A stretch of DNA of 64,000 nt from Bifidobacterium breve (GTDB taxonomy: Bacteria; Actinomycetota; Actinomycetes; Nanopelagicales; Nanopelagicaceae): contig CAMDBB010000004.1 of NCBI GenBank assembly GCA_945889195.1, positions 62,001-126,000 of the forward strand, given 5' to 3'. The translations under genes were made by a program, and so were the position numbers. Shown one piece after another: positions 1 to 64,000 of this stretch. Every line of letters begins with the position of its first letter. The first letter of the stretch is position 1. The notes under the pieces were generated by a model. It worked only from the letters and a program-made list of their open reading frames with translations. It did no database searches and had not been told where the DNA came from.

Positions 1-2
1 AT

Positions 3-599
3 GTAATGGGATTGAGTGTCGATGGAAGAAGGATTTATGCCAGTGGACATCCTGGCCCAGGTTCAAAGTTTCCTGAGCCTGTGGGATTAGTGCTTTCAAC
101 AAATGGGGGCAAAGACTGGAAGATGGTCTCTCTGCAAGGCACAGTAGATTTTCACCTCTTAGAAAGTAGTGGCTCTGAACTTTACGGAGCTGACTCTCAG
201 AGTGGAGACTTGTTGTACTCCAGTGACCTGGGCAAACGTTGGGCTAGCCGGGGTAAAAATACTTTTTCCGACATTGCGCTTAATCCTGCTGGAAAAGGAG
301 ATGCGCTTGCACTGAGCCAAGGGAAGTTATTCGGGACAAAAGATAGTTTCAAAACGAGTTCTGCAATTCCACTAAAGATTCAATTGACACAAATTGAATG
401 GAACTCAAAGAGGCTAGTGGCAAGTTCTGGAGCGAATCTCTTGATCTCCTCTGACATGGGACGCACTTGGAAAAAGCAGTATTCCTTTAAGAATCCGATT
501 GGAATTTTGGCTCACTCCAATGAGTTATTGGTCGCAGTTGTGGGTAGCCAGGTCTGGAAATCATCCAATGAGGGTCGCACCTTCGCGTTGGCGGAGTAA
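3..599 (+). CDS. BNR/sialidase-like repeat protein, 3' part only
   Basis: The reading frame is open to the left edge, so the N-terminus is missing. The visible 198 residues carry repeated strands of the S-x-D/N-x-G-x-x-W type (STNGGKDW, SSDLGKRW, SSDMGRTW, SSNEGRTF), which mark a beta-propeller of the BNR/sialidase/photosystem-stability-factor fold. The opening stretch (YASGHPGPG, GLVLSTNGG) resembles the F510_1955-type 'glycosyl hydrolase' group of secreted proteins. No catalytic residue set can be checked in this fragment, so enzymatic activity is not claimed. The next gene is 43 bp downstream on the same strand. Confidence 0.7.
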   Translation, partial: VMGLSVDGRRIYASGHPGPGSKFPEPVGLVLSTNGGKDWKMVSLQGTVDFHLLESSGSELYGADSQSGDLLYSSDLGKRWASRGKNTFSDIALNPAGKGDALALSQGKLFGTKDSFKTSSAIPLKIQLTQIEWNSKRLVASSGANLLISSDMGRTWKKQYSFKNPIGILAHSNELLVAVVGSQVWKSSNEGRTFALAE

Positions 600-642
600 T
601 TTTCGATGGGCACGAGCTGCTACTGCGTATTAACCTAATTTC

Positions 643-1488
643 ATGCGCCGCACACTGATCGCCTCAATTGCTCTGGCCCTTGCCGCAACGTTGGCAGCAC
701 CAGCATCTGCACATCAACCTGTCTTTCTACTTCCCACCGACACAACTCCTAACGCAGGACCACTGTTAGTCGATGGAACTGTCTCTTTTGCTATTCGCGC
801 ATCCTTTACCAAGTCAGGTCAGAAGCAAGCATTTCGCGCAGCTCTCAAAGAGGGCGATATCTTGGAAGTGCAATATCTAATTATCGATAAGAAACCAGAG
901 AAAGCTCTTAAGAACACTAAGTTACCGCAGCTTGTCATTACTTCTCCATTGGGCAAGAAATTTACGATGAAATTCACCGAACGCACCAAGTTCCTTGAAG
1001 AATACAGCCGCACAATGTATCTGTATCTCGGCCGATATTCCGCACCGGCTGAAGCTGGCATCTATCAATTTGTTGCAACTTCTCGTGCACGTGCTGCCAT
1101 CACTATTGCTGTTGGCTACCAGGAAATTCCTGGTCAAGTTCTGCGTGGTCCAGCATCTACACCACCCATGGCACAACCAACTCCGACTCCAGCAGCAGTT
1201 GCACCAACACCTAAGCCCTCACCAACTCCTGAACCAGAGATGACTACTCAAGCTGGTTACACAATGGCAAAGGTAAAAGAAAATAATTCAGCCGCTAGTT
1301 GCTGGTCTGTCATCAACGGCAACGTTTATAACCTGACTCAGTGGATCAACTCGCATCCTGGTGGACCATCTGTCATTCGCGGATTATGTGGAGTCGATGG
1401 CACATCGACATTTAATGGCAAGCACCGCGGTCAAAGTAACCCAACTTCAACTTTGGCTAGCTATCTACTTGGCCCACTTGCTAAGTAA
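643..1488 (+). CDS. Exported protein with C-terminal cytochrome b5-like heme domain
   Basis: 281 residues. A signal peptide is clear at the N-terminus (MRRTLIASIALALAATLAAPASA, cleavage near residue 23). Residues ~24-165 form an unassigned beta-rich domain. A Pro/Thr-rich linker (~165-200) leads to a cytochrome b5 domain at ~205-278, with the heme-ligand motif HPGG in 'WINSHPGGPSVIRGLCG' and a second histidine in 'FNGKHRGQ'. Cytochrome b5 domains are one-electron carriers or heme binders; here the protein would act outside the membrane. Two cysteines in the heme domain (SCWSV and GLCGV) could form a disulfide, which would suit an exported form. It is probably co-transcribed with the DCC-family gene 20 bp downstream. 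Confidence 0.8.
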   Translation: MRRTLIASIALALAATLAAPASAHQPVFLLPTDTTPNAGPLLVDGTVSFAIRASFTKSGQKQAFRAALKEGDILEVQYLIIDKKPEKALKNTKLPQLVITSPLGKKFTMKFTERTKFLEEYSRTMYLYLGRYSAPAEAGIYQFVATSRARAAITIAVGYQEIPGQVLRGPASTPPMAQPTPTPAAVAPTPKPSPTPEPEMTTQAGYTMAKVKENNSAASCWSVINGNVYNLTQWINSHPGGPSVIRGLCGVDGTSTFNGKHRGQSNPTSTLASYLLGPLAK

Positions 1489-1508
1489 TCTGCGCTAAAG
1501 TAAAAAAT

Positions 1509-1868
1509 GTGAGCATCGACGAAGCAACTCTTATCTACGATGGCGATTGCCGTCTCTGTCAGGCAAGCGTTGATTGGCTCCGCCTCAAGCTAGATATTGC
1601 TGCCGTTCCTTTTCAACGCGCAAACCTGGAACGCTTTGGATTAACCCACGAAGAATGCGCCAAAGAGGTCATTGTTCACACAAGTCGCGCCACCCATCGC
1701 GGTGCAGCGGCCGTTGCATACTTACTGCGCGCACGAGGCAATGGCCTTGCATCCTTTGTCATCACAGCATCAGGTCCGCTTGGCCGGTACGGCTATCACT
1801 GGGTTGCTACTCACCGAAATTCGCTCGCCATTACGTTACTTACACGTTTTCTCGAGCGTCAGCGCTAG
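1509..1868 (+). CDS. DCC-family (DUF393) thiol-disulfide oxidoreductase-like protein
   Basis: 119 residues, GTG start. The N-terminus has the family hallmark YDGDCRLCQASVDWL, i.e. the D-x-x-C-x-x-C motif that gives the DCC family its name, followed by a thioredoxin-like fold with 'VPFQRANLE'. Such proteins are predicted thiol-disulfide oxidoreductases; their substrates are generally unknown. It sits 20 bp after the cytochrome b5-like gene and 34 bp before an SDR gene on the same strand, so the three may be one transcript. Family assignment is firm; function is inferred from the CxxC motif only. Confidence 0.8.
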   Translation: MSIDEATLIYDGDCRLCQASVDWLRLKLDIAAVPFQRANLERFGLTHEECAKEVIVHTSRATHRGAAAVAYLLRARGNGLASFVITASGPLGRYGYHWVATHRNSLAITLLTRFLERQR

Positions 1869-1902
1869 TTTCAATCTCAAGTAAAAGACCTATCATCACA
1901 CC

Positions 1903-2682
1903 ATGTCATTAGCTCTGGTCACTGGCGCATCCCGCGGTATCGGCCGTGAAATAACTCTGGCGCTAGCCGCAACTGGTCATCACGTCATTGCGGTATCGCG
2001 CACGCCCACTGCTGAGATCAATGCCAACATCACCACAATGGCTTGCGATATCAGCGACATCAACGCAGTTACCAAACTGCAAGCAGATGTTGCATCCCAG
2101 CACGGACCAGTACACATTCTTATCAATGCAGCAGGCGTATTTGGTCCTATGGCACTGATTAAAGATTCTGATCCACGTGATTGGGTCGAGACCATCATGA
2201 TCGACACCATCGCTGCCTATTACACATCTCGTGCTTTCTTACCTGCCATGCTTGATAACAAATGGGGGCGCATCATCAATGTCAGCTCTGCAGCTGCTCT
2301 GCACCAACCAGGAAAACTCAATAGCGCCTACGCCACAGCCAAAGTTGCACTTAATCAATTCACGCGCCACTTAGCTGCAGAAATTAGCTGCTCTGGAGTA
2401 ACTGCAAATGTCATTCACCCAGGAGATGTCCGCACAGAGATGTGGGCAGATATCAAAGCGAAAGCTGATGCACTTGGCGCCGATGGCGCAGATTACAAAG
2501 CCTGGGTTGATTGGGTGGATGAAACCGGGGGAGATGCACCTACAAAAGCTGCAGACTTAATCATCAAGTTAATTAGCGATGAATCTGCAGATACCAATGG
2601 ACTCTTCTGCTGGATTGATAGCCCGCTACAAGCGCCAATCCCAAGTTGGGATAAGCCAAAAGATTCTCGTCCCTGGCTGTAA
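1903..2682 (+). CDS. Short-chain dehydrogenase/reductase (SDR)
   Basis: 259 residues, classical SDR length. The Rossmann cofactor motif TGASRGIGRE is at residues 7-16, NAAG ('LINAAGVFG') lies mid-protein, and the catalytic Ser...Tyr-x3-Lys appears as 'INVSSAAA' and 'SAYATAKVAL'. The basic residue after the glycine motif suggests NADP(H). Substrate cannot be deduced. The stop codon directly abuts the stop of the convergent Old Yellow Enzyme gene at 2683 with no room for a separate terminator. Confidence 0.85.
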   Translation: MSLALVTGASRGIGREITLALAATGHHVIAVSRTPTAEINANITTMACDISDINAVTKLQADVASQHGPVHILINAAGVFGPMALIKDSDPRDWVETIMIDTIAAYYTSRAFLPAMLDNKWGRIINVSSAAALHQPGKLNSAYATAKVALNQFTRHLAAEISCSGVTANVIHPGDVRTEMWADIKAKADALGADGADYKAWVDWVDETGGDAPTKAADLIIKLISDESADTNGLFCWIDSPLQAPIPSWDKPKDSRPWL

Positions 2683-3753
2683 CTACTTCTTTAAGGTACG
2701 AGCGCGTTCCAAACTTGTTGGCCACTTAATTGTGACTCCCAACTTCTCTGCCGCATATAAAGCCCAACGAGGATTACGTAACATCGCGCGACCTAAGAAG
2801 ATTGCATCTGCCTCTCCTGTAACCACAATGTGATCTGCCTGCTCTGGCTCAGTAATGAGGCCAACTGCTGCTGTAAGAATTCCAGTCTCTGTGCGAAGCG
2901 CCGTTGCAAAGGGAACCTGAAATCCTGGCTTCACATCAATCTTGGCGTTATGGATGGCTCCACCGCTTGAAGCATCAATCAGATCAACGCCGAGCGCCTT
3001 CAACTCTTTAGCAAGCTCAACGGAATCAATCAGATTCCAACCGCCATCTGCCCAGTCGCTGGATGAGATGCGGACAAAGAGGGGAGTACCTTCAGGAATT
3101 ACCTTGCGCACAGCGCGAACTACTTCAAGTAAGAAGCGGATACGGTTTTCAAAGCTGCCGCCGTATTCATCGGTGCGATCATTAATGAGCGGTGAATAGA
3201 ACTGATGTAACAAGTAACCATGTGCTGCATGGATTTCAATAATATCGAAGCCAGCTTTCACGGCACGCACCGCTGCATCTGCAAATGATTGAACCAGCCC
3301 GGCAATTTCGGCAACGGTTAGCGCGCGAGGTACTGGATATCCCTCAAATGCCCGAGCAGTAGAGGAGACCGCCTGCCATCCACCTTCTGCAGGGCTAGCC
3401 ATTAAATGGTCATCCCAAGGCTTCATCGTTGATGCTTTATTTCCTGCGTGAGCTAATTGAATTCCCATCTTTACGCCAAAGCGATGAGCGAACTCAATCA
3501 TCGGAACAAAGGCTTGCGCATGTGCTTCATCTTCAATCGATGGACAGCCAATAGAGATACGACCTTCAGGCACTACTCCTGTTGCTTCAACCATAATCAA
3601 CCCTGGTCCACCACTTGCAAAAGCACCTAGGTGCACTTGATGCCACTGCCCAACCACGCCATTAACAGCTTCGTACTGACACATCGGTGAAACCCAAGCG
3701 CGGTTAGAAAATTCAACATCTCGGATTTGCAACGAATCAAATAAGTGGGTCAT
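2683..3753 (-). CDS. NADH:flavin oxidoreductase, Old Yellow Enzyme family (YqjM-like)
   Basis: 356 residues. TIM-barrel flavin enzyme with OYE signatures: '[17 protein letters not shown]' at the N-terminus (the Cys here is the YqjM-class redox-tuning cysteine), '[10 protein letters not shown]', and '[18 protein letters not shown]', which carries the substrate-binding His pair (H-A-A-H). The C-terminal phosphate-binding segment is '[16 protein letters not shown]'. OYEs reduce activated C=C bonds with NADPH/FMN; the thermophilic-like YqjM subclass is typical of Gram-positives. It is convergent with the SDR gene and divergent from the small zinc-ribbon gene at 3835. The physiological substrate is unknown. 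Confidence 0.88.
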
Positions 3754-3834
3754 ATAGACAGGCTACTCGCAGCAACCTCACGCACTTCACCAGATCGCTA
3801 TGAAGTGCATTACCAAACTAGTAACCTTCAACCT

Positions 3835-3972
3835 ATGCAGGCGAAGATAAAGAACGGATTCCCACCGAAGACCTGCGAACGTTGTGGCCGCCCCTTTGAA
3901 TGGCGCAAGAAATGGGCGCGCGATTGGGAGAAGGTGAAGTATTGCTCAGAGAAATGTAAAGCGGGAAAGTAG
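3835..3972 (+). CDS. Small DUF2256-type zinc-ribbon protein
   Basis: 45 residues from the ATG at 3835. The longer frame beginning at 3745 would overlap the start of the divergent OYE gene and adds nothing conserved, so the shorter start is preferred. The sequence [16 protein letters not shown]...KYCSEKCK is the DUF2256 pattern: two CxxC pairs around a basic, Trp-rich core. Genes of this family are often near cryptochrome/photolyase genes but none is visible here. Function is unknown; probably nucleic-acid or protein binding. Confidence 0.75.
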
Positions 3973-3979
3973 TTAGCTA

Positions 3980-4393
3980 CTAACCAATCGTGACAACGCC
4001 GCGGCTGACCTTTACCGGCACTTTACGTAGCGCAGTAGTTGCAGGTCCGAATTCCAGAGCTCCATTGATTGCAAACTTAGATTCATGAGCTGAGCAGAAC
4101 CATCCTGCGTCATTTCGCTCAACTGTTACACCTTGATGAGGGCAGAGCAATGAAAATGCTGAGAAGGTGGAAGGGCCAGATCGGAATAAACCGACTGGCT
4201 GGCCCTTCACCTGCCCAATAGCTACAGAACTTCCCACATCAACAATCTTCGCCGCATTTTTTATTTTGAAAGAGAGACGTCCCTTAGGTAGCTTCTTCAC
4301 CAAAGTTGCAGCCTCGGCAGAGATTGGCACCATCGAAAGGGCTGCGATTCCGCACATCCCCGTTAAAAGTGCACGACGTGAGAGTTCTGTCAT
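3980..4393 (-). CDS. Exported Rieske [2Fe-2S] domain protein
   Basis: 137 residues. The N-terminus 'ELSRRALLTGMCGIAALS' resembles a Tat signal (twin arginine RR before a hydrophobic stretch), fitting export of a folded Fe-S protein. The cluster ligands are seen as C-P-H ('LLCPHQGVTVE') and C-x-x-H ('GWFCSAHESKF'), the two halves of a Rieske site. Only a single soluble domain is present, so this is an electron-transfer or ferredoxin-like Rieske protein, not the bc1 subunit. It follows the secreted protein gene at 4397 with 3 bp between them, indicating one operon. Confidence 0.85.
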   Translation of the reverse strand: MTELSRRALLTGMCGIAALSMVPISAEAATLVKKLPKGRLSFKIKNAAKIVDVGSSVAIGQVKGQPVGLFRSGPSTFSAFSLLCPHQGVTVERNDAGWFCSAHESKFAINGALEFGPATTALRKVPVKVSRGVVTIG

Positions 4394-4396
4394 TTT

Positions 4397-5023
4397 TTAC
4401 TTCTTTCCTGATATCTTGCTATACAAAGTCACATCTGCAGTTGCAAATGCAGCACCCTCTGGAAGTGCTCCTTCAGGTAAACCTAGCAATGAGACAAGAG
4501 CTGCTGCAATACCTGGGGCTAGTGAGATTGCTGCTCCCTTGTAGGCAGTTGTGCGTAGCTTTGCCTTGCGATCATTGGTGACCGCTGCCTTGAGCGATCC
4601 GCCATTGGTGATAGAAAGAGTTGTCATCGCTGATGTTCCCACTTGTGGAATGACTGTGCTGATTGTTCCAGCAGCCAAATCAATCAACGGATTTTGAAGT
4701 ACAACCTGCTTATCGTTGGTTGTGTTGTGGAAGACGATGTTGCTTCCTACGTGAGCAACGCCAGCCTTGGTGTTAGTGATTGGGATATGAAAGACCACCT
4801 GGCTATTGGCTGCATTAAGTGATTCGCCAATAACTGCAGAAGTTGCTCCACCCTGAGCGTAAACAACGACGCCAGCGCTCTCAAGAAGTGAGGTAATCCC
4901 TGCAACTGTCTTCATATGCGTCATGCTCTGATTAGCCTTGGCATCTGCAACACCGTGGCTCATGCCAAAGGTTGTAAAAACTGTGACAGCAATAGCACTT
5001 GCAATAATTCGTGCGCGCTTCAT
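4397..5023 (-). CDS. Secreted protein of unknown function
   Basis: 208 residues from the ATG at 5023; the longer frame to 5080 lacks a signal-like start, whereas MKRARIIASAIAVTVFTTFGMSHGVADA from 5023 is a good signal peptide. A second hydrophobic region near residues 175-200 (ISLAPGIAAALVSLLGLPEG) may be membrane-associated. The mature part has repeated beta-type strands (VVFHIPITNTK, IVFHNTTNDKQ). I do not recognise a family. The Rieske gene follows at 3 bp, so the pair may form an extracytoplasmic redox unit; this is inference from gene order. Confidence 0.6.
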   Translation of the reverse strand: MKRARIIASAIAVTVFTTFGMSHGVADAKANQSMTHMKTVAGITSLLESAGVVVYAQGGATSAVIGESLNAANSQVVFHIPITNTKAGVAHVGSNIVFHNTTNDKQVVLQNPLIDLAAGTISTVIPQVGTSAMTTLSITNGGSLKAAVTNDRKAKLRTTAYKGAAISLAPGIAAALVSLLGLPEGALPEGAAFATADVTLYSKISGKK

Positions 5024-5116
5024 CTGATCTCCATTTCGTAATCGAATCGCTAAGGTAAGTGCGCCCCAGTACCCTCGCAACTTGAACTCCCTGCACCCTC
5101 AGGTAGTCTCTGTCAC

Positions 5117-5950
5117 ATGCCTGAGCTGCCAGAGGTAGAAACGGTTAGACGCGGCCTGCAGCACCTCATCACAGGATTTCGCATCACCGCAGCCCACGAT
5201 CTACACCCACGCGCACTCAAACCTGAATCCATTGCACCGCTTCACACACTCAACGGTGCAAAAATCACCGGTACCAATCGCCGTGGAAAATTTATGTGGA
5301 TCACACTCAATCGCCCCTACGTATTAGTTGCCCACCTTGGTATGAGCGGACAATTTCTTATCCACCAGAAAGATCGCCCACAAGCCACACATATCCGCGC
5401 GCAATTTCAATTGAAGAAGCCGCTGCGCAACTTAGAACTGGTCTTTAACGACCAGCGCACCTTTGGTTGGCTCTCCATTGAAGAGTTAACAAATAACGTT
5501 CCCACATCCGCCCAACACATCGCTCCAGACCCATTTGATCCACTCTTTGACAAGGGCGCAACAGTCAAGAACTACCTACGTCGTAATATCAAGATTAAGA
5601 CTGCACTACTTAACCAAGAGATCATGTCTGGCGTTGGCAATATCTACGCCGATGAAACCTTATGGCGGGCAAAGGTGCATCCAGAAGTCCTCACATCAGA
5701 GCTGTCACCTAAGAAGATTGCCACCATCATCGATTACGCAACAGCGGTAATGAGTGAAGCCATCAAGCAAGGTGGCACATCCTTTGATGATCTCTATATC
5801 AACGTTAATGGCGAAAGCGGTTTCTTCGAGCAATCACTCGCTGCCTACGGACAAGAAGCCGAACCTTGCCCACGATGCGGAACTCCGATTAAGCGCATCA
5901 CCTTCGGCGCACGTTCTTCACACTTCTGCCCTCGCTGCCAGAAGCGTTAG
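5117..5950 (+). CDS. mutM: Formamidopyrimidine-DNA glycosylase (Fpg/MutM)
   Basis: 277 residues. The N-terminal PELPEVETVRRGL contains the catalytic proline (P2 after Met removal) and Glu3 of the Fpg/Nei family. The beta-hairpin lysine is in 'NRRGKFMWI', the H2TH region reads 'NYLRRNIKIKTALLNQEIMSGVGNIYADE', and the C-terminal zinc finger has CPRCG...CPRC. Full length for the family. It excises 8-oxoguanine and formamidopyrimidines and nicks the abasic site, in base-excision repair. No neighbour is obviously linked to it. Confidence 0.95.
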   Translation: MPELPEVETVRRGLQHLITGFRITAAHDLHPRALKPESIAPLHTLNGAKITGTNRRGKFMWITLNRPYVLVAHLGMSGQFLIHQKDRPQATHIRAQFQLKKPLRNLELVFNDQRTFGWLSIEELTNNVPTSAQHIAPDPFDPLFDKGATVKNYLRRNIKIKTALLNQEIMSGVGNIYADETLWRAKVHPEVLTSELSPKKIATIIDYATAVMSEAIKQGGTSFDDLYINVNGESGFFEQSLAAYGQEAEPCPRCGTPIKRITFGARSSHFCPRCQKR

Positions 5951-5952
5951 AT

Positions 5953-6171
5953 TCAAATCTCGGCAAACTTTTTCAAATCAGATAAAAGCTGATTGAGATT
6001 TTCATTCATAATTCCACCATTGGGAAATTCTTCTGTAGTTTTGATAACTCGGCCATCGGATAATGTAAATTCAAATACAGCTTTTAGAATAGGCGAGTAG
6101 GGTGGTTCGCCTATCTCTCTTGAAATGATTCGTATTGAAATTACATCGCCGGGATTTAACCGGCGGGCCAC
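5953..6171 (-). CDS. Small unknown protein
   Basis: 72 residues, GTG start at 6171 overlapping the last base of the upstream small gene's stop (TAGTG arrangement), so translation is probably coupled. The sequence is beta-rich (DVISIRIISREIG, AVFEFTLSDGRVIKTTEEF) and contains no motif that I recognise. A plausible partner of the protein encoded just upstream. Confidence 0.5.
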   Translation of the reverse strand: MARRLNPGDVISIRIISREIGEPPYSPILKAVFEFTLSDGRVIKTTEEFPNGGIMNENLNQLLSDLKKFAEI

Positions 6172-6347
6172 TAACTTTTTTCTCGAATTATTACTTGTGT
6201 GACTTTTCCTTGAATCCCACCAAAATTCGTGAATTCCTCCAGCGCAGCTGCATCTCCATTAACGATTTTTACGATTAACTCAGGGTTATTTCGTGCATGC
6301 TCCATACGCAACTTGCTTATCTCTTCGGGAGTTAGTGGGGTATTCAT
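6171..6347 (-). CDS. Small unknown protein
   Basis: 58 residues from the ATG at 6347 (MNTPLTPEEISKLRMEHA). The longer frame to 6422 starts with a Cys-rich stretch unlike the rest and is not preferred. The N-terminal half is helical and charged (EEISKLRMEHARNNPELIVKI). It is coupled with the 72-residue gene downstream through overlapping stop/start. No family recognised. Confidence 0.45.
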   Translation of the reverse strand: MNTPLTPEEISKLRMEHARNNPELIVKIVNGDAAALEEFTNFGGIQGKVTQVIIREKS

Positions 6348-6438
6348 TTCTTTATCTTTCAATCTATTCACATTTCTCATGGAGGAGATGTTAATTATCT
6401 CCCCGCAACACAGATTATTCAATAACCAAACCTGTGGA

Positions 6439-7581
6439 TTACTTTATGTAGATATTTCGAACTTGAGAATTACTGACGGTAATCAAATTACCTGCATCGG
6501 TAGTTGCAAGGAGCGAACCGTTACTTAACACCTCAAGATCGCGAATGCGCTCACCCATATCAACGCGCACACTTTCAACCACTTCAAACTTCTCATTGAC
6601 CTTCATAAAGACCAAGACCTCTTCACGCAAAGTCCCAAGCACCAACGCCCGACCCCAACTGCCCCAACCCGCCACAGGTAACTGCACCAATTCAGTCGGT
6701 GCAATTGATGGCACCCAATAGGTAATCGGCTCTAGATATCCCTCATGCGTTCCCGTCTTACTCGGCTTCACATAATCACCCGAGCTATATGGCTGCCCAT
6801 AAGAAACAAATGGCCACCCATAGTCGCCACCTTCTTTAATCACATTTATCTCATCGCCGCCACGTGGCCCATGTTCTGCAGCCAGCAACACCTTCTTATC
6901 AAATGAAACTATCCCTTGCGGATTGCGATGTCCCTGAGAAACCTTCACCGCCGACTTCGCACTCACCTTGACGATCGAACCTCAATCACCACGCTTGGCA
7001 CGGTTATCAATCTCGGTATAGCCCAAATCCCCGATAGTCACATAGGCACTGTTCTTATCTATTACCTCAAAGCGCCCCGCCGTGTGCTGGACGGCCGAGA
7101 CCGGAACACATGGCTGAGTCACAAACCAATTGCGAACAAAACTAACGCGCTGCTTCTTACGGTCATAGTTCAGCTCATCTATTGCAATCTCAACACATGA
7201 ACCACCTGCACCTAGGCGCGGATAGGAAATCAGTAACTTCGCAGAGCTTACGCTCTCAGATAAGACAGCAATATCGTTTATCGCAAAACGTGAATCATCT
7301 TGGCGCCGATTAGCCGGAATAAAGCTTCCGAGCGATCGCAACGCTGTCTTTGCCTTATTCCACGTCAGAATCTCGCCACCACTGCGCCCACCACCGAGCA
7401 AGACAGTGTCATCTTTTAATAGCGCAAGCGCCGGCCCTCGTGAATTACCACCTTCAGTAACAGCCTTAGTTATCGCTTTGGAGTCAATAGTTAAAGCAAC
7501 TGTTCCATCTTTAAAGTCTGCAGCGTGAGCCGCTGGTGTAAAAGTAAGAATTAATAAAAGTACCACTAACAAACCTTTCAT
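6439..7581 (-). pseudogene. Glucose/sorbosone dehydrogenase-like protein interrupted by one in-frame TGA
   Basis: Read from the ATG at 7581, a signal peptide (MKGLLVVLLLILTFTPAAHA) is followed by a beta-propeller of the PQQ-dependent soluble sugar dehydrogenase type. Frame is kept throughout, but codon 200 is TGA at 6982-6984 (...NRAKRGD-stop-GSIVKVSAKS...). Past the stop the family continues well: 'GHRNPQGIVSF', 'AEHGPRGGDEINVI', 'GGDYGWPFVSYG' are the hallmark blocks. Without the stop the protein would be 380 residues. TGG (Trp) to TGA is the simplest single change. It is either a recent nonsense mutation, a base-call error, or, less likely, readthrough. Two products of 199 and ~175 residues are otherwise predicted. 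Confidence 0.75.
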
Positions 7582-7699
7582 GCCACCAATTTATCAGGTC
7601 GATAAATTTAACGCCCGGTGAATTCTAAAATTCCTTGCCGTGAGATGCCGAGATGTTTACCAATCATTAGGTCACATGTCACCGATTAGAAGTCCAGTT

Positions 7700-7725
7700 T
7701 TAACTGACGCAGCGTTAACTGCGCC
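7700..7725 (+). promoter_or_regulatory. Direct repeat upstream of ABC operon, possible regulator site
   Basis: TTAACTGACGC (7700-7710) and TTAACTGCGCC (7715-7725) form an imperfect direct repeat with a 15-bp period, just before the ribosome site of the substrate-binding protein gene. A GTCACATGTCACC repeat lies at 7671-7683. Direct repeats upstream of phosphate-compound uptake genes recall PhoP boxes of Actinobacteria, but the match to a known consensus is not good. Confidence 0.3.
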
Positions 7726-7741
7726 CGACCAAAGGAGTCAC

Positions 7742-8869
7742 ATGAAGAAAAATATGCTTCGTGGAGTGATCGGCATCGCGCTGACACTTTCACTTTCAAC
7801 ACCTTTCGTTGTAGCGCAGGCTGCAACGAAGGCCCCTGCGAAGGCCACATCGGCAAAGGATGTCGGTGGCCTCAAGGAACTTATCAAGCTCGCAAAGGCT
7901 GAAGGCGAACTCAACACAATCGCCCTTCCTGATTACTGGGCAAACTACGGCAACGTCATTAAGGCGTTCGAAAAGAAGTACGGCATCAAGGTCAATTCAT
8001 ATGACCCTGAAGCAAGCTCAGCTGAAGAGTTAGTTGCCGTCCGTACTCTCAAGGGACAAGATCGCATGCCAGATGTTGTTGACGTCGGACTTCAATTTGC
8101 AGTCCAGGGCGCACAAGAAGGACTGTGGGCGCCTTACAAGGTTTCAACTTGGAACGACATTCCAGCAGCAGCCAAAGAGCCAAACGGCCTCTGGTTCTCT
8201 GACTACGGCGGGTACATTGCAATCGGCTATGACGCAAACTTGGTAAAGACCCCACCAACTTCATTTACTGATCTGCTTAACCCAATCTATAAGAATCAAG
8301 TTGCTCTTAACGGCGACCCAACTTCTTCAAACTCTGCTTTCCTTTCAGTCCTAGCAACTTCAGTTGCAGCGGGCAAGGGAATCAAGGGTGCGAATAACAT
8401 CCAGTACGGTTTGGATTACTTCAAGAAGTTGAAGGAGTCAGGCAACTTTGTACCGGTCGCAGCTACACCTGCAACTGTTGCACAGGGCCAGACTCCAATC
8501 CTGCTTGACTGGGATTACCTCCATGGCAAGTACAAGGCTCAAGAAAGCAATGTTGACTGGAAGGTCGTCGTTCCATCTGATGCTCTGCTCGGTGGTTTCT
8601 ACGCACAAGCAGTTGTAAAGAACTCACCACACCCAGCTGCAGCTCGTCTGTGGCAAGAGTTCCTCTACAGCGATGAAGGTCAGAACTTGTGGCTACAAGG
8701 TGGAGCTCGTCCAATCCGTCTTGATGCGATGGTGAAGGCGAAGAAGCACAACGCAACTGCGTATGCCAACTTGCCTGCTACGCCTAAGGGTGTAACACCA
8801 GTATTTCCTTCACTACAGCAGCAACTTTTGGCAAAGGCAACTCTCACCCCAGCCTGGCCAAAACTCTAA
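7742..8869 (+). CDS. ABC transporter substrate-binding protein (family 1, polyamine/iron/phosphonate type)
   Basis: 375 residues from the ATG at 7742, chosen over the longer frame because AAAGGAG lies just upstream and because MKKNMLRGVIGIALTLSLSTPFVVAQA is a signal peptide. The mature protein has the type-II periplasmic-binding fold ('FEKKYGIKVN', 'MPDVVDVGLQFA', 'PPTSFTDLLNPIYKNQVAL', 'SDEGQNLWLQGGARPIR'). It is the first gene of a five-gene operon with two permeases, an ATPase and a metallophosphoesterase. The phosphoesterase partner suggests a phosphorylated organic ligand; the sequence alone does not identify it. Confidence 0.88.
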   Translation: MKKNMLRGVIGIALTLSLSTPFVVAQAATKAPAKATSAKDVGGLKELIKLAKAEGELNTIALPDYWANYGNVIKAFEKKYGIKVNSYDPEASSAEELVAVRTLKGQDRMPDVVDVGLQFAVQGAQEGLWAPYKVSTWNDIPAAAKEPNGLWFSDYGGYIAIGYDANLVKTPPTSFTDLLNPIYKNQVALNGDPTSSNSAFLSVLATSVAAGKGIKGANNIQYGLDYFKKLKESGNFVPVAATPATVAQGQTPILLDWDYLHGKYKAQESNVDWKVVVPSDALLGGFYAQAVVKNSPHPAAARLWQEFLYSDEGQNLWLQGGARPIRLDAMVKAKKHNATAYANLPATPKGVTPVFPSLQQQLLAKATLTPAWPKL

Positions 8870-8893
8870 ATCCAAACTCTCCAAGGAGTTAAC

Positions 8894-8938
8894 GGTGAAG
8901 GGTGGCGAAGTTTCAAGGTGCTTCGCCGCCCTTTCACC
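8894..8938 (+). repeat. Long intergenic stem-loop between binding protein and permease genes
   Basis: GGTGAAGGGTGGCGAAG pairs with CTTCGCCGCCCTTTCACC across a 10-base loop (one bulge, one G-U). No T-run follows, so it is more likely an mRNA-stabilising or attenuating hairpin that raises the binding protein over the permeases than a full terminator. Confidence 0.65.
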
Positions 8939-8981
8939 ATTGAACACGGAATTTTTCAACGATTTAAGAATCGAGATGTGA

Positions 8982-9824
8982 GTGACAAATAAGGTCAAGC
9001 TTCTCGGTTTAGCTCCACTGATCATCTACATGGGTATCTTCCTTGGAATTCCCTTAATTACGATTGTTAAGTTTTCATTTCTAAATACTGCAGGCGATTT
9101 CACTCTAGGCAATTTTCAAACTATCTCCTCAGGTATATACAGAGATGCCTTCATCTTAAGTGCTCAACTTTCCTTTATCTCAGCGGCTATCTCGCTCTTT
9201 CTCGGTTTTATCTTTGCCTACGCAATAGCCACATCGAAAGTCTTATTCTTCAAAAAATTGGTAGCCACAGCTTCTGGGGTTCTAGCCAATACAGGTGGAG
9301 TTCCCCTGGCATTTATGTTTATCGCAGTGCTCGGAACCTATGGCTCGCTCACGAGTTGGCTTAAAAATATTGGAGTTGAACTCTATGGCGGTGGCTGGAC
9401 TATCTACTCGTTTTCAGGGCTACTGATTGTCTATCTATATTTTCAAGTGCCGCTGATGGTCCTGCTATCACTTCCCGTCCTGAGTAATATCAAAAAGGAG
9501 TGGAAAGATGCCGCAGAATCTTTGGGTGGATCTTCATGGGTTTACTGGCGTCGCGTTCTAATCCCAATGCTTATGCCTCAACTTTTAGGCTTCTTCCTCT
9601 TGCTATTTGCCAACTCATTTGCAGCATATGCAACAGCTGCTGCCCTCACAAGCGGATCGCTTGCCCTTGTGCCAGTCCAGATTGCATCACTAATCGGATC
9701 AAATGTTCAAGTTGATGGGGCAAATATTGCAATGACTTTAGGGCTGGGAATGGTGATTCTTGTTGGCTTATCCACAATTGGATATGCCCAGCTTGAGCGT
9801 CGCAGTTCAAGGTGGCGCAAGTGA
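8982..9824 (+). CDS. ABC transporter permease
   Basis: 280 residues, GTG start. Six hydrophobic segments are visible. The coupling EAA-type loop reads 'EWKDAAESLGGSSWVYWRRVLIPMLMP', consistent with the binding-protein-dependent transport inner-membrane family of PotB/CysT type. It pairs with the second permease, whose gene overlaps its end by 4 bp. Separated from the binding protein gene by 112 bp holding a strong hairpin. Confidence 0.9.
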   Translation: MTNKVKLLGLAPLIIYMGIFLGIPLITIVKFSFLNTAGDFTLGNFQTISSGIYRDAFILSAQLSFISAAISLFLGFIFAYAIATSKVLFFKKLVATASGVLANTGGVPLAFMFIAVLGTYGSLTSWLKNIGVELYGGGWTIYSFSGLLIVYLYFQVPLMVLLSLPVLSNIKKEWKDAAESLGGSSWVYWRRVLIPMLMPQLLGFFLLLFANSFAAYATAAALTSGSLALVPVQIASLIGSNVQVDGANIAMTLGLGMVILVGLSTIGYAQLERRSSRWRK

Positions 9825-10591
9825 AGTACGTGAATTCTCTCCTTCGCGGAGCCACAATCACATTTGGCTTGCTCTTCTTCGCACTTCCAATATATGCCTC
9901 ATCCGCCTTTGCCTTTAAGGATCGTGAAGGTAATTTCTCGCTAGCTCCTTTACAGCGAGCTGGGGCTAACGAAGAACTTATGGAGTCGCTGTTTCTCACC
10001 TTGCAGATTGCCTTCGGCACTGTGGTGATCACGTTGCTGTTACTCATTCCTACTATTGCTTTTCTCCACTTAGTCTTGCCGCAGGCCCGCACTTTTGTGG
10101 AGTTTTTAACGCTGACACCTCTTGTAATCCCACCCATCGTTCAAGGAGTTGGTTTTCTCTACTCGATGCCAACTCAACTGAAATCAACTCCCAACGCACT
10201 CATATTTGCTTATGTCATCTTGGCTCTACCTTTTAGCTATCGGGCGATAGATGCTGCATTTTCGACTATTGATGTGAAAACTCTTTTTGAAGCCTCGACA
10301 TCGCTGGGTGCAAATTTCTTCACCGTGATTCGTAAAGTGATTATTCCCAACGTTATGAATGGAATCTTTGGTGCCATGTTTCTGACCATCGCATTGGTTC
10401 TTGGGGAGTTCGCCTATGCCTCACTGCTGCTATGGGACACATTCCCAACTCAACTGGCTGTGGCTGGATTGTCAGATGCCAATACTGCTGTTGCGCTATC
10501 AGTTGTGAGTTTAGTTGGAGTATGGCTCATCCTGAATGGACTGACTCTCTTCAATCGTCGTGGCACCACAACAACCATGGGAGCGCTCTAA
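9821..10591 (+). CDS. ABC transporter permease
   Basis: 256 residues. The GTG at 9821 overlaps the upstream stop (GTGA) and has AAGGTGG five bases before it; a GTG at 9812 is an alternative. Multiple transmembrane segments and an EAA loop 'FEASTSLGANFFTVIRKVIIPNVMNG' identify it as a PotC/CysW-like inner-membrane component. It forms a heterodimer with the preceding permease and overlaps the ATPase gene by one base. Confidence 0.9.
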   Translation: MKYVNSLLRGATITFGLLFFALPIYASSAFAFKDREGNFSLAPLQRAGANEELMESLFLTLQIAFGTVVITLLLLIPTIAFLHLVLPQARTFVEFLTLTPLVIPPIVQGVGFLYSMPTQLKSTPNALIFAYVILALPFSYRAIDAAFSTIDVKTLFEASTSLGANFFTVIRKVIIPNVMNGIFGAMFLTIALVLGEFAYASLLLWDTFPTQLAVAGLSDANTAVALSVVSLVGVWLILNGLTLFNRRGTTTTMGAL

Positions 10592-11634
10592 TGTCTAAAG
10601 TAGTAATGACCAATATCGAGAAGTCATTTGGGCGCACACACGCGCTTCGCGATCTTTCATTGACTATTCCTGAGGGCTCATTGATTAGCTTGCTTGGACC
10701 TTCTGGCTGTGGCAAAACAACAGCGCTACGGATTCTCGCTGGTTTGATTAGCGCCGATAGCGGCCAAACCTTCTTTGACTCAATAGATATCACTAATACT
10801 CCCGCTGCTTCCCGTGATATCGGAATGGTTTTTCAGGCTTACAGCCTCTTTCCAAATATGAGCGCTCGGCAAAATGTTGAATTTGGATTGAAAGTGCGCA
10901 AGGTTGCGCCGAATGAGATTAAGAGGAAGGTAGATGACATCCTCGAAATTACTGGACTAGCAATCCATCAGGAAAAGTACCCTCACCAGCTTTCAGGTGG
11001 CCAACAACAACGCACTGCCTTAGCCCGTGCCATCGTTATTCGCCCGCGCATCTTGTTACTCGATGAACCGCTTTCAGCATTAGATGCGCAAGTCAGAGAT
11101 CAACTCCGTGATGAAATTCGTCGCGTACAGCTTGAGTTTGGTATTACAACGCTATTTGTGACCCACGATCAAGAAGAGGCCATGACAATTTCTGATCAAG
11201 TTGGGGTGATGCATCAAGGCTCACTCATGCAACTTGATCTCCCGCAACGTGTTTACGATAATCCTGAGAACCCGACTGTTGCGCGATTTATCGGTGCTAT
11301 GAATGAAATCCCAGCGGTCGTGGCTGGCTCTTCAGCCATCGTTCTAGGTCAGCGGCTAGAAATCTCGCAGAAATCAGAGTACTCCCGCGCGGTGGGTCAA
11401 CACTTTGCACTCGTACGACCTGAGTTTCTTCTGTTGGATGCAGAGAATGGAGAAGGCGAAGAGGGAACTATTAGCCAAGTGGCCTTCCTCGGCCCGACCT
11501 CACGAATACACGTAGCGCTTCACTCAGGAACAAAAGTCATCGCGGTCCTACCTTCTGCGCAAGCGCTCCAGTTTTCTCCACAACAACGTGTAAGGGTCTC
11601 AATTGGGCTGTCGTCAGTATTGGTCTCAGATTAA
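10591..11634 (+). CDS. ABC transporter ATP-binding protein
   Basis: 347 residues, starting at the ATG at 10591 that overlaps the permease stop. Walker A is GPSGCGKTT (residues ~36-44), the Q-loop is '[12 protein letters not shown]', the signature is LSGGQQQR, Walker B is '[12 protein letters not shown]', and the switch histidine is in 'VTHDQEEA'. A C-terminal TOBE-like domain (~270-347) follows, as in PotA/UgpC/FbpC importers. It energises the two upstream permeases. Its stop TAA overlaps the ATG of the metallophosphoesterase gene. Confidence 0.93.
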
Positions 11635-13190
11635 TGACTCTCTTGCCGACCACATCAATCTTTCATAAGAGCTATCCAAACCAACTGGGTTGGCGCCAAC
11701 TTGAGTTAGCCCCCCGTAGTGAGGGTCGCAATTCAATATCCCCTCTTGTCCGCAAGCCGTTGCTTAGCCTCATCCATATCTCTGACACACACATCTGTGA
11801 TGCGCAATCTCCTGCCAGAGTTGAGTATCTCGATCGGTATGCCGATCCCCACCACCCAGCCTCATCATTTTTGGGCACTCTTGTTGGCACCTATCGCGCG
11901 CAGGAAATACTGACCACGCAAGTTCTAGAGAGCATGGTTCAAAGTGCAAATATGATTGATCAGGCGCCGCTGACTGGAGCTTTTATTGATGCGGTCATCA
12001 TCACAGGGGATGTAACAGATAACGCACAGATAAATGAACTTAATTGGGCATCCACGCTTCTCGCCGGCGGAATCTTGACGCCGGATAGCGGTGCATTGAG
12101 TGAATGGGAAGGCGCTGGTGGTTCCTATTACTCACCATTTTTCTGGAATCCTCACGGAACGCCACAAGGAGCGAAAGAGGATTTTCCTCGCTATCTCTAT
12201 GGCTACCCGACAATTCCTGAACTTCTCCACGCAGTTCGCGCCCCGTTTATTGCCACTGGACTGACACACGAGTACCTGCTTGTTCATGGCAATCACGATG
12301 CATTATTGCAAGGCACTGTCGCGCCAGATGTCCTACTGAGAAAAATTGCTACATCAGATACAAAGATCTTTCAGCTCTCTGATGAAGAGGCGCTACAAGC
12401 TCTTCAAAAGGTCACCGAAGTTGGCCCAGCACGTTACCCCGAACCGCTCACAGCTGAGATGCGAAAAGTCGCACCAGACTCTGAACGTGATTTTCTTGAA
12501 GAATTAACGTGGCAAAAAAAGTTTGCACTGCCCAATCAAGAAGAATCAAGTAACCCGGTGCGATATTGGCGAAAAGATTACGAGCATCTGACCATACTGG
12601 CGCTAGACACAGTAAATCCCTTTGGAGGATGGCAAGGGTCTATCGATAAAGCACAATTTACCTGGCTCAAAGAACAAGTAACTTCTAATCCCAACCGATA
12701 TATCGCCATCTCCTCACACCACCCGGTTCACACAATCATCAACGGCTTCACCACTGAGCCTGAGGCGCGGATTTTGAGGGATGAGATCAAGAACTTTCTT
12801 ATCTCTCAACCAAACGTGATTGCTTGGATCTGCGGCCACAATCACCGCAACAAAGTTGAGTACTTTGGACCTAGCCCTGAATCTGGCTTCTGGCAGATTG
12901 AAACTGCCTCACTAATTGATTGGCCTCAGCAGGGCCGGGTCATTGAGATATTTCTAGATAAAACAGATCAAATAGGGATTGCCTCTACTCCTATTGAGCA
13001 TCAAGGCATTGTCGCACCTAACTATGCGCAGCTACCGCTCGATGATGTCACCACCCTAGCTGGGCTCTCTCGCCTCTTATCTCTCAATGACTGGCAACGA
13101 CGTGAGGGGCCCTTCATCGTAGAACACAACGAGGGCCGCGAACTTGATCGCTACGGGATTGTCTGGCTACCCAACCGTCTCAAGATTTAA
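11634..13190 (+). CDS. Metallophosphoesterase, actinobacterial PPA1498-type family
   Basis: 518 residues. All calcineurin-like phosphoesterase blocks are present: 'HISDTHICDAQSPARVEYLD' (D-x-H), 'ITGDVTDN' (GDxxD), 'HGNHDAL' (GNHD), 'ISSHHPVH' and 'CGHNHRN' (GHxH). The size and the DAQSPARVEYLDRYADP stretch match the TIGR03767-like family, which I know only from Actinobacteria. There is no signal peptide, so it should act in the cytoplasm on a compound brought in by the linked ABC importer. Its start is coupled to the ATPase gene (TAATG). The substrate is unknown; a phosphodiester or phosphomonoester is expected. Confidence 0.85.
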   Translation: MTLLPTTSIFHKSYPNQLGWRQLELAPRSEGRNSISPLVRKPLLSLIHISDTHICDAQSPARVEYLDRYADPHHPASSFLGTLVGTYRAQEILTTQVLESMVQSANMIDQAPLTGAFIDAVIITGDVTDNAQINELNWASTLLAGGILTPDSGALSEWEGAGGSYYSPFFWNPHGTPQGAKEDFPRYLYGYPTIPELLHAVRAPFIATGLTHEYLLVHGNHDALLQGTVAPDVLLRKIATSDTKIFQLSDEEALQALQKVTEVGPARYPEPLTAEMRKVAPDSERDFLEELTWQKKFALPNQEESSNPVRYWRKDYEHLTILALDTVNPFGGWQGSIDKAQFTWLKEQVTSNPNRYIAISSHHPVHTIINGFTTEPEARILRDEIKNFLISQPNVIAWICGHNHRNKVEYFGPSPESGFWQIETASLIDWPQQGRVIEIFLDKTDQIGIASTPIEHQGIVAPNYAQLPLDDVTTLAGLSRLLSLNDWQRREGPFIVEHNEGRELDRYGIVWLPNRLKI

Positions 13191-13257
13191 CCTGCGACCT
13201 ATTGCTATTGGCCTTGAGTCGGAGAAATATGGTCTTCACCCTAGGTTAGGAGAGAAG

Positions 13258-13689
13258 ATGAAAATCCAAACCATTATCGCCAACAAGAAGGCTCACACCA
13301 TCAGCGCCCATGACACGGTGCCCCATCTAGTAGAACGCCTCAATAGCTTTAAAGTGGGAGCTCTCGTTGTTTCAGCTGACGGCAAAGCAATCGATGGAAT
13401 CGTCTCTGAACGAGATGTTGTCCGAGCGATGCCTGGAAAGTTTGATCTGCTTGAAGATTTGCACGTACGCGACATCATGACAGTCAATGTTTTCACCTGC
13501 ACGCCAGATGCCACTGTTGCCGAGATTATGGCAATGATGACAACGCAGAGAATCCGCCATATCCCAGTAGTTGATAGCGAGGGAAATCTGCTTTCGATGA
13601 TTTCAATTGGCGATATTGTGAAACATCACGTCAACGAAATCTCAGTTGAGAATCAAGCGCTTAAGGAGTATGTCTCTAGCGCTCATTAA
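13258..13689 (+). CDS. Tandem CBS-domain protein
   Basis: 143 residues from the ATG at 13258, preceded by AGGAGAGAAG; the longer frame overlaps the previous gene. Two CBS motifs are visible: 'GALVVSADGKAIDGIVSERDVVRAM' split over residues ~36-60, and 'RIRHIPVVDSEGNLLSMISIGDIVKHH' over ~97-123. Such stand-alone CBS pairs bind adenine nucleotides and act as energy sensors or regulatory subunits. No attached catalytic domain and no clear partner gene. Confidence 0.88.
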   Translation: MKIQTIIANKKAHTISAHDTVPHLVERLNSFKVGALVVSADGKAIDGIVSERDVVRAMPGKFDLLEDLHVRDIMTVNVFTCTPDATVAEIMAMMTTQRIRHIPVVDSEGNLLSMISIGDIVKHHVNEISVENQALKEYVSSAH

Positions 13690-13698
13690 ATTAAGGAC

Positions 13699-14433
13699 TT
13701 ACTCCCAGTAGTACTTGCCTTCACATTTAATAATCTTGGCGCACATCGCATCTAGCGAAGGCCCAACGTTATATTGCACATCATCGAACCCAGCTGCGAG
13801 GGTTCCGATTACACGCCCCTCGTTATCAACGATAGGCCCACCACTATTTCCGGGCGATGCATTTGCAGTAATCAAGATTTGGCTGGCGTTATAATTAAGT
13901 ACTGAGCCAAAGGCTACAGATCCCTCGTAAGAATCTGCGCTGCCCACCAACATCGCCCAATAACCTGGCTGTGGCTGATATGGCGAAAGCTGCAACACTG
14001 GAATCTTGAGATCGGCCACAATCACAGCTAGGTCATTCTCTTCATCTAACGTCACAATCTTCGCAGGCACCTCGTCGGCATAGAGCCTAGCTATTGTTAA
14101 ATACTTTTCTTTGCCAATGCAATCGTCCACCACATGATGATTTGTAATGAAGACATTGTCATATTTTTCATACTTTGGCTCATCGAGAGCAACCGCCCAT
14201 GCTGAACCAATACTTTCTGCCTTAGGAGCATTGCAGAAAACGCTGACTGTAGAACGCTGTGTGTTATCAACAGTTGCTGAAATACTTCGCGGAGGGACAA
14301 ATCCATCTTCACGTGGATCAGTGATTGAGAACTGCTGCGCCGGCGCCCATGCCAGAAAGAAAGCTCCCATTGCAAAGGGAGCGGCAATAATGACGAGAAA
14401 GGCAACGAACTTATTGGCAGGTGATTCACTCAT
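13699..14433 (-). CDS. Membrane-anchored trypsin-like serine protease
   Basis: 244 residues from the ATG at 14433. A hydrophobic anchor lies at ~9-30 (FVAFLVIIAAPFAMGAFFLAWA), followed by an extracytoplasmic S1 domain. The triad is visible: His100 in 'FITNHHVV', Asp134 in 'EENDLAVI' and Ser197 in 'ASPGNSGGPI'. It resembles short HtrA/DegP-like proteases without a PDZ domain. The upstream extension to 14523 is not convincing. Convergent with the CBS gene, 9 bp apart. Confidence 0.85.
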   Translation of the reverse strand: MSESPANKFVAFLVIIAAPFAMGAFFLAWAPAQQFSITDPREDGFVPPRSISATVDNTQRSTVSVFCNAPKAESIGSAWAVALDEPKYEKYDNVFITNHHVVDDCIGKEKYLTIARLYADEVPAKIVTLDEENDLAVIVADLKIPVLQLSPYQPQPGYWAMLVGSADSYEGSVAFGSVLNYNASQILITANASPGNSGGPIVDNEGRVIGTLAAGFDDVQYNVGPSLDAMCAKIIKCEGKYYWE

Positions 14434-14488
14434 GTGACCACCATAGAACCCGCCACCGACAATTACTCGCAAGACCTCAAATGGAGAA

Positions 14489-14517
14489 GACCCCGCCATC
14501 GCTGACGGGGTCTTTTT
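14489..14517 (+). terminator. Rho-independent terminator, plus strand
   Basis: GACCCCG pairs with CGGGGTC over a 10-base loop and is followed by TTTTT. It points rightwards although the nearest upstream plus-strand gene ends at 13689; it may stop antisense transcription across the protease gene or readthrough into the tRNA. Confidence 0.7.
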
Positions 14518-14657
14518 AATCAAGCGATGCTCTGAACTTTGTTCAGTTCGGCATCTGATGTTCGGCTATCTGACATTGCAAGATTATCAGATTTATCCAC
14601 AGTGTCATTTGGAACCGCGATAATTCATTGGCAAACTCCCTAACTTCCACTCTGCGT

Positions 14658-14731
14658 ACCGCTGTAGCTCAGTGGATAGAGCGGCTATTTGACGAATTTG
14701 CAGGTCGCGGGTTCAAGTCCCGCCAGTGGTA
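14658..14731 (+). tRNA. tRNA gene, Arg-like D-loop, anticodon reads GAC; weak anticodon stem
   Basis: Acceptor ACCGCTG/CAGTGGT (one G-U), D arm GCTC-AGTGGATA-GAGC and T arm GCGGG-TTCAAGT-CCCGC are all well formed; discriminator A, no encoded CCA. By position the anticodon loop is TTGACGA, giving GAC (Val), but the supporting stem GCTAT/ATTTGC needs a T-T mismatch and a bulge. The A20 D-loop (GGATA) is the pattern usual in tRNA-Arg, and ACG (Arg) also occurs in the loop one base later. The acceptor pairing extends by four more pairs outwards (GCGT/ACGC). Identity is therefore left open. Confidence 0.7.
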
Positions 14732-14740
14732 CGCACACTA

Positions 14741-14778
14741 AGTGGCCTCACGGTTCGTCGCGTGGGGCCACTTTCTTT
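14741..14778 (+). terminator. Terminator after tRNA, overlapping end of convergent gene
   Basis: AGTGGCCTCACG pairs with CGTGGGGCCACT, followed by a T-rich stretch (TTCTTT). It lies between the tRNA and the convergent DoxX-like gene and covers that gene's last codons; it may act in both directions. Confidence 0.65.
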
Positions 14779-15179
14779 ATCTCTTTCGCTAACGCCCACG
14801 ACCAGTAGAACAATCCAAACTGCAGAGGCAGACGCGCATAAGCAAAGAGCTGCTCAATCAGATCGCGTGAGCTCCATTCAATCGCCATATTGATATTTGC
14901 TGGATAGACCGCAATAAATAAGGCAAGTGATAAGTAAGCACCCCATAACCGCAGCGCCTTACCCGCAAACTTCTTACTCAAAGGCGCAAGCAATAAAGCT
15001 GCCACAATGAATTCTGCGCCACCACTTAGGTAGGTCCATAGACGAGGATCTCCTGGCAAAAATCCCGGAATCAATTCATCAAAAGGCTTCGGCACAATGA
15101 AATGCCCTAGCCCTGTAGCCAGCAGCATGTATGCCATGCCGCGTCCAACCGTTGATTGCTTGGCCGTTACTTCACTCAT
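14748..15179 (-). CDS. DoxX-like membrane protein
   Basis: 143 residues with four hydrophobic segments (e.g. MAYMLLATGLGHFIV, GGAEFIVAALLLAPL, YLSLALFIAVYPANINMAI). The pattern GxxHF near the N-terminus and 'YPANINMAI' in the third helix match the DoxX/DoxD-like small integral membrane family. A second relative is at 28321-28716 in this window. Function is unknown; some members are linked to oxidative stress or thiosulfate oxidation, which cannot be inferred here. Confidence 0.7.
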   Translation of the reverse strand: MSEVTAKQSTVGRGMAYMLLATGLGHFIVPKPFDELIPGFLPGDPRLWTYLSGGAEFIVAALLLAPLSKKFAGKALRLWGAYLSLALFIAVYPANINMAIEWSSRDLIEQLFAYARLPLQFGLFYWSWALAKEIKKVAPRDEP

Positions 15180-15208
15180 GCACCTAGCCTAGAACGAATC
15201 AACAACAA

Positions 15209-15415
15209 CTACATCAAATCAGCGCAGGCTTCGAGAGCTTTCTCATTGGCATAATCCAAGTTTGAACCTGTCTCATCCAACAACTTCGCAGCCTCTTCTT
15301 CCAGGCACTTGTTGTATGCCGCAGGATCTGCCTTCACTTCTTCCTTCTCGCCCATGCCACATCCAGTAAGCAGTAGAGCTGAAGCGATACCCATAACCAT
15401 CAAAATCTTTTTCAT
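15209..15415 (-). CDS. Small lipoprotein
   Basis: 68 residues. The signal sequence MKKILMVMGIASALLLTGCGMG ends in a lipobox LTGC, predicting lipidation at Cys19. The mature part is short, acidic and contains two further cysteines (YNKCLEEE, LEACADLM) that could form one disulfide. No family recognised; function unknown. Confidence 0.75.
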   Translation of the reverse strand: MKKILMVMGIASALLLTGCGMGEKEEVKADPAAYNKCLEEEAAKLLDETGSNLDYANEKALEACADLM

Positions 15416-15502
15416 CCATGAAGCCTAACCACGCCTATAAGCGCGTCAAGGGTTCACCCAAAATCCATTGACCACTTTTAGAGCCAGGTCTAACCTGCAG
15501 GG

Positions 15503-16576
15503 ATGCGAGTATCGCAGCGCACGCTAGCCACCTCATCGCTCCTGCTCGCCCTCATCACCTTCGGACTCACCAATCCAGCAAACGCTGCAGCTCCTAAGGC
15601 CGGTGCACCGTGCACCAAAGCAGGCGCCACAGACATCGCAGGCGGCAAGAAATTCACCTGCACTAAATCTGGCAAGAAACTTAAATGGAATAAAGGCGTT
15701 GCAATCAGTAGCGCTACATCTTCACAGAGCGATGCCTTTGCCATCTATGGAAAAGATGCCGCTCGCTTTAAAGCGGTCGATGAATACGGCGCAAAGTTAG
15801 TCAGCACCAGAGTCAAGAACGCACCATCCCTGAACAGCGTCCTGCAATCACCTGCTGATCCAGCTGTCATCCGCATGAGCGCAAATGCCCAATATGCATT
15901 TAGCGTCTATGAACAACTCGCACCGCTTGGCTTCACACCCAAGTGGATCGTTGGCGAAGATGGCGACTGGATTAAAGATCAACTTAAAGATGTCGCCCCT
16001 TGCCTGTCATACCTCAGTCCCAACCAAGGGGGAGCAAGTTGTCGCATCACCGCTGTCTGGCGCGCAATCAAGGTCCAAGATGATGCCGGCACCCGCGATA
16101 CGATGTTGGTTCAAGGCGGACATGAAATCTTCCATCTCTACCAACAAGAGATCTGGCGAGAGAACTACGCAAAAGTTCCAGATTGGCTACGTGAAGGATC
16201 TGCAAGCGTTGGCATGGGCATCGTCTTAACCCACTTCGAAGATCGAAAGTCTTTTGCTAATTACGGTGCAGCCCAAAAGGTTGAAAGAAGCGCTCGCGAT
16301 AAATCACGATGCGAAGCAGCGCTCAACAAGTGGGAGAACTCCCTCGATGCTGAAGGCTTTGGCAATAACAACGGCTGTGAATACGGCCTCGGCCTACTCA
16401 TGAATGAGTACCTCATCATGAAGGGCCACACCCTCAACGATGTCTTGGAACTCATCAAAGTAATCGGAAGCGGCACTGACTTCCCAACTGCCTTCCAACA
16501 GGTTTATAAAATCTCAACAACAGATTTCTTCACACAGCTACGCGCCTACCTCAAGACCCTTAACTACGGCTGGTAG
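15503..16576 (+). CDS. Secreted zinc-metallopeptidase-like protein with Cys-rich N-terminal motif
   Basis: 357 residues with a signal peptide (SSLLLALITFGLTNPANAAA). Residues ~32-65 form a motif with two cysteines, GAPCTKAG...KKFTCTKSGKKLKWNKGV, also present in the convergent neighbour. H207-E-I-F-H211 followed by E231 in 'WLREGSASVG' (20 residues on) is the gluzincin zinc site, so a protease or peptidase outside the cell is likely. No pro-domain is evident. Convergent with the paralogue at 16602, 25 bp away. Fold family not assigned more closely. Confidence 0.7.
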   Translation: MRVSQRTLATSSLLLALITFGLTNPANAAAPKAGAPCTKAGATDIAGGKKFTCTKSGKKLKWNKGVAISSATSSQSDAFAIYGKDAARFKAVDEYGAKLVSTRVKNAPSLNSVLQSPADPAVIRMSANAQYAFSVYEQLAPLGFTPKWIVGEDGDWIKDQLKDVAPCLSYLSPNQGGASCRITAVWRAIKVQDDAGTRDTMLVQGGHEIFHLYQQEIWRENYAKVPDWLREGSASVGMGIVLTHFEDRKSFANYGAAQKVERSARDKSRCEAALNKWENSLDAEGFGNNNGCEYGLGLLMNEYLIMKGHTLNDVLELIKVIGSGTDFPTAFQQVYKISTTDFFTQLRAYLKTLNYGW

Positions 16577-16601
16577 TGCGCACTGACTCAGGAATTAGTA
16601 C

Positions 16602-17804
16602 TTAACGACTAATAATCTTTTGGCTCAGGTTGATTCGGTGCTCATCACGCATATATGCTGCGATTTCGTCATATGCCTCTGACTTTGACTTGCCAAATGC
16701 CTTCTCAATCGCCTTATTCCAGCCAAGTGACTCTGAATCTCTATACAACTCAAGAAGTCCCGCAGTCCCCAATTTGATGTTGAGATATTCGGTTGCAAGC
16801 AAGCCATAAGAGTAAATACCTTCTGGTTGTACGCCCTGGCAACCCCATTCATACGACCCTGGAATTACCGAATTCATATCTACTGACATAAGCCACTCTT
16901 TCCAATCGACTTGAGTTAACTGAGTTCTCATCAGCTTTCCTCGTCTATCTGTCAGAGGTTGATATCTACGCTTGAGGAATTCTTCCAAATCTCCTTGGCT
17001 TGAAACCAAAATTCCAAAGTATTCAGCTCCGCCCTCTTCTGCCCAACATGGCAGCAGCGATTTGTAGCGAACAGTCTGTGCCCACTGGACGTTATGAAAG
17101 AACTCGTGAGGTACGCGTGGGAGAAAATCAGGCGCAGTGAGCGTAGCCGGATCTGTCATAAAATAAAAATCTGTTGCCTTAGTTGGCATCTGTGTTGTGT
17201 GAGCATCCCACTTTCTTGTCTTATCAGTCCTAAAGCTCTTGTTGCAGTCAGGAGCTTGCATTTCCAGATAGCTACTACGCCACTTGCATACAAATTCAAT
17301 ATCGTCGAGAGTGCCAACGATTACTTGAAGCACTCCCTGATGTTTGGTGTAGGCGCTCCAGAAATCAATACTCTCTTTATACTGTCGCTGAATCTCCGTT
17401 GAGATCTTTGGATTCACTTGTTCTGAAATACGCCAGACTGTTTCAAGTGTCGGATACTGTGAACTTTTCTGTGGGAAGGCTTGATTGAATCCCTCGAGCG
17501 CTCTTGATCCAGTCGCGGCCCATTTCTGAGCAAGGGTGAGGACAGGGGTTGGTGAAGGCGATGGAGTTGGCGTTGAAGCTTGATTTGATCCTGCAGTCGA
17601 AGCAATTGGTGTTGGTTTGGTTGAAACTCCCTTGCTCCACACCAACTTCTTTCCACTACCAACGCAAGTAAATTTCTTACCTTGATAAGTCTTCACTAAG
17701 CCGCTCTTTGTGCACGGTGCACCAGTCTTTGGACTTGGCGCAGCAATCGCACTTGACCCACTGAAAACCAGAATCAGCACCAGGGCTAGGAACCTTACCT
17801 TCAC
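16602..17804 (-). CDS. Secreted zinc-metallopeptidase-like protein, paralogue of neighbour
   Basis: 400 residues. Signal peptide MKVRFLALVLILVFSGSSAIA, the same Cys motif at ~28-60 (GAPCTKSG...KKFTCVGSGKKLVWSKGV), then a Ser/Thr/Pro linker (~61-92). H233-E-F-F-H237 is followed by 'CWAEEGGAEYFG' (E256/E257), giving a gluzincin-type zinc site with the usual spacing. Compared with the convergent neighbour it has a longer linker and an insertion, so the two are diverged paralogues. Likely secreted or wall-associated peptidase; substrate unknown. Confidence 0.7.
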   Translation of the reverse strand: MKVRFLALVLILVFSGSSAIAAPSPKTGAPCTKSGLVKTYQGKKFTCVGSGKKLVWSKGVSTKPTPIASTAGSNQASTPTPSPSPTPVLTLAQKWAATGSRALEGFNQAFPQKSSQYPTLETVWRISEQVNPKISTEIQRQYKESIDFWSAYTKHQGVLQVIVGTLDDIEFVCKWRSSYLEMQAPDCNKSFRTDKTRKWDAHTTQMPTKATDFYFMTDPATLTAPDFLPRVPHEFFHNVQWAQTVRYKSLLPCWAEEGGAEYFGILVSSQGDLEEFLKRRYQPLTDRRGKLMRTQLTQVDWKEWLMSVDMNSVIPGSYEWGCQGVQPEGIYSYGLLATEYLNIKLGTAGLLELYRDSESLGWNKAIEKAFGKSKSEAYDEIAAYMRDEHRINLSQKIISR

Positions 17805-17865
17805 CCGAAAAGAGTAAGACTAGGCAATTGATATTTCTAGAGGCCGTGGCTCACCAAAGCAAAAA

Positions 17866-17889
17866 CCCGCAGATTTCTCTGCGGGTTTC
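17866..17889 (-). terminator. Hairpin terminator between the peptidase gene and the 95-residue gene
   Basis: CCCGCAGA pairs with TCTGCGGG, with AAAAA on the left and TTT on the right, so it can stop the minus-strand gene at 17927. The hairpin plus the following CTCTGTAGCT is repeated almost exactly at 30666-30711. Confidence 0.65.
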
Positions 17890-17926
17890 TCTGTAGCTAG
17901 CACTACCACGACGTATTTGAACTCTA

Positions 17927-18214
17927 TCACTGCTTATGCTTACCAACCTGCTTTAACTTACGCAGCGCCTTAGGCGTAATCACGCCACCAAAGGTTCCTC
18001 GCTTCGGAGCCGTCAGGAAACCAAGATCCATCGCATAACTCACGCATTCGCCAACAAACTCTTCAGGTAGCACCAACTCATAAGCCAGATCAATCACCGG
18101 AATCTGTGAACCTGTTTCAACCACACGGTTATAGAGCCAGGCAATCTCAAGGAGCCACGCCTCGCTATCAACATCTGGTTGAAGTGTGCGAGCGCGTTCT
18201 AGTGAGAAGTCCAT
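17927..18214 (-). CDS. Small protein of unknown function, possible winged-helix
   Basis: 95 residues, ending in a basic tail (RKLKQVGKHKQ). The order of helices 'IPVIDLAYELVLPEEFVGECVSYAMDLGFLTAPKRGTFGGVITPKALRKL' suggests a small winged-helix-like fold, with 'GFLTAPKRG' as the wing. No named family. Stands alone between two hairpins. Confidence 0.5.
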   Translation of the reverse strand: MDFSLERARTLQPDVDSEAWLLEIAWLYNRVVETGSQIPVIDLAYELVLPEEFVGECVSYAMDLGFLTAPKRGTFGGVITPKALRKLKQVGKHKQ

Positions 18215-18261
18215 GTGGAAAGAGTATGAGCCTGGACTGACATTACGCTCCTGAAAATGCG

Positions 18262-18289
18262 AAGACCCGCAGCAATTGCCACGGGTCTT
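18262..18289 (-). terminator. Hairpin downstream of tRNA-bearing gap
   Basis: AAGACCCG pairs with CGGGTCTT over a 12-base loop. T-runs are weak on both sides, so termination is uncertain; it precedes the 95-residue minus-strand gene. Confidence 0.4.
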
Positions 18290-18399
18290 GGGTTTCGCAA
18301 CCCTCTAACGCACTACAGACGTTATCACACCAGAAATGTATCCACAGAGGTAAAAAATCTCTGCACTCAAATTGTTGCTCGCTGCGAATATACCGCCAC

Positions 18400-18473
18400 G
18401 TCCGTGTAGCTCAGTGGATAGAGCGACCTTCTAACGCAGGGTTATGTCGTGGGTTCGAATCCCGCCACGGACA
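18400..18473 (+). tRNA. tRNA gene, Arg-like D-loop, anticodon reads AAC
   Basis: All arms pair: acceptor GTCCGTG/CACGGAC, D arm GCTC-AGTGGATA-GAGC, anticodon stem ACCTT/AGGGT (one T-G) with loop CTAACGC, T arm GTGGG/CCCGC. Positions 34-36 are AAC, a Val anticodon seldom used in bacteria, while the A20-type D-loop is Arg-like and ACG occurs one base later. The variable region is six bases. No CCA is encoded; discriminator A. A strong terminator follows at 18484. Identity is unresolved. Confidence 0.75.
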
Positions 18474-18483
18474 GTTACGGAGG

Positions 18484-18518
18484 ATAGGACCTCGTTGCGT
18501 TAGCGAGGTCCTATTTTT
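18484..18518 (+). terminator. Rho-independent terminator after tRNA
   Basis: ATAGGACCTCG pairs perfectly with CGAGGTCCTAT over a 9-base loop and runs into TTTTT. It ends the tRNA transcript 11 bp after the discriminator base. Confidence 0.85.
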
Positions 18519-18539
18519 AATTGTCCCAGTAACCCTGCG

Positions 18540-19007
18540 TCACATCCTCTGCTTTAGATACTGCACGAAATGCGCATTATCTAGCGCATAAGCACTTCGC
18601 TTCTTACGAATCAGCGCCACCGCATCATTGACGTGCATGCGATCGCGCATGAGAATGAGTGCAACCATCAAAGCGGATCGATTCATGCCCGCCTGACAAC
18701 GCACCAACACCTTCTTGCCGGCCTTCCAATCGGCATAGGCATAGTCGGCAATACGTTCAAGCTCTTCATAGATCTCTTGGCTAGTTGGCCCGTCAGGAAA
18801 CCCAAACCGATATTCCTTCACATGCCAGCCCATAGGAAGGGAGTAGGCGCTCAGTGAAACCACCACATCAAACTCCTTGTAGTCACCTGTTGTCGGCAAG
18901 CGCCCTGAACCCTTATGCACCAAATCGTCATCGTCAGTACCGCCTTGCCACAAGTTAGGCGCAATCTCTGAATACAGCGGCGGATCACCGTCGTCATGCT
19001 TGGCCAT
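18540..19007 (-). CDS. Dual-specificity protein phosphatase-like protein
   Basis: 155 residues. The phosphatase loop 'VRCQAGMNRSA' carries the catalytic C104 and R110 (C-x5-R), with the His normally preceding the Cys replaced by Arg. The general acid Asp is probably D72 in 'FPDGP'. Length fits the compact DSP fold. It would hydrolyse phospho-Ser/Thr/Tyr or a phosphorylated small molecule in the cytoplasm. The gene stands alone after the tRNA terminator. Confidence 0.8.
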   Translation of the reverse strand: MAKHDDGDPPLYSEIAPNLWQGGTDDDDLVHKGSGRLPTTGDYKEFDVVVSLSAYSLPMGWHVKEYRFGFPDGPTSQEIYEELERIADYAYADWKAGKKVLVRCQAGMNRSALMVALILMRDRMHVNDAVALIRKKRSAYALDNAHFVQYLKQRM

Positions 19008-19058
19008 GATTCAAAACCTTTCGCCGCTGTGTATCCACAGTAACTCTACTCACCGACA

Positions 19059-19613
19059 TTAGGACGTACTGATCTCGCCGAAACTCTCCACTCGCAGATA
19101 CCCCTTAAAGGCCGCAACAGATCGAGAGGTCGCCTTCACCGTACCCAGTGCAAACTTCGCCTCCCACGTACTGCGCGCAACATATGGCTGGCTCTTCCAC
19201 GACAAGACCGATTCAAAGAGCGCCCTGGCCTGCAACAACCCCCAATCTTCAATCGCACCCGCAACTTCTAGAGAGCGCAACAGATCCTTCGTCGCCTGCT
19301 CCTGCACCTCACTCGATGCCCGCATTGGAATCCCAAAGCCATTCATCAGCGAATGCCTACCCAGCGGGAGCGCAATCTCATAATCTCTTGCTAACTTACG
19401 ATTGAACATCACGCACACTTCACACGCATTCCACGAATACCGCCCCGTCCCACCTGCAACAACGGACGCACACATGTAACACAAGTGATACCCACTCGGA
19501 CAATCAACTCCGGGATACGCCTTGTACTCCTCACACCGACACCGCTGCATCCCAGTTCCTGCAGATGTCAGACCAAAACAAGTAGTACACACATAGAAAT
19601 CAATAGGTGGCAT
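19059..19613 (-). CDS. Cys-rich protein of unknown function
   Basis: 184 residues from the ATG at 19613 (MPPIDFYVCTTCFG); an ATG at 19643 is also possible. The N-terminal ~70 residues contain several CxxC-type pairs: CTTC, CRCEEY, DCPSGYHLCYMC and CEVC, which suggests two zinc sites. The rest is helical without motifs. No family recognised. It is the last gene before the accessory block and is not clearly linked to it. Confidence 0.55.
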   Translation of the reverse strand: MPPIDFYVCTTCFGLTSAGTGMQRCRCEEYKAYPGVDCPSGYHLCYMCASVVAGGTGRYSWNACEVCVMFNRKLARDYEIALPLGRHSLMNGFGIPMRASSEVQEQATKDLLRSLEVAGAIEDWGLLQARALFESVLSWKSQPYVARSTWEAKFALGTVKATSRSVAAFKGYLRVESFGEISTS

Positions 19614-19909
19614 AGCAATTAAGTCCTTACTGGACCTCATCAAGTGAGACCCGCACTTCCAGCGGTGTCTTTCATCGCTGGCAGGTCTTCCTTTAGAACC
19701 ACCGTGCGCGAGTTATGCGCGGATTGGTACTAAGCAAGCTAAAGGGCTTAACGCTTAGTTCTTGACCTAGATTGAATACTAATACAAGTGACTGACAATT
19801 AGATTTTAACGAGACAAGAAACCCCATCAATCAAATAATCAGAATAAAACAGTTCTTCTAGATGAATATCTAGAATGACGCATCCTAATTTGGCGACAAT
19901 CCTCGAAGT

Positions 19910-20290
19910 TTAATCATTCTTGTATGATTGAATGATTTTATGTATCCTTGTTGGAGCTTTCTGTTGGTCCTCAACACTTTGTTTGATTCCCTCAACGAGC
20001 TTTCTTAGCTCTTTTAGTTCATCAATTGCATCACTGTTGATCTCGAATGTATTAAAGTGCTCTCCACACTTATTGCACTCTCGAGGTCTTTCCCGATAAT
20101 GAAGGTCTGGAAAATCAGTATCTATGAAATTTCCCTTAGAAGTATTGTCATACCAAAGCACTTTGCATGTCTGTATAGCGTCGCATTTAGGGCACCACAG
20201 CTGTGTGCCTCCTCCGGATTCCATACCTAAACTTTGACCTAGATATAGTTTTTTGTCTAGCAAGTTACTCCGAATAGAGGCTTGCCCCAC
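19910..20290 (-). CDS. Zinc-ribbon protein with coiled C-terminus, unknown function
   Basis: 126 residues with a GTG start preceded by GAAGGTAA. A zinc ribbon is seen at residues ~33-80 (WCPKC...C...ECNKCGEHFNTFE), loosely like the NrdR N-terminal ribbon, followed by a charged helix (IDELKELRKLVEGIKQSVEDQ) that could be a coiled coil. No ATP-cone follows, so it is not NrdR. It diverges from the defence-like operon 255 bp away and could be a regulator of it; this is only positional inference. Confidence 0.5.
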   Translation of the reverse strand: MGQASIRSNLLDKKLYLGQSLGMESGGGTQLWCPKCDAIQTCKVLWYDNTSKGNFIDTDFPDLHYRERPRECNKCGEHFNTFEINSDAIDELKELRKLVEGIKQSVEDQQKAPTRIHKIIQSYKND

Positions 20291-20545
20291 TTACCTTCGA
20301 AAATCCATTGCCTTCAATTCGATTTCTTCCAAGGTGGCCATTGGCTCATGGTGAAATTTGTCCCCAGCTACATCGGTTGCACCTAGAAGAATGAATTGTC
20401 GCTAAATTTGGGAATTAGCTCCGAAATCGTGTGATTTCCTGCTTCAGGGCGGTGGAAACCTGGAACTTATTGCCTAAATGATTGATGCATGTGCGATTGC
20501 TTTCTATGATTGGAGCATCGACATTTGTCACCCTAAAGGAATCTA

Positions 20546-21997
20546 ATGACCTCAAAGAAATTCGACATCACCCCGGACATACGCCTGCTGGTGGATATTG
20601 GTGAGGCGAATTACGAGGTGCCCCAGGCAATCAGTGAGCTTATTGCGAATTCGATGGACGCAAGATACCAAGACGAGAAAGTTGAGATTCAAGTCTATAT
20701 AGATGAAAATGAAATCTCTATCGTCGATAATGGAATTGGAATGACTGAAAACATCCTGGCTGAAGCCTTACGATTGGCAGCTCAAATGGACACGGTCACT
20801 GGAAACACAAAAGCAAGAAAAGGAATGTACGGACTTGGGCTGAAAGCGGCATGTGCGAGCCTAGGAAAACATTGGAATATTGTTACTCGTCCCGAAGGTG
20901 ATACCAACCAATATTCAGTTGAAATCGATCTCGTAGACTGGCTCAAAAAGAAGGATAGAAAGAATTGGGAAGTTGAGGTCAAATCAGAGAAGTTTAAAAA
21001 GGGAGTAGGCCCGATTGGTGATCGCAGTCATGGTACTGCCATAACGATAACAAATCTCAAAGAAAATTTCGTTATGGTTACTGCTGTCACTGAAAAATTA
21101 GGGATGGCTTACAAACCACACCTTGAGTTTGGCGATTCAATTTATGTTAATTCAACTTTGGTCACACCCAAAACTTATACCTTAGTTGAAGATAGAAAAT
21201 ATGAAATTGACCTCGAGATTAATGGTTATAAAGTAACTGGATGGTATGGCTTGGATACCAAGACGCATAACAGTGGAGATTACGGGATAAACATTTATCG
21301 AGAAAAACAACTTGTAGAAGCTTGGAATAAGGATTTCTTGAGGGCCCACCTCATGAGTTCAAGAGTGGTCGGAGAGATTGACTTACCGTTTGTTGCGGCA
21401 AATTTTCACAAACTTGGCTTTAACAAGACCTCTGAAGAATGGCGATTGGTCAAAAAGTATATGACAGAGGCTCTGAAACCAGCTGTAAAGGCTTCCGGCC
21501 GAATGGCTCAAGGTAAGAAAGACAACTTGCGTCAGGCTAAGGCGATTCGCGGATTGGATTTAGCTCTAGGTTTAATATCTCCGGAAGATCAGAATTTTGA
21601 CGGTGTGGCTGATACTGCAGCAGGAGTGGATGATTCAAGACCTTCCACTCCGGCAAGGCAAACACAAAATGTAGTCACTGGCAACTTTCAAACATTAAAA
21701 ATTGGTGAAGACGATATTCCTATTTCTTATGTTTTTGAAAAGCTAGAGGAATCAATCCCTTGGGACTACATTTTTGACGATGACACTGGTGATTTGCAAG
21801 CGGTCATTAATACCGAATCTCTCATTTACACGGAAACCACCGATGTTGAACTCATCGTGGTTATGGCATTAGCGGAAGCTGTTATGGCCTATTCCATAAA
21901 ACATCGAGGGCTTGAATACACTAAAGCTAAGGAAAATCGAGATAATTGGATGCACTTGGTTATTAAGAGTCGCCCAAAGTCCTGGGTAAGAAAATGA
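20546..21997 (+). CDS. GHKL (MutL/MORC-like) ATPase of defence-type operon
   Basis: 483 residues. The Bergerat fold is clear: N-box 'ISELIANSMDA' (E31, N35, D38), G1 'VDNGIGM' (D61-G65) and G2 'KGMYGLGLKAAC' (G94-G99). A transducer-like domain follows at ~170-310. Such stand-alone GHKL ATPases coupled with helicases, PLD nucleases and methylases are known from restriction-modification-like loci related to MORC proteins. It opens a tightly overlapping operon (4-bp overlap with the next gene). It probably dimerises and clamps DNA on ATP binding. Codon use is more AT-rich than the flanking core genes. Confidence 0.85.
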   Translation: MTSKKFDITPDIRLLVDIGEANYEVPQAISELIANSMDARYQDEKVEIQVYIDENEISIVDNGIGMTENILAEALRLAAQMDTVTGNTKARKGMYGLGLKAACASLGKHWNIVTRPEGDTNQYSVEIDLVDWLKKKDRKNWEVEVKSEKFKKGVGPIGDRSHGTAITITNLKENFVMVTAVTEKLGMAYKPHLEFGDSIYVNSTLVTPKTYTLVEDRKYEIDLEINGYKVTGWYGLDTKTHNSGDYGINIYREKQLVEAWNKDFLRAHLMSSRVVGEIDLPFVAANFHKLGFNKTSEEWRLVKKYMTEALKPAVKASGRMAQGKKDNLRQAKAIRGLDLALGLISPEDQNFDGVADTAAGVDDSRPSTPARQTQNVVTGNFQTLKIGEDDIPISYVFEKLEESIPWDYIFDDDTGDLQAVINTESLIYTETTDVELIVVMALAEAVMAYSIKHRGLEYTKAKENRDNWMHLVIKSRPKSWVRK

Positions 21998-22644
21998 CCA
22001 AAGATACTAATTCAGATAAATTCACCAACTTAGTGGTAGCGTGGAATGAATATGACTCGATGCAATTCAATGATTGGGTTTTACAGGTTTCGGAGTCGTA
22101 TTTTCTAAGTGGATTGACATTGAAAATGGCTTCTAATTTTCTTAATTGTCAGCCAGCAGAACTTCAAGCCGTCTTGAATCTGGCAATGCTTGAAGATGAA
22201 AGTCTCGCTTTGCTCGCAAGACTTAAGCCTCCGAGCACCACATGGTTTAGTCTCGCCGCTGCCTCTACAGATGGACTTAAAGCAGCTATTCAGGCACTTA
22301 TGGAAACTAAGGATCATAAATCTCCATTCCTGGTAGTTGAAAGTGCAATTAGGGATGTCGAAGGACCCACTGTCTTTGAGAGAATTGCGGGACTCAGTTC
22401 TGAGGTATTTGGTCATGCGTCTAAGAAGGCACAAACCTACGGACTATTAACTGACAAAGGCATCAAGGCTTTGAAGGGATGGCAGACAAGAGTAAAATCT
22501 GGCAAAACCTTAACGCCTGCCCAAATGTCTTATGCTGATGGATTGCTTCGAGAGCTAGTGACAAATGGTGCTATCAAACGCGAAACACAAGATGGCGATA
22601 AAGAGCTTTGTGACGAAATTTTAGATGCCTTAGGCTATGAATAG
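21994..22644 (+). CDS. Unknown protein of defence-type operon
   Basis: 216 residues, overlapping its upstream neighbour by ATGA and its downstream neighbour by 8 bp, so it is translated as a coupled part of the operon. The sequence is largely helical. Residues ~35-60 ('LSGLTLKMASNFLNCQPAELQAVLNLAML') look like a helix-turn-helix, and the C-terminal third ('LTPAQMSYADGLLRELVTNGAIKRE') resembles a second small helical domain. No family recognised. Probably a structural or specificity subunit, by position. Confidence 0.7.
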   Translation: MTKDTNSDKFTNLVVAWNEYDSMQFNDWVLQVSESYFLSGLTLKMASNFLNCQPAELQAVLNLAMLEDESLALLARLKPPSTTWFSLAAASTDGLKAAIQALMETKDHKSPFLVVESAIRDVEGPTVFERIAGLSSEVFGHASKKAQTYGLLTDKGIKALKGWQTRVKSGKTLTPAQMSYADGLLRELVTNGAIKRETQDGDKELCDEILDALGYE

Positions 22645-25600
22645 AACTTCAGGACATACGTCAGACGATTTTAAGTCGCTTAGTGTAAGAAGTTTCTACT
22701 CTACAACTGGACATCGAATACTAAACGAAGCTCTCAGTCCAATACTCTCATTGTCAACCAACTATGACCGTTTGACCGGGTATTTTACTGTTGAGTCACT
22801 GGCTTCCGTAGCATCAGGGTTGGACGCAATTTACCGTAAAGGCGGGAAGATGCGCTTGGTAATTGGAATTCATGACGTACCAGGAGATTTATTAGCAGCA
22901 AGAGCCTTAGGAAGTCTTTTGCCAGAGACACTGGTAGATCAAGTAAAGGAAAAATTCTTCGTTGAGGTCGGGCAACTGTCAGACATAACTTCAAAGAGTG
23001 CCATAGCGGGTATTGCCTGGATGCTTCGATTGGGTTTGCTCGAAGTTCGCGTGGCATCCCCAAGAAGTCAGCAGGGTATCTATCATCAAAAACGAATGAT
23101 TTTCAAAGATTTAAATGGGAATGTAATTGCCGGTACAGGCAGCCTAAATGAAACGATAGGTGGATTGTATAACGTTGAAGAAATGCAATTCAGTTTCTCT
23201 TGGAAGAGCACCGACAATCCAACTTTGGATTTGGTACATAGTTTTGAGCAAATCTGGAAAGGTGAAGAAGCGGATATCGACATAATTCCACTCGATGACG
23301 CTTTCGCAACGGTAATCTTAGAAAAGTTGGGAAATCCGGCTAATCCTTTTGAAAACTCTCCGACTTCATCAACTGCAAAAAACATTGATTTCAGGTCACT
23401 TATTCAACTCGTGCGGAATTCCTCTTCGTTTACGCCGTTCAATTTATCTTTTGCAAGCCTGTACCCTCACCAGGAGCGAGTGTTTCACGAAGCATTAAGT
23501 AGATGGCCAGTTAGAGTGATGTTAGCTGATGAGGTGGGTCTGGGAAAGACCCTTGAGGCAGGAATCTTAATCTCCTACATGCTACGGATGAAATTGGTAG
23601 AAAACGTCACCATTCTTTGCCCAGCCGGTTTGTTGAGACAATGGCAAGAGGAAATGGATCGACACTTCAAGTTGGATTTTTGGATTTATGAATCTGGAAG
23701 TAAATCATTTGTCTCCGCTAATTCAGAACAAATCAGTGGAGGTTCAAGAAAGGCCTCTAGTTCCATCCCTAAATTGAAATTAGTTTCGGCTCAATGGGCC
23801 AGATTGAATGAAAATGAGTTTATGAGGCTATTACCTGAACTTCTTATCGTGGATGAAGCTCATGCAGCGCGAGTAAATGTAGATCAGTACGGATCGAAAT
23901 CCACTCGGCTTTGGAAGCTTTTGGATTCCGTGAAGGAGTTAATTCCTCACATTCTACTGCTGACGGCAACACCGATGCAGGTGCATGCATCTGAATATCA
24001 CGGACTTCTCAATCTCCTAGGACTACCGGGTCAATGGAAGAAGTTTGCAAAGTATGAAGAATCCTTGAAAATTGTAAGTAGTCAGTCTAGCTCCATTAGT
24101 TTGAATGAAGCTAAGACAATAGTCGATCTATTACTTTCGTCCTTTGAGTCGTATTCCTGGTTGCCAGAACTGCTTACAAGCAAAGAGTCTCTCCTAATCA
24201 TGGAGCTACGGCAATCTCAAAGCAAGAGTTCAGCAGCTTCAGCAATTCTGATTCAGAACCAACTCGAGGAGTTCAGAAGGATTCTCACTAAAGTTCACCC
24301 AGGCCACTTCCTGACCTGCAGAAATACAAAAAGTGGATTAGAAAAGTTTGGATACAAGTTTCCTCTACGCAAGTTTGATGCACCAGAGATAACCATGAGT
24401 GGAAAATTGGAGAAGTATGAATGGGCAGTTGAAAGTTACCTTTCTCACGCATATGGGAAGACGGAAGAGTCACTAAAGCCGGGAGGTAAATTTCCGATAG
24501 GTTTTGCTAAATCAGGTTTCTACCAAAGATTAGTTTCATCGTTGTTCGCATCTCGCTCTAGCCTATTAAAAAGGAAGTCAAAACTGAATCTCATCGGAGA
24601 GGCACTCCGTGATTCAAACTCTGATTTATTAGTGAAACTCTTAACTGATTTTGACTTTGAAGATGAAGACTTGAATACGGACGATTTTGGTCAGTTGGTC
24701 CCGGAACTAGATGGTCAAAATGGTCTGAGTAAGGTTCTCGAGAACGTTAAACAATCAATAACCCTTGAAAACTCTTACATCGACGAGCTTCTCCAAATTC
24801 TGGATGGAGTGGGCGAAAACATCGAAAACCATGATCCGAAGTTTGCGGTAGCCATCGAGTCACTTGAAAAATACTTGGATGAGGGGCCAGTATTGGTTTT
24901 CTCTCGGTACACGGATACTCTTGATGGATTTCTTAGCCTTTTTTGTAACTCTAAGTTGTTGGATTCAGTACCTGGATTTGCCCTGTACACGGGAGGAAAG
25001 GCTTGGATTCAAACCTCAATGGGAGTCGTACCTGCGACAAAATCAGATGTCACGGATGCATTGAATAGTGGCGTGATTTCTCTAGTCTTTTGTTCAGACG
25101 CTGCTTCTGAGGGATTGAACTTGCAAACTGCCAAAACTCTAATCAATTTAGACGTACCCTGGAACCCGGCGCGACTTGAGCAGCGAATTGGTCGTATAGC
25201 TCGATTGGGTCAAAAATCTCCTGAAGTGAACATCATAAATTTATGGTACCCAGATAGCATTGAAGCGATTATGTATGTACGTCTTTTGAGTAGACAAGCC
25301 GATTATCAACTTGCTGTTGGTGAAGCAGCGGATATTTTTGCAGACGCGATTAGAAACGAAGTGCGCAACAAATTTGCCGGTGATCAAGTGAATACAAGAA
25401 ATGAGTACGCTGAGCTGCAGCGAGTGCGTGAGGATTATCAAAGAATTGCATTAGAAAAGATTTGGCAAACTGATGGAGAGCTCCCTCCTGCCTCCACTAA
25501 TCTTCGAGGTGACTTGCTTGAGTTTATAAGGTTAACCGACGTTGAACTTGAAACTTCCAAGTATTCAACTGAATTGACGGCTGAACCTGGGACTCCGAAG

Positions 25601-26008
25601 TCATTTACACTCTTGCATCCAGCTTTTGATGAGATTGGCGAACTTCTAGTTTCAGTTGAGAATGTAGGTAATTCGGAGCTATGTCTTATTCTGAGTGACA
25701 GGAAGTTAATGGCATTTTCCACCTGTGATGAGGCAGGTCGATTAAGGTTGCTGAACGTGATGTCACTTGGCCGAATTTTCCAAGCTATTTATGGAAAACA
25801 GACTTTGAATGAATCAGATTTCTCGGGGGCAACCTTTGAAGAGTCACATCTGAGTATTCGCTTAAGAAATTATCTTTTGGAGCAGTCAAATATCCCTAAT
25901 CATTCCTATGCAACAGTTCCCTTTGAAGGTATTTTTGCTCCTTGGGACAATCTTAAGCTTGCTAATTTAGAGGTTTTTAAGTTGTGCAAAGTGAATGTAG
26001 AGTTTTAG
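22637..26008 (+). CDS. PLD-like nuclease fused to SNF2-family helicase
   Basis: 1123 residues. Residues ~1-210 hold one phospholipase D-type half-site: H150-Q-K152 in 'IYHQKRMIF' then 'GTGSLNET' (HxK...GSxN). Residues ~275-900 form a RapA/SNF2-like helicase: Walker A 'VGLGKT' (K304), DEAH 'VDEAH' (406-409), motif III 'LLTATPMQ', motif V 'AASEGLNLQ' and motif VI 'QRIGRIARLGQ' (849-859). The C-terminal ~220 residues are unassigned. One HKD copy implies dimerisation if nucleolytic. This should be the DNA translocase/nuclease core of the system. Confidence 0.9.
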   Translation: MNRTSGHTSDDFKSLSVRSFYSTTGHRILNEALSPILSLSTNYDRLTGYFTVESLASVASGLDAIYRKGGKMRLVIGIHDVPGDLLAARALGSLLPETLVDQVKEKFFVEVGQLSDITSKSAIAGIAWMLRLGLLEVRVASPRSQQGIYHQKRMIFKDLNGNVIAGTGSLNETIGGLYNVEEMQFSFSWKSTDNPTLDLVHSFEQIWKGEEADIDIIPLDDAFATVILEKLGNPANPFENSPTSSTAKNIDFRSLIQLVRNSSSFTPFNLSFASLYPHQERVFHEALSRWPVRVMLADEVGLGKTLEAGILISYMLRMKLVENVTILCPAGLLRQWQEEMDRHFKLDFWIYESGSKSFVSANSEQISGGSRKASSSIPKLKLVSAQWARLNENEFMRLLPELLIVDEAHAARVNVDQYGSKSTRLWKLLDSVKELIPHILLLTATPMQVHASEYHGLLNLLGLPGQWKKFAKYEESLKIVSSQSSSISLNEAKTIVDLLLSSFESYSWLPELLTSKESLLIMELRQSQSKSSAASAILIQNQLEEFRRILTKVHPGHFLTCRNTKSGLEKFGYKFPLRKFDAPEITMSGKLEKYEWAVESYLSHAYGKTEESLKPGGKFPIGFAKSGFYQRLVSSLFASRSSLLKRKSKLNLIGEALRDSNSDLLVKLLTDFDFEDEDLNTDDFGQLVPELDGQNGLSKVLENVKQSITLENSYIDELLQILDGVGENIENHDPKFAVAIESLEKYLDEGPVLVFSRYTDTLDGFLSLFCNSKLLDSVPGFALYTGGKAWIQTSMGVVPATKSDVTDALNSGVISLVFCSDAASEGLNLQTAKTLINLDVPWNPARLEQRIGRIARLGQKSPEVNIINLWYPDSIEAIMYVRLLSRQADYQLAVGEAADIFADAIRNEVRNKFAGDQVNTRNEYAELQRVREDYQRIALEKIWQTDGELPPASTNLRGDLLEFIRLTDVELETSKYSTELTAEPGTPKSFTLLHPAFDEIGELLVSVENVGNSELCLILSDRKLMAFSTCDEAGRLRLLNVMSLGRIFQAIYGKQTLNESDFSGATFEESHLSIRLRNYLLEQSNIPNHSYATVPFEGIFAPWDNLKLANLEVFKLCKVNVEF

Positions 26009-26010
26009 TT

Positions 26011-26559
26011 ATGAAAGTTAGATTAGTTAGACCTAGCTGGCATGTAAGTGAACCCACGGCGGAGACCAATGAGGGACTGGGTTTGCTGGACGGCGTTTGG
26101 CGGGAGGCCACTAATCTTTTTATGATTCATAGGGAATTAAGAAAAGGTATGGGGAAACCGGAACCGCTTGGAATCCAGGCCTTTCTCAATGATGTAATTT
26201 CTCAAAAATTTTTGGATGCTGGCTGGGCCGGAGATCAAGGCAGGTTCATAAAGGGGCGCACTTGGTTTCGGATTACATTCAGGCATCAAATGAGCCTTGG
26301 AAGTGATTTCTATGATGCGATTCGACTACCTAAGGCAGAAGATATTGAGCAATGTGTAATTCTCGCCGCAGATGACGATTTTCTTAAGGTGATTACACCT
26401 CGTGATTGGCGCTCTCTCTGTTCATTTTCTAAGCTTTCAGCGCAAATGTCGCAGATGGAGGGGAGTTTTTCTCCACCATTGTTTATTGGTGAGTTGAAAC
26501 CGTTGTCTGAGTTATCTCCAAAGGTGCATGGAGTCATTTATGGATCGAGATTGCGTTAA
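26011..26559 (+). CDS. Unknown protein, possible restriction endonuclease subunit
   Basis: 182 residues from the ATG at 26011, two bases after the helicase stop; a GTG at 25984 overlapping the helicase is an alternative. Centre and C-terminus contain 'KGRTWFRITFRHQMSLGSDFYDAIRL' split around D (residues ~88-115) and 'CVILAADDDFLKVITPRDW', a layout that recalls some type II enzymes of the BglII-like group, but I cannot see a complete PD-(D/E)xK set. The place at the end of an ATPase-helicase operon, facing a C5 methyltransferase, makes a nuclease role likely. Low-certainty assignment. Confidence 0.6.
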   Translation: MKVRLVRPSWHVSEPTAETNEGLGLLDGVWREATNLFMIHRELRKGMGKPEPLGIQAFLNDVISQKFLDAGWAGDQGRFIKGRTWFRITFRHQMSLGSDFYDAIRLPKAEDIEQCVILAADDDFLKVITPRDWRSLCSFSKLSAQMSQMEGSFSPPLFIGELKPLSELSPKVHGVIYGSRLR

Positions 26560-26561
26560 TT

Positions 26562-27818
26562 TCACTTTCTAATTTCATCCGCAAGGACTTTACCGACTCG
26601 TTCAATCAGGCCGATTACCAAAGCATTACCCATAAAGAATGCACGTCTCCCATCCTTCATTTGATTGCCTGCATGATCAACGCTTGTCCATCCGTCAGGA
26701 AATCCGTTTAAACGCTCGAGCTCCAAGGGGGTCAATCTTCGATAGCCCCGCTTTGTCTTGATAATGTGCTTGAAACGCGAGGGAGTAGAGCCTCCTTCAC
26801 CGGTAAGGATTGTTCGACTTGGGTTGGTTGGTAAGTCAGGAAATGCCATTTTCCCTTCTGCATAGTTGTAGGTGGTGCCGCTACCTTTGTGTGTTCGGGC
26901 AATACTTTTAGCTCCCTTTAGGTATTTCCACGCCTTTATTCGGTTCTCGTCCACCCAATATTCGTCTGGAACTTTAGAGTCTGGAATAAGCACATCCCCA
27001 AGGACAGTAGGTTTTTTTGACACTACCGCTTCAGTTTTGACTGTGTACGCAATTCCATTTGAATAATATCCAGACGTAAGAAATGGAGATTTATTTGTCT
27101 TTTTATTGAAAGAAGCGCTGATTCGATCGGCCGATTCATCCAAATGCACTTCATGCAGTTCATTCGAAAGGTCCTTAATTGGTAAAGCGCGAGCAAGTAT
27201 TCCTAATTTGGCAATGACTAATTCCGGAGAAGGCACTTTTGAGCCCTGCTTCAATTTGGTTGCAACAATAAAAACCCGAATGCGTCGTTGAGGGAAGCCG
27301 TACTCGGCAGCATTCACCACGCGCCATTCGATGTTATACCCAACATCGCCGAGAGTCTTCAGCATTACAGCAAAATCACGACCTCTTTGAGTAGATGGCG
27401 ATTTCAGGAGTCGATCGACATTTTCGAGAAATATAAACTTTGGCTTTTGGTCCTCAACAAGCCTTAGTATCTCCCACCACAGCACACCCTTTTTACCCTT
27501 TAGGCCCTGAGCACTGTTGAGAGATTTTGCAACGGAGTAATCCTGGCAGGGAAATCCACCAACCAAAAGATCAGTTTTTCCTGGCAGAGACTCAATCTGG
27601 GCAATATCTTGATTAATGTGACCCTCTGCTCCAAATCGCGCCACATAAACATCAGATGCATGCTGAACTTTTGTTGCAGGTTCCCATTGATTTGAAAAAA
27701 TTGTTTTCCAACCAGCTCGTGCGAGGCCAATGCGAAAGCCACCGACCCCTGCAAATAACTCCGCCACATTTCCGACAGGGTTCATGGGCTCCCTGAAACC
27801 TCTTGACTTGTAAGTCAC
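26562..27818 (-). CDS. DNA (cytosine-5-)-methyltransferase
   Basis: 418 residues, GTG start with GGAGG upstream. Canonical C5 motifs in order: I 'ELFAGVGGFRIGLARAGW' (F22-G27), IV 'VGGFPCQDYSVAKS' (P90-C91 catalytic Cys), VI 'FLENVDRLL' (E132-N-V134), VIII 'QRRIRVFIVA' (~177-186), and X 'FFMGNALVIGLIERVGKVL' near the C-terminus. The target-recognition region between VIII and IX is ~100 residues and gives no hint of the site. Converges with the defence operon two bases from its end. It probably marks self DNA for that module. Confidence 0.93.
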   Translation of the reverse strand: MTYKSRGFREPMNPVGNVAELFAGVGGFRIGLARAGWKTIFSNQWEPATKVQHASDVYVARFGAEGHINQDIAQIESLPGKTDLLVGGFPCQDYSVAKSLNSAQGLKGKKGVLWWEILRLVEDQKPKFIFLENVDRLLKSPSTQRGRDFAVMLKTLGDVGYNIEWRVVNAAEYGFPQRRIRVFIVATKLKQGSKVPSPELVIAKLGILARALPIKDLSNELHEVHLDESADRISASFNKKTNKSPFLTSGYYSNGIAYTVKTEAVVSKKPTVLGDVLIPDSKVPDEYWVDENRIKAWKYLKGAKSIARTHKGSGTTYNYAEGKMAFPDLPTNPSRTILTGEGGSTPSRFKHIIKTKRGYRRLTPLELERLNGFPDGWTSVDHAGNQMKDGRRAFFMGNALVIGLIERVGKVLADEIRK

Positions 27819-27939
27819 TTGTTACCTCCGCCCAGAAGCATAGGAACTTCCAGTGACAATAGGTGGGATCGACTCGCTGGCCATAGCCACTCCCTTCAAA
27901 GTATCCGTAAATTGGTGCAAATAGGCGTAACATCTTTAT

Positions 27940-28260
27940 GTGATTATAAGGAATCCCAAAGATCTTCTAACTGCTTGGGAAGAAGTTCATGGATTGCTTG
28001 AAAGTAAGGACTTAAGGTGGCGATTTCTCCACCATGAATGCATGAAAGATATTCTGAAGCATCGTCCCGAACGAATTGCCGTCGCGGTAAGGCGAAATTC
28101 CAAGCTTCATGACATCCTGGAGGACCTTTATGCACAGGACAATCGGACAAAAGAGTTTCTGGACAAGTACTACCCTTACAGGGATTCCCAACCTGAAGAA
28201 CTAGGAAGCCGTATTGAGCAACGAGAAAAAGATGGAGGACGTTGGGGTAGGCGATTCTGA
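27940..28260 (+). CDS. Small unknown protein at the edge of the defence block
   Basis: 106 residues, GTG start (an ATG at 27938 is followed at once by TGA). The sequence is helical and very charged ('LTAWEEVHGLLESKDLRWRFLHHECMKDILKHRP'), with a basic end (DGGRWGRRF). No family recognised. It diverges from the methyltransferase gene with 121 bp between the starts, so the two may share a regulatory region; it could be a controller protein, but no helix-turn-helix is evident. Confidence 0.55.
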   Translation: MIIRNPKDLLTAWEEVHGLLESKDLRWRFLHHECMKDILKHRPERIAVAVRRNSKLHDILEDLYAQDNRTKEFLDKYYPYRDSQPEELGSRIEQREKDGGRWGRRF

Positions 28261-28320
28261 TGACTTGTATTTTAAAGAACAGTTACCTTCTTTTTGAGGA
28301 TTCAGGTGTTAACTACCCCC

Positions 28321-28716
28321 ATGCAACTACTTAGACGACTTGCTCAGATAGTTCTGGGTTTTGCTCTTGGCTATGCCGGGGTGGGGCATCTGGGGGCTAA
28401 TCGGGTGGAGTTTCAGGCGCAGGTTCCGAGTGTGTTTAAGGAGTATGCCGATTTTGTGGTGGTGGCATCTGGAGTAGTTGAGATTGCGTTGGGGAGTGCG
28501 CTGTTGGTGCTGTGGAGATATCGAGTGGTGGTGGGTTGGATAGTTGCAGCCTTCTTTGTGGCGATCTTTCCGGGAAATATCTCGCAATATGTGAATGGGA
28601 TTGACGCATTTGGTTTAGATAGCGATACATCGCGCTTGGTGCGATTGTTCTTTCAACCGTTATTGGTGGTGTGGGCCTTGTGGTCTACGGGGGCGTGGCG
28701 CAGTTTAAAGAGGTAG
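28321..28716 (+). CDS. DoxX-like membrane protein
   Basis: 131 residues from the ATG at 28321. Four hydrophobic helices, with 'GYAGVGHLGANR' in the first and 'FVAIFPGNISQYVNG' in the third, parallel the DoxX-like protein at 14748-15179 ('TGLGHFIV', 'IAVYPANINMAI'), so the two are distant paralogues. Convergent with the UPF0114-like gene one base apart. Function unknown. Confidence 0.65.
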   Translation: MQLLRRLAQIVLGFALGYAGVGHLGANRVEFQAQVPSVFKEYADFVVVASGVVEIALGSALLVLWRYRVVVGWIVAAFFVAIFPGNISQYVNGIDAFGLDSDTSRLVRLFFQPLLVVWALWSTGAWRSLKR

Positions 28717-28717
28717 A

Positions 28718-29215
28718 TCAAACTTGCTCGATACGCGCCTTTTTAGGTGGTTTCTGAGATGGGTCTTTGCGAGTGGCATAGCTAAAGAGGGCAAGGCCTG
28801 CCACAAGAGCGCCGGCGCCTACTCCGTAGGAGATGACATCTGAGGCGCGATTGGAATCTACATAAACGCCAACGAAGATAACGGCGATGATGGCAACTAC
28901 GACGCCGATGAGCTTGGACTTTAAATCATCGAGGTCATGTACTTGTAGCCAGACTGGGACTTCGAGATCTTCATCGATAAAGAGTTCATAGAGGCCATAG
29001 CCGATAACAAGAAGGACGGTGCCGAGCAAGATCGCATCTACGGCGGTGAGTACTTCAACGATGGTGAGCTTTAACTTGGTGCCTTCGTTGATGACATCGA
29101 TGCCGACTCGCACCATGGCAACTGAGCCTTGCACCATGAGAAGGATGGCGCCCAAGATAGAGGCCATAGCGGGAACAAAGACGGCGTAGCGAGTAAAGGC
29201 CAGGATGCGATTCAT
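28718..29215 (-). CDS. YqhA/UPF0114-like membrane protein
   Basis: 165 residues. Three or four transmembrane segments, with the block 'VEVLTAVDAILLGTVLLVIGYGLYELFI' typical of the UPF0114/YqhA family of integral membrane proteins. The C-terminus ends in a basic tail (KKARIEQV). Function unknown across the family. It shares an intergenic region with the divergent membrane gene at 29314. Confidence 0.75.
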   Translation of the reverse strand: MNRILAFTRYAVFVPAMASILGAILLMVQGSVAMVRVGIDVINEGTKLKLTIVEVLTAVDAILLGTVLLVIGYGLYELFIDEDLEVPVWLQVHDLDDLKSKLIGVVVAIIAVIFVGVYVDSNRASDVISYGVGAGALVAGLALFSYATRKDPSQKPPKKARIEQV

Positions 29216-29313
29216 AGAGTTAAGGGTAGGGGATGCGTTGGGTCTAGCTGTGGATGTGGGTTGCGCCAGTTCGAAGTAGGTACTTTGTCGGGGGCAGGAC
29301 CTACTGTTATCTC

Positions 29314-29610
29314 ATGTTCGATGTGCTGGCAGGGATTCCACTCTGGGTCGTCTTTGTGCCCATCACGATGGTGATCGCGTATTTCAAAGGTAGACGTCTG
29401 GTGTTATGGGGAGTCCTTGGGTATCTGGCAGGGCCGCTAGCGATAGTGATTGTCTTGGTGCTCTCGAAGTTACCGCGTAAAGAGTATGGATGGTTATTAG
29501 GGTTACAGAATAAAGTGGCTTCGAAGTCGATAGAAAAGAAGTTTGAGGATTTAGGTTCTCCTGATGATTTCTTACGTGAGATTGATAAAGATCAAAAAGA
29601 TGAGAAGTAG
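29314..29610 (+). CDS. Small membrane protein
   Basis: 98 residues from the ATG at 29314 (MFDVLAGIPLWVVFVPITMVIAYF); the frame extends left to 29254 without a better start. Two hydrophobic segments (~5-25, ~32-55) are followed by a charged cytoplasmic tail (KSIEKKFEDLGSPDDFLREIDKDQ). Located 9 bp before the DUF4236 gene and probably co-transcribed. No family recognised. Confidence 0.6.
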   Translation: MFDVLAGIPLWVVFVPITMVIAYFKGRRLVLWGVLGYLAGPLAIVIVLVLSKLPRKEYGWLLGLQNKVASKSIEKKFEDLGSPDDFLREIDKDQKDEK

Positions 29611-29619
29611 GTTGGTGGC

Positions 29620-30666
29620 ATGAGTCTTCGCTTTAGAAGGTCGATGAAGTTGCTGCCTGGTATGCGGCTGAACTTCGGTAAAGAGACAGTTGGTCTCTCA
29701 TTTGGCGTGCCGGGCGCTCGCTACACGATGAACTCAAAGGGGCGTAGATCATTTAGTACGGGTATTCCTGGAACTGGTTTATATAACATTGAAACGTTAA
29801 GTAGTGGAACGCGTAGCGGTGGTGAGCAATCATCAGCTGAGCAAATGTGGGAAGAGACTGATCCGTGGAAGGGGCCGCCGGCTCCGGGGTTATTTTCGGG
29901 TAAGGCAGAGCGGGCGCTGAACGCTTTCTTATTGGATATCTATAACTCCGAGCATCCTGATGACGCAGGTTCTGTCATTGAGAAAGCTGCTGCCTTACGC
30001 GCAGAGCATGAGAAGTTGAGATATCCGCTTGAGTTGATCTCTTTCTTGCATGGAATTACCGATGACAAGTGGGAAGACGAGGCAGCCGAATGGGGTGCGG
30101 GGTTGTGGCAGTACCGTGAATTGGTCTTTAACGATAAGTATGTGCGTAAGTACTTCTCGGGGATTAAGCCATCGGTAACTATTTCACCGGGGATTACAAC
30201 GCAGCTGCATTACAACGAGCAGACCTTGGGATTTATCTGGGCGGAGGTGTTGCAGGGGCAGGGCAAGTTTGAAGAGGCTGTGGCGGTATTGACTGCGATT
30301 GCACCTGATCAGATGGTGGCGATATCACTTGCAGATATTGAGATATCGGCAGGGGATTTTGATGGAGCGATTGAGACGACAGAAGATATTGAAGTCTTTG
30401 ATGATGCAACGGCGATGTTGATGGTCTTGCGTGGTGTGGCATTTCGCGAGAAGGGGATGCACGAGGCAGCAGTTGAGTGCTTTAAGCGGGCGTTGAAGGG
30501 GAAAGAGATGCCTGAGGCGTTGGTGCATCGTGCCTTATTTGAGCGCGGGGTTACCTATGGCTTGATGGGTAAGAAGGCGATGGGCGTGAAAGATCTCGAG
30601 AAGATTTTGGTAGATGAACCTAACTACCCAGAGGTTGAGAAGAAGTTAGCTGAGTTGAAGAAGTAA
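29620..30666 (+). CDS. DUF4236 domain protein with TPR-like C-terminus
   Basis: 348 residues. The first ~55 residues (LRFRRSMKLLPGMRLNFGKE...GLSFGVPGARYTMNSKG...TGIPGTGLY) are the DUF4236 signature. The C-terminal ~140 residues contain TPR-like helical pairs (e.g. 'GKFEEAVAVLTAIAPDQ', 'GDFDGAIETTEDIEVF', 'GMHEAAVECFKRALKG', 'MGVKDLEKILVDEPNYPE'). DUF4236 proteins are of unknown role and occur with varied C-terminal domains. Ends at a strong terminator. Confidence 0.82.
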   Translation: MSLRFRRSMKLLPGMRLNFGKETVGLSFGVPGARYTMNSKGRRSFSTGIPGTGLYNIETLSSGTRSGGEQSSAEQMWEETDPWKGPPAPGLFSGKAERALNAFLLDIYNSEHPDDAGSVIEKAAALRAEHEKLRYPLELISFLHGITDDKWEDEAAEWGAGLWQYRELVFNDKYVRKYFSGIKPSVTISPGITTQLHYNEQTLGFIWAEVLQGQGKFEEAVAVLTAIAPDQMVAISLADIEISAGDFDGAIETTEDIEVFDDATAMLMVLRGVAFREKGMHEAAVECFKRALKGKEMPEALVHRALFERGVTYGLMGKKAMGVKDLEKILVDEPNYPEVEKKLAELKK

Positions 30667-30711
30667 AAAACCCGCAGATTGCTCTGCGGGTTTTTCTCTG
30701 TAGCTTGCGCT
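30666..30711 (+). terminator. Rho-independent terminator; second copy of a repeated element
   Basis: CCCGCAGA (30671-30678) pairs with TCTGCGGG (30683-30690) and is followed by TTTTT. The hairpin with its flank CTCTGTAGCT is nearly identical to the one at 17861-17906, 12.8 kb away in the same orientation. Confidence 0.85.
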
Positions 30712-31044
30712 AAAGAGCAATCCACTGACTCTGGTGTCAAAAAGGTAGCACACTCTAGCTGCACCGCTCTGACGTGAGCTAAAGATATCAGAGGCTCTAT
30801 CGTGACTGAGAGTAATCATCAATCTGCACAGTTATTACATTCAGTTCTCAGTTTAACGAATATGCACTGCTAAGATTTTTCATGTGTTGCAGCGCTAGGT
30901 TGGCAAACCTGAATTAAAAAGCGAAGTAATGCTGGAGGTGGGGAAAAGTGGGCTCTGATGGGCCCACTTTTTATCACTCAGTGAGCGCTTTGGCGCAATA
31001 GCCGCTACGCTATAAAAAGTAATTAACTAGCTAAGGAGAACATC
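30667..31044. other. Gene-poor stretch with two hairpins and a possible small RNA
   Basis: No protein gene is supported here. It holds the terminator at 30671-30695, then AT-rich sequence, then a purine-rich segment at ~30880-30943 that leads straight into a second strong terminator (AAAAGTGGGC/GCCCACTTTT, 30944-30971). A terminator with no gene before it suggests a short non-coding transcript. TAAGAT at 30871 could be its -10, but no good -35 is seen. Confidence 0.4.
30944..30974 (+). terminator. Rho-independent terminator, orphan
   Basis: AAAAGTGGGC pairs with GCCCACTTTT over an 8-base loop and ends in TTTTT. The preceding gene already has a terminator at 30671, so this one probably ends a separate small transcript. 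Confidence 0.75.
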
Positions 31045-31194
31045 ATGGGCGCATGCCAGTGTGGATATACGACAGATCCAGAGAAGAACTGCAACGGAAC
31101 ACATAACGTGGTCAAGGCTGTTAAGGCTGACATGATTGCAAAGCTTGAGGCGAGCGGCCATGCGGAGGCAGCGGAGATCTTAAAAGCCAAGTAA
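31045..31194 (+). CDS. CDGSH-like small iron-sulfur protein; island insertion site
   Basis: 49 residues, ATG at 31045 with AAGGAG 10 bases upstream. The core CQCGYTTDPEKNCNGTH follows the CDGSH-type ligand pattern C-x-C...C-x-G-(S/T)-H, although with one fewer residue in part of the spacing and N for D, so a [2Fe-2S] cluster is likely but not certain. The last 9 codons (EAAEILKAK) are duplicated at 53163-53190, where a 22-kb island ends. The gene is intact. Cellular role unknown. Confidence 0.7.
   Translation: MGACQCGYTTDPEKNCNGTHNVVKAVKADMIAKLEASGHAEAAEILKAK
31167..31194 (+). repeat. Left direct repeat (att-like) of the catabolic island
   Basis: 28 bp, starting GGCAGCGGAGATCT and ending GCCAAGTAA, forming the 3' end of the CDGSH-like gene including its stop codon. 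It matches 53163-53190 at 27 of 28 positions; the only difference (T/C at 31180) is silent (Leu TTA/CTA). Confidence 0.85.
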
Positions 31195-31256
31195 TTCCGT
31201 TGTGCCTGTAAGGAGCAGAGTAGGTAGAGACAACGTTCAGTGGATAGAATCCAATT

Positions 31257-33206
31257 GTGGCGAGTGATACTCCAAAGTTTTTTGCAGGCATGGAAAGAAA
31301 ACCAACATGGGGCCCAGATGCCAATAGTGGTAGAGCCTTAAGGGAGTTTTTTGAGGTAATTAAAGCTAATCACCAGATTGAAGATTTACAGCAATTGCAC
31401 AGGTGGTCAGTTGAAAAATCAAGTTTGTTTTGGTCCGAGGTGTGGAATTTTTTTGGAGTCATTGGTGAACAAGGCAATCTGACTCAGGTAACGGGAAAAT
31501 TGCCCGAGGCCAACTACTTTCCAGAGGCAAGATTGAGCCATCTGGAGAACCTTTTGGCTGGCGGCGGATCAGTTTCTGTTGTTTCAGAATCAGATGGCAA
31601 AAATCTTGGAGTGGAGCTAAGCCATATAGATTTGGTAGATAAAGTGTCGGCGCTAGCCAAGACTTTTCTTGATTATGGAGTAGGCGAGCTTGACCGGGTT
31701 GTGGCAATTCTGCCGATCGGGATAGAAGTTTTGGTTACTACATTGGCAAGCTTTGAAGTTGGAGCCACAGTAGCCACAGCCTCCCCTGAGTTCGGTTCGG
31801 AAGCAATTATTGCGCGCTTTGCTCAGCTGGAACCAAAGGTGCTGGTCTTTAGTGATTCATATTTGTGGCAAGGTAAAGAGATAGATCGCAGTGAGATTGT
31901 GGCCCAAGTCGCCAAAGCGCTACCTTCGTTAAAATTAGTTATTGGTACAAGCGCAAATAAAGAACTTCCAGAAAGTGTTTTATGGGAGAGCGCCACTTCA
32001 GCTCCAGGGCAGATGAGATTTACCCGAAGGGGCTTCAACCATCCGGCTTATGTCCTATTCACTTCAGGGACAACGGGTGCCCCAAAAGGATTACTTCATA
32101 GAAGTGGGGGAATTTTATTAAAGCATTTAGTCGAAATGAAGTTGCATTGCGATGTTAGAGCCGGCGATCGGGTCTCTTTCTACACAACAACTGGCTGGAT
32201 GATGTGGAATTGGGATCTCTCCATCCTAGCCACGGGCGCAGATTTAGTTTTATATGACGGATCCCCAACTTTCCCAGATTCACTGCGTTTATTTCATTTT
32301 GCCAAAGAGCAGAATTTGACCCATCTAGGTCTCTCGGCTCGGTTATTGGATTTAATCCGTGAGCAGCACTCCGACTTAAAGAGTCTGGGTGAGTTACCCA
32401 ACTTGCGAGTCATTATGGTCACTGGCTCTCCACTTTCCCAGACAACAGGTCAATGGCTAAGTGACCAATTTGGTGGCAGAGTTTTAATCGCTCCATTTTC
32501 TGGAGGTACAGATTTGGTTGGATCGTTTATGGGGCCGAATCCACTTCTTCCATACTTTGCAGGTCAAATGCAAGGCGCTCTGCTGGGGATGGATATTGAT
32601 TGCTGGACGGAGCAAGGAGAGCCTTGTGAAGTTGATCAGATTGGTGAATTGGTGTGTAAATCTCCATTCCCAACAGTTCCCCTGGGGATTTGGGCTGATT
32701 CAAGTGGCAAAAGATTTGAGGAAGCTTACTTTCATCGCTGGATGAATATCTGGGTACATGGTGATTTGGTTTCACGAACTCGGGAGGGCGGTTATGTAGT
32801 TCATGGAAGATCCGATGCGACCTTAAATGTAGGCGGAGTACGCATCGGAACCGGTGAGATTTACACTGCCCTCGAGCCCTTTGAAGAGATATCTGGTGCT
32901 CTTGCCTTTACCCAACCTTGGAATGAAAATGAGCGAATTACCCTATTGATTGTTGCATCTGACGTCAGAGATCGTGAAGGTTTTGTAAAACTCATTAAGT
33001 CTGAGATTAAGAGCAAGTGCTCTCCACGGCATATACCGGGTGAGGTTTTCTTTGTCTCGGATTTACCTCGCACATTTAACGGAAAGCTAGCTGAAGTTGC
33101 TGTATCAGATTTGGCGCATAGACGACCAATCAGGAATCTGACCTCACTAGTTAATCCCGAAGTCTTGGCTGAAATCGAGAAAACTATTTTCAATTCTCTT
33201 AATTAA
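31257..33206 (+). CDS. Acetoacetyl-CoA synthetase-like AMP-forming acid-CoA ligase
   Basis: 649 residues, GTG start. ANL-superfamily blocks: 'YVLFTSGTTGAPKGLLHRSGG' in two parts (P-loop-like motif), 'TTTGWMMWNW', 'HGDLVSRTREGGYVVHGRSDATLNVGGVRIGTGEIY', and the C-terminal Lys in 'TFNGKLAE'. The N-terminal 'SVEKSSLFWSEVWNFFGVIG' and TTTGWMMWN are typical of acetoacetate-CoA ligase. It may activate acetoacetate or another short keto acid released by the island pathway. First plus-strand gene inside the left repeat, 62 bp from it. No operator palindrome precedes it, only a lone GTTCA at 31235. Confidence 0.85.
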   Translation: MASDTPKFFAGMERKPTWGPDANSGRALREFFEVIKANHQIEDLQQLHRWSVEKSSLFWSEVWNFFGVIGEQGNLTQVTGKLPEANYFPEARLSHLENLLAGGGSVSVVSESDGKNLGVELSHIDLVDKVSALAKTFLDYGVGELDRVVAILPIGIEVLVTTLASFEVGATVATASPEFGSEAIIARFAQLEPKVLVFSDSYLWQGKEIDRSEIVAQVAKALPSLKLVIGTSANKELPESVLWESATSAPGQMRFTRRGFNHPAYVLFTSGTTGAPKGLLHRSGGILLKHLVEMKLHCDVRAGDRVSFYTTTGWMMWNWDLSILATGADLVLYDGSPTFPDSLRLFHFAKEQNLTHLGLSARLLDLIREQHSDLKSLGELPNLRVIMVTGSPLSQTTGQWLSDQFGGRVLIAPFSGGTDLVGSFMGPNPLLPYFAGQMQGALLGMDIDCWTEQGEPCEVDQIGELVCKSPFPTVPLGIWADSSGKRFEEAYFHRWMNIWVHGDLVSRTREGGYVVHGRSDATLNVGGVRIGTGEIYTALEPFEEISGALAFTQPWNENERITLLIVASDVRDREGFVKLIKSEIKSKCSPRHIPGEVFFVSDLPRTFNGKLAEVAVSDLAHRRPIRNLTSLVNPEVLAEIEKTIFNSLN

Positions 33207-33212
33207 CGAGAT

Positions 33213-33665
33213 TTACCTCTGAAATATTGCATCAACCTCAACTGGGCTGTTGAGGGGGAGTGATTTAACTCCGATGGCAGTCCTGGCATGAGAACCAATC
33301 TCTGGACCAAAGACCTCCAGAAATAACTGACTTGCACCGTGAGCGACTAGATGTTGATCCGTGAAATTATCTGCACTAGCTACATAAACTGCGATTCGCG
33401 CCACCTGTTTAATCTTGTTTAGCGATCCCAACTCAGCCTTAAGAGATTTTAAAATGTTGATGGCACATTGACGACCGCACTCTTGGGCAACTTCCAACGA
33501 AACTTGGCTTCCTACTAGGCCAGTAGCCACCAACTTGCCATCACGCATGGCAACTTGCCCAGAGACATAAAAGCTATTCTCAAGGTCTGCAACTGGCTTA
33601 AGCGCCATCGTGGCAGGGTAATTGGCCGTTAGCGCAATGGAATCCAACACTTCATCAGGCGTCAT
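33213..33665 (-). CDS. RidA/YjgF-family protein
   Basis: 150 residues. RidA-like fold with 'SFYVSGQVAMRDGKLVATGLVG' and the C-terminal 'SHARTAIGVKSLPLNSPVEVDAIF' carrying the conserved arginine (R-T) that binds the substrate carboxylate. RidA enzymes hydrolyse 2-imino acids made by PLP enzymes to keto acids plus ammonia. It is 18 bp downstream of the D-threonine-aldolase-like gene, which supports a role in clearing its enamine/imine product. A second RidA-like gene is at 47573. Confidence 0.87.
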   Translation of the reverse strand: MTPDEVLDSIALTANYPATMALKPVADLENSFYVSGQVAMRDGKLVATGLVGSQVSLEVAQECGRQCAINILKSLKAELGSLNKIKQVARIAVYVASADNFTDQHLVAHGASQLFLEVFGPEIGSHARTAIGVKSLPLNSPVEVDAIFQR

Positions 33666-33683
33666 TTGTCTTTTTCCTATTCA

Positions 33684-34820
33684 TTATCGTGAAGCGCCTG
33701 GAGCGAAGGTGCGCCAGCGATTGATAACTTCACCTTTACTAACTACAACGGATTCGTTGAGGCTTGAGAAGGTTGTGCATACGTGGTTAGGGATTATTTG
33801 AATCTGTTCACCAATATCTAATGAGCTCGGTTTGCCATCACCCATCCATGTGAGCATGCCATGCTCCTCGGATAACCGTTCGATTATCCAACCATTTTTT
33901 CCAATTATCATCCCGTGGCCAGGATATTCGTCACGATGCTCTTTCGCGGGTAGCAGATCGGCGCTCAGGGATTTTGATCCAGCATCTATCACGGCTGTCG
34001 TTGAAGTTGGCCGACTAACTACGGTAGATAAAATTCGGACTGCACAACTTTGGAGGTTAGCGTTTCCAAGGGCAATTTGCCCCAAATCATTAAAGGCAAA
34101 AATCCCAGGTCTGATTTGATTAACTCCTGTGACAGTTGCGGCGACTCTGGCGGAGGCACTTGACCCCATAGAGACACGAGAAATCTCAACTCCAGCGGAA
34201 TTGATCGCTTGGGACGTCCCCACCATCATCTCGGAAACCTTTTTTGCTGCGGCAATCATGGAGACCTTATCTGGCGCGCCATAGACAGTGCCTTCGTGCG
34301 TCATCACTCCAACAACCTTAACTCCTGGAACAGCGTTTATTGTCTGTGCAATCTTTGGTGCATCCGCCGGAAGAACGCCATCTCTGCCTAAGCCCGTATC
34401 GATGATTAGAAGAACAGAGCAAACCTGAGAGTGAGCTGCAAAAACCTCGCCAATTGATTTTGCACCAGCAACGCTATCCACAGCTAAAGTTAAATCAATA
34501 GAGGTTGAAAGAATTCGCGCACGTTCAACCTTGCTTGCGCCAATGACAGGGTAAGCGACAGTGATTTTCTTTACTCCCGCACTGGCAAAGCCTTCGGCTT
34601 CACCTACTTTTGCAACACAGAGGCCATCGCAACCTAGTTCCTGCTGGAGTAATCCAATTTCAGGAGTTCTGTGCGTCTTAGCATGTGGCTGGAGAGATAC
34701 CCCGTTTGCGTGGCAAATTTTCAAAAGTTCGTTGACATTAGCTTTAAGAATATCTATATCTAGAACCAATGAAGGTGTATCGATAAAGCTATTCAATTCG
34801 AATTCACCTGTGGTGAGCAT
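33684..34820 (-). CDS. D-threonine aldolase / D-serine dehydratase-like PLP enzyme
   Basis: 378 residues from the ATG at 34820, which overlaps the IclR stop (TGATG). Fold type III PLP enzyme: Lys48 in 'QPHAKTHRTPEIG' is the Schiff-base lysine of the alanine-racemase-like barrel. The C-terminal beta domain has 'YPGHGMIIG' and 'IIPNHVCTT'; the His and Cys of the latter are the metal site in D-serine dehydratase/D-threonine aldolase. It would act on a D-beta-hydroxy-amino acid, giving glycine plus aldehyde, or a keto acid. Co-transcribed with iclR and ridA. Confidence 0.87.
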   Translation of the reverse strand: MLTTGEFELNSFIDTPSLVLDIDILKANVNELLKICHANGVSLQPHAKTHRTPEIGLLQQELGCDGLCVAKVGEAEGFASAGVKKITVAYPVIGASKVERARILSTSIDLTLAVDSVAGAKSIGEVFAAHSQVCSVLLIIDTGLGRDGVLPADAPKIAQTINAVPGVKVVGVMTHEGTVYGAPDKVSMIAAAKKVSEMMVGTSQAINSAGVEISRVSMGSSASARVAATVTGVNQIRPGIFAFNDLGQIALGNANLQSCAVRILSTVVSRPTSTTAVIDAGSKSLSADLLPAKEHRDEYPGHGMIIGKNGWIIERLSEEHGMLTWMGDGKPSSLDIGEQIQIIPNHVCTTFSSLNESVVVSKGEVINRWRTFAPGASR

Positions 34821-35599
34821 CAAGAATAATTCCTGAGTTCCTCAGAGACTTGTCTAGCCTCATCTTGAACACTCATTCTCATTCTCTCTTTTGTAACTCG
34901 TTTCTCTGCTAAATAACGCTTCGGAACTGTGGAGCTTATGGCGGCAACTACCTTGCCTGTTTTATCAGTAACAGGCGCTGCTACACAGTAGAAGCGCTCG
35001 ACAAGTTCACCGTTGGATTCAGAGTAGCCATTAGTTCTCACTTTACTTACTTCCTCTAGAAGCTCATCGAGACTGCCGATAGTGGCGCTATTGAATTTCT
35101 TGAAGACTAAGTTCTTGAAAATACTCCTGATCTCTTCATCCGAGTATCCGGTCAGAAGAGATTTACCGAGAGCCGTTGCTTGTGCAGGAAGTCGAACCCC
35201 CACTTTTGATGGCAAGTCAAATGAGCGATCAGATTTAATCTGCGCCAGATACAAGGCATCGACACCAGAGAGAACTGCTAAGTGGACCGCAGAGTGGAGA
35301 TCATTCATAAGCTCAGTGATATGACTTTCAGCGACCGAAATGAGCTGGCTACTATTTAAGTATTGTTGAGTTGATTCCCAGGCTTGAATACCTAGCGTAA
35401 ATCTATTTGACCTGGCATCGAATTCAATCCATTTTTCTTGCTGGATAGTTGATAAGAGAACAAAGAGACTGCTCTTAGGAATTTCTAGATACTTTTGAAT
35501 TTCTGTGAAGGTTAATCCATTTTGATAACTTGATAGAAGCTTTAAAATTTGTAAAGTGCGAACAGAGGATTTGACTTCACCTTGTGCCGATTCAGCCAT
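34820..35599 (-). CDS. IclR-family transcriptional regulator
   Basis: 259 residues. N-terminal winged helix at ~11-70 ('TLQILKLLSSYQNGLTFTEIQKYLEIPKSSLFVLLSTI'), and a C-terminal IclR effector domain ('AVHLAVLSGVDALYLAQI', 'LPAQATALGKSLL', 'RFYCVAAPVTDKTGKVVAAIS'). Divergent from the amidohydrolase gene; the palindrome at 35616-35631 lies right between them, 17 bp from this start, so it should autoregulate. The same palindrome is present at two other divergent promoters of the island, so this is the likely island-wide regulator. Ligand unknown. Confidence 0.92.
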   Translation of the reverse strand: MAESAQGEVKSSVRTLQILKLLSSYQNGLTFTEIQKYLEIPKSSLFVLLSTIQQEKWIEFDARSNRFTLGIQAWESTQQYLNSSQLISVAESHITELMNDLHSAVHLAVLSGVDALYLAQIKSDRSFDLPSKVGVRLPAQATALGKSLLTGYSDEEIRSIFKNLVFKKFNSATIGSLDELLEEVSKVRTNGYSESNGELVERFYCVAAPVTDKTGKVVAAISSTVPKRYLAEKRVTKERMRMSVQDEARQVSEELRNYS

Positions 35600-35615
35600 T
35601 TGGTTTGCTCCTCCC

Positions 35616-35631
35616 GTTCACGTATATGAAC
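35616..35631. promoter_or_regulatory. IclR-type operator palindrome A
   Basis: GTTCACGTATATGAAC: arms GTTCA/TGAAC around a 6-bp centre. Its reverse complement differs from site B (38308-38323) at 1 of 16 positions. Located between iclR and the amidohydrolase gene. Confidence 0.75.
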
Positions 35632-35712
35632 AATTCGATTTATCTATGCTAGGTATAGTTCAGCGTCTAGACAAGGGCTATAGTTTGATTTTCTCTGGAA
35701 GGAGTCCTCCTG

Positions 35713-36882
35713 ATGGTTTCGATGGGCTCCGACATTGCCGTGGACCTTCTCTCGGATAGGCTCTTTAATCCCAAGCTGAAGAGTTTTGGTCCTGGCAGAA
35801 TTTCAGTAGAAAATGGTCTCGTCTCCATAATTGCCTCTAAAGGCTCATCTTCAGAGTCAGTAACCAGTAGAAAAACTATAGATTTATCTGGATTACTTGT
35901 GACCCCTGGATTGGTTGATTTCCATACCCACCTATTTCACGGTCAGGACTTGGGAGTTCATGCGGACACCTTGGTAAATCAGGGAGTGACTGCTGCCGTT
36001 GATGCTGGAAGCTCAGGAGCGCATCTATTCCCTGCCTATAAAGAGCTGGTAATCGATAAGTCAAAATTGCGGATTCAATCCTTTCTCAATATCGCAACAA
36101 TTGGGACTACGAGTATTTTGCTTCAAGGTGAACTTATGACACCTGCCTACTCAAACGAGGAGGCGGCAATTGCAATGGCGCAAACATTCCCTGAAGAAAT
36201 TATTGGGATAAAGGTCCGCGCCTCTAAAGATGTGGGTGGCGATTTAGCTGTCGATGGACTGTTGAAGGGAAGATCTGCAGCGACCAAACTTGGTCTGCCC
36301 CTGATGGTTCACCTCGGACCTGCGCCAGCGGATGTTGAATTTATCCTCGATCTTCTAGGTCCTGGCGATATTTTGACCCACGCATACACAGGCTGGGCCG
36401 GCAATACCCTTGTCGCTGACGCAAAACCTCGTCCAGCTTTCATCTCTGCGAAAAAGCGGGGGGTCTTATTCGATATCGGCCATGGGATGGGCGGCTTTGA
36501 TTCAACTGTGGCGAAGGTGCTGATAGATCATGATTTCTATCCAGACACGATTAGCACGGACGTGCATACATATTCCAAGGAGAAGGTACTTGGACTTCCA
36601 GAGGTGCTCTCAAAGTTTGTGGCGCTAGGGATGGAGCTCTCTGAAGTACTAGTCCGTGCCACCTCAGACCCTGGGCAATTCGGAAGATTTAAAGGGGTAG
36701 GCGTTGGCGTAATTGAAGTAGGTGCACAAGCAGATATTGCAGCTTTTGAATATTCTGAAGGAGAACATCAATTTAGCGATTGCCATGGCCATAGTTTTAA
36801 AGGAGATATGCGCCTGATTCCGGTGTTTACGATGATAAATGGCGAAGTTCTCTACGATCGAGATGGTCGGGCTGGCAGATGA
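35713..36882 (+). CDS. Amidohydrolase/deacetylase-family metallohydrolase
   Basis: 389 residues, ATG with AAGGAG eight bases upstream. 'PGLVDFHTHLFHGQDLG' carries the H-x-H metal ligands, 'GIKVRASK' has the bridging Lys, then 'LPLMVHLG', 'DILTHAYTG' and the Asp in 'TISTDVHTY'. The composition 'GVTAAVDAGSSGA' and the DVHTY end match the group that holds EF_0837/Atu3266-like enzymes, which cleave acetyl or acyl groups from D-hydroxy/amino acids. Such genes often neighbour SelA-like PLP genes; one is present at 42618. Likely removes an acyl group from the imported compound. Confidence 0.85.
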   Translation: MVSMGSDIAVDLLSDRLFNPKLKSFGPGRISVENGLVSIIASKGSSSESVTSRKTIDLSGLLVTPGLVDFHTHLFHGQDLGVHADTLVNQGVTAAVDAGSSGAHLFPAYKELVIDKSKLRIQSFLNIATIGTTSILLQGELMTPAYSNEEAAIAMAQTFPEEIIGIKVRASKDVGGDLAVDGLLKGRSAATKLGLPLMVHLGPAPADVEFILDLLGPGDILTHAYTGWAGNTLVADAKPRPAFISAKKRGVLFDIGHGMGGFDSTVAKVLIDHDFYPDTISTDVHTYSKEKVLGLPEVLSKFVALGMELSEVLVRATSDPGQFGRFKGVGVGVIEVGAQADIAAFEYSEGEHQFSDCHGHSFKGDMRLIPVFTMINGEVLYDRDGRAGR

Positions 36883-36887
36883 GTAGT

Positions 36888-37901
36888 TTACTTAATACTT
36901 TTTAATATCTCATCTGAGTAAGCAAAAATGGCTGGTGCTCCACCTGTGTGCCAAAAAAGAGTTCTTTTTCCATCGGCTGGGAGATTCTTCAAGCTGGCTG
37001 CCGCTTTTGAAGTGTAGACAGGGTCCAAGATCACGCCCTCATATCTTGCAAAATCAACTAGCGCAGAGAGACTTTCTTTGGTGGTCTTTGAATATCCTTC
37101 ACCCACATAGGTAAAGTCTAGATTGATATCTGAAACATCAACTGCACCAAAATCAATTTTTAGTAAAGCACAGATTTCCTTCATTGATTCTAGAACGGTG
37201 GCCTCAATTGGATATTCATTTGATAACGGCGCAACTCCGACCACTTCTACCTCTTTATAACCAAGCAACTTCAAACCCAATAAAACCCCAATAAATGTAG
37301 CGCCAACTGCTGGCATGACGATTCTTTGTGGGAACTCATCTTCGGTAAGTTGTTCGACTAGCTCGAGAGTTGCTTTTAGGTATCCTAAGCTTCCTAGAAT
37401 TTCAGATTTTGGGTAAGTAATCAGATATGGCCTTCGCCCAAGCGCCTCTAGAGATTCACTCAATTTCTTCTTCTGCTCTTCGTGAGCGCTGCCCAGTTTG
37501 CCCTCAAAATAAGTGATATTTGCGCCCAGAAATTGTGAGACTAAGTGCGAACCAGTGTTCTTCTTTTGATTGTAATGATCACTCAGTACTAGATAGCAAT
37601 CAAGATCATGCATGGCACAGGCAGCTGATACCTGGCGAGCATAATTTGACTGCAGAGCCCCACCGTGAACGATGCAATCTGCACCCTGCTTAATAGCTTC
37701 GCCAAGTAGGAACTCGAGTTGTCTAGATTTATTGCCACCAAAGGCGGGGCCAATCAGATCATCTCGCTTTACATATAAATCAAAACCCAACCCCCATTTT
37801 GATTTTAAATTGTCGAGCTTCTGCACCGGCGAAGGGCCTTTACATAAGGGCAACTGTTCAAATCGAGACAGGTACTCCTTGAGTAACCCTGCTGAAATCA
37901 T
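36888..37901 (-). CDS. D-cysteine desulfhydrase / ACC deaminase-family PLP enzyme
   Basis: 337 residues. Fold type II PLP protein: 'LYVKRDDLIGPAFGGNKSRQLEFLL' (in two blocks; Schiff-base K58), 'VHGGALQSNYARQVSAAC', 'VMPAVGATFIG', and 'TLFWHTGGAPAIFAYSDEI'. This is the DcyD/1-aminocyclopropane-1-carboxylate deaminase group, which produces a 2-oxo acid plus ammonia from D-cysteine, other D-amino acids, or ACC. Its start abuts the stop of the mutarotase-like gene, so both are driven from the site-B promoter region. Exact substrate unclear. Confidence 0.88.
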   Translation of the reverse strand: MISAGLLKEYLSRFEQLPLCKGPSPVQKLDNLKSKWGLGFDLYVKRDDLIGPAFGGNKSRQLEFLLGEAIKQGADCIVHGGALQSNYARQVSAACAMHDLDCYLVLSDHYNQKKNTGSHLVSQFLGANITYFEGKLGSAHEEQKKKLSESLEALGRRPYLITYPKSEILGSLGYLKATLELVEQLTEDEFPQRIVMPAVGATFIGVLLGLKLLGYKEVEVVGVAPLSNEYPIEATVLESMKEICALLKIDFGAVDVSDINLDFTYVGEGYSKTTKESLSALVDFARYEGVILDPVYTSKAAASLKNLPADGKRTLFWHTGGAPAIFAYSDEILKSIK

Positions 37902-38222
37902 CTAGGTACCTTCAAAGCGAAAGACCCTGGGTAGACGCTTGAGTAATGGCAATTCCTTATCGACCTCTCGATATTTACAAATAGAGATAATCTCCTGCGT
38001 CCAACTTGGACTTACATCCTCGTGCAGATACTCATGAAGCCTAGATTCACTTTCATAGTTGAAAACACCAAATATATGATCGCCATCTCGGAAGATTGAA
38101 AAGTTACTCATTCCGGCCAGTTTCAGCTGCTCAGCTATCTCGTGCGGCACAGGGGAGTGCAGGTCGATGTACCTTTGCCCCATTTCAGGCTCTAGAACTA
38201 GATGAAATGCCGCTTGGTTCAT
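37902..38222 (-). CDS. L-rhamnose mutarotase-like (DUF718) protein
   Basis: 106 residues, full length for the family. 'MGQRYIDLHSPVPHEIAEQLKLAGMSNFSIFRDGDHIFGVFNYE' shows (over several blocks) the RhaM signature: an early Tyr (RYIDLHS), 'SIFRDG' and 'IFGVFNYE'. RhaM interconverts sugar anomers. Its presence implies that the imported compound, or an intermediate, has a reducing-sugar ring. Sits directly upstream of the D-cysteine-desulfhydrase-like gene and divergent from the transporter. Confidence 0.85.
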   Translation of the reverse strand: MNQAAFHLVLEPEMGQRYIDLHSPVPHEIAEQLKLAGMSNFSIFRDGDHIFGVFNYESESRLHEYLHEDVSPSWTQEIISICKYREVDKELPLLKRLPRVFRFEGT

Positions 38223-38307
38223 AAAAACCTCCCGAAAATGGTTGGCTAAAAGTTATCAGAATTGCTTGACACGTGGGGGTTCTCGGAGGAAAGTAAATAG
38301 AAAGTTT

Positions 38308-38323
38308 GTTCATATACATGAAC
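38308..38323. promoter_or_regulatory. IclR-type operator palindrome B
   Basis: GTTCATATACATGAAC, with the symmetry continuing outwards to TTTGTTCA...TGAACAAA (38305-38326). It lies 22 bp before the substrate-binding gene and downstream of a TTGACA hexamer at 38266, a place fit for repression of the transporter operon. Confidence 0.8.
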
Positions 38324-38345
38324 AAATAAGAAAGAGGAGTTCTAA

Positions 38346-39689
38346 ATGGAGAGTACAGAAAATGGTTCAAGTTTAAATTTGAACATGGATCGCCGTACAT
38401 TGCTCAAGTCTATGGGTGTTGCAGGTCTAGCTTCTGCTCCACTTTTAAATAGTGGAATGATGTCAGCTGCTGAAGCGGCTGGGCAGACGATCAATTTCAC
38501 AGCTTGGGAGTATCAACCAGACACAATTAAGTCACTAGTGGCTAATTGGTCTAAGCAAACTAAGAACAAAGTCAATATCAGTTTTATTCCTAACGTTGGT
38601 TACACAGCTGGAATTCAGGCTCGTCAACGTGGTGGAAAACCAGCAGATGTGTTTTATAACTTTGCTTATAACTCACAAAAGTTTGTAAATCAAAAGTGGG
38701 CTGCAGACCTTCGCGGACTTCCGGGAGCAGAGAAGATGGTTGCAGACATGTTCCCATCAGCTCGTAGCCGATTTGTAGCTGAAAACGGAGCAATTGTAAG
38801 TGCTCCATATTTCTCAGCTGTGCATATGCTGCAATACAACAAGAAGATGGTTGCTGCTGCAGGATTTAACAGCACTCCAAATTCACTTCAAGAGACATAC
38901 GATCAATGTAAGAAAATCAAGGCAAACGGTGTTGAGTCCCCATATGTTGCGTATTGGGTAAAGGACTTCGTCGAAGAGTATCTACATGTGTACCTACTCG
39001 CTGGCAACGTTCAACCGTTTGATAAAAAGGGTGATCCAATCTTCATGGATGACCCAAAGACACTTGATGTACTCAACTGGTGGCAGGCCATGTACAAGGA
39101 TGGAATGACTCCTAAGTCAGTTCTCACTGATGATCCAGGCAAGCACACAAGCTCGATGGCAAATGGACAGGCCGCTTTCTATGCTCTGCACCATTACTTC
39201 CTTCGCGATATTGTCGAAAGCAAGGGTCCTTCCTCAGGTGATATCTCACAGGCCAAGATTGTTGGCACTGGCGGTAAAACTCTACAAATGGGCGAAGTCA
39301 TCCAGATGGGTGGAAAAGTCACAGGAGCTAAGAAGGCTGCAGCTTGGGACTTCATGAAGACCTATGGATATAAGGATAAAAGCGGGAAATTCACGACTTT
39401 CCAGAAGTGGGCAGCCTCAGGTGCGCTTTGCGCTCCATACCCAGGCTTCTTCACAGATCCAAAGGTCATAGCGGCGTTTCCGGATTACATGGACTTGTCT
39501 CTCATTAAAGACACATTCCAGAATGCTTCAGATATCGTCCCAGCTCGTACATCGCCTTGGTACCAGGGCTTCCAAGCACAGTGTGGAACTATCATCCACG
39601 ACTTGCTACTTGGAAACTCAAATGCTCGTGCAACAGCAAATGCCCTTGCAATTGCATGCAAGACCGCTAAATCAGGCAGTGGTCTTTAA
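38346..39689 (+). CDS. ABC transporter sugar-type substrate-binding protein, Tat-exported
   Basis: 447 residues; AAGAGGAG lies nine bases upstream. The N-terminus 'NMDRRTLLKSMGVAGLASAPLL' is a Tat signal (D-R-R-x-L-L-K). The mature protein is a family-1 extracellular solute-binding protein ('INFTAWEYQPDTIKSLVANW', 'KPADVFYNFAYNSQKF', 'DVLNWWQAMYKDG', 'GQAAFYALHHYF'), of the group serving di- and oligosaccharides or glycosides. It begins an operon with two permeases and three enzymes, under operator B. Confidence 0.92.
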   Translation: MESTENGSSLNLNMDRRTLLKSMGVAGLASAPLLNSGMMSAAEAAGQTINFTAWEYQPDTIKSLVANWSKQTKNKVNISFIPNVGYTAGIQARQRGGKPADVFYNFAYNSQKFVNQKWAADLRGLPGAEKMVADMFPSARSRFVAENGAIVSAPYFSAVHMLQYNKKMVAAAGFNSTPNSLQETYDQCKKIKANGVESPYVAYWVKDFVEEYLHVYLLAGNVQPFDKKGDPIFMDDPKTLDVLNWWQAMYKDGMTPKSVLTDDPGKHTSSMANGQAAFYALHHYFLRDIVESKGPSSGDISQAKIVGTGGKTLQMGEVIQMGGKVTGAKKAAAWDFMKTYGYKDKSGKFTTFQKWAASGALCAPYPGFFTDPKVIAAFPDYMDLSLIKDTFQNASDIVPARTSPWYQGFQAQCGTIIHDLLLGNSNARATANALAIACKTAKSGSGL

Positions 39690-39716
39690 GAAGTAAACGA
39701 GGATATGAGTAGTTAG

Positions 39717-40637
39717 GTGATTCTCAAGTCACATCGTGCAAGAAGAGAGGAGTCAAAGCGTTCGGTTTCTAACGGACGCTTTGGCTTCTATCTTGCCCTT
39801 CCTTCAATTCTTGTCCTCTTAGCTTTATTGGCAATCCCTGCCGTACTTACAATCTTTCAGAGCTTCTTTATCGTTCCCCCAGATGGCGTGGGGATAGGAG
39901 AATTCACAAAGGTAGATAATTACCTCTTTCTCTTCAAAAATGAGATTTTTTGGGCCACGAGTCTTAGATCAATATGGTTTGCTCTAATTTTTATCGTGGG
40001 CTCCACAGTTATTGGAATGGCTGCGGCACTTCTTTTAAATGAGAAATTCGTTGGCCGGATGGTTTTAAGAGGTCTTTTGGTCTTGCCATGGGCATGCCCA
40101 TGGCTCATTGTAGGAATTATCTGGAAATGGTTTGCTGATGGAAATATAGGACTTCTCAATGGAGTTTTGATGCGCCTGAACCTAATCTCTGAGTACAAGG
40201 ACTTCCTCAGTGACCCTAGTTGGGCCATTTGGATGACTGCCATTGCAGCAACATGGCGCCAATCTTGTCTCGTGGCCCTTCTACTCTTGGCCGGCTTGCA
40301 AACTATGCCACGTGAAATTTGGGATGCCGCTAGCGTTGATGGCGCTGGCATCTTTCAGCGCTTTCGCCACATCACCTTGCCTTGGTTGCGCCCAGCTCTA
40401 ACGGTCGTCACCGTATTAAATGTTATCTACGGACTTATGCAATTCGACGTCATCTTTGCGATGACTCAAGGTGGCCCAGGATCTTCAACGACGCTACTCA
40501 GTTTCCTGATCTATCGACAGTTCTTCATCTTCACAAATTTTGGAATTGGATCTGCTCTAGCTGTGGCGCTAGCCCTTATCGCCCTAGTCGGTGGACTCAT
40601 TGCGGTAAAAACCCTTTATCGAAAGATTGAGGTGTAG
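39717..40637 (+). CDS. ABC sugar transporter permease (MalF/UgpA-like)
   Basis: 306 residues, GTG start. Six hydrophobic helices; the EAA loop reads 'REIWDAASVDGAGIFQRFRHITLPWLRP', the consensus for carbohydrate-uptake type-1 permeases. The C-terminal stretch 'MTQGGPGSSTTLLSFLIYRQFF' is also typical of the MalF group. It pairs with the permease encoded three bases downstream. Confidence 0.93.
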   Translation: MILKSHRARREESKRSVSNGRFGFYLALPSILVLLALLAIPAVLTIFQSFFIVPPDGVGIGEFTKVDNYLFLFKNEIFWATSLRSIWFALIFIVGSTVIGMAAALLLNEKFVGRMVLRGLLVLPWACPWLIVGIIWKWFADGNIGLLNGVLMRLNLISEYKDFLSDPSWAIWMTAIAATWRQSCLVALLLLAGLQTMPREIWDAASVDGAGIFQRFRHITLPWLRPALTVVTVLNVIYGLMQFDVIFAMTQGGPGSSTTLLSFLIYRQFFIFTNFGIGSALAVALALIALVGGLIAVKTLYRKIEV

Positions 40638-40640
40638 AAA

Positions 40641-41564
40641 TTGAGTACCATGATAAAGCGGAGGAGATTTACTCGGCGCCGAGTAACACGAAATACTATG
40701 ATTTACTCCGCAGCTGCTGTTTTTGTTGTATGGATTCTCTTCCCAATTTGGTACACCTTAAGTAGCTCTTTCACAAAGCCAAGCGAGATAGGCGCCCGTC
40801 CGACACCATTTTGGCCAGCTAGCCCAACGCTGGATAACTATCGATTAGTTCTTGGAATTCCGACAAAAGATCAGGAATGTATTCCGGGAATCGATATTGT
40901 GAACTGCGGAGCAGCCGCAAGTAATGTGTCTGTAAACAAACTGGTAGACACCATGTTTAACAGTTTCATAGTCGGTGCTGCGGTGGTTTTCTTTACCTTG
41001 CTCATATCCACAATCGCTGCCTACTCGCTGTCACGATATCGATTTGCCGGCTCAGTGTTTTTTCTAAACTTTACGATACTTTCCAGAATCGTTCCTGGAT
41101 TAGTTCTAGTAGCACCAATTTTTATATTTTTACGAGTTCTTAACCTTCTTAATACTCCGTGGGCTTTGATTATCAGTTACACCTCATTCACCTTGCCATT
41201 AGCAATAATCATATTAAAGAACTATTTTGATCAGATATCGATTGATTTAGAAGAGGCCGCTGCACTGGATGGTGCAGGCAGACTACAGACCCTAAAGCTA
41301 GTGATTTTGCCAGTGGCCGTTCCTGGCTTAATTGCAACGGGAGTACTTGTTTTCCTCGAGTCCTGGAGCGAGTTCTTCTTCGCCCTGGTACTTACTGATT
41401 CCTATACGGTTCCTGCTTTATTGGCGGGCTTTCTATCAATGCAGACTTTCAACTGGACTTTACTATCAGCTGCAACAATCATTGCGATAATTCCACCAGT
41501 ACTCTTAGTTATGATCTTCCAGAAGTATATTGTCACGGCGCTGGCATCCGGAACTGGAAAGTGA
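40641..41564 (+). CDS. ABC sugar transporter permease (MalG/UgpE-like)
   Basis: 307 residues, TTG start at 40641. EAA loop 'IDLEEAAALDGAGRLQTLKLVILPVAVPG', with a periplasmic insert of ~45 residues carrying two cysteines (KDQECIPGIDIVNCGA), which is unusual and may form a disulfide. No ATP-binding gene follows: the next gene is an oxidoreductase overlapping at TGATG. The importer must borrow an ATPase of MsmX/UgpC type encoded elsewhere. Confidence 0.92.
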   Translation: MSTMIKRRRFTRRRVTRNTMIYSAAAVFVVWILFPIWYTLSSSFTKPSEIGARPTPFWPASPTLDNYRLVLGIPTKDQECIPGIDIVNCGAAASNVSVNKLVDTMFNSFIVGAAVVFFTLLISTIAAYSLSRYRFAGSVFFLNFTILSRIVPGLVLVAPIFIFLRVLNLLNTPWALIISYTSFTLPLAIIILKNYFDQISIDLEEAAALDGAGRLQTLKLVILPVAVPGLIATGVLVFLESWSEFFFALVLTDSYTVPALLAGFLSMQTFNWTLLSAATIIAIIPPVLLVMIFQKYIVTALASGTGK

Positions 41565-42616
41565 TGAGCCCCAAGATTCGAGTTGGTGTTCTGAGCGCAG
41601 GAGCATGGTCAGTCGCAGTTCATATACCTGAGTTAAAGAAACACCCAGATGTAGAACTGGTAGTAGTCACTAATCAGAGTATCGAGATGGCAAATAAGAT
41701 CAAAGAAATGTTTGGCTTCGAAAGTGCTCTTGATTCCTGGGAGAAGGCTCTGGAGTATAAATTGGATGCGGTGATTGTAAGTAGCCCACCAATTGCGCAT
41801 GAAGCGATGGTTATTGCGGCCTTGAATGCAGGTGCTCATGTTCTGTGCGAGAAGCCATTCGCACTTAATGGAGATTCGGCTTCTAGGATGATACTTGCCT
41901 CGAAGAAGAGTAATCGGGCTCTGCTCATTGGATATGGCTGGCCTTATACCGATATTTTCAGCCGGGTTCGCGATTTGATCAGAGAGGGCCTCATCGGAAA
42001 AGTTGAATTTGCTAACCTAGGAATCACATGTGGGATCCGTGAGATTCTGCAAGGACAATCTTCAGACCATTCAACTTCGACAGGTTTTTTGAGCGAAAAG
42101 CAGACATATCTCGACCCAAAAATTGCCGGTGGTGGCGCCATTGGTACGACAATGAGTCATTCTCTCGGTCTGCTGATTCATATTCTTGGAGATTCATTTG
42201 ATTGGGTAGCTAGTTCTAGCTTCCCAGCAGGAGAAGCTCTCGATTATCACGAATCTGTCTCTGGACAGATGAAAAATGGAGCCGCCGTAAATATGTACTG
42301 TGTCAGCACCTTTGGCAGCGCACCACATGTGACATGGAGATTTGAAGCATTTGGAGATAAAGGTGATTTACGTGTGGATCCAACCAATCGTCAGATTACC
42401 TTCCATGGCGCTATTGGGGATTCGTGGGTGCAAGATTTTGATGAAGAAGGGGTTACATATAAGTCATATATGCCAACCGCTTTGCTCTTAGAACGTGCGC
42501 GAGGAAATGAAATTCCTGATGGGTGCGATAGCTCTATTGGCCAGTTAGTTGTCAATGCAACTGACGGAATCTATGAGAGCTGGCGAACGGGCTCTCGTAG
42601 CAAGGTAGCGCCGTAA
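41564..42616 (+). CDS. Gfo/Idh/MocA-family oxidoreductase
   Basis: 350 residues from the ATG at 41564 that overlaps the permease stop (a GTG at 41561 is possible). N-terminal Rossmann motif 'VGVLSAGAWSVAVHIPEL' with weakened glycines, the EKP motif in 'GAHVLCEKPFALN', and the GG segment 'PKIAGGGAIGTTMSHSLGLLIHI' with the catalytic His. Such enzymes oxidise or reduce sugars and sugar acids at a hydroxyl with NAD(P). Part of the transporter operon, so it likely acts early on the imported compound. Confidence 0.9.
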   Translation: MSPKIRVGVLSAGAWSVAVHIPELKKHPDVELVVVTNQSIEMANKIKEMFGFESALDSWEKALEYKLDAVIVSSPPIAHEAMVIAALNAGAHVLCEKPFALNGDSASRMILASKKSNRALLIGYGWPYTDIFSRVRDLIREGLIGKVEFANLGITCGIREILQGQSSDHSTSTGFLSEKQTYLDPKIAGGGAIGTTMSHSLGLLIHILGDSFDWVASSSFPAGEALDYHESVSGQMKNGAAVNMYCVSTFGSAPHVTWRFEAFGDKGDLRVDPTNRQITFHGAIGDSWVQDFDEEGVTYKSYMPTALLLERARGNEIPDGCDSSIGQLVVNATDGIYESWRTGSRSKVAP

Positions 42617-42617
42617 T

Positions 42618-43787
42618 ATGTCTATTTTTCCTCTACTGGGAATTGAGCCAATTATTAATGGGGTCGGGCCAGCTACCCGACTTGGTGGTCTGTCATTAAG
42701 CGAAAATGTATGGAGCGCCATGAAAGAGGCGAATCAGAGTAGTTATCGAATGGATGAGCTTCATCTGCATGCGGGCGCTCTAATTGCAAAGATGATAGGT
42801 GCGCCTGCAAGTCTCGTGACAGCTGGGGCCTCTGCATCTTTGACGCTAAGTGCTGCAGCTGCGATTGCAGGTTTTGACCGTCAGATGCTAATTGACCTGC
42901 CTTTCCCGAAGAGCAAAAAGGTGGAAATTTTAGTTCAACGAGTGCATCAAGATCCTTATGATCACGCCTTAACTGCAGCTGGTGCGCAGATTAGAGCTTT
43001 CGGTGGCGAGAATGGCTCAACGGTTGATCAACTTCATGCTGCCCTTAATTCAAATGTCTGTGCCTTGCTCTGGCGAGAAAGCGAAGGAGATAGCGCTCTA
43101 GATTTGGCGACCTGTTCGAAAATTGCCCATGAAAATGGCATTCCAGTAATTGTCGATGGCGCCCTATTCGTTCCTCCAGCCAGTCGTTTGCAGGATTATC
43201 TCAAGCAAGGCGCAGATTTCGTAGCCATCAGCGGCGGTAAAAGTTTTAGAGGCCCTCATACCAGTGGCTTATTAGTAGCTAGCCCGGCAAATATCAAGAT
43301 TGCGCTCCTGCATCATTTAGATTTAGATGAGCGAAGCGCAACATGGAGTTATGAAATTGGCGATGGTCAATTCGCGGACCTTCCTTCAAATGGAATTGGT
43401 AGAGCTATGAAAGTTGGCAGAGAGCAAATATTTGGGCTAATCGCCGCGATTCAGGATTATCTACTTGAACCTTCTTATCAAGTTGGTGATGCAGAAGTTG
43501 TTGAGTGTAAAAAAGAATTAGATCAAGGGGACATGGTGCAATCTGAGATGAGATTTTACTCGCCCTTAAACGTGACAAATTTGCATATAGCTTCGCCTAA
43601 ACCTCTCTCCGCTGATCAGTTTTACAGCCATCTTGCTTCTGGTGCTCCGAGGATAATTCTTGGCCAGGAGATGTCTGATAAAGGATTCCTGACGCTAAAT
43701 CCTATGGCGCTTCAAAAAGGTGAGGGTTCTCAAATCGGAAGAAGAATTAATGAGATCGCGAGACAGGGGCAGGGTAAAAAAATATGA
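42618..43787 (+). CDS. SelA-like PLP enzyme (DgaE-type lyase group)
   Basis: 389 residues. Fold type I, with 'LGIEPIINGVGPATRLGGLSLSENV' at the start and the Schiff-base Lys208 in 'AISGGKSFRGPHTSGLL'. It is a SelA relative that lacks the extended N-terminal tRNA-binding domain, as in D-glucosaminate-6-phosphate ammonia lyase and uncharacterised partners of deacetylase-family amidohydrolases. A beta-elimination or deamination on a D-amino(sugar) acid is the likely reaction. Overlaps the next gene by ATGA. Confidence 0.85.
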   Translation: MSIFPLLGIEPIINGVGPATRLGGLSLSENVWSAMKEANQSSYRMDELHLHAGALIAKMIGAPASLVTAGASASLTLSAAAAIAGFDRQMLIDLPFPKSKKVEILVQRVHQDPYDHALTAAGAQIRAFGGENGSTVDQLHAALNSNVCALLWRESEGDSALDLATCSKIAHENGIPVIVDGALFVPPASRLQDYLKQGADFVAISGGKSFRGPHTSGLLVASPANIKIALLHHLDLDERSATWSYEIGDGQFADLPSNGIGRAMKVGREQIFGLIAAIQDYLLEPSYQVGDAEVVECKKELDQGDMVQSEMRFYSPLNVTNLHIASPKPLSADQFYSHLASGAPRIILGQEMSDKGFLTLNPMALQKGEGSQIGRRINEIARQGQGKKI

Positions 43788-44722
43788 CAAGCACAAAAGG
43801 AAAGATTCAGACGGTAAACGGTCTCATTGATCCATCCGCTATGGGCTTTACACATAGCCATGAACACGTCTTATGGGATTACTTTAAAATGATCAAAAGC
43901 TACGACGTAATCTTTGATGATGAGCAGGTTGCTCAGTATGAAGTCCAATTATTTAAAGATGCAGGTGGCGGCTCACTTATCGATGCTAGCTCGAGTGGGA
44001 TAGGGACTAATCCAGAGTCATTGCGACGTATCTCAAAAAATACTGGAGTTAATATAGTTCTCGGCTGCGGTTGGTACCGTGAGATTGTTTATGAAGATGC
44101 GGTTTTTCGCCAAACCTCCAATCAACTCGCGCAGAGAATGGTTAGCGAAATCCGTGAAGGTTTTGCTGGAACCGATGTGAAGCCAGGATTTATTGGTGAA
44201 ATTGGCACCGAGCGGGGTTCCATCTCACCTGCGGAGGAGCGCGTCTTTCTCGCTGCCGCAAAGGCAAGCCTAGAAACCGGTGTCACAATTTTGACCCACA
44301 CAACACATTTTGGCGAGTTGGCTCTCGAACAGATTGACCTTCTGGAGATTGCAGGCGTTAGCCCAGACCGAATCATAATTAGCCATCTAGGCGATCGCGA
44401 AGATACCTCGAGTCTGCTGCGTATTGCAGATCGCGGAGTTTATTGCAGCATCGACAATATTGGGTATCAAGGCGATGGTTATCCGCAAGATGACGTTAGA
44501 TTAAATAGCGCTAGAACTCTTATTGACCATGGCCATCTAGATCGAATCGTTTTGGGAACAGATATTGGCTCACGTTCGGCCCTGCGCTCTTACGGTGGTA
44601 GAGGTTTTCCTTGGCTTCTTGAGTCGTTTGTTCCAGCGATGAAGAGCGCCGGATTCACAGCGCAGGAGATTGAAGCCATTACTGTCACCAATATTGCTAG
44701 GGCTATGACAATAAGTAAGTAA
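43784..44722 (+). CDS. Phosphotriesterase-family metallohydrolase
   Basis: 312 residues. Binuclear metal-site residues are in place: 'GFTHSHEHVLWDY' (H26-x-H28), 'GEIGTERG' (bridging Glu), 'ILTHTTHFGE', 'IISHLGDRED' and the last Asp in 'VLGTDIGSRS'. In this superfamily (COG1735), homologues hydrolyse lactones, phosphorylated sugar lactones or N-acyl amino acids more often than organophosphates. In this operon, hydrolysis of a lactone or amide is the best guess. Last gene of the operon, convergent with the DapA-like gene. Confidence 0.9.
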   Translation: MTSTKGKIQTVNGLIDPSAMGFTHSHEHVLWDYFKMIKSYDVIFDDEQVAQYEVQLFKDAGGGSLIDASSSGIGTNPESLRRISKNTGVNIVLGCGWYREIVYEDAVFRQTSNQLAQRMVSEIREGFAGTDVKPGFIGEIGTERGSISPAEERVFLAAAKASLETGVTILTHTTHFGELALEQIDLLEIAGVSPDRIIISHLGDREDTSSLLRIADRGVYCSIDNIGYQGDGYPQDDVRLNSARTLIDHGHLDRIVLGTDIGSRSALRSYGGRGFPWLLESFVPAMKSAGFTAQEIEAITVTNIARAMTISK

Positions 44723-44728
44723 TTAGAG

Positions 44729-45637
44729 CTATCTAGCTATCTCTTCAAGATAAGCAAAGATCCGCTCAGCCTCGGTCTTGGTCTCAAGATCAAAAGTGAA
44801 ACTTACGGGCTCAACTTTATTGGTATTGATGAAAACACCCTGCTTATGAAGTAAGTGCTTTTCAATAGCTATGTAGGCATCAAGGACTGGCATCAGATTG
44901 ACCATGTTAGCTATGGCTCCATTAATCAGATTCACTCGCTTCCAATCTCCAGCAACGAGAGAATCCCAGAGTTTTACCATGGCCCAACTGAGGTCGGCAC
45001 CCGGCATTGTGCCGATAACTCCTCTTGTGAAGCTATCAACTAGGTGTGCGCCTCCTGTCCCCTCGAAGATGCGCGCTTTCCCACCAGTTGCATCGCGAAG
45101 TTCAGAAAGTCTTTGGCCAATTGGTACCGCTTCGGGTTTGAAGTAGATTCGATTGCTATATGAATCATGCAGCCTAGATAGCACGCTGACGTTAATTGAG
45201 TAGCCTACGTAGCCGCTAGCATCTTGAACAACAATGGGAATCGAAGTCTTCTCGAATACTTGCGCAAAATAATTATAGATTTCGTCATCCGTGAGCTTAG
45301 AGGCGATCGGGGGATTAACCATTACCGCTGTCGCGCCAGAATCTTGAGCGTGGATGACGAGAGAGATAGTCGCCTCCGCAGTCTCTTGACCGCAGCTCAC
45401 GATGGAATTCATTTTGAACTCTTGAGCAAAGAGAGATACCGATTCAGTCAGTTCCCGACGTTCATCTAGATTCATTCTAAGAATTTCAGAGACCATGCCC
45501 GTAGCAACAGTCTGAACTCCTTGCTGGCCTACCCACCCAATCTCACGTCTCAGAGTTGCCTTATCGAGTTTGCGGTTCTCATCTAATGGCGTACTGAGGA
45601 CCGGTACTACACCCTTGATTTCTATGAAATTCGACAT
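44729..45637 (-). CDS. Dihydrodipicolinate synthase-family (DapA-like) lyase/aldolase
   Basis: 302 residues from the ATG at 45637, chosen because the longer frame to 45736 would run through operator C. TIM-barrel with Schiff-base Lys167 in 'IYFKPEAVPIG'. The usual YNxP tyrosine block is replaced by 'PIVVQDASGYVG', and the GTTGE motif by 'VATGMVSE', so it is not true DapA but a sibling such as a KDG-type aldolase, N-acetylneuraminate-lyase-like or dehydratase. Expected to yield or use pyruvate. Transcribed from the operator-C region. Confidence 0.87.
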   Translation of the reverse strand: MSNFIEIKGVVPVLSTPLDENRKLDKATLRREIGWVGQQGVQTVATGMVSEILRMNLDERRELTESVSLFAQEFKMNSIVSCGQETAEATISLVIHAQDSGATAVMVNPPIASKLTDDEIYNYFAQVFEKTSIPIVVQDASGYVGYSINVSVLSRLHDSYSNRIYFKPEAVPIGQRLSELRDATGGKARIFEGTGGAHLVDSFTRGVIGTMPGADLSWAMVKLWDSLVAGDWKRVNLINGAIANMVNLMPVLDAYIAIEKHLLHKQGVFINTNKVEPVSFTFDLETKTEAERIFAYLEEIAR

Positions 45638-45730
45638 TGATACTCTCTCAATTAGGAACAACCTAAGTCGTAGTGATTTGAGAATTCTACTAGATTTCTG
45701 ATACCGATTAGGCGTCAGTTCTGACAATTT

Positions 45731-45746
45731 GTTCACGTATGTGAAA
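45731..45746. promoter_or_regulatory. IclR-type operator palindrome C
   Basis: GTTCACGTATGTGAAA matches site A at 14 of 16 positions. It lies in the 195-bp gap between the divergent DapA-like gene (start 45637) and the amidohydrolase gene (start 45833), so it can control both. Confidence 0.7.
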
Positions 45747-45832
45747 CCAGAATATAACTACCAAGAAGTATGTTAAATAGTGACCCTTAGTTCTAGGATG
45801 ATGTAATGAACAGGTCTTGGGCGCTTTAGCAA

Positions 45833-46666
45833 ATGATCATTGATGTACATACGCACTTCATGACTTGCGAGTGCTGGGGAAATGAGTGGAGCGATAACTG
45901 GGAACCAGTCTACGGTGCGCCATTTCCAGAAGTGACTCCAGAGAAATACGACCTAGCTATGCAGGATGTAGACGTAGCAATTGTTTTCGGTATCCGGGCA
46001 ACTTTTGCAAACGTTGCTACACCGAACGAAAAGATTGCGAAATTTTGTAAAGAGACTAAGACTAAAACTATTGGATTTATGGCGCTGGATCCATCGGATG
46101 CTGATGCTTTGGAACAAATGAAAGATGGAATTAGACTCGGGCTAAAAGGTATAAAGCTTTATCCAGTATTAGCCCATTTTGATCCTCGTGACACCAAATA
46201 CGATTCATTTTTTTTCGAGGCGCAGAAGAATGAGTTAGTGATTCTATGGCATGTTGGTGCCACTCCAAGTCCTCATGGAGATCTCTCGATAAGTCACCCA
46301 CTCATAATTGACGATGTCGCAAGACGTTTTCCCGGATTGACGCAAATAATGGCTCATCTTGGTCATCCTTGGCAGCGAGAAACTATGGCGGTTATTCGTA
46401 AGAATAGGCGTGTATTTGCAGATATTTCCGCAAGTTGGGCTAGGCCATTTGATGGGTACCACGCTCTAGTTCGTGCTCAGGAGTGGTCAGTCACAAATAA
46501 AATTCTTTTTGGCTCTGATTTTCCTCTGTGGACGCCAAAAGTTGCTATTGAAGGCCTATATGAAATTGCAAATTTGCGCTCAGGGAATCTTCCATATGTT
46601 CGTAAGGAAACGATTGATCAGATAGTAAATCAAGACGCTCTATCAATGCTCAGGCTATCTGCCTAG
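45833..46666 (+). CDS. Amidohydrolase 2-family TIM-barrel hydrolase/decarboxylase
   Basis: 277 residues. Starts with 'IIDVHTHFM' (metal-binding H-x-H), then 'LVILWHVGATPSP', 'TQIMAHLGHPWQRE' and the terminal Asp in 'ILFGSDFPLW', the pattern of the amidohydrolase-2 group (COG2159), which holds decarboxylases, hydrolases and lactonases. First gene of the second plus-strand operon of the island, under operator C. Confidence 0.88.
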   Translation: MIIDVHTHFMTCECWGNEWSDNWEPVYGAPFPEVTPEKYDLAMQDVDVAIVFGIRATFANVATPNEKIAKFCKETKTKTIGFMALDPSDADALEQMKDGIRLGLKGIKLYPVLAHFDPRDTKYDSFFFEAQKNELVILWHVGATPSPHGDLSISHPLIIDDVARRFPGLTQIMAHLGHPWQRETMAVIRKNRRVFADISASWARPFDGYHALVRAQEWSVTNKILFGSDFPLWTPKVAIEGLYEIANLRSGNLPYVRKETIDQIVNQDALSMLRLSA

Positions 46667-46688
46667 GAGTGGGTGAAAGGGAAGTTAT

Positions 46689-47582
46689 ATGAAGGAATTG
46701 TTTGCGCATGGCAGTGAGGTAGAAAAGGTATTCACTGGCGCCATTTTTTCTGAGGGGCCTGCATCTGACCGTCAAGGCAATGTACTTTTTTCTGATTGCT
46801 CTGAGAATATTATTTATAGCTTCAATGAAATGACTCTTGAAACTTCGGTATGGAGCAATGATTCAGGACATGCAAACGGCATGAATTTCGATGCTCAAGG
46901 CAGGCTGGTTGTCTGTTGCGATGGTAAGAATTACCCATCTAATCCTAAGGGAGGGGCACATGCGGTCCGTAGATACGAAAAGAATGGATCAATAACGACT
47001 CTTGCAGATAGTTTCGATGGAAAAAAGTTAAATGGACCGAATGATCTATGTTTTGACTCAGAGGGAAGAATCTATTTCACGGATCCTCGATATGGGGACA
47101 CTTCCGATCTTGAACAAGACAAGATGGCGGTTTATCGAATTGACCTTGATGGGACTTTGAGCAGAGTTATTGAAGATTTAGAAACCCCAAACGGGATTTT
47201 GATTTCTAGAGATAACAAGTCTCTTTTCATAGTCGATCACAACCCCGAACCAGGCGGAGCTCGCCAACTCGTAAAGTACAAAGGTACCTCAACTGGGTCT
47301 TGGGTTAAGGATAAAGTCCTACTAGATTTTGGTGCTGGTTACGGCATGGATGGAATGGTTTTGGATGAGGAAGAAAACATCTATGTCACTGGAGGCTCAG
47401 GAACATCAGCTGGAGTTCACATAGTCTCCTCAGAAGGAGATTTAAGAGGTTTCATTCCAACGCCTGAGATCCCGGGCAACTGTACTTTCAGTGGGGCAAA
47501 CCTGGATTATCTGTATATATGCGCGACCTCATCACTTTATAGGATAAAAATGAATGTTAAGGGGTTGCTCACATGGTCCTAG
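46689..47582 (+). CDS. SMP-30/gluconolactonase-family lactonase
   Basis: 297 residues. Six-bladed propeller with 'GAIFSEGPASDRQGNVLFSDC' (metal-ligand Glu in SEGP), 'KLNGPNDLCFDSEGRIYFTDPRYG' (Asn-Asp) and 'GYGMDGMVLDEEENIYVTGG' (Asp ligand), typical of SMP-30/gluconolactonases. It would open a sugar-derived lactone made by one of the island's dehydrogenases. Overlaps the next gene by 10 bp. Confidence 0.9.
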   Translation: MKELFAHGSEVEKVFTGAIFSEGPASDRQGNVLFSDCSENIIYSFNEMTLETSVWSNDSGHANGMNFDAQGRLVVCCDGKNYPSNPKGGAHAVRRYEKNGSITTLADSFDGKKLNGPNDLCFDSEGRIYFTDPRYGDTSDLEQDKMAVYRIDLDGTLSRVIEDLETPNGILISRDNKSLFIVDHNPEPGGARQLVKYKGTSTGSWVKDKVLLDFGAGYGMDGMVLDEEENIYVTGGSGTSAGVHIVSSEGDLRGFIPTPEIPGNCTFSGANLDYLYICATSSLYRIKMNVKGLLTWS

Positions 47583-47968
47583 AAATCAGATCAAAGCTGG
47601 AACATTTCACACTCGATGAGTTGTCAAAGCCAGTCGGGGCATACTCTCATGGCGTCATTGCTAATGGGTTCTTGTTCACGTGTGGTCTTGGACCAATGAG
47701 CCCAGAGACGGGGAAAATTAGTGGAGATGAGATAGTCAGCCAAACTCGACAAGTATTTAAAAATTTAGAGTTGATACTTAATTCGAAGAAGGTCGATTTT
47801 TCACGCGTGGTCAAGCTAACTGCATATTTACAGAATCTCGAAAGTGATTTCAAAGCCTACAATTCTGTTTGCAGCGAGTTTCTCTCGACTCCATATCCAG
47901 CAAGAACTACAACTGGAGCCACGTTGCCTGGAATATTGATTGAAATCGATTGCATAGTCGCGCTATAA
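47573..47968 (+). CDS. RidA/YjgF-family protein
   Basis: 131 residues. 'SKPVGAYSHGVIANGFLFTCGLGPMSPETG' and the C-terminal 'YPARTTTGATLPGILIEIDCIVAL' carry the RidA arginine and Glu of the imine-hydrolysing type. This is the second RidA in the island and is only distantly like the first. Overlaps the lactonase gene and ends 5 bp before the D-aminoacylase gene. Confidence 0.9.
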   Translation: MVLEIRSKLEHFTLDELSKPVGAYSHGVIANGFLFTCGLGPMSPETGKISGDEIVSQTRQVFKNLELILNSKKVDFSRVVKLTAYLQNLESDFKAYNSVCSEFLSTPYPARTTTGATLPGILIEIDCIVAL

Positions 47969-47973
47969 CTCCT

Positions 47974-49602
47974 ATGAATCAAGATTCCTTCACCGTCAAA
48001 GGTGTAAAGATTGTTGATGGATCGGGCCAAGATGGCTTCCTGGGTGACGTGGTTGTTGAATCTGGGCGTATTGAAAAGGTAAGCAGGAGCCTAATTAGAA
48101 ACACAAGCGGCAAGGTTATAGATGGAGATAATTTAGTGCTTTCTCCGGGATTCATTGATATGCATTCCCACTCCGATCTAGGAGTCTTAGCCGACAAGGC
48201 TCATCTGTCTAAGGTCACGCAGGGCGTTACTCTAGAGGTTGTTGGCCAAGATGGACTGAGCTATGTTCCTTCAAACGAAAGAGTGCAAGAAGAACTTCGA
48301 GCGCAACTTTATGGATGGAATGGAACCCTGAATGACTACGATTGGAATTTTAATTCGGTCCAGCAATATTTGAATGAAATAGATAAAGGTTGTGCAGTCA
48401 ATATCGCCTATTTGATTCCTCACGGGACTGTTCGGATGCTTGTTCGGGGTTTACATGAAGGCACAGCAACCACCAATGAGATTGCACAGATGCAAGAAAT
48501 TATCCGAGCAGGTATGCAGGAGGGTGCCTTTGGAATGTCAGCGGGTCTTACTTACACGCCAGCCATGTATGCGGATACAAGAGAATTAATTGAATTGTGC
48601 AAGACCGTCAGTGAATTTGGTGGTTATTATGCGCCACATCACAGAAGCTATGGAGCAAAGATTTTTGAATCTATTGCCGAGTGCGTAGAGATATGTTCCG
48701 CCGCTAAGACGCCTTTACATCTCACGCACTGCCATTTAAGTGCTCCGATTTACCATGGTAGAGCAAGTGAATTGTTAGATGTTTTGGATGTGGCTTCCGC
48801 TCAAGGAGTAGATATTTCTCTTGATACCTATCCGTATTTAGCAGGTTCTTCATACCTTCACATGCTTTTGCCATCTTGGGTACAAATTGGCGGAATACAG
48901 CAGCTTCGAATTCGTTTGAAAGAGTTTGAAGTTCAAAGAAAGGTGAGGGAGGCTCTTGACCATATTGGCAGTGATGGAAACCAAGGAGGAGTCGTCAACT
49001 GGGAGAATATTGTTATTGCAGGAGTCGAAAGAGCTGAAAACAAGAAATTTGTCGGCACCACTATTGCTCAATCTGCTAGCTCAGTAAACAAGTCCCCTTC
49101 ACAGTTCTATATTGATCTAATTCTCTCCGAAGACTTTAAGGCATCCATTGTTGTCTTTGGAGGAAATGAGGAGAATGTTCGAACCATCATGAAAGATCGA
49201 AGGCATATGGTCGGAAGTGATGGAATTCTCCACGGCGATAGACCTCACCCCAGAGCGTATGGAACCTTTGCGCGATTTCTTGGACATTACTCACGTGACG
49301 AGAAGATGTTCTCCCTTGAAGGTGCTGTGAATAGAATGACTGGACGTCCTGCTCAGCGTTTAGGACTACGAGATCGCGGGTTAGTCAAAGAAGGATATGT
49401 AGCTGATTTGGTCCTATTTGATCCGCAATCAGTTGCGGATAAGTCCACCTTCGAGCGCCCAAGGGTACCTGCTAGCGGATTTGAATTTGTCTGGATCAGT
49501 GGCATCCCAACTTTAGAAAAGGGGGCTAGAACTAGTTTTGTTCCAGGTAAGGGAATCCGAAAAATGGCGCTTTCAAAAGAAGGAGTAAGTAATGGCTCGT
49601 AA
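47974..49602 (+). CDS. N-acyl-D-amino-acid deacylase (D-aminoacylase) family
   Basis: 542 residues from the ATG at 47974. 'PGFIDMHSHSDLGVL' carries the metal H-x-H, followed by 'VTLEVVGQDGLSYVP' (where typical members have a GxC/NxxxS segment), 'GMSAGLTYTPAMYADTRELIELC', 'PLHLTHCHLS' and the Asp in 'MVGSDGILHGDRPHPRAYGTF'. This last block is a strong D-aminoacylase hallmark. It would remove an N-acyl group from a D-amino acid. Overlaps the SDR gene by 11 bp. Confidence 0.9.
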   Translation: MNQDSFTVKGVKIVDGSGQDGFLGDVVVESGRIEKVSRSLIRNTSGKVIDGDNLVLSPGFIDMHSHSDLGVLADKAHLSKVTQGVTLEVVGQDGLSYVPSNERVQEELRAQLYGWNGTLNDYDWNFNSVQQYLNEIDKGCAVNIAYLIPHGTVRMLVRGLHEGTATTNEIAQMQEIIRAGMQEGAFGMSAGLTYTPAMYADTRELIELCKTVSEFGGYYAPHHRSYGAKIFESIAECVEICSAAKTPLHLTHCHLSAPIYHGRASELLDVLDVASAQGVDISLDTYPYLAGSSYLHMLLPSWVQIGGIQQLRIRLKEFEVQRKVREALDHIGSDGNQGGVVNWENIVIAGVERAENKKFVGTTIAQSASSVNKSPSQFYIDLILSEDFKASIVVFGGNEENVRTIMKDRRHMVGSDGILHGDRPHPRAYGTFARFLGHYSRDEKMFSLEGAVNRMTGRPAQRLGLRDRGLVKEGYVADLVLFDPQSVADKSTFERPRVPASGFEFVWISGIPTLEKGARTSFVPGKGIRKMALSKEGVSNGS

Positions 49603-50350
49603 TCTAGGCAATTTTGATGGACAGGTGGTGCTAGTTGTTGGTGCAGCTAGTGGGATAGGTCGAGCAGTTGCCCGGTTAATCTCATCTCGAGGCGGCACCG
49701 TGGTGATTTCTGATTTAGATAAGACAGGACTGGCATCTCTAAAGGAAGAATTGTCACTTAATGATAATCAAGTAAAAGATGTCAATTTGGGGGATAAATC
49801 CAGCGTTAGTAATCTAATAGTCTCGTTAATCTCTGATCATTCACAAATCGATGCTCTCATAAATACAGCGGGGATAGTTGGTCCAACAAATACAAAGCTG
49901 GAAGATGTTGACTGGTCAGCTTTTGAAAAAACTCTGTCAATCAATCTATTTGGAGCTATTTGGTTGACGCAAGCAGTTGTCCCTTTTATGAAAGATCGAA
50001 AATATGGTCGCATCGCTCATGTAGCCTCCATCGCAGGTAAAGAAGGAAATCCTGGAATGCATGCCTACAACACATCTAAGGCTGGGCTGATTGGATTTGT
50101 TAAGGGCGCTAGTAAAGAGATTGCTGCAGATGGAATTACCATCAATTCGCTTGCCCCTGCGGTAATTAGAACTCCTATGAATGCAGATACAAATGAGGAG
50201 ACCCTCAAGTACATGATTGGTCGTATTCCCATGGGCAGAGTTGGAGAGCCAGAGGAGGTCGCAGAGCTATTGGCTTTTATGGCATCGAGTGCATGTTCAT
50301 TTACGACTGGCTTTACCTTTGATGCATCAGGAGGTAGGGCAACTTACTGA
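49592..50350 (+). CDS. Short-chain dehydrogenase/reductase (SDR)
   Basis: 252 residues. Cofactor motif 'VVGAASGIGRAVA' with Asp at the end of beta-2 ('VVISDLDKTG'), which favours NAD(H); 'INTAGIVG'; catalytic 'HVASIAGKEGNPGMHAYNTSK' in parts (S...YxxxK). Last gene of the second plus-strand operon. It could oxidise a sugar to the lactone that the SMP-30 homologue hydrolyses. Confidence 0.9.
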   Translation: MARNLGNFDGQVVLVVGAASGIGRAVARLISSRGGTVVISDLDKTGLASLKEELSLNDNQVKDVNLGDKSSVSNLIVSLISDHSQIDALINTAGIVGPTNTKLEDVDWSAFEKTLSINLFGAIWLTQAVVPFMKDRKYGRIAHVASIAGKEGNPGMHAYNTSKAGLIGFVKGASKEIAADGITINSLAPAVIRTPMNADTNEETLKYMIGRIPMGRVGEPEEVAELLAFMASSACSFTTGFTFDASGGRATY

Positions 50351-50400
50351 TAACAGCAAGAGCGACCTTAGTAATTGAGAAGGATTACTTACACACAACT

Positions 50401-53097
50401 TCAAATAGTTGCATTCTGTTGTAGCCCGGGTGCTCTTCCTGCTTCAAGTCTTGCGATTGGTACTCTAAACGGGGAACATGAAACGTAGTTCAATCCTTGT
50501 GCATGGAAGAAGTGGATGCTACGTGGATCTCCACCATGCTCACCGCACACTCCGAGTTTAAAGTTAGGACGAATTGCACGAGCTTGGTCGCGAGAGATTT
50601 TTATCAGCAAGCCGACTCCATCCTGATCGAGTGACTCAAATGGATTAAATGGCAGTAGCTCTAGATCTAGGTAACGAGGCAAAAATGTCGACTCAACATC
50701 ATCGCGACTAAATGCCCATGTGAGTTGAGTCAAATCATTAGTTCCAAATGAGAAGAAATCTGCATAGTCTGCAATTCTTGTCGAGGTGATTGCCGCACGT
50801 GGGGTTTCAATCATGGTTCCAATAGGAATTTCTAAAGTTTGTCCGGTACTAGCTAGCGCGGAGGCTATCTCTTCTTCGAGAGCATGTCGAAGATGAAGCA
50901 ACTCGCGCTGGGTTGCAATGAGCGGAATCATGATTTCAGGAACTGGGTTATGACCTAGTTTACGTACTTCAATACAAGCATTTACCAGTGCTCTAACCTG
51001 CATCTTAAATAGGTCTGGTATGAGAATTCCTAGTCGAACACCTCGCAGTCCAAGCATTGGGTTCGACTCATGAAGTCGCTTCACAGCTGTGAAGATTGCA
51101 CTTTCTCGGGCGCCAATTTCTTCTCCCAGGGCTTCGGCGCGAGCAAAGTGGGCTGACAAGTCAGCTAAATTCGGTAGAAACTCATGGAGAGGTGGGTCAA
51201 GCAAGCGGATCGTCACTGGAAGCCCTGACATAGCCATCATGATTCCTACAAAATCTTTACGCTGCAGTGGTTCCATCTCAGCGATGATTCCTCGTTGGAC
51301 ATCTTCATTCTCAGCCAGCACTAGCCGCTCGACATAAACGCGTCTTTCGCCCAGGAACATATGCTCGGTGCGACACAATCCCACACCTTCGGCTCCCAAA
51401 ATACGTGCGCGAACTGCATCTTCTGGGGTGTCAGCATTTGCCAGTACATTTAAAGTGCGGACTTGGTCTGCATAATTAAGTAACAGGGCAACAGATTTGA
51501 CCACAGGTGACGCCTGCTCGCTATTTTCAGAGAGGCGACCTTCCAGGAATGCAGTAACCGGTGATGCTATGACTGGAACATCTCCAAGGTAGACCGCCCC
51601 GGTACTGCCATCAATCGAGATAACTTCTCCTTCGTATACGGTGACAGAGCCTGCCGTGAGTAGACCGCCGCGCTCGTCGACTGAAATAGCCTCAGTGCCG
51701 CACACTGCGGTCTTACCCATGCCGCGCGCTACAACCGCTGCGTGCGATGTCTTTCCACCACGACTTGTCAAAATTCCTTCAGCCGCAACCATTCCGACTA
51801 AATCATCTGGGCTGGTCTCACGACGAACCAGAATTACTTTTTTCCCAGCGCGCGCCAAATCCTGTGCGCGTCTAGAGTCAAAGACAACTTGGCCCACCGC
51901 CGCTCCTGGAGATGCGGGAATACCCCGAGCGATTTCAGTTGCCTTTGCACTCAGATCAAATTGTGGGAACATTAGTTGGGCTAATTGATCTCCAGTTACG
52001 CGCTGCAGGGCTTCATCGATTGAAATCTTTTTCTCTTCAATAAGTTGTGTCGCGATTCGAAATGCGGCTTCAGCAGTTCGCTTACCCACGCGAGTCTGAA
52101 GGATCCATAGCTTGCCTGATTCGACGGTAAATTCAATGTCACATAAATCGCGATAATGATCTTCTAACAGCTGCATAACACGTTCAAGCTCAGCATGAAC
52201 AGATGGCATTAATTGTTTCAAGTCGACCAGACTCATGGTATTTCTTATTCCAGCCACTACATCTTCGCCTTGGGCTTTCTCGAGATAGTCACCGTAACTT
52301 CCTATTTCTCCAGTGGCAGGATTGCGCGTGAACGCAACCCCTGTGCCAGAGTTGTCGGTGAGGTTTCCGAAGACCATAGACTGAATGTTGACAGCCGTAC
52401 CTAAATCGGAGGCTATACGTTCTCTGCGGCGATAGAGATTGGCACGTTCAGAATTCCAAGACTTAAATACTGCCTCAATCGAAGCAATCAAATGATCCCT
52501 AGGGTTCACTTCAAAAGGTTTACCAGTGTGGATTTCAATAATTTTTATATAACCCTCGCCCAGACTTCTCAGGCTCTGAGCATCCAGCTCTTGGACAGAA
52601 TCTACATTGTGGGCCTCAAGAATTCGGATTTCAGCCTTTCGGAACTCTTCGACCTCAATCTCATGCACGATTTTTCCAAACATTTCAATGAAGCGGCGGT
52701 ATGAATCCCAGGCGAACCTCTCGTTTCCAGAAATTTTTGCCAAACCTTCAGCAACATCTGCATTGATCCCAACATTGAGGACGGTTTCCATCATGCCGGG
52801 CATGGAGAACTTAGCTCCCGAACGAACAGAAACTAGAAGCGGATTCTTGGGGTTACCAAATTCTCTACCAAGCTCTTTTTCAAGTGCACTAATTGCCTTT
52901 TCGAGCTCATCAAGAAGCGAGTCAGGTAATTTACCTGTGCGCAAATATTCTCGACATGCCTCTGTTGTGATTGTGAAACCTGGAGGAACAGGCAAACCCA
53001 TATTTACCATCTCAGAAAGATTGGCACCTTTGCCGCCCAACAAATCAGACTGCGTGCGGTTACCGACAGCAAACGGGTAGATCAGCGTTGACCCCAT
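50401..53097 (-). CDS. ppdK: Pyruvate, phosphate dikinase
   Basis: 898 residues from the ATG at 53097 (MGSTLIYPFAVG), full length for the family. N-terminal ATP-grasp ('LLGGKGANLSEM', 'SVRSGAKFSMPGMM'), central phospho-histidine domain ('SRGGKTSHAAVVARGMGKT' carries the catalytic His), and a C-terminal PEP/pyruvate barrel ('GLRGVRLG', 'FSFGTNDLTQ', 'KLGVCGEHGGD'). It interconverts pyruvate+ATP+Pi with PEP+AMP+PPi. Its start is 66 bp from the right repeat, so it is the last gene of the island; it may turn pyruvate from the pathway into PEP for gluconeogenesis. Confidence 0.95.
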   Translation of the reverse strand: MGSTLIYPFAVGNRTQSDLLGGKGANLSEMVNMGLPVPPGFTITTEACREYLRTGKLPDSLLDELEKAISALEKELGREFGNPKNPLLVSVRSGAKFSMPGMMETVLNVGINADVAEGLAKISGNERFAWDSYRRFIEMFGKIVHEIEVEEFRKAEIRILEAHNVDSVQELDAQSLRSLGEGYIKIIEIHTGKPFEVNPRDHLIASIEAVFKSWNSERANLYRRRERIASDLGTAVNIQSMVFGNLTDNSGTGVAFTRNPATGEIGSYGDYLEKAQGEDVVAGIRNTMSLVDLKQLMPSVHAELERVMQLLEDHYRDLCDIEFTVESGKLWILQTRVGKRTAEAAFRIATQLIEEKKISIDEALQRVTGDQLAQLMFPQFDLSAKATEIARGIPASPGAAVGQVVFDSRRAQDLARAGKKVILVRRETSPDDLVGMVAAEGILTSRGGKTSHAAVVARGMGKTAVCGTEAISVDERGGLLTAGSVTVYEGEVISIDGSTGAVYLGDVPVIASPVTAFLEGRLSENSEQASPVVKSVALLLNYADQVRTLNVLANADTPEDAVRARILGAEGVGLCRTEHMFLGERRVYVERLVLAENEDVQRGIIAEMEPLQRKDFVGIMMAMSGLPVTIRLLDPPLHEFLPNLADLSAHFARAEALGEEIGARESAIFTAVKRLHESNPMLGLRGVRLGILIPDLFKMQVRALVNACIEVRKLGHNPVPEIMIPLIATQRELLHLRHALEEEIASALASTGQTLEIPIGTMIETPRAAITSTRIADYADFFSFGTNDLTQLTWAFSRDDVESTFLPRYLDLELLPFNPFESLDQDGVGLLIKISRDQARAIRPNFKLGVCGEHGGDPRSIHFFHAQGLNYVSCSPFRVPIARLEAGRAPGLQQNATI

Positions 53098-53162
53098 GAG
53101 TGAACTATACGCTTTCCGGGAGCAGGGAGATTCTTCTAATTTCTCGCAAACCACCTCTCCAA

Positions 53163-53190
53163 GGCAGCGGAGATCCTAAAAGCCAAGTAA
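53163..53190 (+). repeat. Right direct repeat (att-like) of the catabolic island
   Basis: GGCAGCGGAGATCC...AAAGCCAAGTAA, matching 31167-31194 at 27 of 28 bases (one more A matches on the left). In frame it still encodes AAEILKAK and a stop, i.e. a detached 3' end of a CDGSH-like gene. Confidence 0.85.
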
Positions 53191-53233
53191 GTGTGTCGCG
53201 GGGTAATGGCTAGGCGCAGGCGTACCCTTAATT

Positions 53234-53701
53234 ATGGCTAAAAAAGAGAACGAGTTAGCAGAGAAGTCGATCCTGCCACTCAAATATGTTGATGCAGTTG
53301 AAGATATCTTTCATGCGATTCTTGCTATAGCGCTTCTGATTATCGGAATAGGCGCTTTTTACTTCAGCATCGAACGTCTGATTACAACTGCGCCCTTCTT
53401 CCCTAATGGAATGATTCAAGGCGTTAATGACATCTTATTTATCGTCATTATTCTGGAGATCCTGCGCACTGTTATCTCGCGCTTTACAGATGGCGTCTAT
53501 CAGCTCGATAAGTTCTTGATTATTGGAGTCATCGCTGCTGTGCGACACATTCTGACTGTGGGCGCATCCCTTACTCTTCAAACAGGTAAGAGCGATGAGG
53601 CATTTGATCGTGCAATCTATGAAATGGGACTTAACGCGATCATCGTGGTGGCGCTGGTCTTTGCCATCTTCTTATCGAAGAGCGCACACCGGAATAAATA
53701 G
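53234..53701 (+). CDS. PsiE-like phosphate-starvation-inducible membrane protein
   Basis: 155 residues with four hydrophobic helices. 'ILFIVIILEILRTVISRFTDG' and 'FLIIGVIAAVRHILTVG' match the PsiE family blocks (the E-x-x-R-T and A-x-x-R-x-I patterns). PsiE proteins are phosphate-starvation-inducible in enterobacteria but of unknown mechanism. It is the first gene right of the island. Confidence 0.82.
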   Translation: MAKKENELAEKSILPLKYVDAVEDIFHAILAIALLIIGIGAFYFSIERLITTAPFFPNGMIQGVNDILFIVIILEILRTVISRFTDGVYQLDKFLIIGVIAAVRHILTVGASLTLQTGKSDEAFDRAIYEMGLNAIIVVALVFAIFLSKSAHRNK

Positions 53702-53703
53702 CT

Positions 53704-53826
53704 TTACTCGAAGTCTCCACCGCGGCCTGTAAGGCGCTTTGGGTTCTTGCGTGGGCGATCTACGCGGGTCACCAGAAAAATCGTGGCGACCGCGTAGATA
53801 GCGATAATTACAATTCCGAAACGCAT
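53704..53826 (-). CDS. 40-residue membrane protein, translationally coupled
   Basis: The ATG at 53826 overlaps the TAA of the upstream gene (TAATG), so translation is coupled. The peptide MRFGIVIIAIYAVATIFLVT is one membrane helix, followed by a basic tail (RVDRPRKNPKRLTGRGG). No family recognised. Too short for usual gene calling. Confidence 0.55.
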   Translation of the reverse strand: MRFGIVIIAIYAVATIFLVTRVDRPRKNPKRLTGRGGDFE

Positions 53827-54203
53827 TAGGCGCCGAGTACTGCCCAGACGACCAAGGCGAAGATAGCTAGGTCAAGGCCGACGATGGCAATTGCTGAAAG
53901 TGAAAGTAGTCCGCGTGATTCTGCAATCTTCTTTGAAAGAGCTGTTGGCTCTTCTGCGTTCTTCATGTCGATAAGAAGGGCTTCTGCTTCGCGAACAGCT
54001 GCGTATTGGCTGATGGTTGCAAGGATTCCTGTTGCTGCTGCAACGCCGATGGTGAGGTACTTAGCGCCATCTGATGCATTTTCAAATGCACCGAAGGCTG
54101 CAACGGCGAAGACGCCGATGAGTACGAGCGCAGGTGCTACCTGAGCCTGAACAATTTGAACGCGTAGCTCATTCCACGCTTTGACTGTTGCTTTTGCCTT
54201 CAT
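53826..54203 (-). CDS. Membrane protein of unknown function
   Basis: 125 residues. Three hydrophobic segments (VAPALVLIGVFAVAAFGAF, YLTIGVAAATGILATI, LSAIAIVGLDLAIFALVVWAVL) with a charged helix between the second and third. No family recognised. Its stop overlaps the start of the 40-residue membrane protein, so the two may form a small membrane complex. Confidence 0.6.
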   Translation of the reverse strand: MKAKATVKAWNELRVQIVQAQVAPALVLIGVFAVAAFGAFENASDGAKYLTIGVAAATGILATISQYAAVREAEALLIDMKNAEEPTALSKKIAESRGLLSLSAIAIVGLDLAIFALVVWAVLGA

Positions 54204-54295
54204 GGTCAGACCTCTTCCGTTCGATAAGAATCCAAAGTGGATGGTAGGAGATTAAGGGCTTGAGCCTTGAGGCGCTAGCCCAAAATCGGGGGCTT

Positions 54296-56344
54296 TTACT
54301 TAACAGTGAGGGATTTGTTGAGGATCAGGCGTCCTTGCACCTGGACCGTCACAATCTTCTTGCCTGGGGTGACTTTATTAATGCCGACCTTGCTGGTCTT
54401 GCCGTTGATCTTGACGACGACCTGCATTCCGGTGACATTGTTGACATAGACCTTGACGATGCCCTTGCCAACGAATGCGCTGGCCTTAGGTGTTGGCGCG
54501 GCTGTAACAGTGACAGTGAAGGTACGAGAGATACCTGCAAAGGTTGCTGTTGCAGCTTGGGTGGCGGTGATGGTTGTTACGCCAGCTGCAACTGCTGTGA
54601 TGGCGGCACCAGTGGTTCGCGCGATTGCTGGGTTACTTGATGTGTAGCTCCATGCACCAGTTGATTGGCTCGTTGGTGTTGCAATTGTTTGTGAAGCACC
54701 TGCAACCATCGCCTTATTGGTAAAGGTTGAAATTACTGGTGCAGGTTTGACGGTGATGTTTGTCTGCACAGTTGGTGATTGGCCATATTTGCCAGCAGGT
54801 TCTTGGTAGGCAGAGATGATGGCAGTTCCAGCCTTGACGCCGGTGATGACGTTATCGACGATTGAAACAATTGTTGGATCAGAGGAGGCAAATATCCATT
54901 TGCCCGTTGAGTTTGATTGTGGGGTAACTGGTGTTGTCAGTTTTTCGCCAACGCCAACTGCAAGTGGGTTAAAGGCTCCGATAGTTGGGGGAGTGCCGAT
55001 AACGAGAACTTCAAAGGTAATTGAAGTGGCGGTGTAGGTATCGGTGGCAGGTTGAGACAGAGTAATAATTGCGCGCCCTGCGCTATCAAATTGCATGTTG
55101 CCATTGTTGATAGCAACGATTGTTGGCGCACTCGATGTTGCACTCCATGCACCGTTAGAAAGTGAAGTTGGGTAGACAATCTTCAGCGCTGGGTCTCCGA
55201 CCAACTTGGTGACGTTAGGTAGAGCAGTCAGCGTTTGTTTGCCGAGAATTCTTACCTTGATGGCAATCGGTCCTGAGGCACTGTAATTTCCAGTAGCTGC
55301 TTGTGTTGCAGTCAGCGTGATAGTGCCTGGCTTTGTGGCAATCAGGTTGAGGCCATTAACTGATGCGATTGTTGGATCGGATGAGGTGAAGACCCAAGCG
55401 GCCGGTGAGTTAGATGTAGGTGCTTTAAAAGGAATGAGTTTGGTCGCGCCTGGATCTAGTTCGGTGGTGATGTCTTTAAATTCACCGAGTGCAGTAGTGG
55501 GCGCAACTGCTTGGATGGTGACCTTCATAGAAACTGATGCAGAGCGGAAGCCACCGGCAGGAGATTGCTTTGCAGTGATGGTGGCAGTTCCTGTCTTGAG
55601 AGCAACGATGGTGTAACCCTCGAGACCAACAACTGATGGATCAGAACTTGTGAGAGTCCATGCGCCGGTTGAATTTGATTTCGGCATTGTGAGCTGCACT
55701 TTTGAGACAGAGTCGATAGATAAAGTGATATCGCTAAAGGATCCGATAGTCGGAGCCGGTGCGTTGATAGTTAAGGTCATCGTTTTTGTTGCAGTGGTCC
55801 ACTTCTGAGTGATTGCTTGGTTGGCGCGAATCTGAACTGTGCCGCCATCTCGCAAGGCAACGGTATTTCCTGAAACAGTTGCGATAGCAGGGTTGAGAGA
55901 TTCGTAAGTCCAGACGCCATCTGATGTTGAAGTTGGCGGCGTTAAATTGATGAAGTTCTGCGACAAGTTAACGGTGAGATCGTTAAATCCACCGATAGTT
56001 GGAATACCTGGGTTTACTGTTAAACGACTGAAATCTGAGACTCCGTTGTATTCAGCAGTTGCTGCCTGGACATAGCGAATAACGGTGCTACCCACTGAGA
56101 GCAGTGTGAGAGTCAGCCCATTTGCGGTGGCGATGGCCGGGTTGGTGATTTCAACAGACCAGGCGCCCGGTGAGTTTGAGGTTGGGGGAGTCAAGGTAAT
56201 GGTGCGCTTCTCGATGGTGGTCACGGTGGCTTCAGGTCGGCTGGAGATGATGGTCAGCGCCGCGTTGGCAGTTGGGGCTGCAACTAAAGTGAGGGCGCCA
56301 AGAAGGGCTGAAGTTAGAAGAAGTGCTGTTACCTTTGTTCTCAT
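54296..56344 (-). CDS. Large secreted Ig-like repeat surface protein
   Basis: 682 residues from the ATG at 56344; the longer frame lacks a signal, while MRTKVTALLLTSALLGALTLVAAPTANA is one. Seven tandem ~80-90-residue units follow, each with a 'PTSNSxGAW' turn (SPGAW, SDGVW, STGAW, SPAAW, SNGAW, STGKW, STGAW) and a closing 'GTxTITAxQ' strand, in BIG-like style. The last ~75 residues are a different domain ('KASAFVGKGIVKVYVNN...KVQGRLILNKSL'-like). No sortase signal. Probably surface-associated or adhesive; unit number may vary between strains. Confidence 0.8.
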   Translation of the reverse strand: MRTKVTALLLTSALLGALTLVAAPTANAALTIISSRPEATVTTIEKRTITLTPPTSNSPGAWSVEITNPAIATANGLTLTLLSVGSTVIRYVQAATAEYNGVSDFSRLTVNPGIPTIGGFNDLTVNLSQNFINLTPPTSTSDGVWTYESLNPAIATVSGNTVALRDGGTVQIRANQAITQKWTTATKTMTLTINAPAPTIGSFSDITLSIDSVSKVQLTMPKSNSTGAWTLTSSDPSVVGLEGYTIVALKTGTATITAKQSPAGGFRSASVSMKVTIQAVAPTTALGEFKDITTELDPGATKLIPFKAPTSNSPAAWVFTSSDPTIASVNGLNLIATKPGTITLTATQAATGNYSASGPIAIKVRILGKQTLTALPNVTKLVGDPALKIVYPTSLSNGAWSATSSAPTIVAINNGNMQFDSAGRAIITLSQPATDTYTATSITFEVLVIGTPPTIGAFNPLAVGVGEKLTTPVTPQSNSTGKWIFASSDPTIVSIVDNVITGVKAGTAIISAYQEPAGKYGQSPTVQTNITVKPAPVISTFTNKAMVAGASQTIATPTSQSTGAWSYTSSNPAIARTTGAAITAVAAGVTTITATQAATATFAGISRTFTVTVTAAPTPKASAFVGKGIVKVYVNNVTGMQVVVKINGKTSKVGINKVTPGKKIVTVQVQGRLILNKSLTVK

Positions 56345-56439
56345 AGGGCCATTATCTTTTTTTACAACGAAAGCCCATCGTTGCGACACCCCTAAAGAGC
56401 TATGGGATTTTCTGTGAAATGAAAGGCAGGAGAGTAGAG

Positions 56440-57402
56440 ATGAATACATTTAAGTGGGGTTTTGTCGGAGCGGGAATGATCGCCAAGAAGGCGCTCTATC
56501 CAGCAATCAGTAAGTCCAGCGTGGGTGAAATCTATGCAGTGGCATCTCGCGATGCCGACCGCGCCATGACGATTTCACCTAAGGGTTTGATCTATACCGA
56601 TTACGACCAGATGTTTGCAGACCCTGCTGTCGATGGCGTCTATATCTCACTGCCTAACGCCTTTCACTTGCCAGTTGCTATCAAAGCGATGAAGGCGGGC
56701 AAGCATGTCTTGTGCGAAAAGCCGCTGGGGATGAATGCTGCCGAGGTACGAGAAGCCATTGAAGTTTCCGAGAAGATGGGCGTGCTCTTTGTTGAGGCAT
56801 CCTGGAATAGATGGCATCCGCGCACACAGCGAGTGCATGAAATTGTTCGCTCTGGAAAGTTAGGGGCCATTAAGCGCATCCGTACTGCCTTTACCTATTC
56901 AGGTTTGGATGATGCCAATATCCGCCTTGATCCAACTATCGGTGGTGGCATCTTGTATGACTTGGGGCCATATTCAACGGTGGCACCGCTCTGGCTACTT
57001 GATTTTCCTAAGGTTGAAAACTTATCTGTGCAGACCGTCTTCCATGAAGGTGGAGTCGACGAAACAACTCGTGTGAATTACCGTTTAGGTAACACAGTCT
57101 GCGAGACGGTGGCATCGTGCAACATTCCAGATTCCAGTTGGTTTATCGTCGAAGGCGAAAAGGGTTCTGTGCGCATGGGCGGCATGAACGCCTTTAACTC
57201 ACATAACGCGCCTAGTGATCTCGAGATTGAGATTGATGGAGTAACAACCATCGAAAACTTTAGAGGGTGCGATCCGTATCAGTTGATGGCAGATGCCTTT
57301 GCTGGTCGTGCTCGTGGAGGCAGCGATTGGGTAATGCCGTTATCCGAGTCTCTTCGCTTTGCTGAACTCTTTGATGCCTCTTTTGCCTTGATGAAGAAGT
57401 AG
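56440..57402 (+). CDS. Gfo/Idh/MocA-family oxidoreductase
   Basis: 320 residues from the ATG at 56440, preceded by AGGAGA. Rossmann 'WGFVGAGMIAKKALYPAI', EKP motif 'GKHVLCEKPLGMN', and 'TIGGGILYDLGPYSTVAPLWLL' with the catalytic Asp/Tyr region. It resembles dihydrodiol/D-xylose-1-dehydrogenase-like members. Not clustered with the island. Convergent with the DUF1801 gene, directly abutting. Confidence 0.9.
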   Translation: MNTFKWGFVGAGMIAKKALYPAISKSSVGEIYAVASRDADRAMTISPKGLIYTDYDQMFADPAVDGVYISLPNAFHLPVAIKAMKAGKHVLCEKPLGMNAAEVREAIEVSEKMGVLFVEASWNRWHPRTQRVHEIVRSGKLGAIKRIRTAFTYSGLDDANIRLDPTIGGGILYDLGPYSTVAPLWLLDFPKVENLSVQTVFHEGGVDETTRVNYRLGNTVCETVASCNIPDSSWFIVEGEKGSVRMGGMNAFNSHNAPSDLEIEIDGVTTIENFRGCDPYQLMADAFAGRARGGSDWVMPLSESLRFAELFDASFALMKK

Positions 57403-57957
57403 TTACTTAAGCTCTGCAACTCTGGCTTTGACCATTGCCAGGATTAACTTCTCTTCGACCTTCCAATCGCTGGGAATCACGATTGTCTTCTTGTTGAGCT
57501 TGAGATGAGGCATCTGATCGCGAAAAGCATCAAGGACATCGGTGCTCCATGGAGCGATGGTGATGTGGTTCTTAGATGCCGATGCACCAAAGATGTAGTC
57601 ATCGCCTAACTTGATCATGGGCTGATTCCAGGCAACGACAAGTTCTGTCTTTGGGTACTTGGTTTGGATTGTTTTAAAGATCTTGCGCATCGTGGTTGCT
57701 TGCTTGGGATCAATTGTCTTGAAGAAGTCAGCAGCTGTGTCATGGCGCCTAGATGATGTTGATCCACGTGAATACATCACGAGGGCATTGGCATGGGCTT
57801 GTGAAAAACCGTAGTTCTCGCGCAGGTGAGCAATCTGCTGCGGGTACTTCTCGTCCTTGATTTCCTTCATGACTTTGAACCAGAAGGACATCTTTTCGCC
57901 ATAACGCTTCTCAATAGCCGGAAAGTGCGCTTCGCGACTCGGATCTTTAGGCGGCAT
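57403..57957 (-). CDS. DUF4287/DUF1801-domain protein
   Basis: 184 residues. The N-terminal ~65 residues ('EAHFPAIEKRYGEKMSFWFKVMKEI...QIAHLRENYGFSQAHANALVMYSRG') match DUF4287, and the remainder ('TMRKIFKTIQTKYPKTELVVAWNQPMIKLGDDYIFGASASKNHITIAPW') matches DUF1801 (YdhG/frataxin-like fold). Roles of the family are poorly defined; some members act in iron handling. Divergent from the cupin gene. Confidence 0.82.
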   Translation of the reverse strand: MPPKDPSREAHFPAIEKRYGEKMSFWFKVMKEIKDEKYPQQIAHLRENYGFSQAHANALVMYSRGSTSSRRHDTAADFFKTIDPKQATTMRKIFKTIQTKYPKTELVVAWNQPMIKLGDDYIFGASASKNHITIAPWSTDVLDAFRDQMPHLKLNKKTIVIPSDWKVEEKLILAMVKARVAELK

Positions 57958-57996
57958 AGCGATAAGAATAATCTAGGTAACGAGTAAGATTCGCAG

Positions 57997-58341
57997 GTGC
58001 TGGAATTTTCAGAGCGTCCGTGGGGTAGCTATCAAGTGCTGCACTCCACCCCTCTTGCTCAAGTAAAAGAGATTAAGGTCAAGGCGGGTTCTCGCCTTTC
58101 CTATCAAACCCACCAAAAGCGCGCCGAGCATTGGTTTATCGTGCAGGGGCCAGCAGTTGTCACTATTGATGGCGTGACTAAGACACTCGAGACTGGCGCT
58201 TCGATTGATATCGGCATTGGCGTAGCTCATCGCATGGCAGCGCCGAGCACTAATGATGTGCTCTTTATTGAGGTTCAGACAGGCACTTACTTTGGCGAAG
58301 ATGACATCGTTCGCCTCGAGGATGATTTCGGCCGAAACTAG
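57997..58341 (+). CDS. Cupin domain protein, mannose-6-phosphate isomerase type II-like
   Basis: 114 residues, GTG start. '[12 protein letters not shown]' and '[38 protein letters not shown]' (split here) are the PMI type II/mannose-1-phosphate-guanylyltransferase C-terminal cupin blocks, with metal ligands in HQKRAEHW. It lacks the nucleotidyltransferase domain, so it is a stand-alone sugar-phosphate cupin. Overlaps the end of the convergent lexA by 4 bp. Confidence 0.83.
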
Positions 58342-58994
58342 ATAGAGCGTAGGACTGCGGTAACGATTCCTAGTACTTCGCATTGGTCGCCATCGATAGG
58401 CGCAAAGTCATCGTTGGCAGGAAGCAACCAGATGTGGCCGCTCTTACGTGAGAAGGTCTTCACTGTTGCTTCGCCATCGATCATGGCAGCGACGATATCT
58501 CCGTTATTGGCATCTTTCTGCTGGCGAATAACAACGTAATCGCCATCGCAGATTGCTGCATCAATCATTGATTCGCCCTTGACCTTGAGCATAAAGAGAT
58601 CGCCCTTGCCGACGAGAGATTCAGGAAGTGGGAAAGTTTCTTCAACTTGTTGATCGGCCGTGATAGGAACACCTGCTGCGATCGAACCAACGAGTGGGAT
58701 AAAGCGAGTCTTATCTGTGTGGGCGCCAGCACCGCTCATGTGATCAGGAAGGACGACCTCCATGGCGCGACCGCGATCAGCATCGCGGCGGATAAAGCCC
58801 TTCTCTTCGAGGATATCGAGCTGGTACTTGACCGAGGCGGGGGAGTTGAGGCCGGCTGCTTCGCCGATTTCGCGCATTGAGGGGGCATAGCCTTGGCTCT
58901 CGGTGGAGCTCTTGATGAATTCGAGGATCGATACCTGGCGGGTGGTCAGCTCAGGCTTGGTTACAGGGGTCTTAGAGGTGGGGTTCTTGGCCAT
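58338..58994 (-). CDS. lexA: LexA repressor
   Basis: 218 residues from the ATG at 58994 ([10 protein letters not shown]). Winged helix-turn-helix at ~20-85 ('[32 protein letters not shown]'), cleavage site A-G in '[10 protein letters not shown]', and catalytic Ser in '[11 protein letters not shown]' with Lys in 'GEATVKTF'. It represses the SOS regulon and self-cleaves with RecA. A 16-bp LexA box lies at 59026-59041 just before the gene, so it is autoregulated. Confidence 0.96.
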
Positions 58995-59025
58995 ACACAG
59001 ATTGTTCCACAGGTTGGGGATAAAT

Positions 59026-59041
59026 TCAAACAAATGTTCGA
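59026..59041. promoter_or_regulatory. LexA box, proximal to lexA
   Basis: TCAAACAAATGTTCGA, one base off the actinobacterial TCGAAC-N4-GTTCGA consensus. It is 32 bp before the lexA start. Confidence 0.8.
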
Positions 59042-59084
59042 AAAAATCTTGCAGATGTCGGTGGGTGGGTATATGGTTTTCCTA

Positions 59085-59100
59085 TCGAACAAGTGTTCGA
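59085..59100. promoter_or_regulatory. LexA box, proximal to LysM gene
   Basis: TCGAACAAGTGTTCGA: perfect inverted repeat with a 4-bp centre, matching the actinobacterial SOS box. It is 42 bp before the LysM gene start and 44 bp from the other LexA box. Confidence 0.9.
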
Positions 59101-59141
59101 AAACCTTCCCCAAGGTTTTAGCAGGTAGCAGGAGAAGAACC

Positions 59142-59504
59142 ATGAGCGCTATAACCATTGACACATCTAAAGTCATTGATTTGCAAGGCTTTTCGGCCAA
59201 TCCGTCTGGCATCTCTCTCAATCGCCGCGGCCGTCTAGCTCGTACCGTCGTGGTTCTCTCCCTCGCTATCGTCCTCGGCTCAGTCGTCAGCGCTAAAGCT
59301 GGAGCTGGCACCGAAGCGGCTGCCACCAAGGCCTACTCCTTTATTACCGTCACGGTCGCTCCTGGTGAGACCGTCTGGTCTCTAGCCAGCCGTGTGGCAG
59401 CAGGCGGGGATGTGCGCTCGCTCGTCTCCGAGATCATCACCGTTAACTCACTGGCATCAGTTGATCTGACCGCAGGCCAGAAGCTACGCATCCCACTCAG
59501 CTAA
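59142..59504 (+). CDS. LysM-domain protein, SOS-controlled (cell-division-suppressor-like)
   Basis: 120 residues from the ATG at 59142 after AGGAGAAG. One membrane helix at ~34-52 ('RTVVVLSLAIVLGSVVSA') is followed by a LysM domain at ~70-119 ('YSFITVTVAPGETVWSLASRVAAGGDVRSLVSEIITVNSL...GQKLRIPLS'). Gene order next to lexA, size and LysM domain parallel the DivS (Corynebacterium) and ChiZ (mycobacterial Rv2719c) SOS proteins that slow division. The LexA box upstream supports this. Sequence identity is not claimed. Confidence 0.8.
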   Translation: MSAITIDTSKVIDLQGFSANPSGISLNRRGRLARTVVVLSLAIVLGSVVSAKAGAGTEAAATKAYSFITVTVAPGETVWSLASRVAAGGDVRSLVSEIITVNSLASVDLTAGQKLRIPLS

Positions 59505-59590
59505 AGCTTTTTTCAAGACCCACCTGCGACACGCGGCACGACCGTAGTTACTCATCCGGCAAAGCCTCAAGAAATGCTTTATAGTTCCCA

Positions 59591-59600
59591 CTATATGTAG
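59591..59600. promoter_or_regulatory. NrdR box 1
   Basis: Core CTATATGTAG within CCCACTATATGTAGGGGT; fits the NrdR consensus acaCwATATcTwGtgt. It is 31 bp from box 2, the usual spacing of NrdR box pairs. Confidence 0.75.
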
Positions 59601-59621
59601 GGGTCGAAGAGGCAAAAACTT

Positions 59622-59631
59622 CCATAAGTAG
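59622..59631. promoter_or_regulatory. NrdR box 2
   Basis: Core CCATAAGTAG followed by TGG; partial match to the NrdR consensus, with centre 31 bp downstream of box 1 (about three helix turns). Confidence 0.6.
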
Positions 59632-59711
59632 TGGTTTTAGGGTAGTTTTGCAGATTCGCCAATACATCTAAAAATTGGAATTTCTAGTATTTCGAAGGGA
59701 GACACGCCGAG

Positions 59712-60230
59712 ATGATTTGCCCGTTCTGCAGACACGATGATTCCCGAGTCGTCGACTCCCGTCCGGTCCTTGACGGCACAGAAATCCGCCGCCGCCGCGA
59801 ATGTCCAAAGTGCGGCCAGCGATTCTCAACTCAAGAGGTTGCACTCCTCAACATCATTAAGCGATCAGGGGCTACCGAACCATTTAGCCGCGAGAAGGTC
59901 CTTGTGGGCGTACGTAAAGCCTGCCAAGGTCGCCCAGTAAATGAAGATGATTTGGTTTTACTAGCCCAGCGAGTAGAAGAGACCCTTCGCTCAACCGGCC
60001 AAGCTGAAATCGAAGCGCAAGAAGTTGGGTTGGCAATTCTTGCGCCACTACGCGAACTCGATGAGGTTGCTTACCTCCGATATGCGTCTGTGTACCGTAA
60101 CTTTGCCTCCCTTGAAGATTTCGAAGGAGAAATTGCACTTCTCCGCGCTCTACCTTCGAATGCAACAGAAGAAACACCAGCTACAAAAGTAAGAACACCA
60201 GAAAATACAAACCAGAAGACGGGGAAATAA
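59712..60230 (+). CDS. nrdR: Transcriptional repressor NrdR
   Basis: 172 residues. Zinc ribbon '[18 protein letters not shown]...[16 protein letters not shown]' followed by an ATP-cone ('[24 protein letters not shown]'-like, here [16 protein letters not shown]). NrdR binds ATP/dATP and represses ribonucleotide reductase genes. It is co-transcribed with nrdJ 3 bp downstream and has two NrdR boxes in its leader, so it probably represses itself and nrdJ. Confidence 0.96.
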
Positions 60231-60233
60231 CAT

Positions 60234-63077
60234 ATGTCAGACACGGTCATCAATCGACCATCTTCGAAAGTTAAGGGCGGAAAGGCTCTTACTGTCGAAC
60301 GTATCTACACAACAGAAGGCGTACATCCATATGACACAGTCACATGGGATCGTCGCGATGTTGTCCAACAGAATTGGAAGACAGGCGAAGTTGTTTTCGA
60401 ACAACGCGGCGTTGAATTTCCTGACTTTTGGTCAGTAAATGCTTCAACGATCGTAACCACCAAGTACTTCCGTGGCGCTGTAGGCGCCGAAAACCGCGAA
60501 TGGTCTCTTAAGCAGGTCATTGATCGCGTAGTGCTTACCTACACAAAGGCAGGACGCGAGTTCGGTTACTTTGCAACTGAAAAAGATGCAACTATCTTCG
60601 AACACGAATTAACACACATGCTTATGCACCAAATCTTCTCATTCAACTCCCCAGTCTGGTTTAACGTAGGTACAGCTGCCCCACAGCAGGTATCAGCATG
60701 TTTTATCTTGTCAGTAGATGACACAATGGAATCAATTCTTAATTGGTACCGCGAAGAAGGAATGATCTTTAAGGGCGGATCTGGTGCCGGCCTTAACTTG
60801 TCACGTATCCGTTCTTCAAAGGAACTTCTCAAATCAGGTGGAACAGCATCAGGCCCAGTTTCATTTATGCGCGGCGCAGATGCATCAGCCGGAACAATCA
60901 AGTCAGGTGGCGCAACCCGTCGCGCTGCAAAGATGGTTGTTCTCGATGTTGATCACCCAGATATCGAAGAATTCATTGAAACAAAGGTCTCTGAAGAGCA
61001 GAAGATTCGTGCACTCCGCGATGCTGGCTTCGATATGGACCTTGGTGGAAAAGACATCATCTCTGTTCAGTACCAGAACGCAAATAACTCAGTTCGCGTC
61101 AGCGATGAATTCATGCGCGCATACGAAGGTGGAACAGAGTTTGGTTTGAAGGCTCGCGCAACTGGCGAAGTCATCGAGACAACAGATGCACGCAAGCTCT
61201 TCCGCAAGATGGCAGAAGCTGCATGGGCATGTGCTGATCCTGGAATCCAGTACGACGACACCATCAACGATTGGCACACCAATCCTGAGACAGGTCGCAT
61301 CAACGCATCAAACCCTTGCTCTGAATACATGTCACTAGATAACTCATCTTGTAACTTGGCTTCTCTTAACTTGATGAAGTTCCTCAAGGCAGATGGATCA
61401 TTCGATGCAAAGACATTCGGCAAGGCTGCTGAAATGATCATCACTGCAATGGATATCTCAATCTGCTTCGCAGACTTCCCAACAGAGGCGATTGGCGAGA
61501 CAACTCGTGCATACCGTCAGCTCGGAATCGGTTACGCAAACCTCGGTGCGCTTCTTATGGCATCAGGTCTTGCATACGATTCAGATGGTGGCCGCGCAGT
61601 AGCTGGTGCAATCACATCTCTTATGACAGGTATTACTTACAAGCGCTCAGCAGAACTCGCTGGCATTGTTGGTCCATACGATGGCTTCGCACGTAACGCA
61701 TCTGCTCACGCACGCGTTATGCGCAAGCATGCAGCTGCTTCATCTGCCGCAAAGCACGAGACCACACTCGATATCGATGTATGGGCTGAAGCAAATAAGG
61801 CTTGGGATGCATGTCTATCAACAGGAGATAAGAACGGATGGCGCAATGCGCAGATCTCAGTTCTTGCTCCAACCGGAACAATCGGTTTGATGATGGATTG
61901 CGATACAACAGGTATCGAACCTGACTTCTCATTGGTCAAGTTCAAGAAGCTTGTTGGTGGCGGTTCAATGCAGATCGTGAACCAGACAGTCCCACAGGCA
62001 CTTCGTAAGCTCGGATACACCGAAGAGACCATCGAAGCGATTGTTGAATTTATCGCAGCAAATGGACACGTCATCGATGCTCCAGGACTTAAGACAGAGC
62101 ACTACGACGTCTTCGACTGCGCACTTGGTGCACGTTCAATCGCACCTATGGGCCACGTCCGCATGATGGCTGCATGCCAGCCATTCCTATCGGGCGCAAT
62201 CTCAAAGACAGTTAACCTCCCAGAGGATGCAACTGTTGAAGAGGTTGAAGAGGTTTACTACGAAGGTTGGAAGCTCGGACTCAAGGCGCTCGCTGTCTAC
62301 CGCGATAACTGCAAGGTCGGTCAGCCACTTTCAGATGGCAAGGCTAAGAAGAAGGACGCTGTTGTTGAAGAAGTTGCAGCAGAGCCAGTACGTAAGCGCC
62401 TTCCAAAGTCACGTCCATCAACAACTACATCATTCTCAGTCGGAGGCGCAGAGGGTTACATGACCGCTGGCGCATACGCTGATGGTGCGCTCGGTGAAGT
62501 CTTCTTGAAGCTCGGTAAGCAGGGTTCAACGTTGGCCGGTGTGATGGATGCATTCTCAATCGCAGTCTCAATCGGTCTCCAGTACGGCGTACCGCTACAG
62601 ACATTCGTTGAGAAGTTCACCAACCTTCGCTTCGAACCAGCAGGTATGACAGATGATCAAGATATCCGCATGGCACAGTCCATGATGGATTACATCTTCC
62701 GTCGCCTTGCACTCGATTACCTACCATTTGAAGAGCGTGCAGCACTCGGTCTCTACACAGCGGCAGAGCGCGCAGCAGCACTTGATAATGGCGGCGAATA
62801 TCGCGAACTCGCAAAGGAAACCGATACCCCAAAAGCGGGTGCGGTTGCGGCGGCTCCTGCGGCTGTAAAAGCTGAAGCGCCAAAACCGGTTGCAGTAAAG
62901 ATTGAGGCAGCACCTGCTGCTCCACTTGCTTCAACAATCGGTTCATCATCTGATCTCCTAGAATCAATGGGAATCAAATCTGATGCGCCACTTTGTATGA
63001 CCTGCGGCGTGAAGATGCGCATGTCAGGTGCATGCTTTGTATGCGAAGGTTGTGGCAACACATCCGGTTGCAGTTAA
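60234..63077 (+). CDS. nrdJ: Vitamin B12-dependent ribonucleotide reductase (class II)
   Basis: 947 residues. Motifs: 'FNSPVWFNVG' near residue 140, 'GGSGAGLNLSRIRSSKE', the active-site 'NPCSEYMSLDNSSCNLASLN', 'APTGTIGLMMDCDTTGIEPDFSL' (in pieces) and the C-terminal redox tail 'CMTCGVKMRMSGACFVCEGCG' (CxxC pairs) that re-reduces the active site. Class II uses adenosylcobalamin and needs no oxygen, so the cell depends on B12. An Ala/Pro/Lys-rich linker (~860-910) joins the catalytic part to the tail. Ends at a strong terminator. Confidence 0.97.
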   Translation: MSDTVINRPSSKVKGGKALTVERIYTTEGVHPYDTVTWDRRDVVQQNWKTGEVVFEQRGVEFPDFWSVNASTIVTTKYFRGAVGAENREWSLKQVIDRVVLTYTKAGREFGYFATEKDATIFEHELTHMLMHQIFSFNSPVWFNVGTAAPQQVSACFILSVDDTMESILNWYREEGMIFKGGSGAGLNLSRIRSSKELLKSGGTASGPVSFMRGADASAGTIKSGGATRRAAKMVVLDVDHPDIEEFIETKVSEEQKIRALRDAGFDMDLGGKDIISVQYQNANNSVRVSDEFMRAYEGGTEFGLKARATGEVIETTDARKLFRKMAEAAWACADPGIQYDDTINDWHTNPETGRINASNPCSEYMSLDNSSCNLASLNLMKFLKADGSFDAKTFGKAAEMIITAMDISICFADFPTEAIGETTRAYRQLGIGYANLGALLMASGLAYDSDGGRAVAGAITSLMTGITYKRSAELAGIVGPYDGFARNASAHARVMRKHAAASSAAKHETTLDIDVWAEANKAWDACLSTGDKNGWRNAQISVLAPTGTIGLMMDCDTTGIEPDFSLVKFKKLVGGGSMQIVNQTVPQALRKLGYTEETIEAIVEFIAANGHVIDAPGLKTEHYDVFDCALGARSIAPMGHVRMMAACQPFLSGAISKTVNLPEDATVEEVEEVYYEGWKLGLKALAVYRDNCKVGQPLSDGKAKKKDAVVEEVAAEPVRKRLPKSRPSTTTSFSVGGAEGYMTAGAYADGALGEVFLKLGKQGSTLAGVMDAFSIAVSIGLQYGVPLQTFVEKFTNLRFEPAGMTDDQDIRMAQSMMDYIFRRLALDYLPFEERAALGLYTAAERAAALDNGGEYRELAKETDTPKAGAVAAAPAAVKAEAPKPVAVKIEAAPAAPLASTIGSSSDLLESMGIKSDAPLCMTCGVKMRMSGACFVCEGCGNTSGCS

Positions 63078-63099
63078 TACTTATCCATACCCCGTAAGA

Positions 63100-63131
63100 A
63101 AAGCCCGCCGATTAAACCCGGCGGGCTTTCT
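63100..63131 (+). terminator. Rho-independent terminator after nrdJ
   Basis: AAAGCCCGCCG pairs perfectly with CGGCGGGCTTT over an 8-base loop, followed by TCTGCTTT. Confidence 0.85.
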
Positions 63132-63291
63132 GCTTTCTATGGGGCTAGCACTCAATACAAGGTAATTCAGTGGGTGCACATGTGATTCTCAGCAAGCATC
63201 AATTAAACACTCAACTTTAAGGGGCAATGTGTGCAGTGAAAGGAAAAGGATTCACAGTGAATCTCTTAAATACCTTTCAGAGGATGTAAAA

Positions 63292-63813
63292 ATGTTAAAG
63301 CAGAAGAAAGTTTCAATCGTAGTTGTTTCCGCTCTCTTTGGAGCGCTTGCGCTAGCACCCGGAGCATCAGCTGCCGTGACTTCTCGCCCAACAACTGCAC
63401 AGAAGCTTCAACTTCAGTATTTGGTTGAGGAAGAGAAACTGGCGCGCGATGTATACACATTCTTGGCTGAGAATGTAACCTCACAGAAGTTTGCCAATAT
63501 TGCCAAATCAGAGCAGACTCATATGGATAATGTGGCTGTAATCCTAAAGACTTACAACTTCTTCAATCCAACTCTGACACGTGCAGCAGGAGTGTTTAGA
63601 GATAAGGAACTTCAGGCTCTATATACCGAACTCACAACTCAAGGTTCTGCTGGAGTTTTGGAAGCGTTCGAGGTGGGAGTTGCAATTGAAGAACTTGACA
63701 TTAAAGATCTAGAAAAGTATCTAAAGTCCAATTCAATGCCAGCGGATATGCGCCTCATGATGGAGCGCTTACTCAAGGCCTCATATAACCACTTGGCCGC
63801 CTTCCAGCGTTAA
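63292..63813 (+). CDS. Secreted DUF2202 ferritin-like protein
   Basis: 173 residues from the ATG at 63292, with AGAGGATG upstream; the longer frame to 63229 lacks a signal peptide. Signal MLKQKKVSIVVVSALFGALALAPGASA. The mature part has the ferritin-like helix blocks 'LVEEEKLARDVYTFLAE' and 'EQTHMDNVAVILKTY', then 'FEVGVAIEELDIKDLEKYL', i.e. ExxxxRD...ExxH...ExxE-type metal ligands of DUF2202. Possible di-iron protein outside the cell; role unknown. Confidence 0.85.
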   Translation: MLKQKKVSIVVVSALFGALALAPGASAAVTSRPTTAQKLQLQYLVEEEKLARDVYTFLAENVTSQKFANIAKSEQTHMDNVAVILKTYNFFNPTLTRAAGVFRDKELQALYTELTTQGSAGVLEAFEVGVAIEELDIKDLEKYLKSNSMPADMRLMMERLLKASYNHLAAFQR

Positions 63814-63834
63814 AGGAAGTTACGTTGAGTAGTT

Positions 63835-63868
63835 AAATCCCTCGACTTGGTTACAGGTCGGGGGATTT
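63835..63868 (+). terminator. Terminator after the DUF2202 gene
   Basis: AAATCCCTCGAC pairs with GTCGGGGGATTT (one T-G) around the AACC-type loop, with a short T-rich tail. Confidence 0.7.
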
Positions 63869-63916
63869 CCTCATTTCTCAAGGAGATTGGACTCGTAGTA
63901 GACTGGCGACGTTGTT

Positions 63917-64000
63917 ATCGGGGTCGATGTAATTTCGAACCGGCGGTTATAGTCCGCGACCCGCACATATCCAATGGGCGGTTGACTCAGTGAAACTCTG
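63917..64000 (+). ncRNA. FMN riboswitch (RFN element), cut by window end
   Basis: The run has the RFN signature parts: GGGTCGATGTAATTTCGAACC hairpin (P2), GGCGGTTATAGTCCGCGACCCGC (P3 region, in pieces), and GGTTGACTCAGTGAAACTC (start of P6). The conserved blocks ACCGGCGGT, AGTCCGCGA and the GTGAAA loop match. The closing P1 strand lies beyond the window. A riboflavin biosynthesis or transport gene should follow on the plus strand. Confidence 0.88.

Follow-up and report, generated by a model that had tools for sequence, protein, structure and literature searches.

Described IclR Regulators and Related Catabolic Clusters

The operators of group-1 IclR regulators follow the form GKTYCRYW3-4RYGRAMC, and most IclR sites fall in the −20 to −80 zone, with sites also described near −22 (PMC8222616). 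Sugar and sugar-acid genes are frequent in group-1 regulons, COG1028 dehydrogenases are overrepresented and COG3254 is named among the families often associated with them, a gene content like that of the block analyzed here (PMC8222616). The even-length NGT-12-ACN subgroup shares with the sites of this study a 16-bp frame whose half-sites are inverted and of the GTYCR type, whereas its consensus carries A and T beside the centre and the block sites carry Y and R (PMC8222616). An actinobacterial member of the family is NpdR of Rhodococcus opacus; its operator GTTCMRYATMRTGAWS (PMC8222616), the only part of the system compared, likewise has 16 bp with GTTC ... TGA arms, but NpdR controls the use of 2,4,6-trinitrophenol, unlike the block. 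GylR of Streptomyces is an IclR autorepressor with a footprinted operator right after its own −10 (PMC9732521), which resembles the arrangement predicted here for iclR; it differs in operator length and sequence and in serving the glycerol pathway. IclR-family regulators such as BhcR can also activate (PMC11323563).

With respect to gene content, the closest described system is the ong cluster for the oxidised chitin sugar GlcNAc1A (PMC9537276, PMC12017989). It combines a D-aminoacylase-type deacetylase, a fold-type III PLP deaminase, a RidA protein and a local regulator, as does the block. The regulator OngR is of the MurR/RpiR type and not an IclR protein, and the sugar kinase KdgK of ong contrasts with a DHDPS-type aldolase in the block, which has extra dehydrogenases and lactonases in addition. 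The block's gene set as such did not appear among the search results listed.

Gene Content of the Block

The window, a stretch of 64,000 nucleotides, contains a block of 18 genes (33213-50350) tiled by three divergent gaps (Table 1). It encodes the import of a sugar-like substrate together with dehydrogenases, lactonases, N-deacylases, PLP- and Rid-type deamination enzymes and a KDG-type aldolase. The RhaM-like protein presumably corresponds to COG3254, which we take to be the RhaM type.

Table 1. Genes, candidate operators and predicted promoter elements of the block.
Feature	Position	Strand	Evidence
RidA/YjgF family protein 1	33213..33665	-	PF14588, PF01042
Fold-type III PLP enzyme (D-threonine aldolase / D-serine dehydratase type)	33684..34823	-	PF01168, PF14031; PDB relatives
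IclR-family regulator, 259 aa	34820..35599	-	PF01614 E=1.3e-38, PF09339 E=1.2e-9
Candidate operator A, GTTCACGTATATGAAC	35616..35631	.	same-place palindromes in G142 and G126
Predicted iclR promoter, TTGTNN-N17-TARYAT	35646..35674	-	inferred, read by eye, three genomes
Amidohydrolase/deacetylase (PRK09237/EF_0837-like)	35713..36882	+	304.4 bits, below cut-off 371
PLP beta-family deaminase/lyase (D-cysteine desulfhydrase / D-cysteate lyase-like)	36888..37901	-	PF00291; NCBIfam models all below cut-off
RhaM-like mutarotase family protein	37902..38222	-	PF05336
Predicted −35 (TTGACA) of ABC operon	38266..38271	+	identical in three genomes; inferred by eye
Candidate operator B, GTTCATATACATGAAC	38308..38323	.	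15/16 columns identical in three genomes
ABC sugar-type solute-binding protein (SBP)	38346..39689	+	PF01547
Two ABC permeases	39717..41564 (39717-40637, 40641-41564)	+	PF00528
Gfo/Idh/MocA dehydrogenase	41561..42616	+	PF01408, PF22725
DgaE/SelA-like PLP ammonia lyase	42618..43787	+	TIGR01437 149.9 bits, below 385.3; PDB 7lc0 E=6.6e-25
Phosphotriesterase-family (PTE) lactonase/hydrolase	43784..44722	+	PF02126
DHDPS/KDG-aldolase family protein, start taken as ATG 45637	44729..45637	-	PF00701
Candidate operator C, GTTCACGTATGTGAAA	45731..45746	.	14/16 columns identical in three genomes
Amidohydro_2 family hydrolase (Ami2)	45833..46666	+	PF04909
SMP-30/gluconolactonase family protein	46689..47582	+	PF08450
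RidA family protein 2	47573..47968	+	PF01042
N-acyl-D-amino-acid deacylase-like amidohydrolase	47950..49602	+	PF07969; PDB D-aminoacylase E=1.2e-74, PpOngB E=2.1e-58
SDR dehydrogenase	49592..50350	+	PF13561

An HTH_IclR domain at the N-terminus and an IclR_C domain at the C-terminus, each scoring above its curated cut-off, assign the regulator to the IclR family. No named IclR subfamily fits at the NCBIfam cut-off; the best was BhcR (148 of 350 bits), followed by KdgR (133.5 of 275), PcaR/PcaU (123.8 of 284.75), the IclR subfamily model (103.1 of 380) and AllR (99.4 of 406).

The relation to ong is partial at the level of the single enzymes. The match to OngC (PF01168/PF14031) and OngD (PF01042/PF14588) goes no further than the superfamily, and a search for kinase families among the 18 block genes gave no match at E 0.001. 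In the deacylase, the column of the Cys in the D-aminoacylase motif GNCGIS, taken as metal ligand, reads Asp (GQDGLS) in the window and in both relatives, so that the Cys/His/His metal site of the OngB type was not found; the two metal-site His columns are kept in all three genomes. The AGST column of D-aminoacylase, compared for Ser292 of OngB, is AGSS in the block deacylase (Ser, as in OngB), and the Gln298 column lies at the alignment end.

Identification of Three Palindromic Sites

The 16-bp palindromes A, B and C reported in the first-pass annotation lie at the coordinates claimed there, and each divergent gap of the block holds one of them; B reversed is indeed A except for one base. They were said to occur nowhere else in the window, which agrees with a next matrix score of 11.6 compared to 22.5-24.2 for the three sites. 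Using a matrix built from the relatives only, the three sites took the top three ranks of the window (24.2, 23.6 and 22.5). They were also the top three with the leave-one-gap-out matrices, and the next best score over both kinds of matrix was 11.6-12.6. The shared exact pattern occurs in the 1.43 Mb genome at the three block sites only, so the genome-wide motif scan proposed with the annotation yielded no further exact sites.

Allowing up to three mismatches to site A, the window contains 5 rows at 4 places (0.32 expected; none of 100 shuffles reached 5). The fourth place, 41618, lies within the Gfo/Idh/MocA coding sequence, is altered in both relatives and was rejected.

Both A and B lie between genes. 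C overlaps GTG 45736, the mechanical start of the DHDPS-like ORF; this GTG extension, however, contains in-frame stops in both relatives and the conserved protein begins at ATG 45637, so that site C is intergenic as well.

Read by eye, all 9 sites of the three genomes agree with the group-1 form, with GTTCRY in one arm, RYGAA in the other and a 16-bp frame, while the fit of the central four bases to W is only partial; in the site C orthologues the last three bases are AAA.

It is extremely unlikely that the palindromes are chance or neutral sequences retained only through the kinship of the three genomes. Such a reading can point to the bare frame GTTCA-N6-TGAAC, which is not rare: with one mismatch it was found in the window at 4 places (2.53 expected; 21 of 100 shuffles reached 4), and with up to two mismatches it gave 46 and 45 places genome-wide, near the 38 and 33 of the reversed-pattern control. 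Against it, one sequence is common to three separate gaps, beyond what was obtained in 300 shuffles: none of these reached 22.5, the lowest of the three site scores, the largest shuffle score was 21.1 and 4 of the 300 reached 20. The signal is the whole 16-mer together with its placement and conservation, not the bare frame.

Conservation in Relatives and Co-occurrence With the Block

The block was found in two relatives (sister species G142 and G126), whose IclR orthologues are 87% and 85% identical; the DNA-binding stretch IPKSSLFVLLSTIQQEKWIEF is the same in all three orthologues. Comparative footprinting, also proposed beforehand, showed that in either relative each of the three gaps has a palindrome.

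The gaps differ in how clearly the site stands out. Gap B is conserved overall, with 71 of 107 non-site columns identical, which would also be expected from kinship alone. In gap C the site is distinct, with 14/16 identical columns against 53/138. Site A is conserved in 11/16 columns, less than the adjoining promoter, and 11 of the 98 windows of gap A (site A itself included) equal or beat its conservation; its centre has changed, yet 8 of the 9 arm columns remain. Gaps A and C thus argue against chance retention.

Among 135 genomes of the genus, exact matches are confined to the three carriers, at 7 places that all lie in block gaps, and motif and block occur together in these three genomes. 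The Ami2 protein at an identity of at least 87% marks the same three carriers among 296 genomes of the order.

This distribution bears on the question of which protein binds. It appears very unlikely that the palindromes are recognized by a regulator from another locus, be it the leuC-linked IclR paralogue or a member of another family, and that the adjacent IclR is coincidental. The genome does possess one other IclR_C gene, which adjoins leuC. One would expect to meet a leuC-linked regulator in many genomes, whereas the exact motif is restricted to the 3 of 135 genomes with the block and its IclR; we count this against such a regulator. Motif forms can be common to related IclR proteins (PMC8222616). 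Operator A falls in the leader of the block's own iclR gene. The IclR protein of the block remains the preferred candidate.

The relaxed palindrome GTTCRYRTAYRYGAAC matched in 9 of the 296 genomes, three of which are the carriers. In five of the six others it lies within a mechanical ORF; in the sixth, G085, GTTCGCATATGCGAAC is located ~138 nt upstream of a 28%-identical IclR ORF, between the IclR gene and the next ORF. For other IclR homologues, a site scoring >13 was found at 1 of 22 loci (L011-L032; two of the loci come from genomes with two homologues each), and for this reason the matrix was kept at nine sites from three genomes. Wider stretches around some IclR homologues include a site at 17.0 before an SDR gene in G212. 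For the DgaE-like protein, a phylum-wide sample of 396 genomes held one relative besides the window (40% over 229 residues).

Weaker Sites Outside the Block

With one mismatch, five further places were found in the genome, four of them within ORFs (C1:29574, C1:78626, C2:188317 and C2:217848). The fifth, C7:24646, precedes an acetate--CoA ligase gene and was an attractive candidate, since deacetylation releases acetate. It was rejected as a member of the regulon: the score is 18.3 in its own genome, the best in G142 is −3.0 and the best in G126 (12.6) lies at another position, so that the site is not kept at that place.

Outside the block and the C74 pair, the same search in the relatives gave two places in G142 and five in G126; the one inspected in its surroundings, C74:25254, stands at an ORF start. 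Reversed-pattern controls gave 0 and 0 (G000), 3 and 0 (G142) and 3 and 5 (G126), which puts the places in G126 near background. In one relative, G126, the regulon probably extends to another ABC transporter, the operon on C74. As the G142 and G126 genomes are just 78-80% complete, the regulons in the relatives may be larger.

Placement of the Candidate Operators and Probable Mode of Regulation

The distances between operator centre and gene start are −24.5 (IclR ATG) and −89.5 (deacetylase ATG) for operator A, −30.5 (SBP ATG) and −93.5 (RhaM-like ATG) for operator B, and −101.5 (DHDPS-like ATG 45637) and −94.5 (Ami2) for operator C. The two short distances agree with the −22 neighbourhood described for IclR sites (PMC8222616). 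By eye, operator A comes 14 nt after the predicted iclR promoter, an arrangement common to all three genomes. At the ABC operon, the conserved TTGACA is followed downstream by operator B, which immediately precedes the ribosome-binding site; the −10 of this operon is a poor match. For the deacetylase and Ami2, no −35/−10 pair conserved in all three genomes was identified by eye.

Since the operator lies just downstream of predicted promoter elements at two promoters, IclR is most likely a repressor. An IclR dimer (or tetramer) would bind the GTTCAY-N4-RTGAAC sequence of every divergent gap and thereby control all six units of the block, its own operon included. At iclR and the ABC-transporter operon, bound IclR would stand in the way of initiation or early elongation, and this autoregulated repressor would be released when a pathway intermediate accumulates.

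The operators lie about −90 to −100 from the other four of the six gene starts, outside the zone of most IclR sites, and activation from these distant positions is possible. The same regulon could then have an IclR that activates, or acts in both ways, at the catabolic promoters and represses only itself. A precedent is BhcR, an activator of its own cluster and proposed self-repressor (PMC11323563). The ABC operon is the largest unit, and there operator B nevertheless holds a repressor position, past the TTGACA and before the ribosome-binding site, and we regard activation of the catabolic promoters as rather unlikely.

Considered as a whole, it is highly probable that the palindromes are IclR operators through which the six units are controlled, likely by repression. 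The first-pass annotation had united four gene sets in one IclR regulon. The single regulon is supported by the sites, their conservation, their specificity and their co-occurrence with the block IclR; the number of gene sets has to be corrected, as the three divergent gaps serve six transcription units.

Proposed Pathway and Significance

The gene content of the block suggests N-acyl amino sugars or sugar acids as substrate, and the regulon would likely serve to induce a route that uses N-acyl amino sugars or related acids oxidatively and without phosphorylation. As to the effector, our guess is a sugar acid, for example 2-keto-3-deoxygluconate. More speculatively, IclR may sense a sugar-acid intermediate of two parallel non-phosphorylating oxidative N-acyl amino sugar routes that meet at one KDG-type aldolase. 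One route would use the Gfo dehydrogenase, the PTE lactonase, the deacetylase and the DgaE-like lyase, the other the SDR, the gluconolactonase, the D-aminoacylase-like deacylase and a Rid protein. If so, small-genome Actinomycetota would have a catabolic pathway that lacks a description so far, and few members of the genus would carry it, as a self-regulated cassette; we put this forward tentatively.

As gene regulation, the system is of an ordinary bacterial kind and well supported. By its Ami2 marker it is a rare cassette (3 of the 296 genomes of the order), which comes with a regulator and operators of its own. Through it, 18 genes whose function is uncertain become one regulated unit, and a shared pathway can therefore be tested via a single ligand that releases the regulator.

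Probable operators and transcription units of the block

The three 16-bp palindromes described in the first-pass annotation were all found at the positions given there. One each lies in the three divergent gaps (A, B and C) of an 18-gene block with its own IclR-family gene. Since both block ends and the inner junctions are convergent, the three gaps with their operators serve six units, whose putative operon membership was deduced from gene spacing. The first-pass annotation had united four gene sets in one regulon; the single regulon is retained, and the number of sets is replaced by the six units read from the gene layout.

Coordinates of the block, its operators and neighbouring features (window positions unless another genome is named)
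Feature	Position	Description
Block	33213-50350	18 genes
iclR	34820-35599 (-)	IclR-family gene
Operator A	35616-35631	gap A
Operator B	38308-38323	gap B
Operator C	45731-45746	gap C
Predicted iclR -35	35674-35669	TTGTNN
Predicted iclR -10	35651-35646	TARYAT
ABC operon TTGACA	38266-38271	conserved
Left neighbour	end at 33206	acetoacetate--CoA ligase gene, convergent with block
Right neighbour	end at 50401	pyruvate phosphate dikinase gene, convergent with block
Inner junctions	36882/36888, 44722/44729	convergent
Unit 1		iclR-PLP enzyme-RidA1
Unit 2		deacetylase
Unit 3		RhaM-like and PLP lyase
Unit 4		ABC operon with Gfo, DgaE-like and PTE (phosphotriesterase-family lactonase) genes
Unit 5		DHDPS-like gene
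Unit 6		Ami2 (Amidohydro_2 hydrolase)-SGL (SMP-30/gluconolactonase)-RidA2-deacylase-SDR
Deacylase	47950-49602	D-aminoacylase-like
ORF	26562-27818	start resembles DNA cytosine methyltransferase (by-eye reading)
Operator-like site	C7:24646-24661 (contig of same genome)	ATTCATATATGTGAAA, 72 nt upstream of acetate--CoA ligase gene

Genes for RidA1 (59-62% identity), acetoacetate--CoA ligase (61-64%) and an Ami2 homologue (about 39-42%) are clustered in three genomes of another genus (L075, L076, L077), so part of the neighbourhood at 31257-33665 may predate the block. The pyruvate phosphate dikinase gene adjoins the SDR end of the block in the window (50350-50401) and the RidA1 end in the relative G142 (L036 1815-1840), so that the block was either inverted or separately inserted at the same neighbour.

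Specificity of the operator motif

In the whole-genome motif search proposed by the first-pass annotation (1,433,085 bases), the exact pattern GTTCANRTAYNTGAAM occurred in three places, which are A, B and C. The loose palindrome frame alone gave no excess over chance, and the genome-wide count with up to two mismatches was close to its control. To avoid circularity, a scoring matrix was built from the six sites of the relatives G142 and G126 only. Its scores were 24.2 for A, 23.6 for B, 22.5 for C and 11.6 for the next-best place in the 64 kb, in agreement with the earlier statement that no such site lies elsewhere in the window. With any one gap omitted, the three operators were still the top three, and the next in rank scored 12.0-12.6. 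The top score among 300 shuffles was 21.1, and four of them reached 20. The operator-like site on contig C7 is not kept in G142 or G126.

Of 135 genomes of the genus, only the three carriers had the exact pattern GTTCAYRTAYRTGAAM; its seven places all lie in the gaps of the block. The same carriers were the only ones with the marker Ami2 at at least 87% identity (3 of 296 genomes of the order). Six more genomes of the order each have a single relaxed palindrome, which lies within an ORF in five of them and upstream of a 28%-identical IclR in the sixth (G085). In another genome (G212, L041 6358-10943), ABC transporter genes and an ORF that by eye resembles a RhaM protein are found close to an IclR of 34-35% identity, and GTTCACCTATCTGAAC is directly upstream of a neighbouring SDR gene; this is possibly a related regulon.

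Conservation in two relatives

IclR with at least 85% identity was found in 2 of 250 other genomes of the order, G142 and G126, both of which carry the block with the gene order of the window as far as seen. The contig end of G126 falls inside RidA1, and the last gene, SDR, did not turn up in the covered part of that contig, 20,000 of 21,821 bases (L037 16131-20000). Comparative footprinting located a palindrome at all three gaps in both relatives: on either strand, GTTCGCATATGTGAAC, GTTCACGTATATGAAC and GTTCACGTATGTGAAA at A, B and C of G142, and GTTCATGGATATGAAC, GTTCATATACGTGAAC and GTTCATATATGTGAAA in G126. Columns identical across the three genomes amounted to 11/16, 15/16 and 14/16 in the sites (A, B, C) and 45/96, 71/107 and 53/138 in the rest of the gaps. 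In gap A the adjacent predicted promoter is better conserved than the site, of which 8 of 9 arm columns are kept and the centre is variable.

G126 has two further strong sites on contig C74, GTTCATAGACATGAAC (21.1) and GTTCACATACATGAAT (19.9), 126 bp apart (L065 7024 and 7150) and upstream of an ABC operon of solute-binding protein (SBP), two permeases, ATPase and SDR. In its longest reading, the SBP would begin with codons that overlap GTTCATAGACATGAAC, and the true start was taken to be further in. No counterpart of this SBP was detected at E 1e-30 in seven other genomes searched, including G142 and that of the window, which points to a probable gain of this operon by the regulon in G126.

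Regulator and predicted mode of control

Two IclR_C genes were found in the genome, the block's own and one at C1:223323 beside leuC, where NdgR/LtbR is located in other actinobacteria. The block's IclR remained under the cut-off of every NCBIfam model matched. All three orthologues share one and the same DNA-binding stretch, which is what such closely similar sites would call for. Among regulators of the family, KdgR senses a sugar acid. Glyoxylate is an effector of IclR, AllR and BhcR, and pyruvate also of IclR and BhcR, as stated in PMC11323563.

A predicted promoter TTGTNN-N17-TARYAT lies upstream of iclR in all three genomes; operator A starts 14 nt past the -10 and stops 16 nt short of the ATG. 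At the ABC operon, TTGACA is followed by operator B just upstream of the ribosome-binding site, and the predicted -10 is a poor match. Both positions would fit repression by blocking transcription start or its first steps, and GylR is reported to act in this way on its own gene (PMC9732521). In the remaining four units, some 90-100 nt separate the operator from the gene start. According to PMC8222616, which defines the group-1 operator consensus, IclR sites are mostly 20-80 nt before genes (commonest position -22), and sugar and sugar-acid genes are common in the even-length subgroup, with an overrepresentation of COG1028 dehydrogenases.

Putative pathway and comparison with the ong cluster

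Judged by its gene content, the block would provide uptake through SBP and two permeases, with no ATPase of its own. Gfo and SDR would act as dehydrogenases, PTE and SGL would open lactones, and the deacetylase and the D-aminoacylase-like protein would remove N-acyl groups. Deamination would fall to the DgaE-like protein, the fold-type III PLP enzyme, PALP and two Rid proteins, and aldol cleavage to the DHDPS-type protein. Exact reactions are left unclaimed because most NCBIfam matches are below curated cut-offs. The gene set resembles the ong cluster for an oxidised chitin sugar, as described in PMC9537276 and PMC12017989, but regulator and kinase differ. Together with an Asp in the metal-ligand Cys column of the deacylase family in all three genomes, this led to rejection of the block as an ong cluster.

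None of the titles among the matches listed in the literature search (titles only) described the cluster, and none among those listed for one search named the lineage. The observation of the first-pass annotation and its main reading, a local IclR regulon, both stand. The predicted regulon is a good, self-contained case of a familiar kind.
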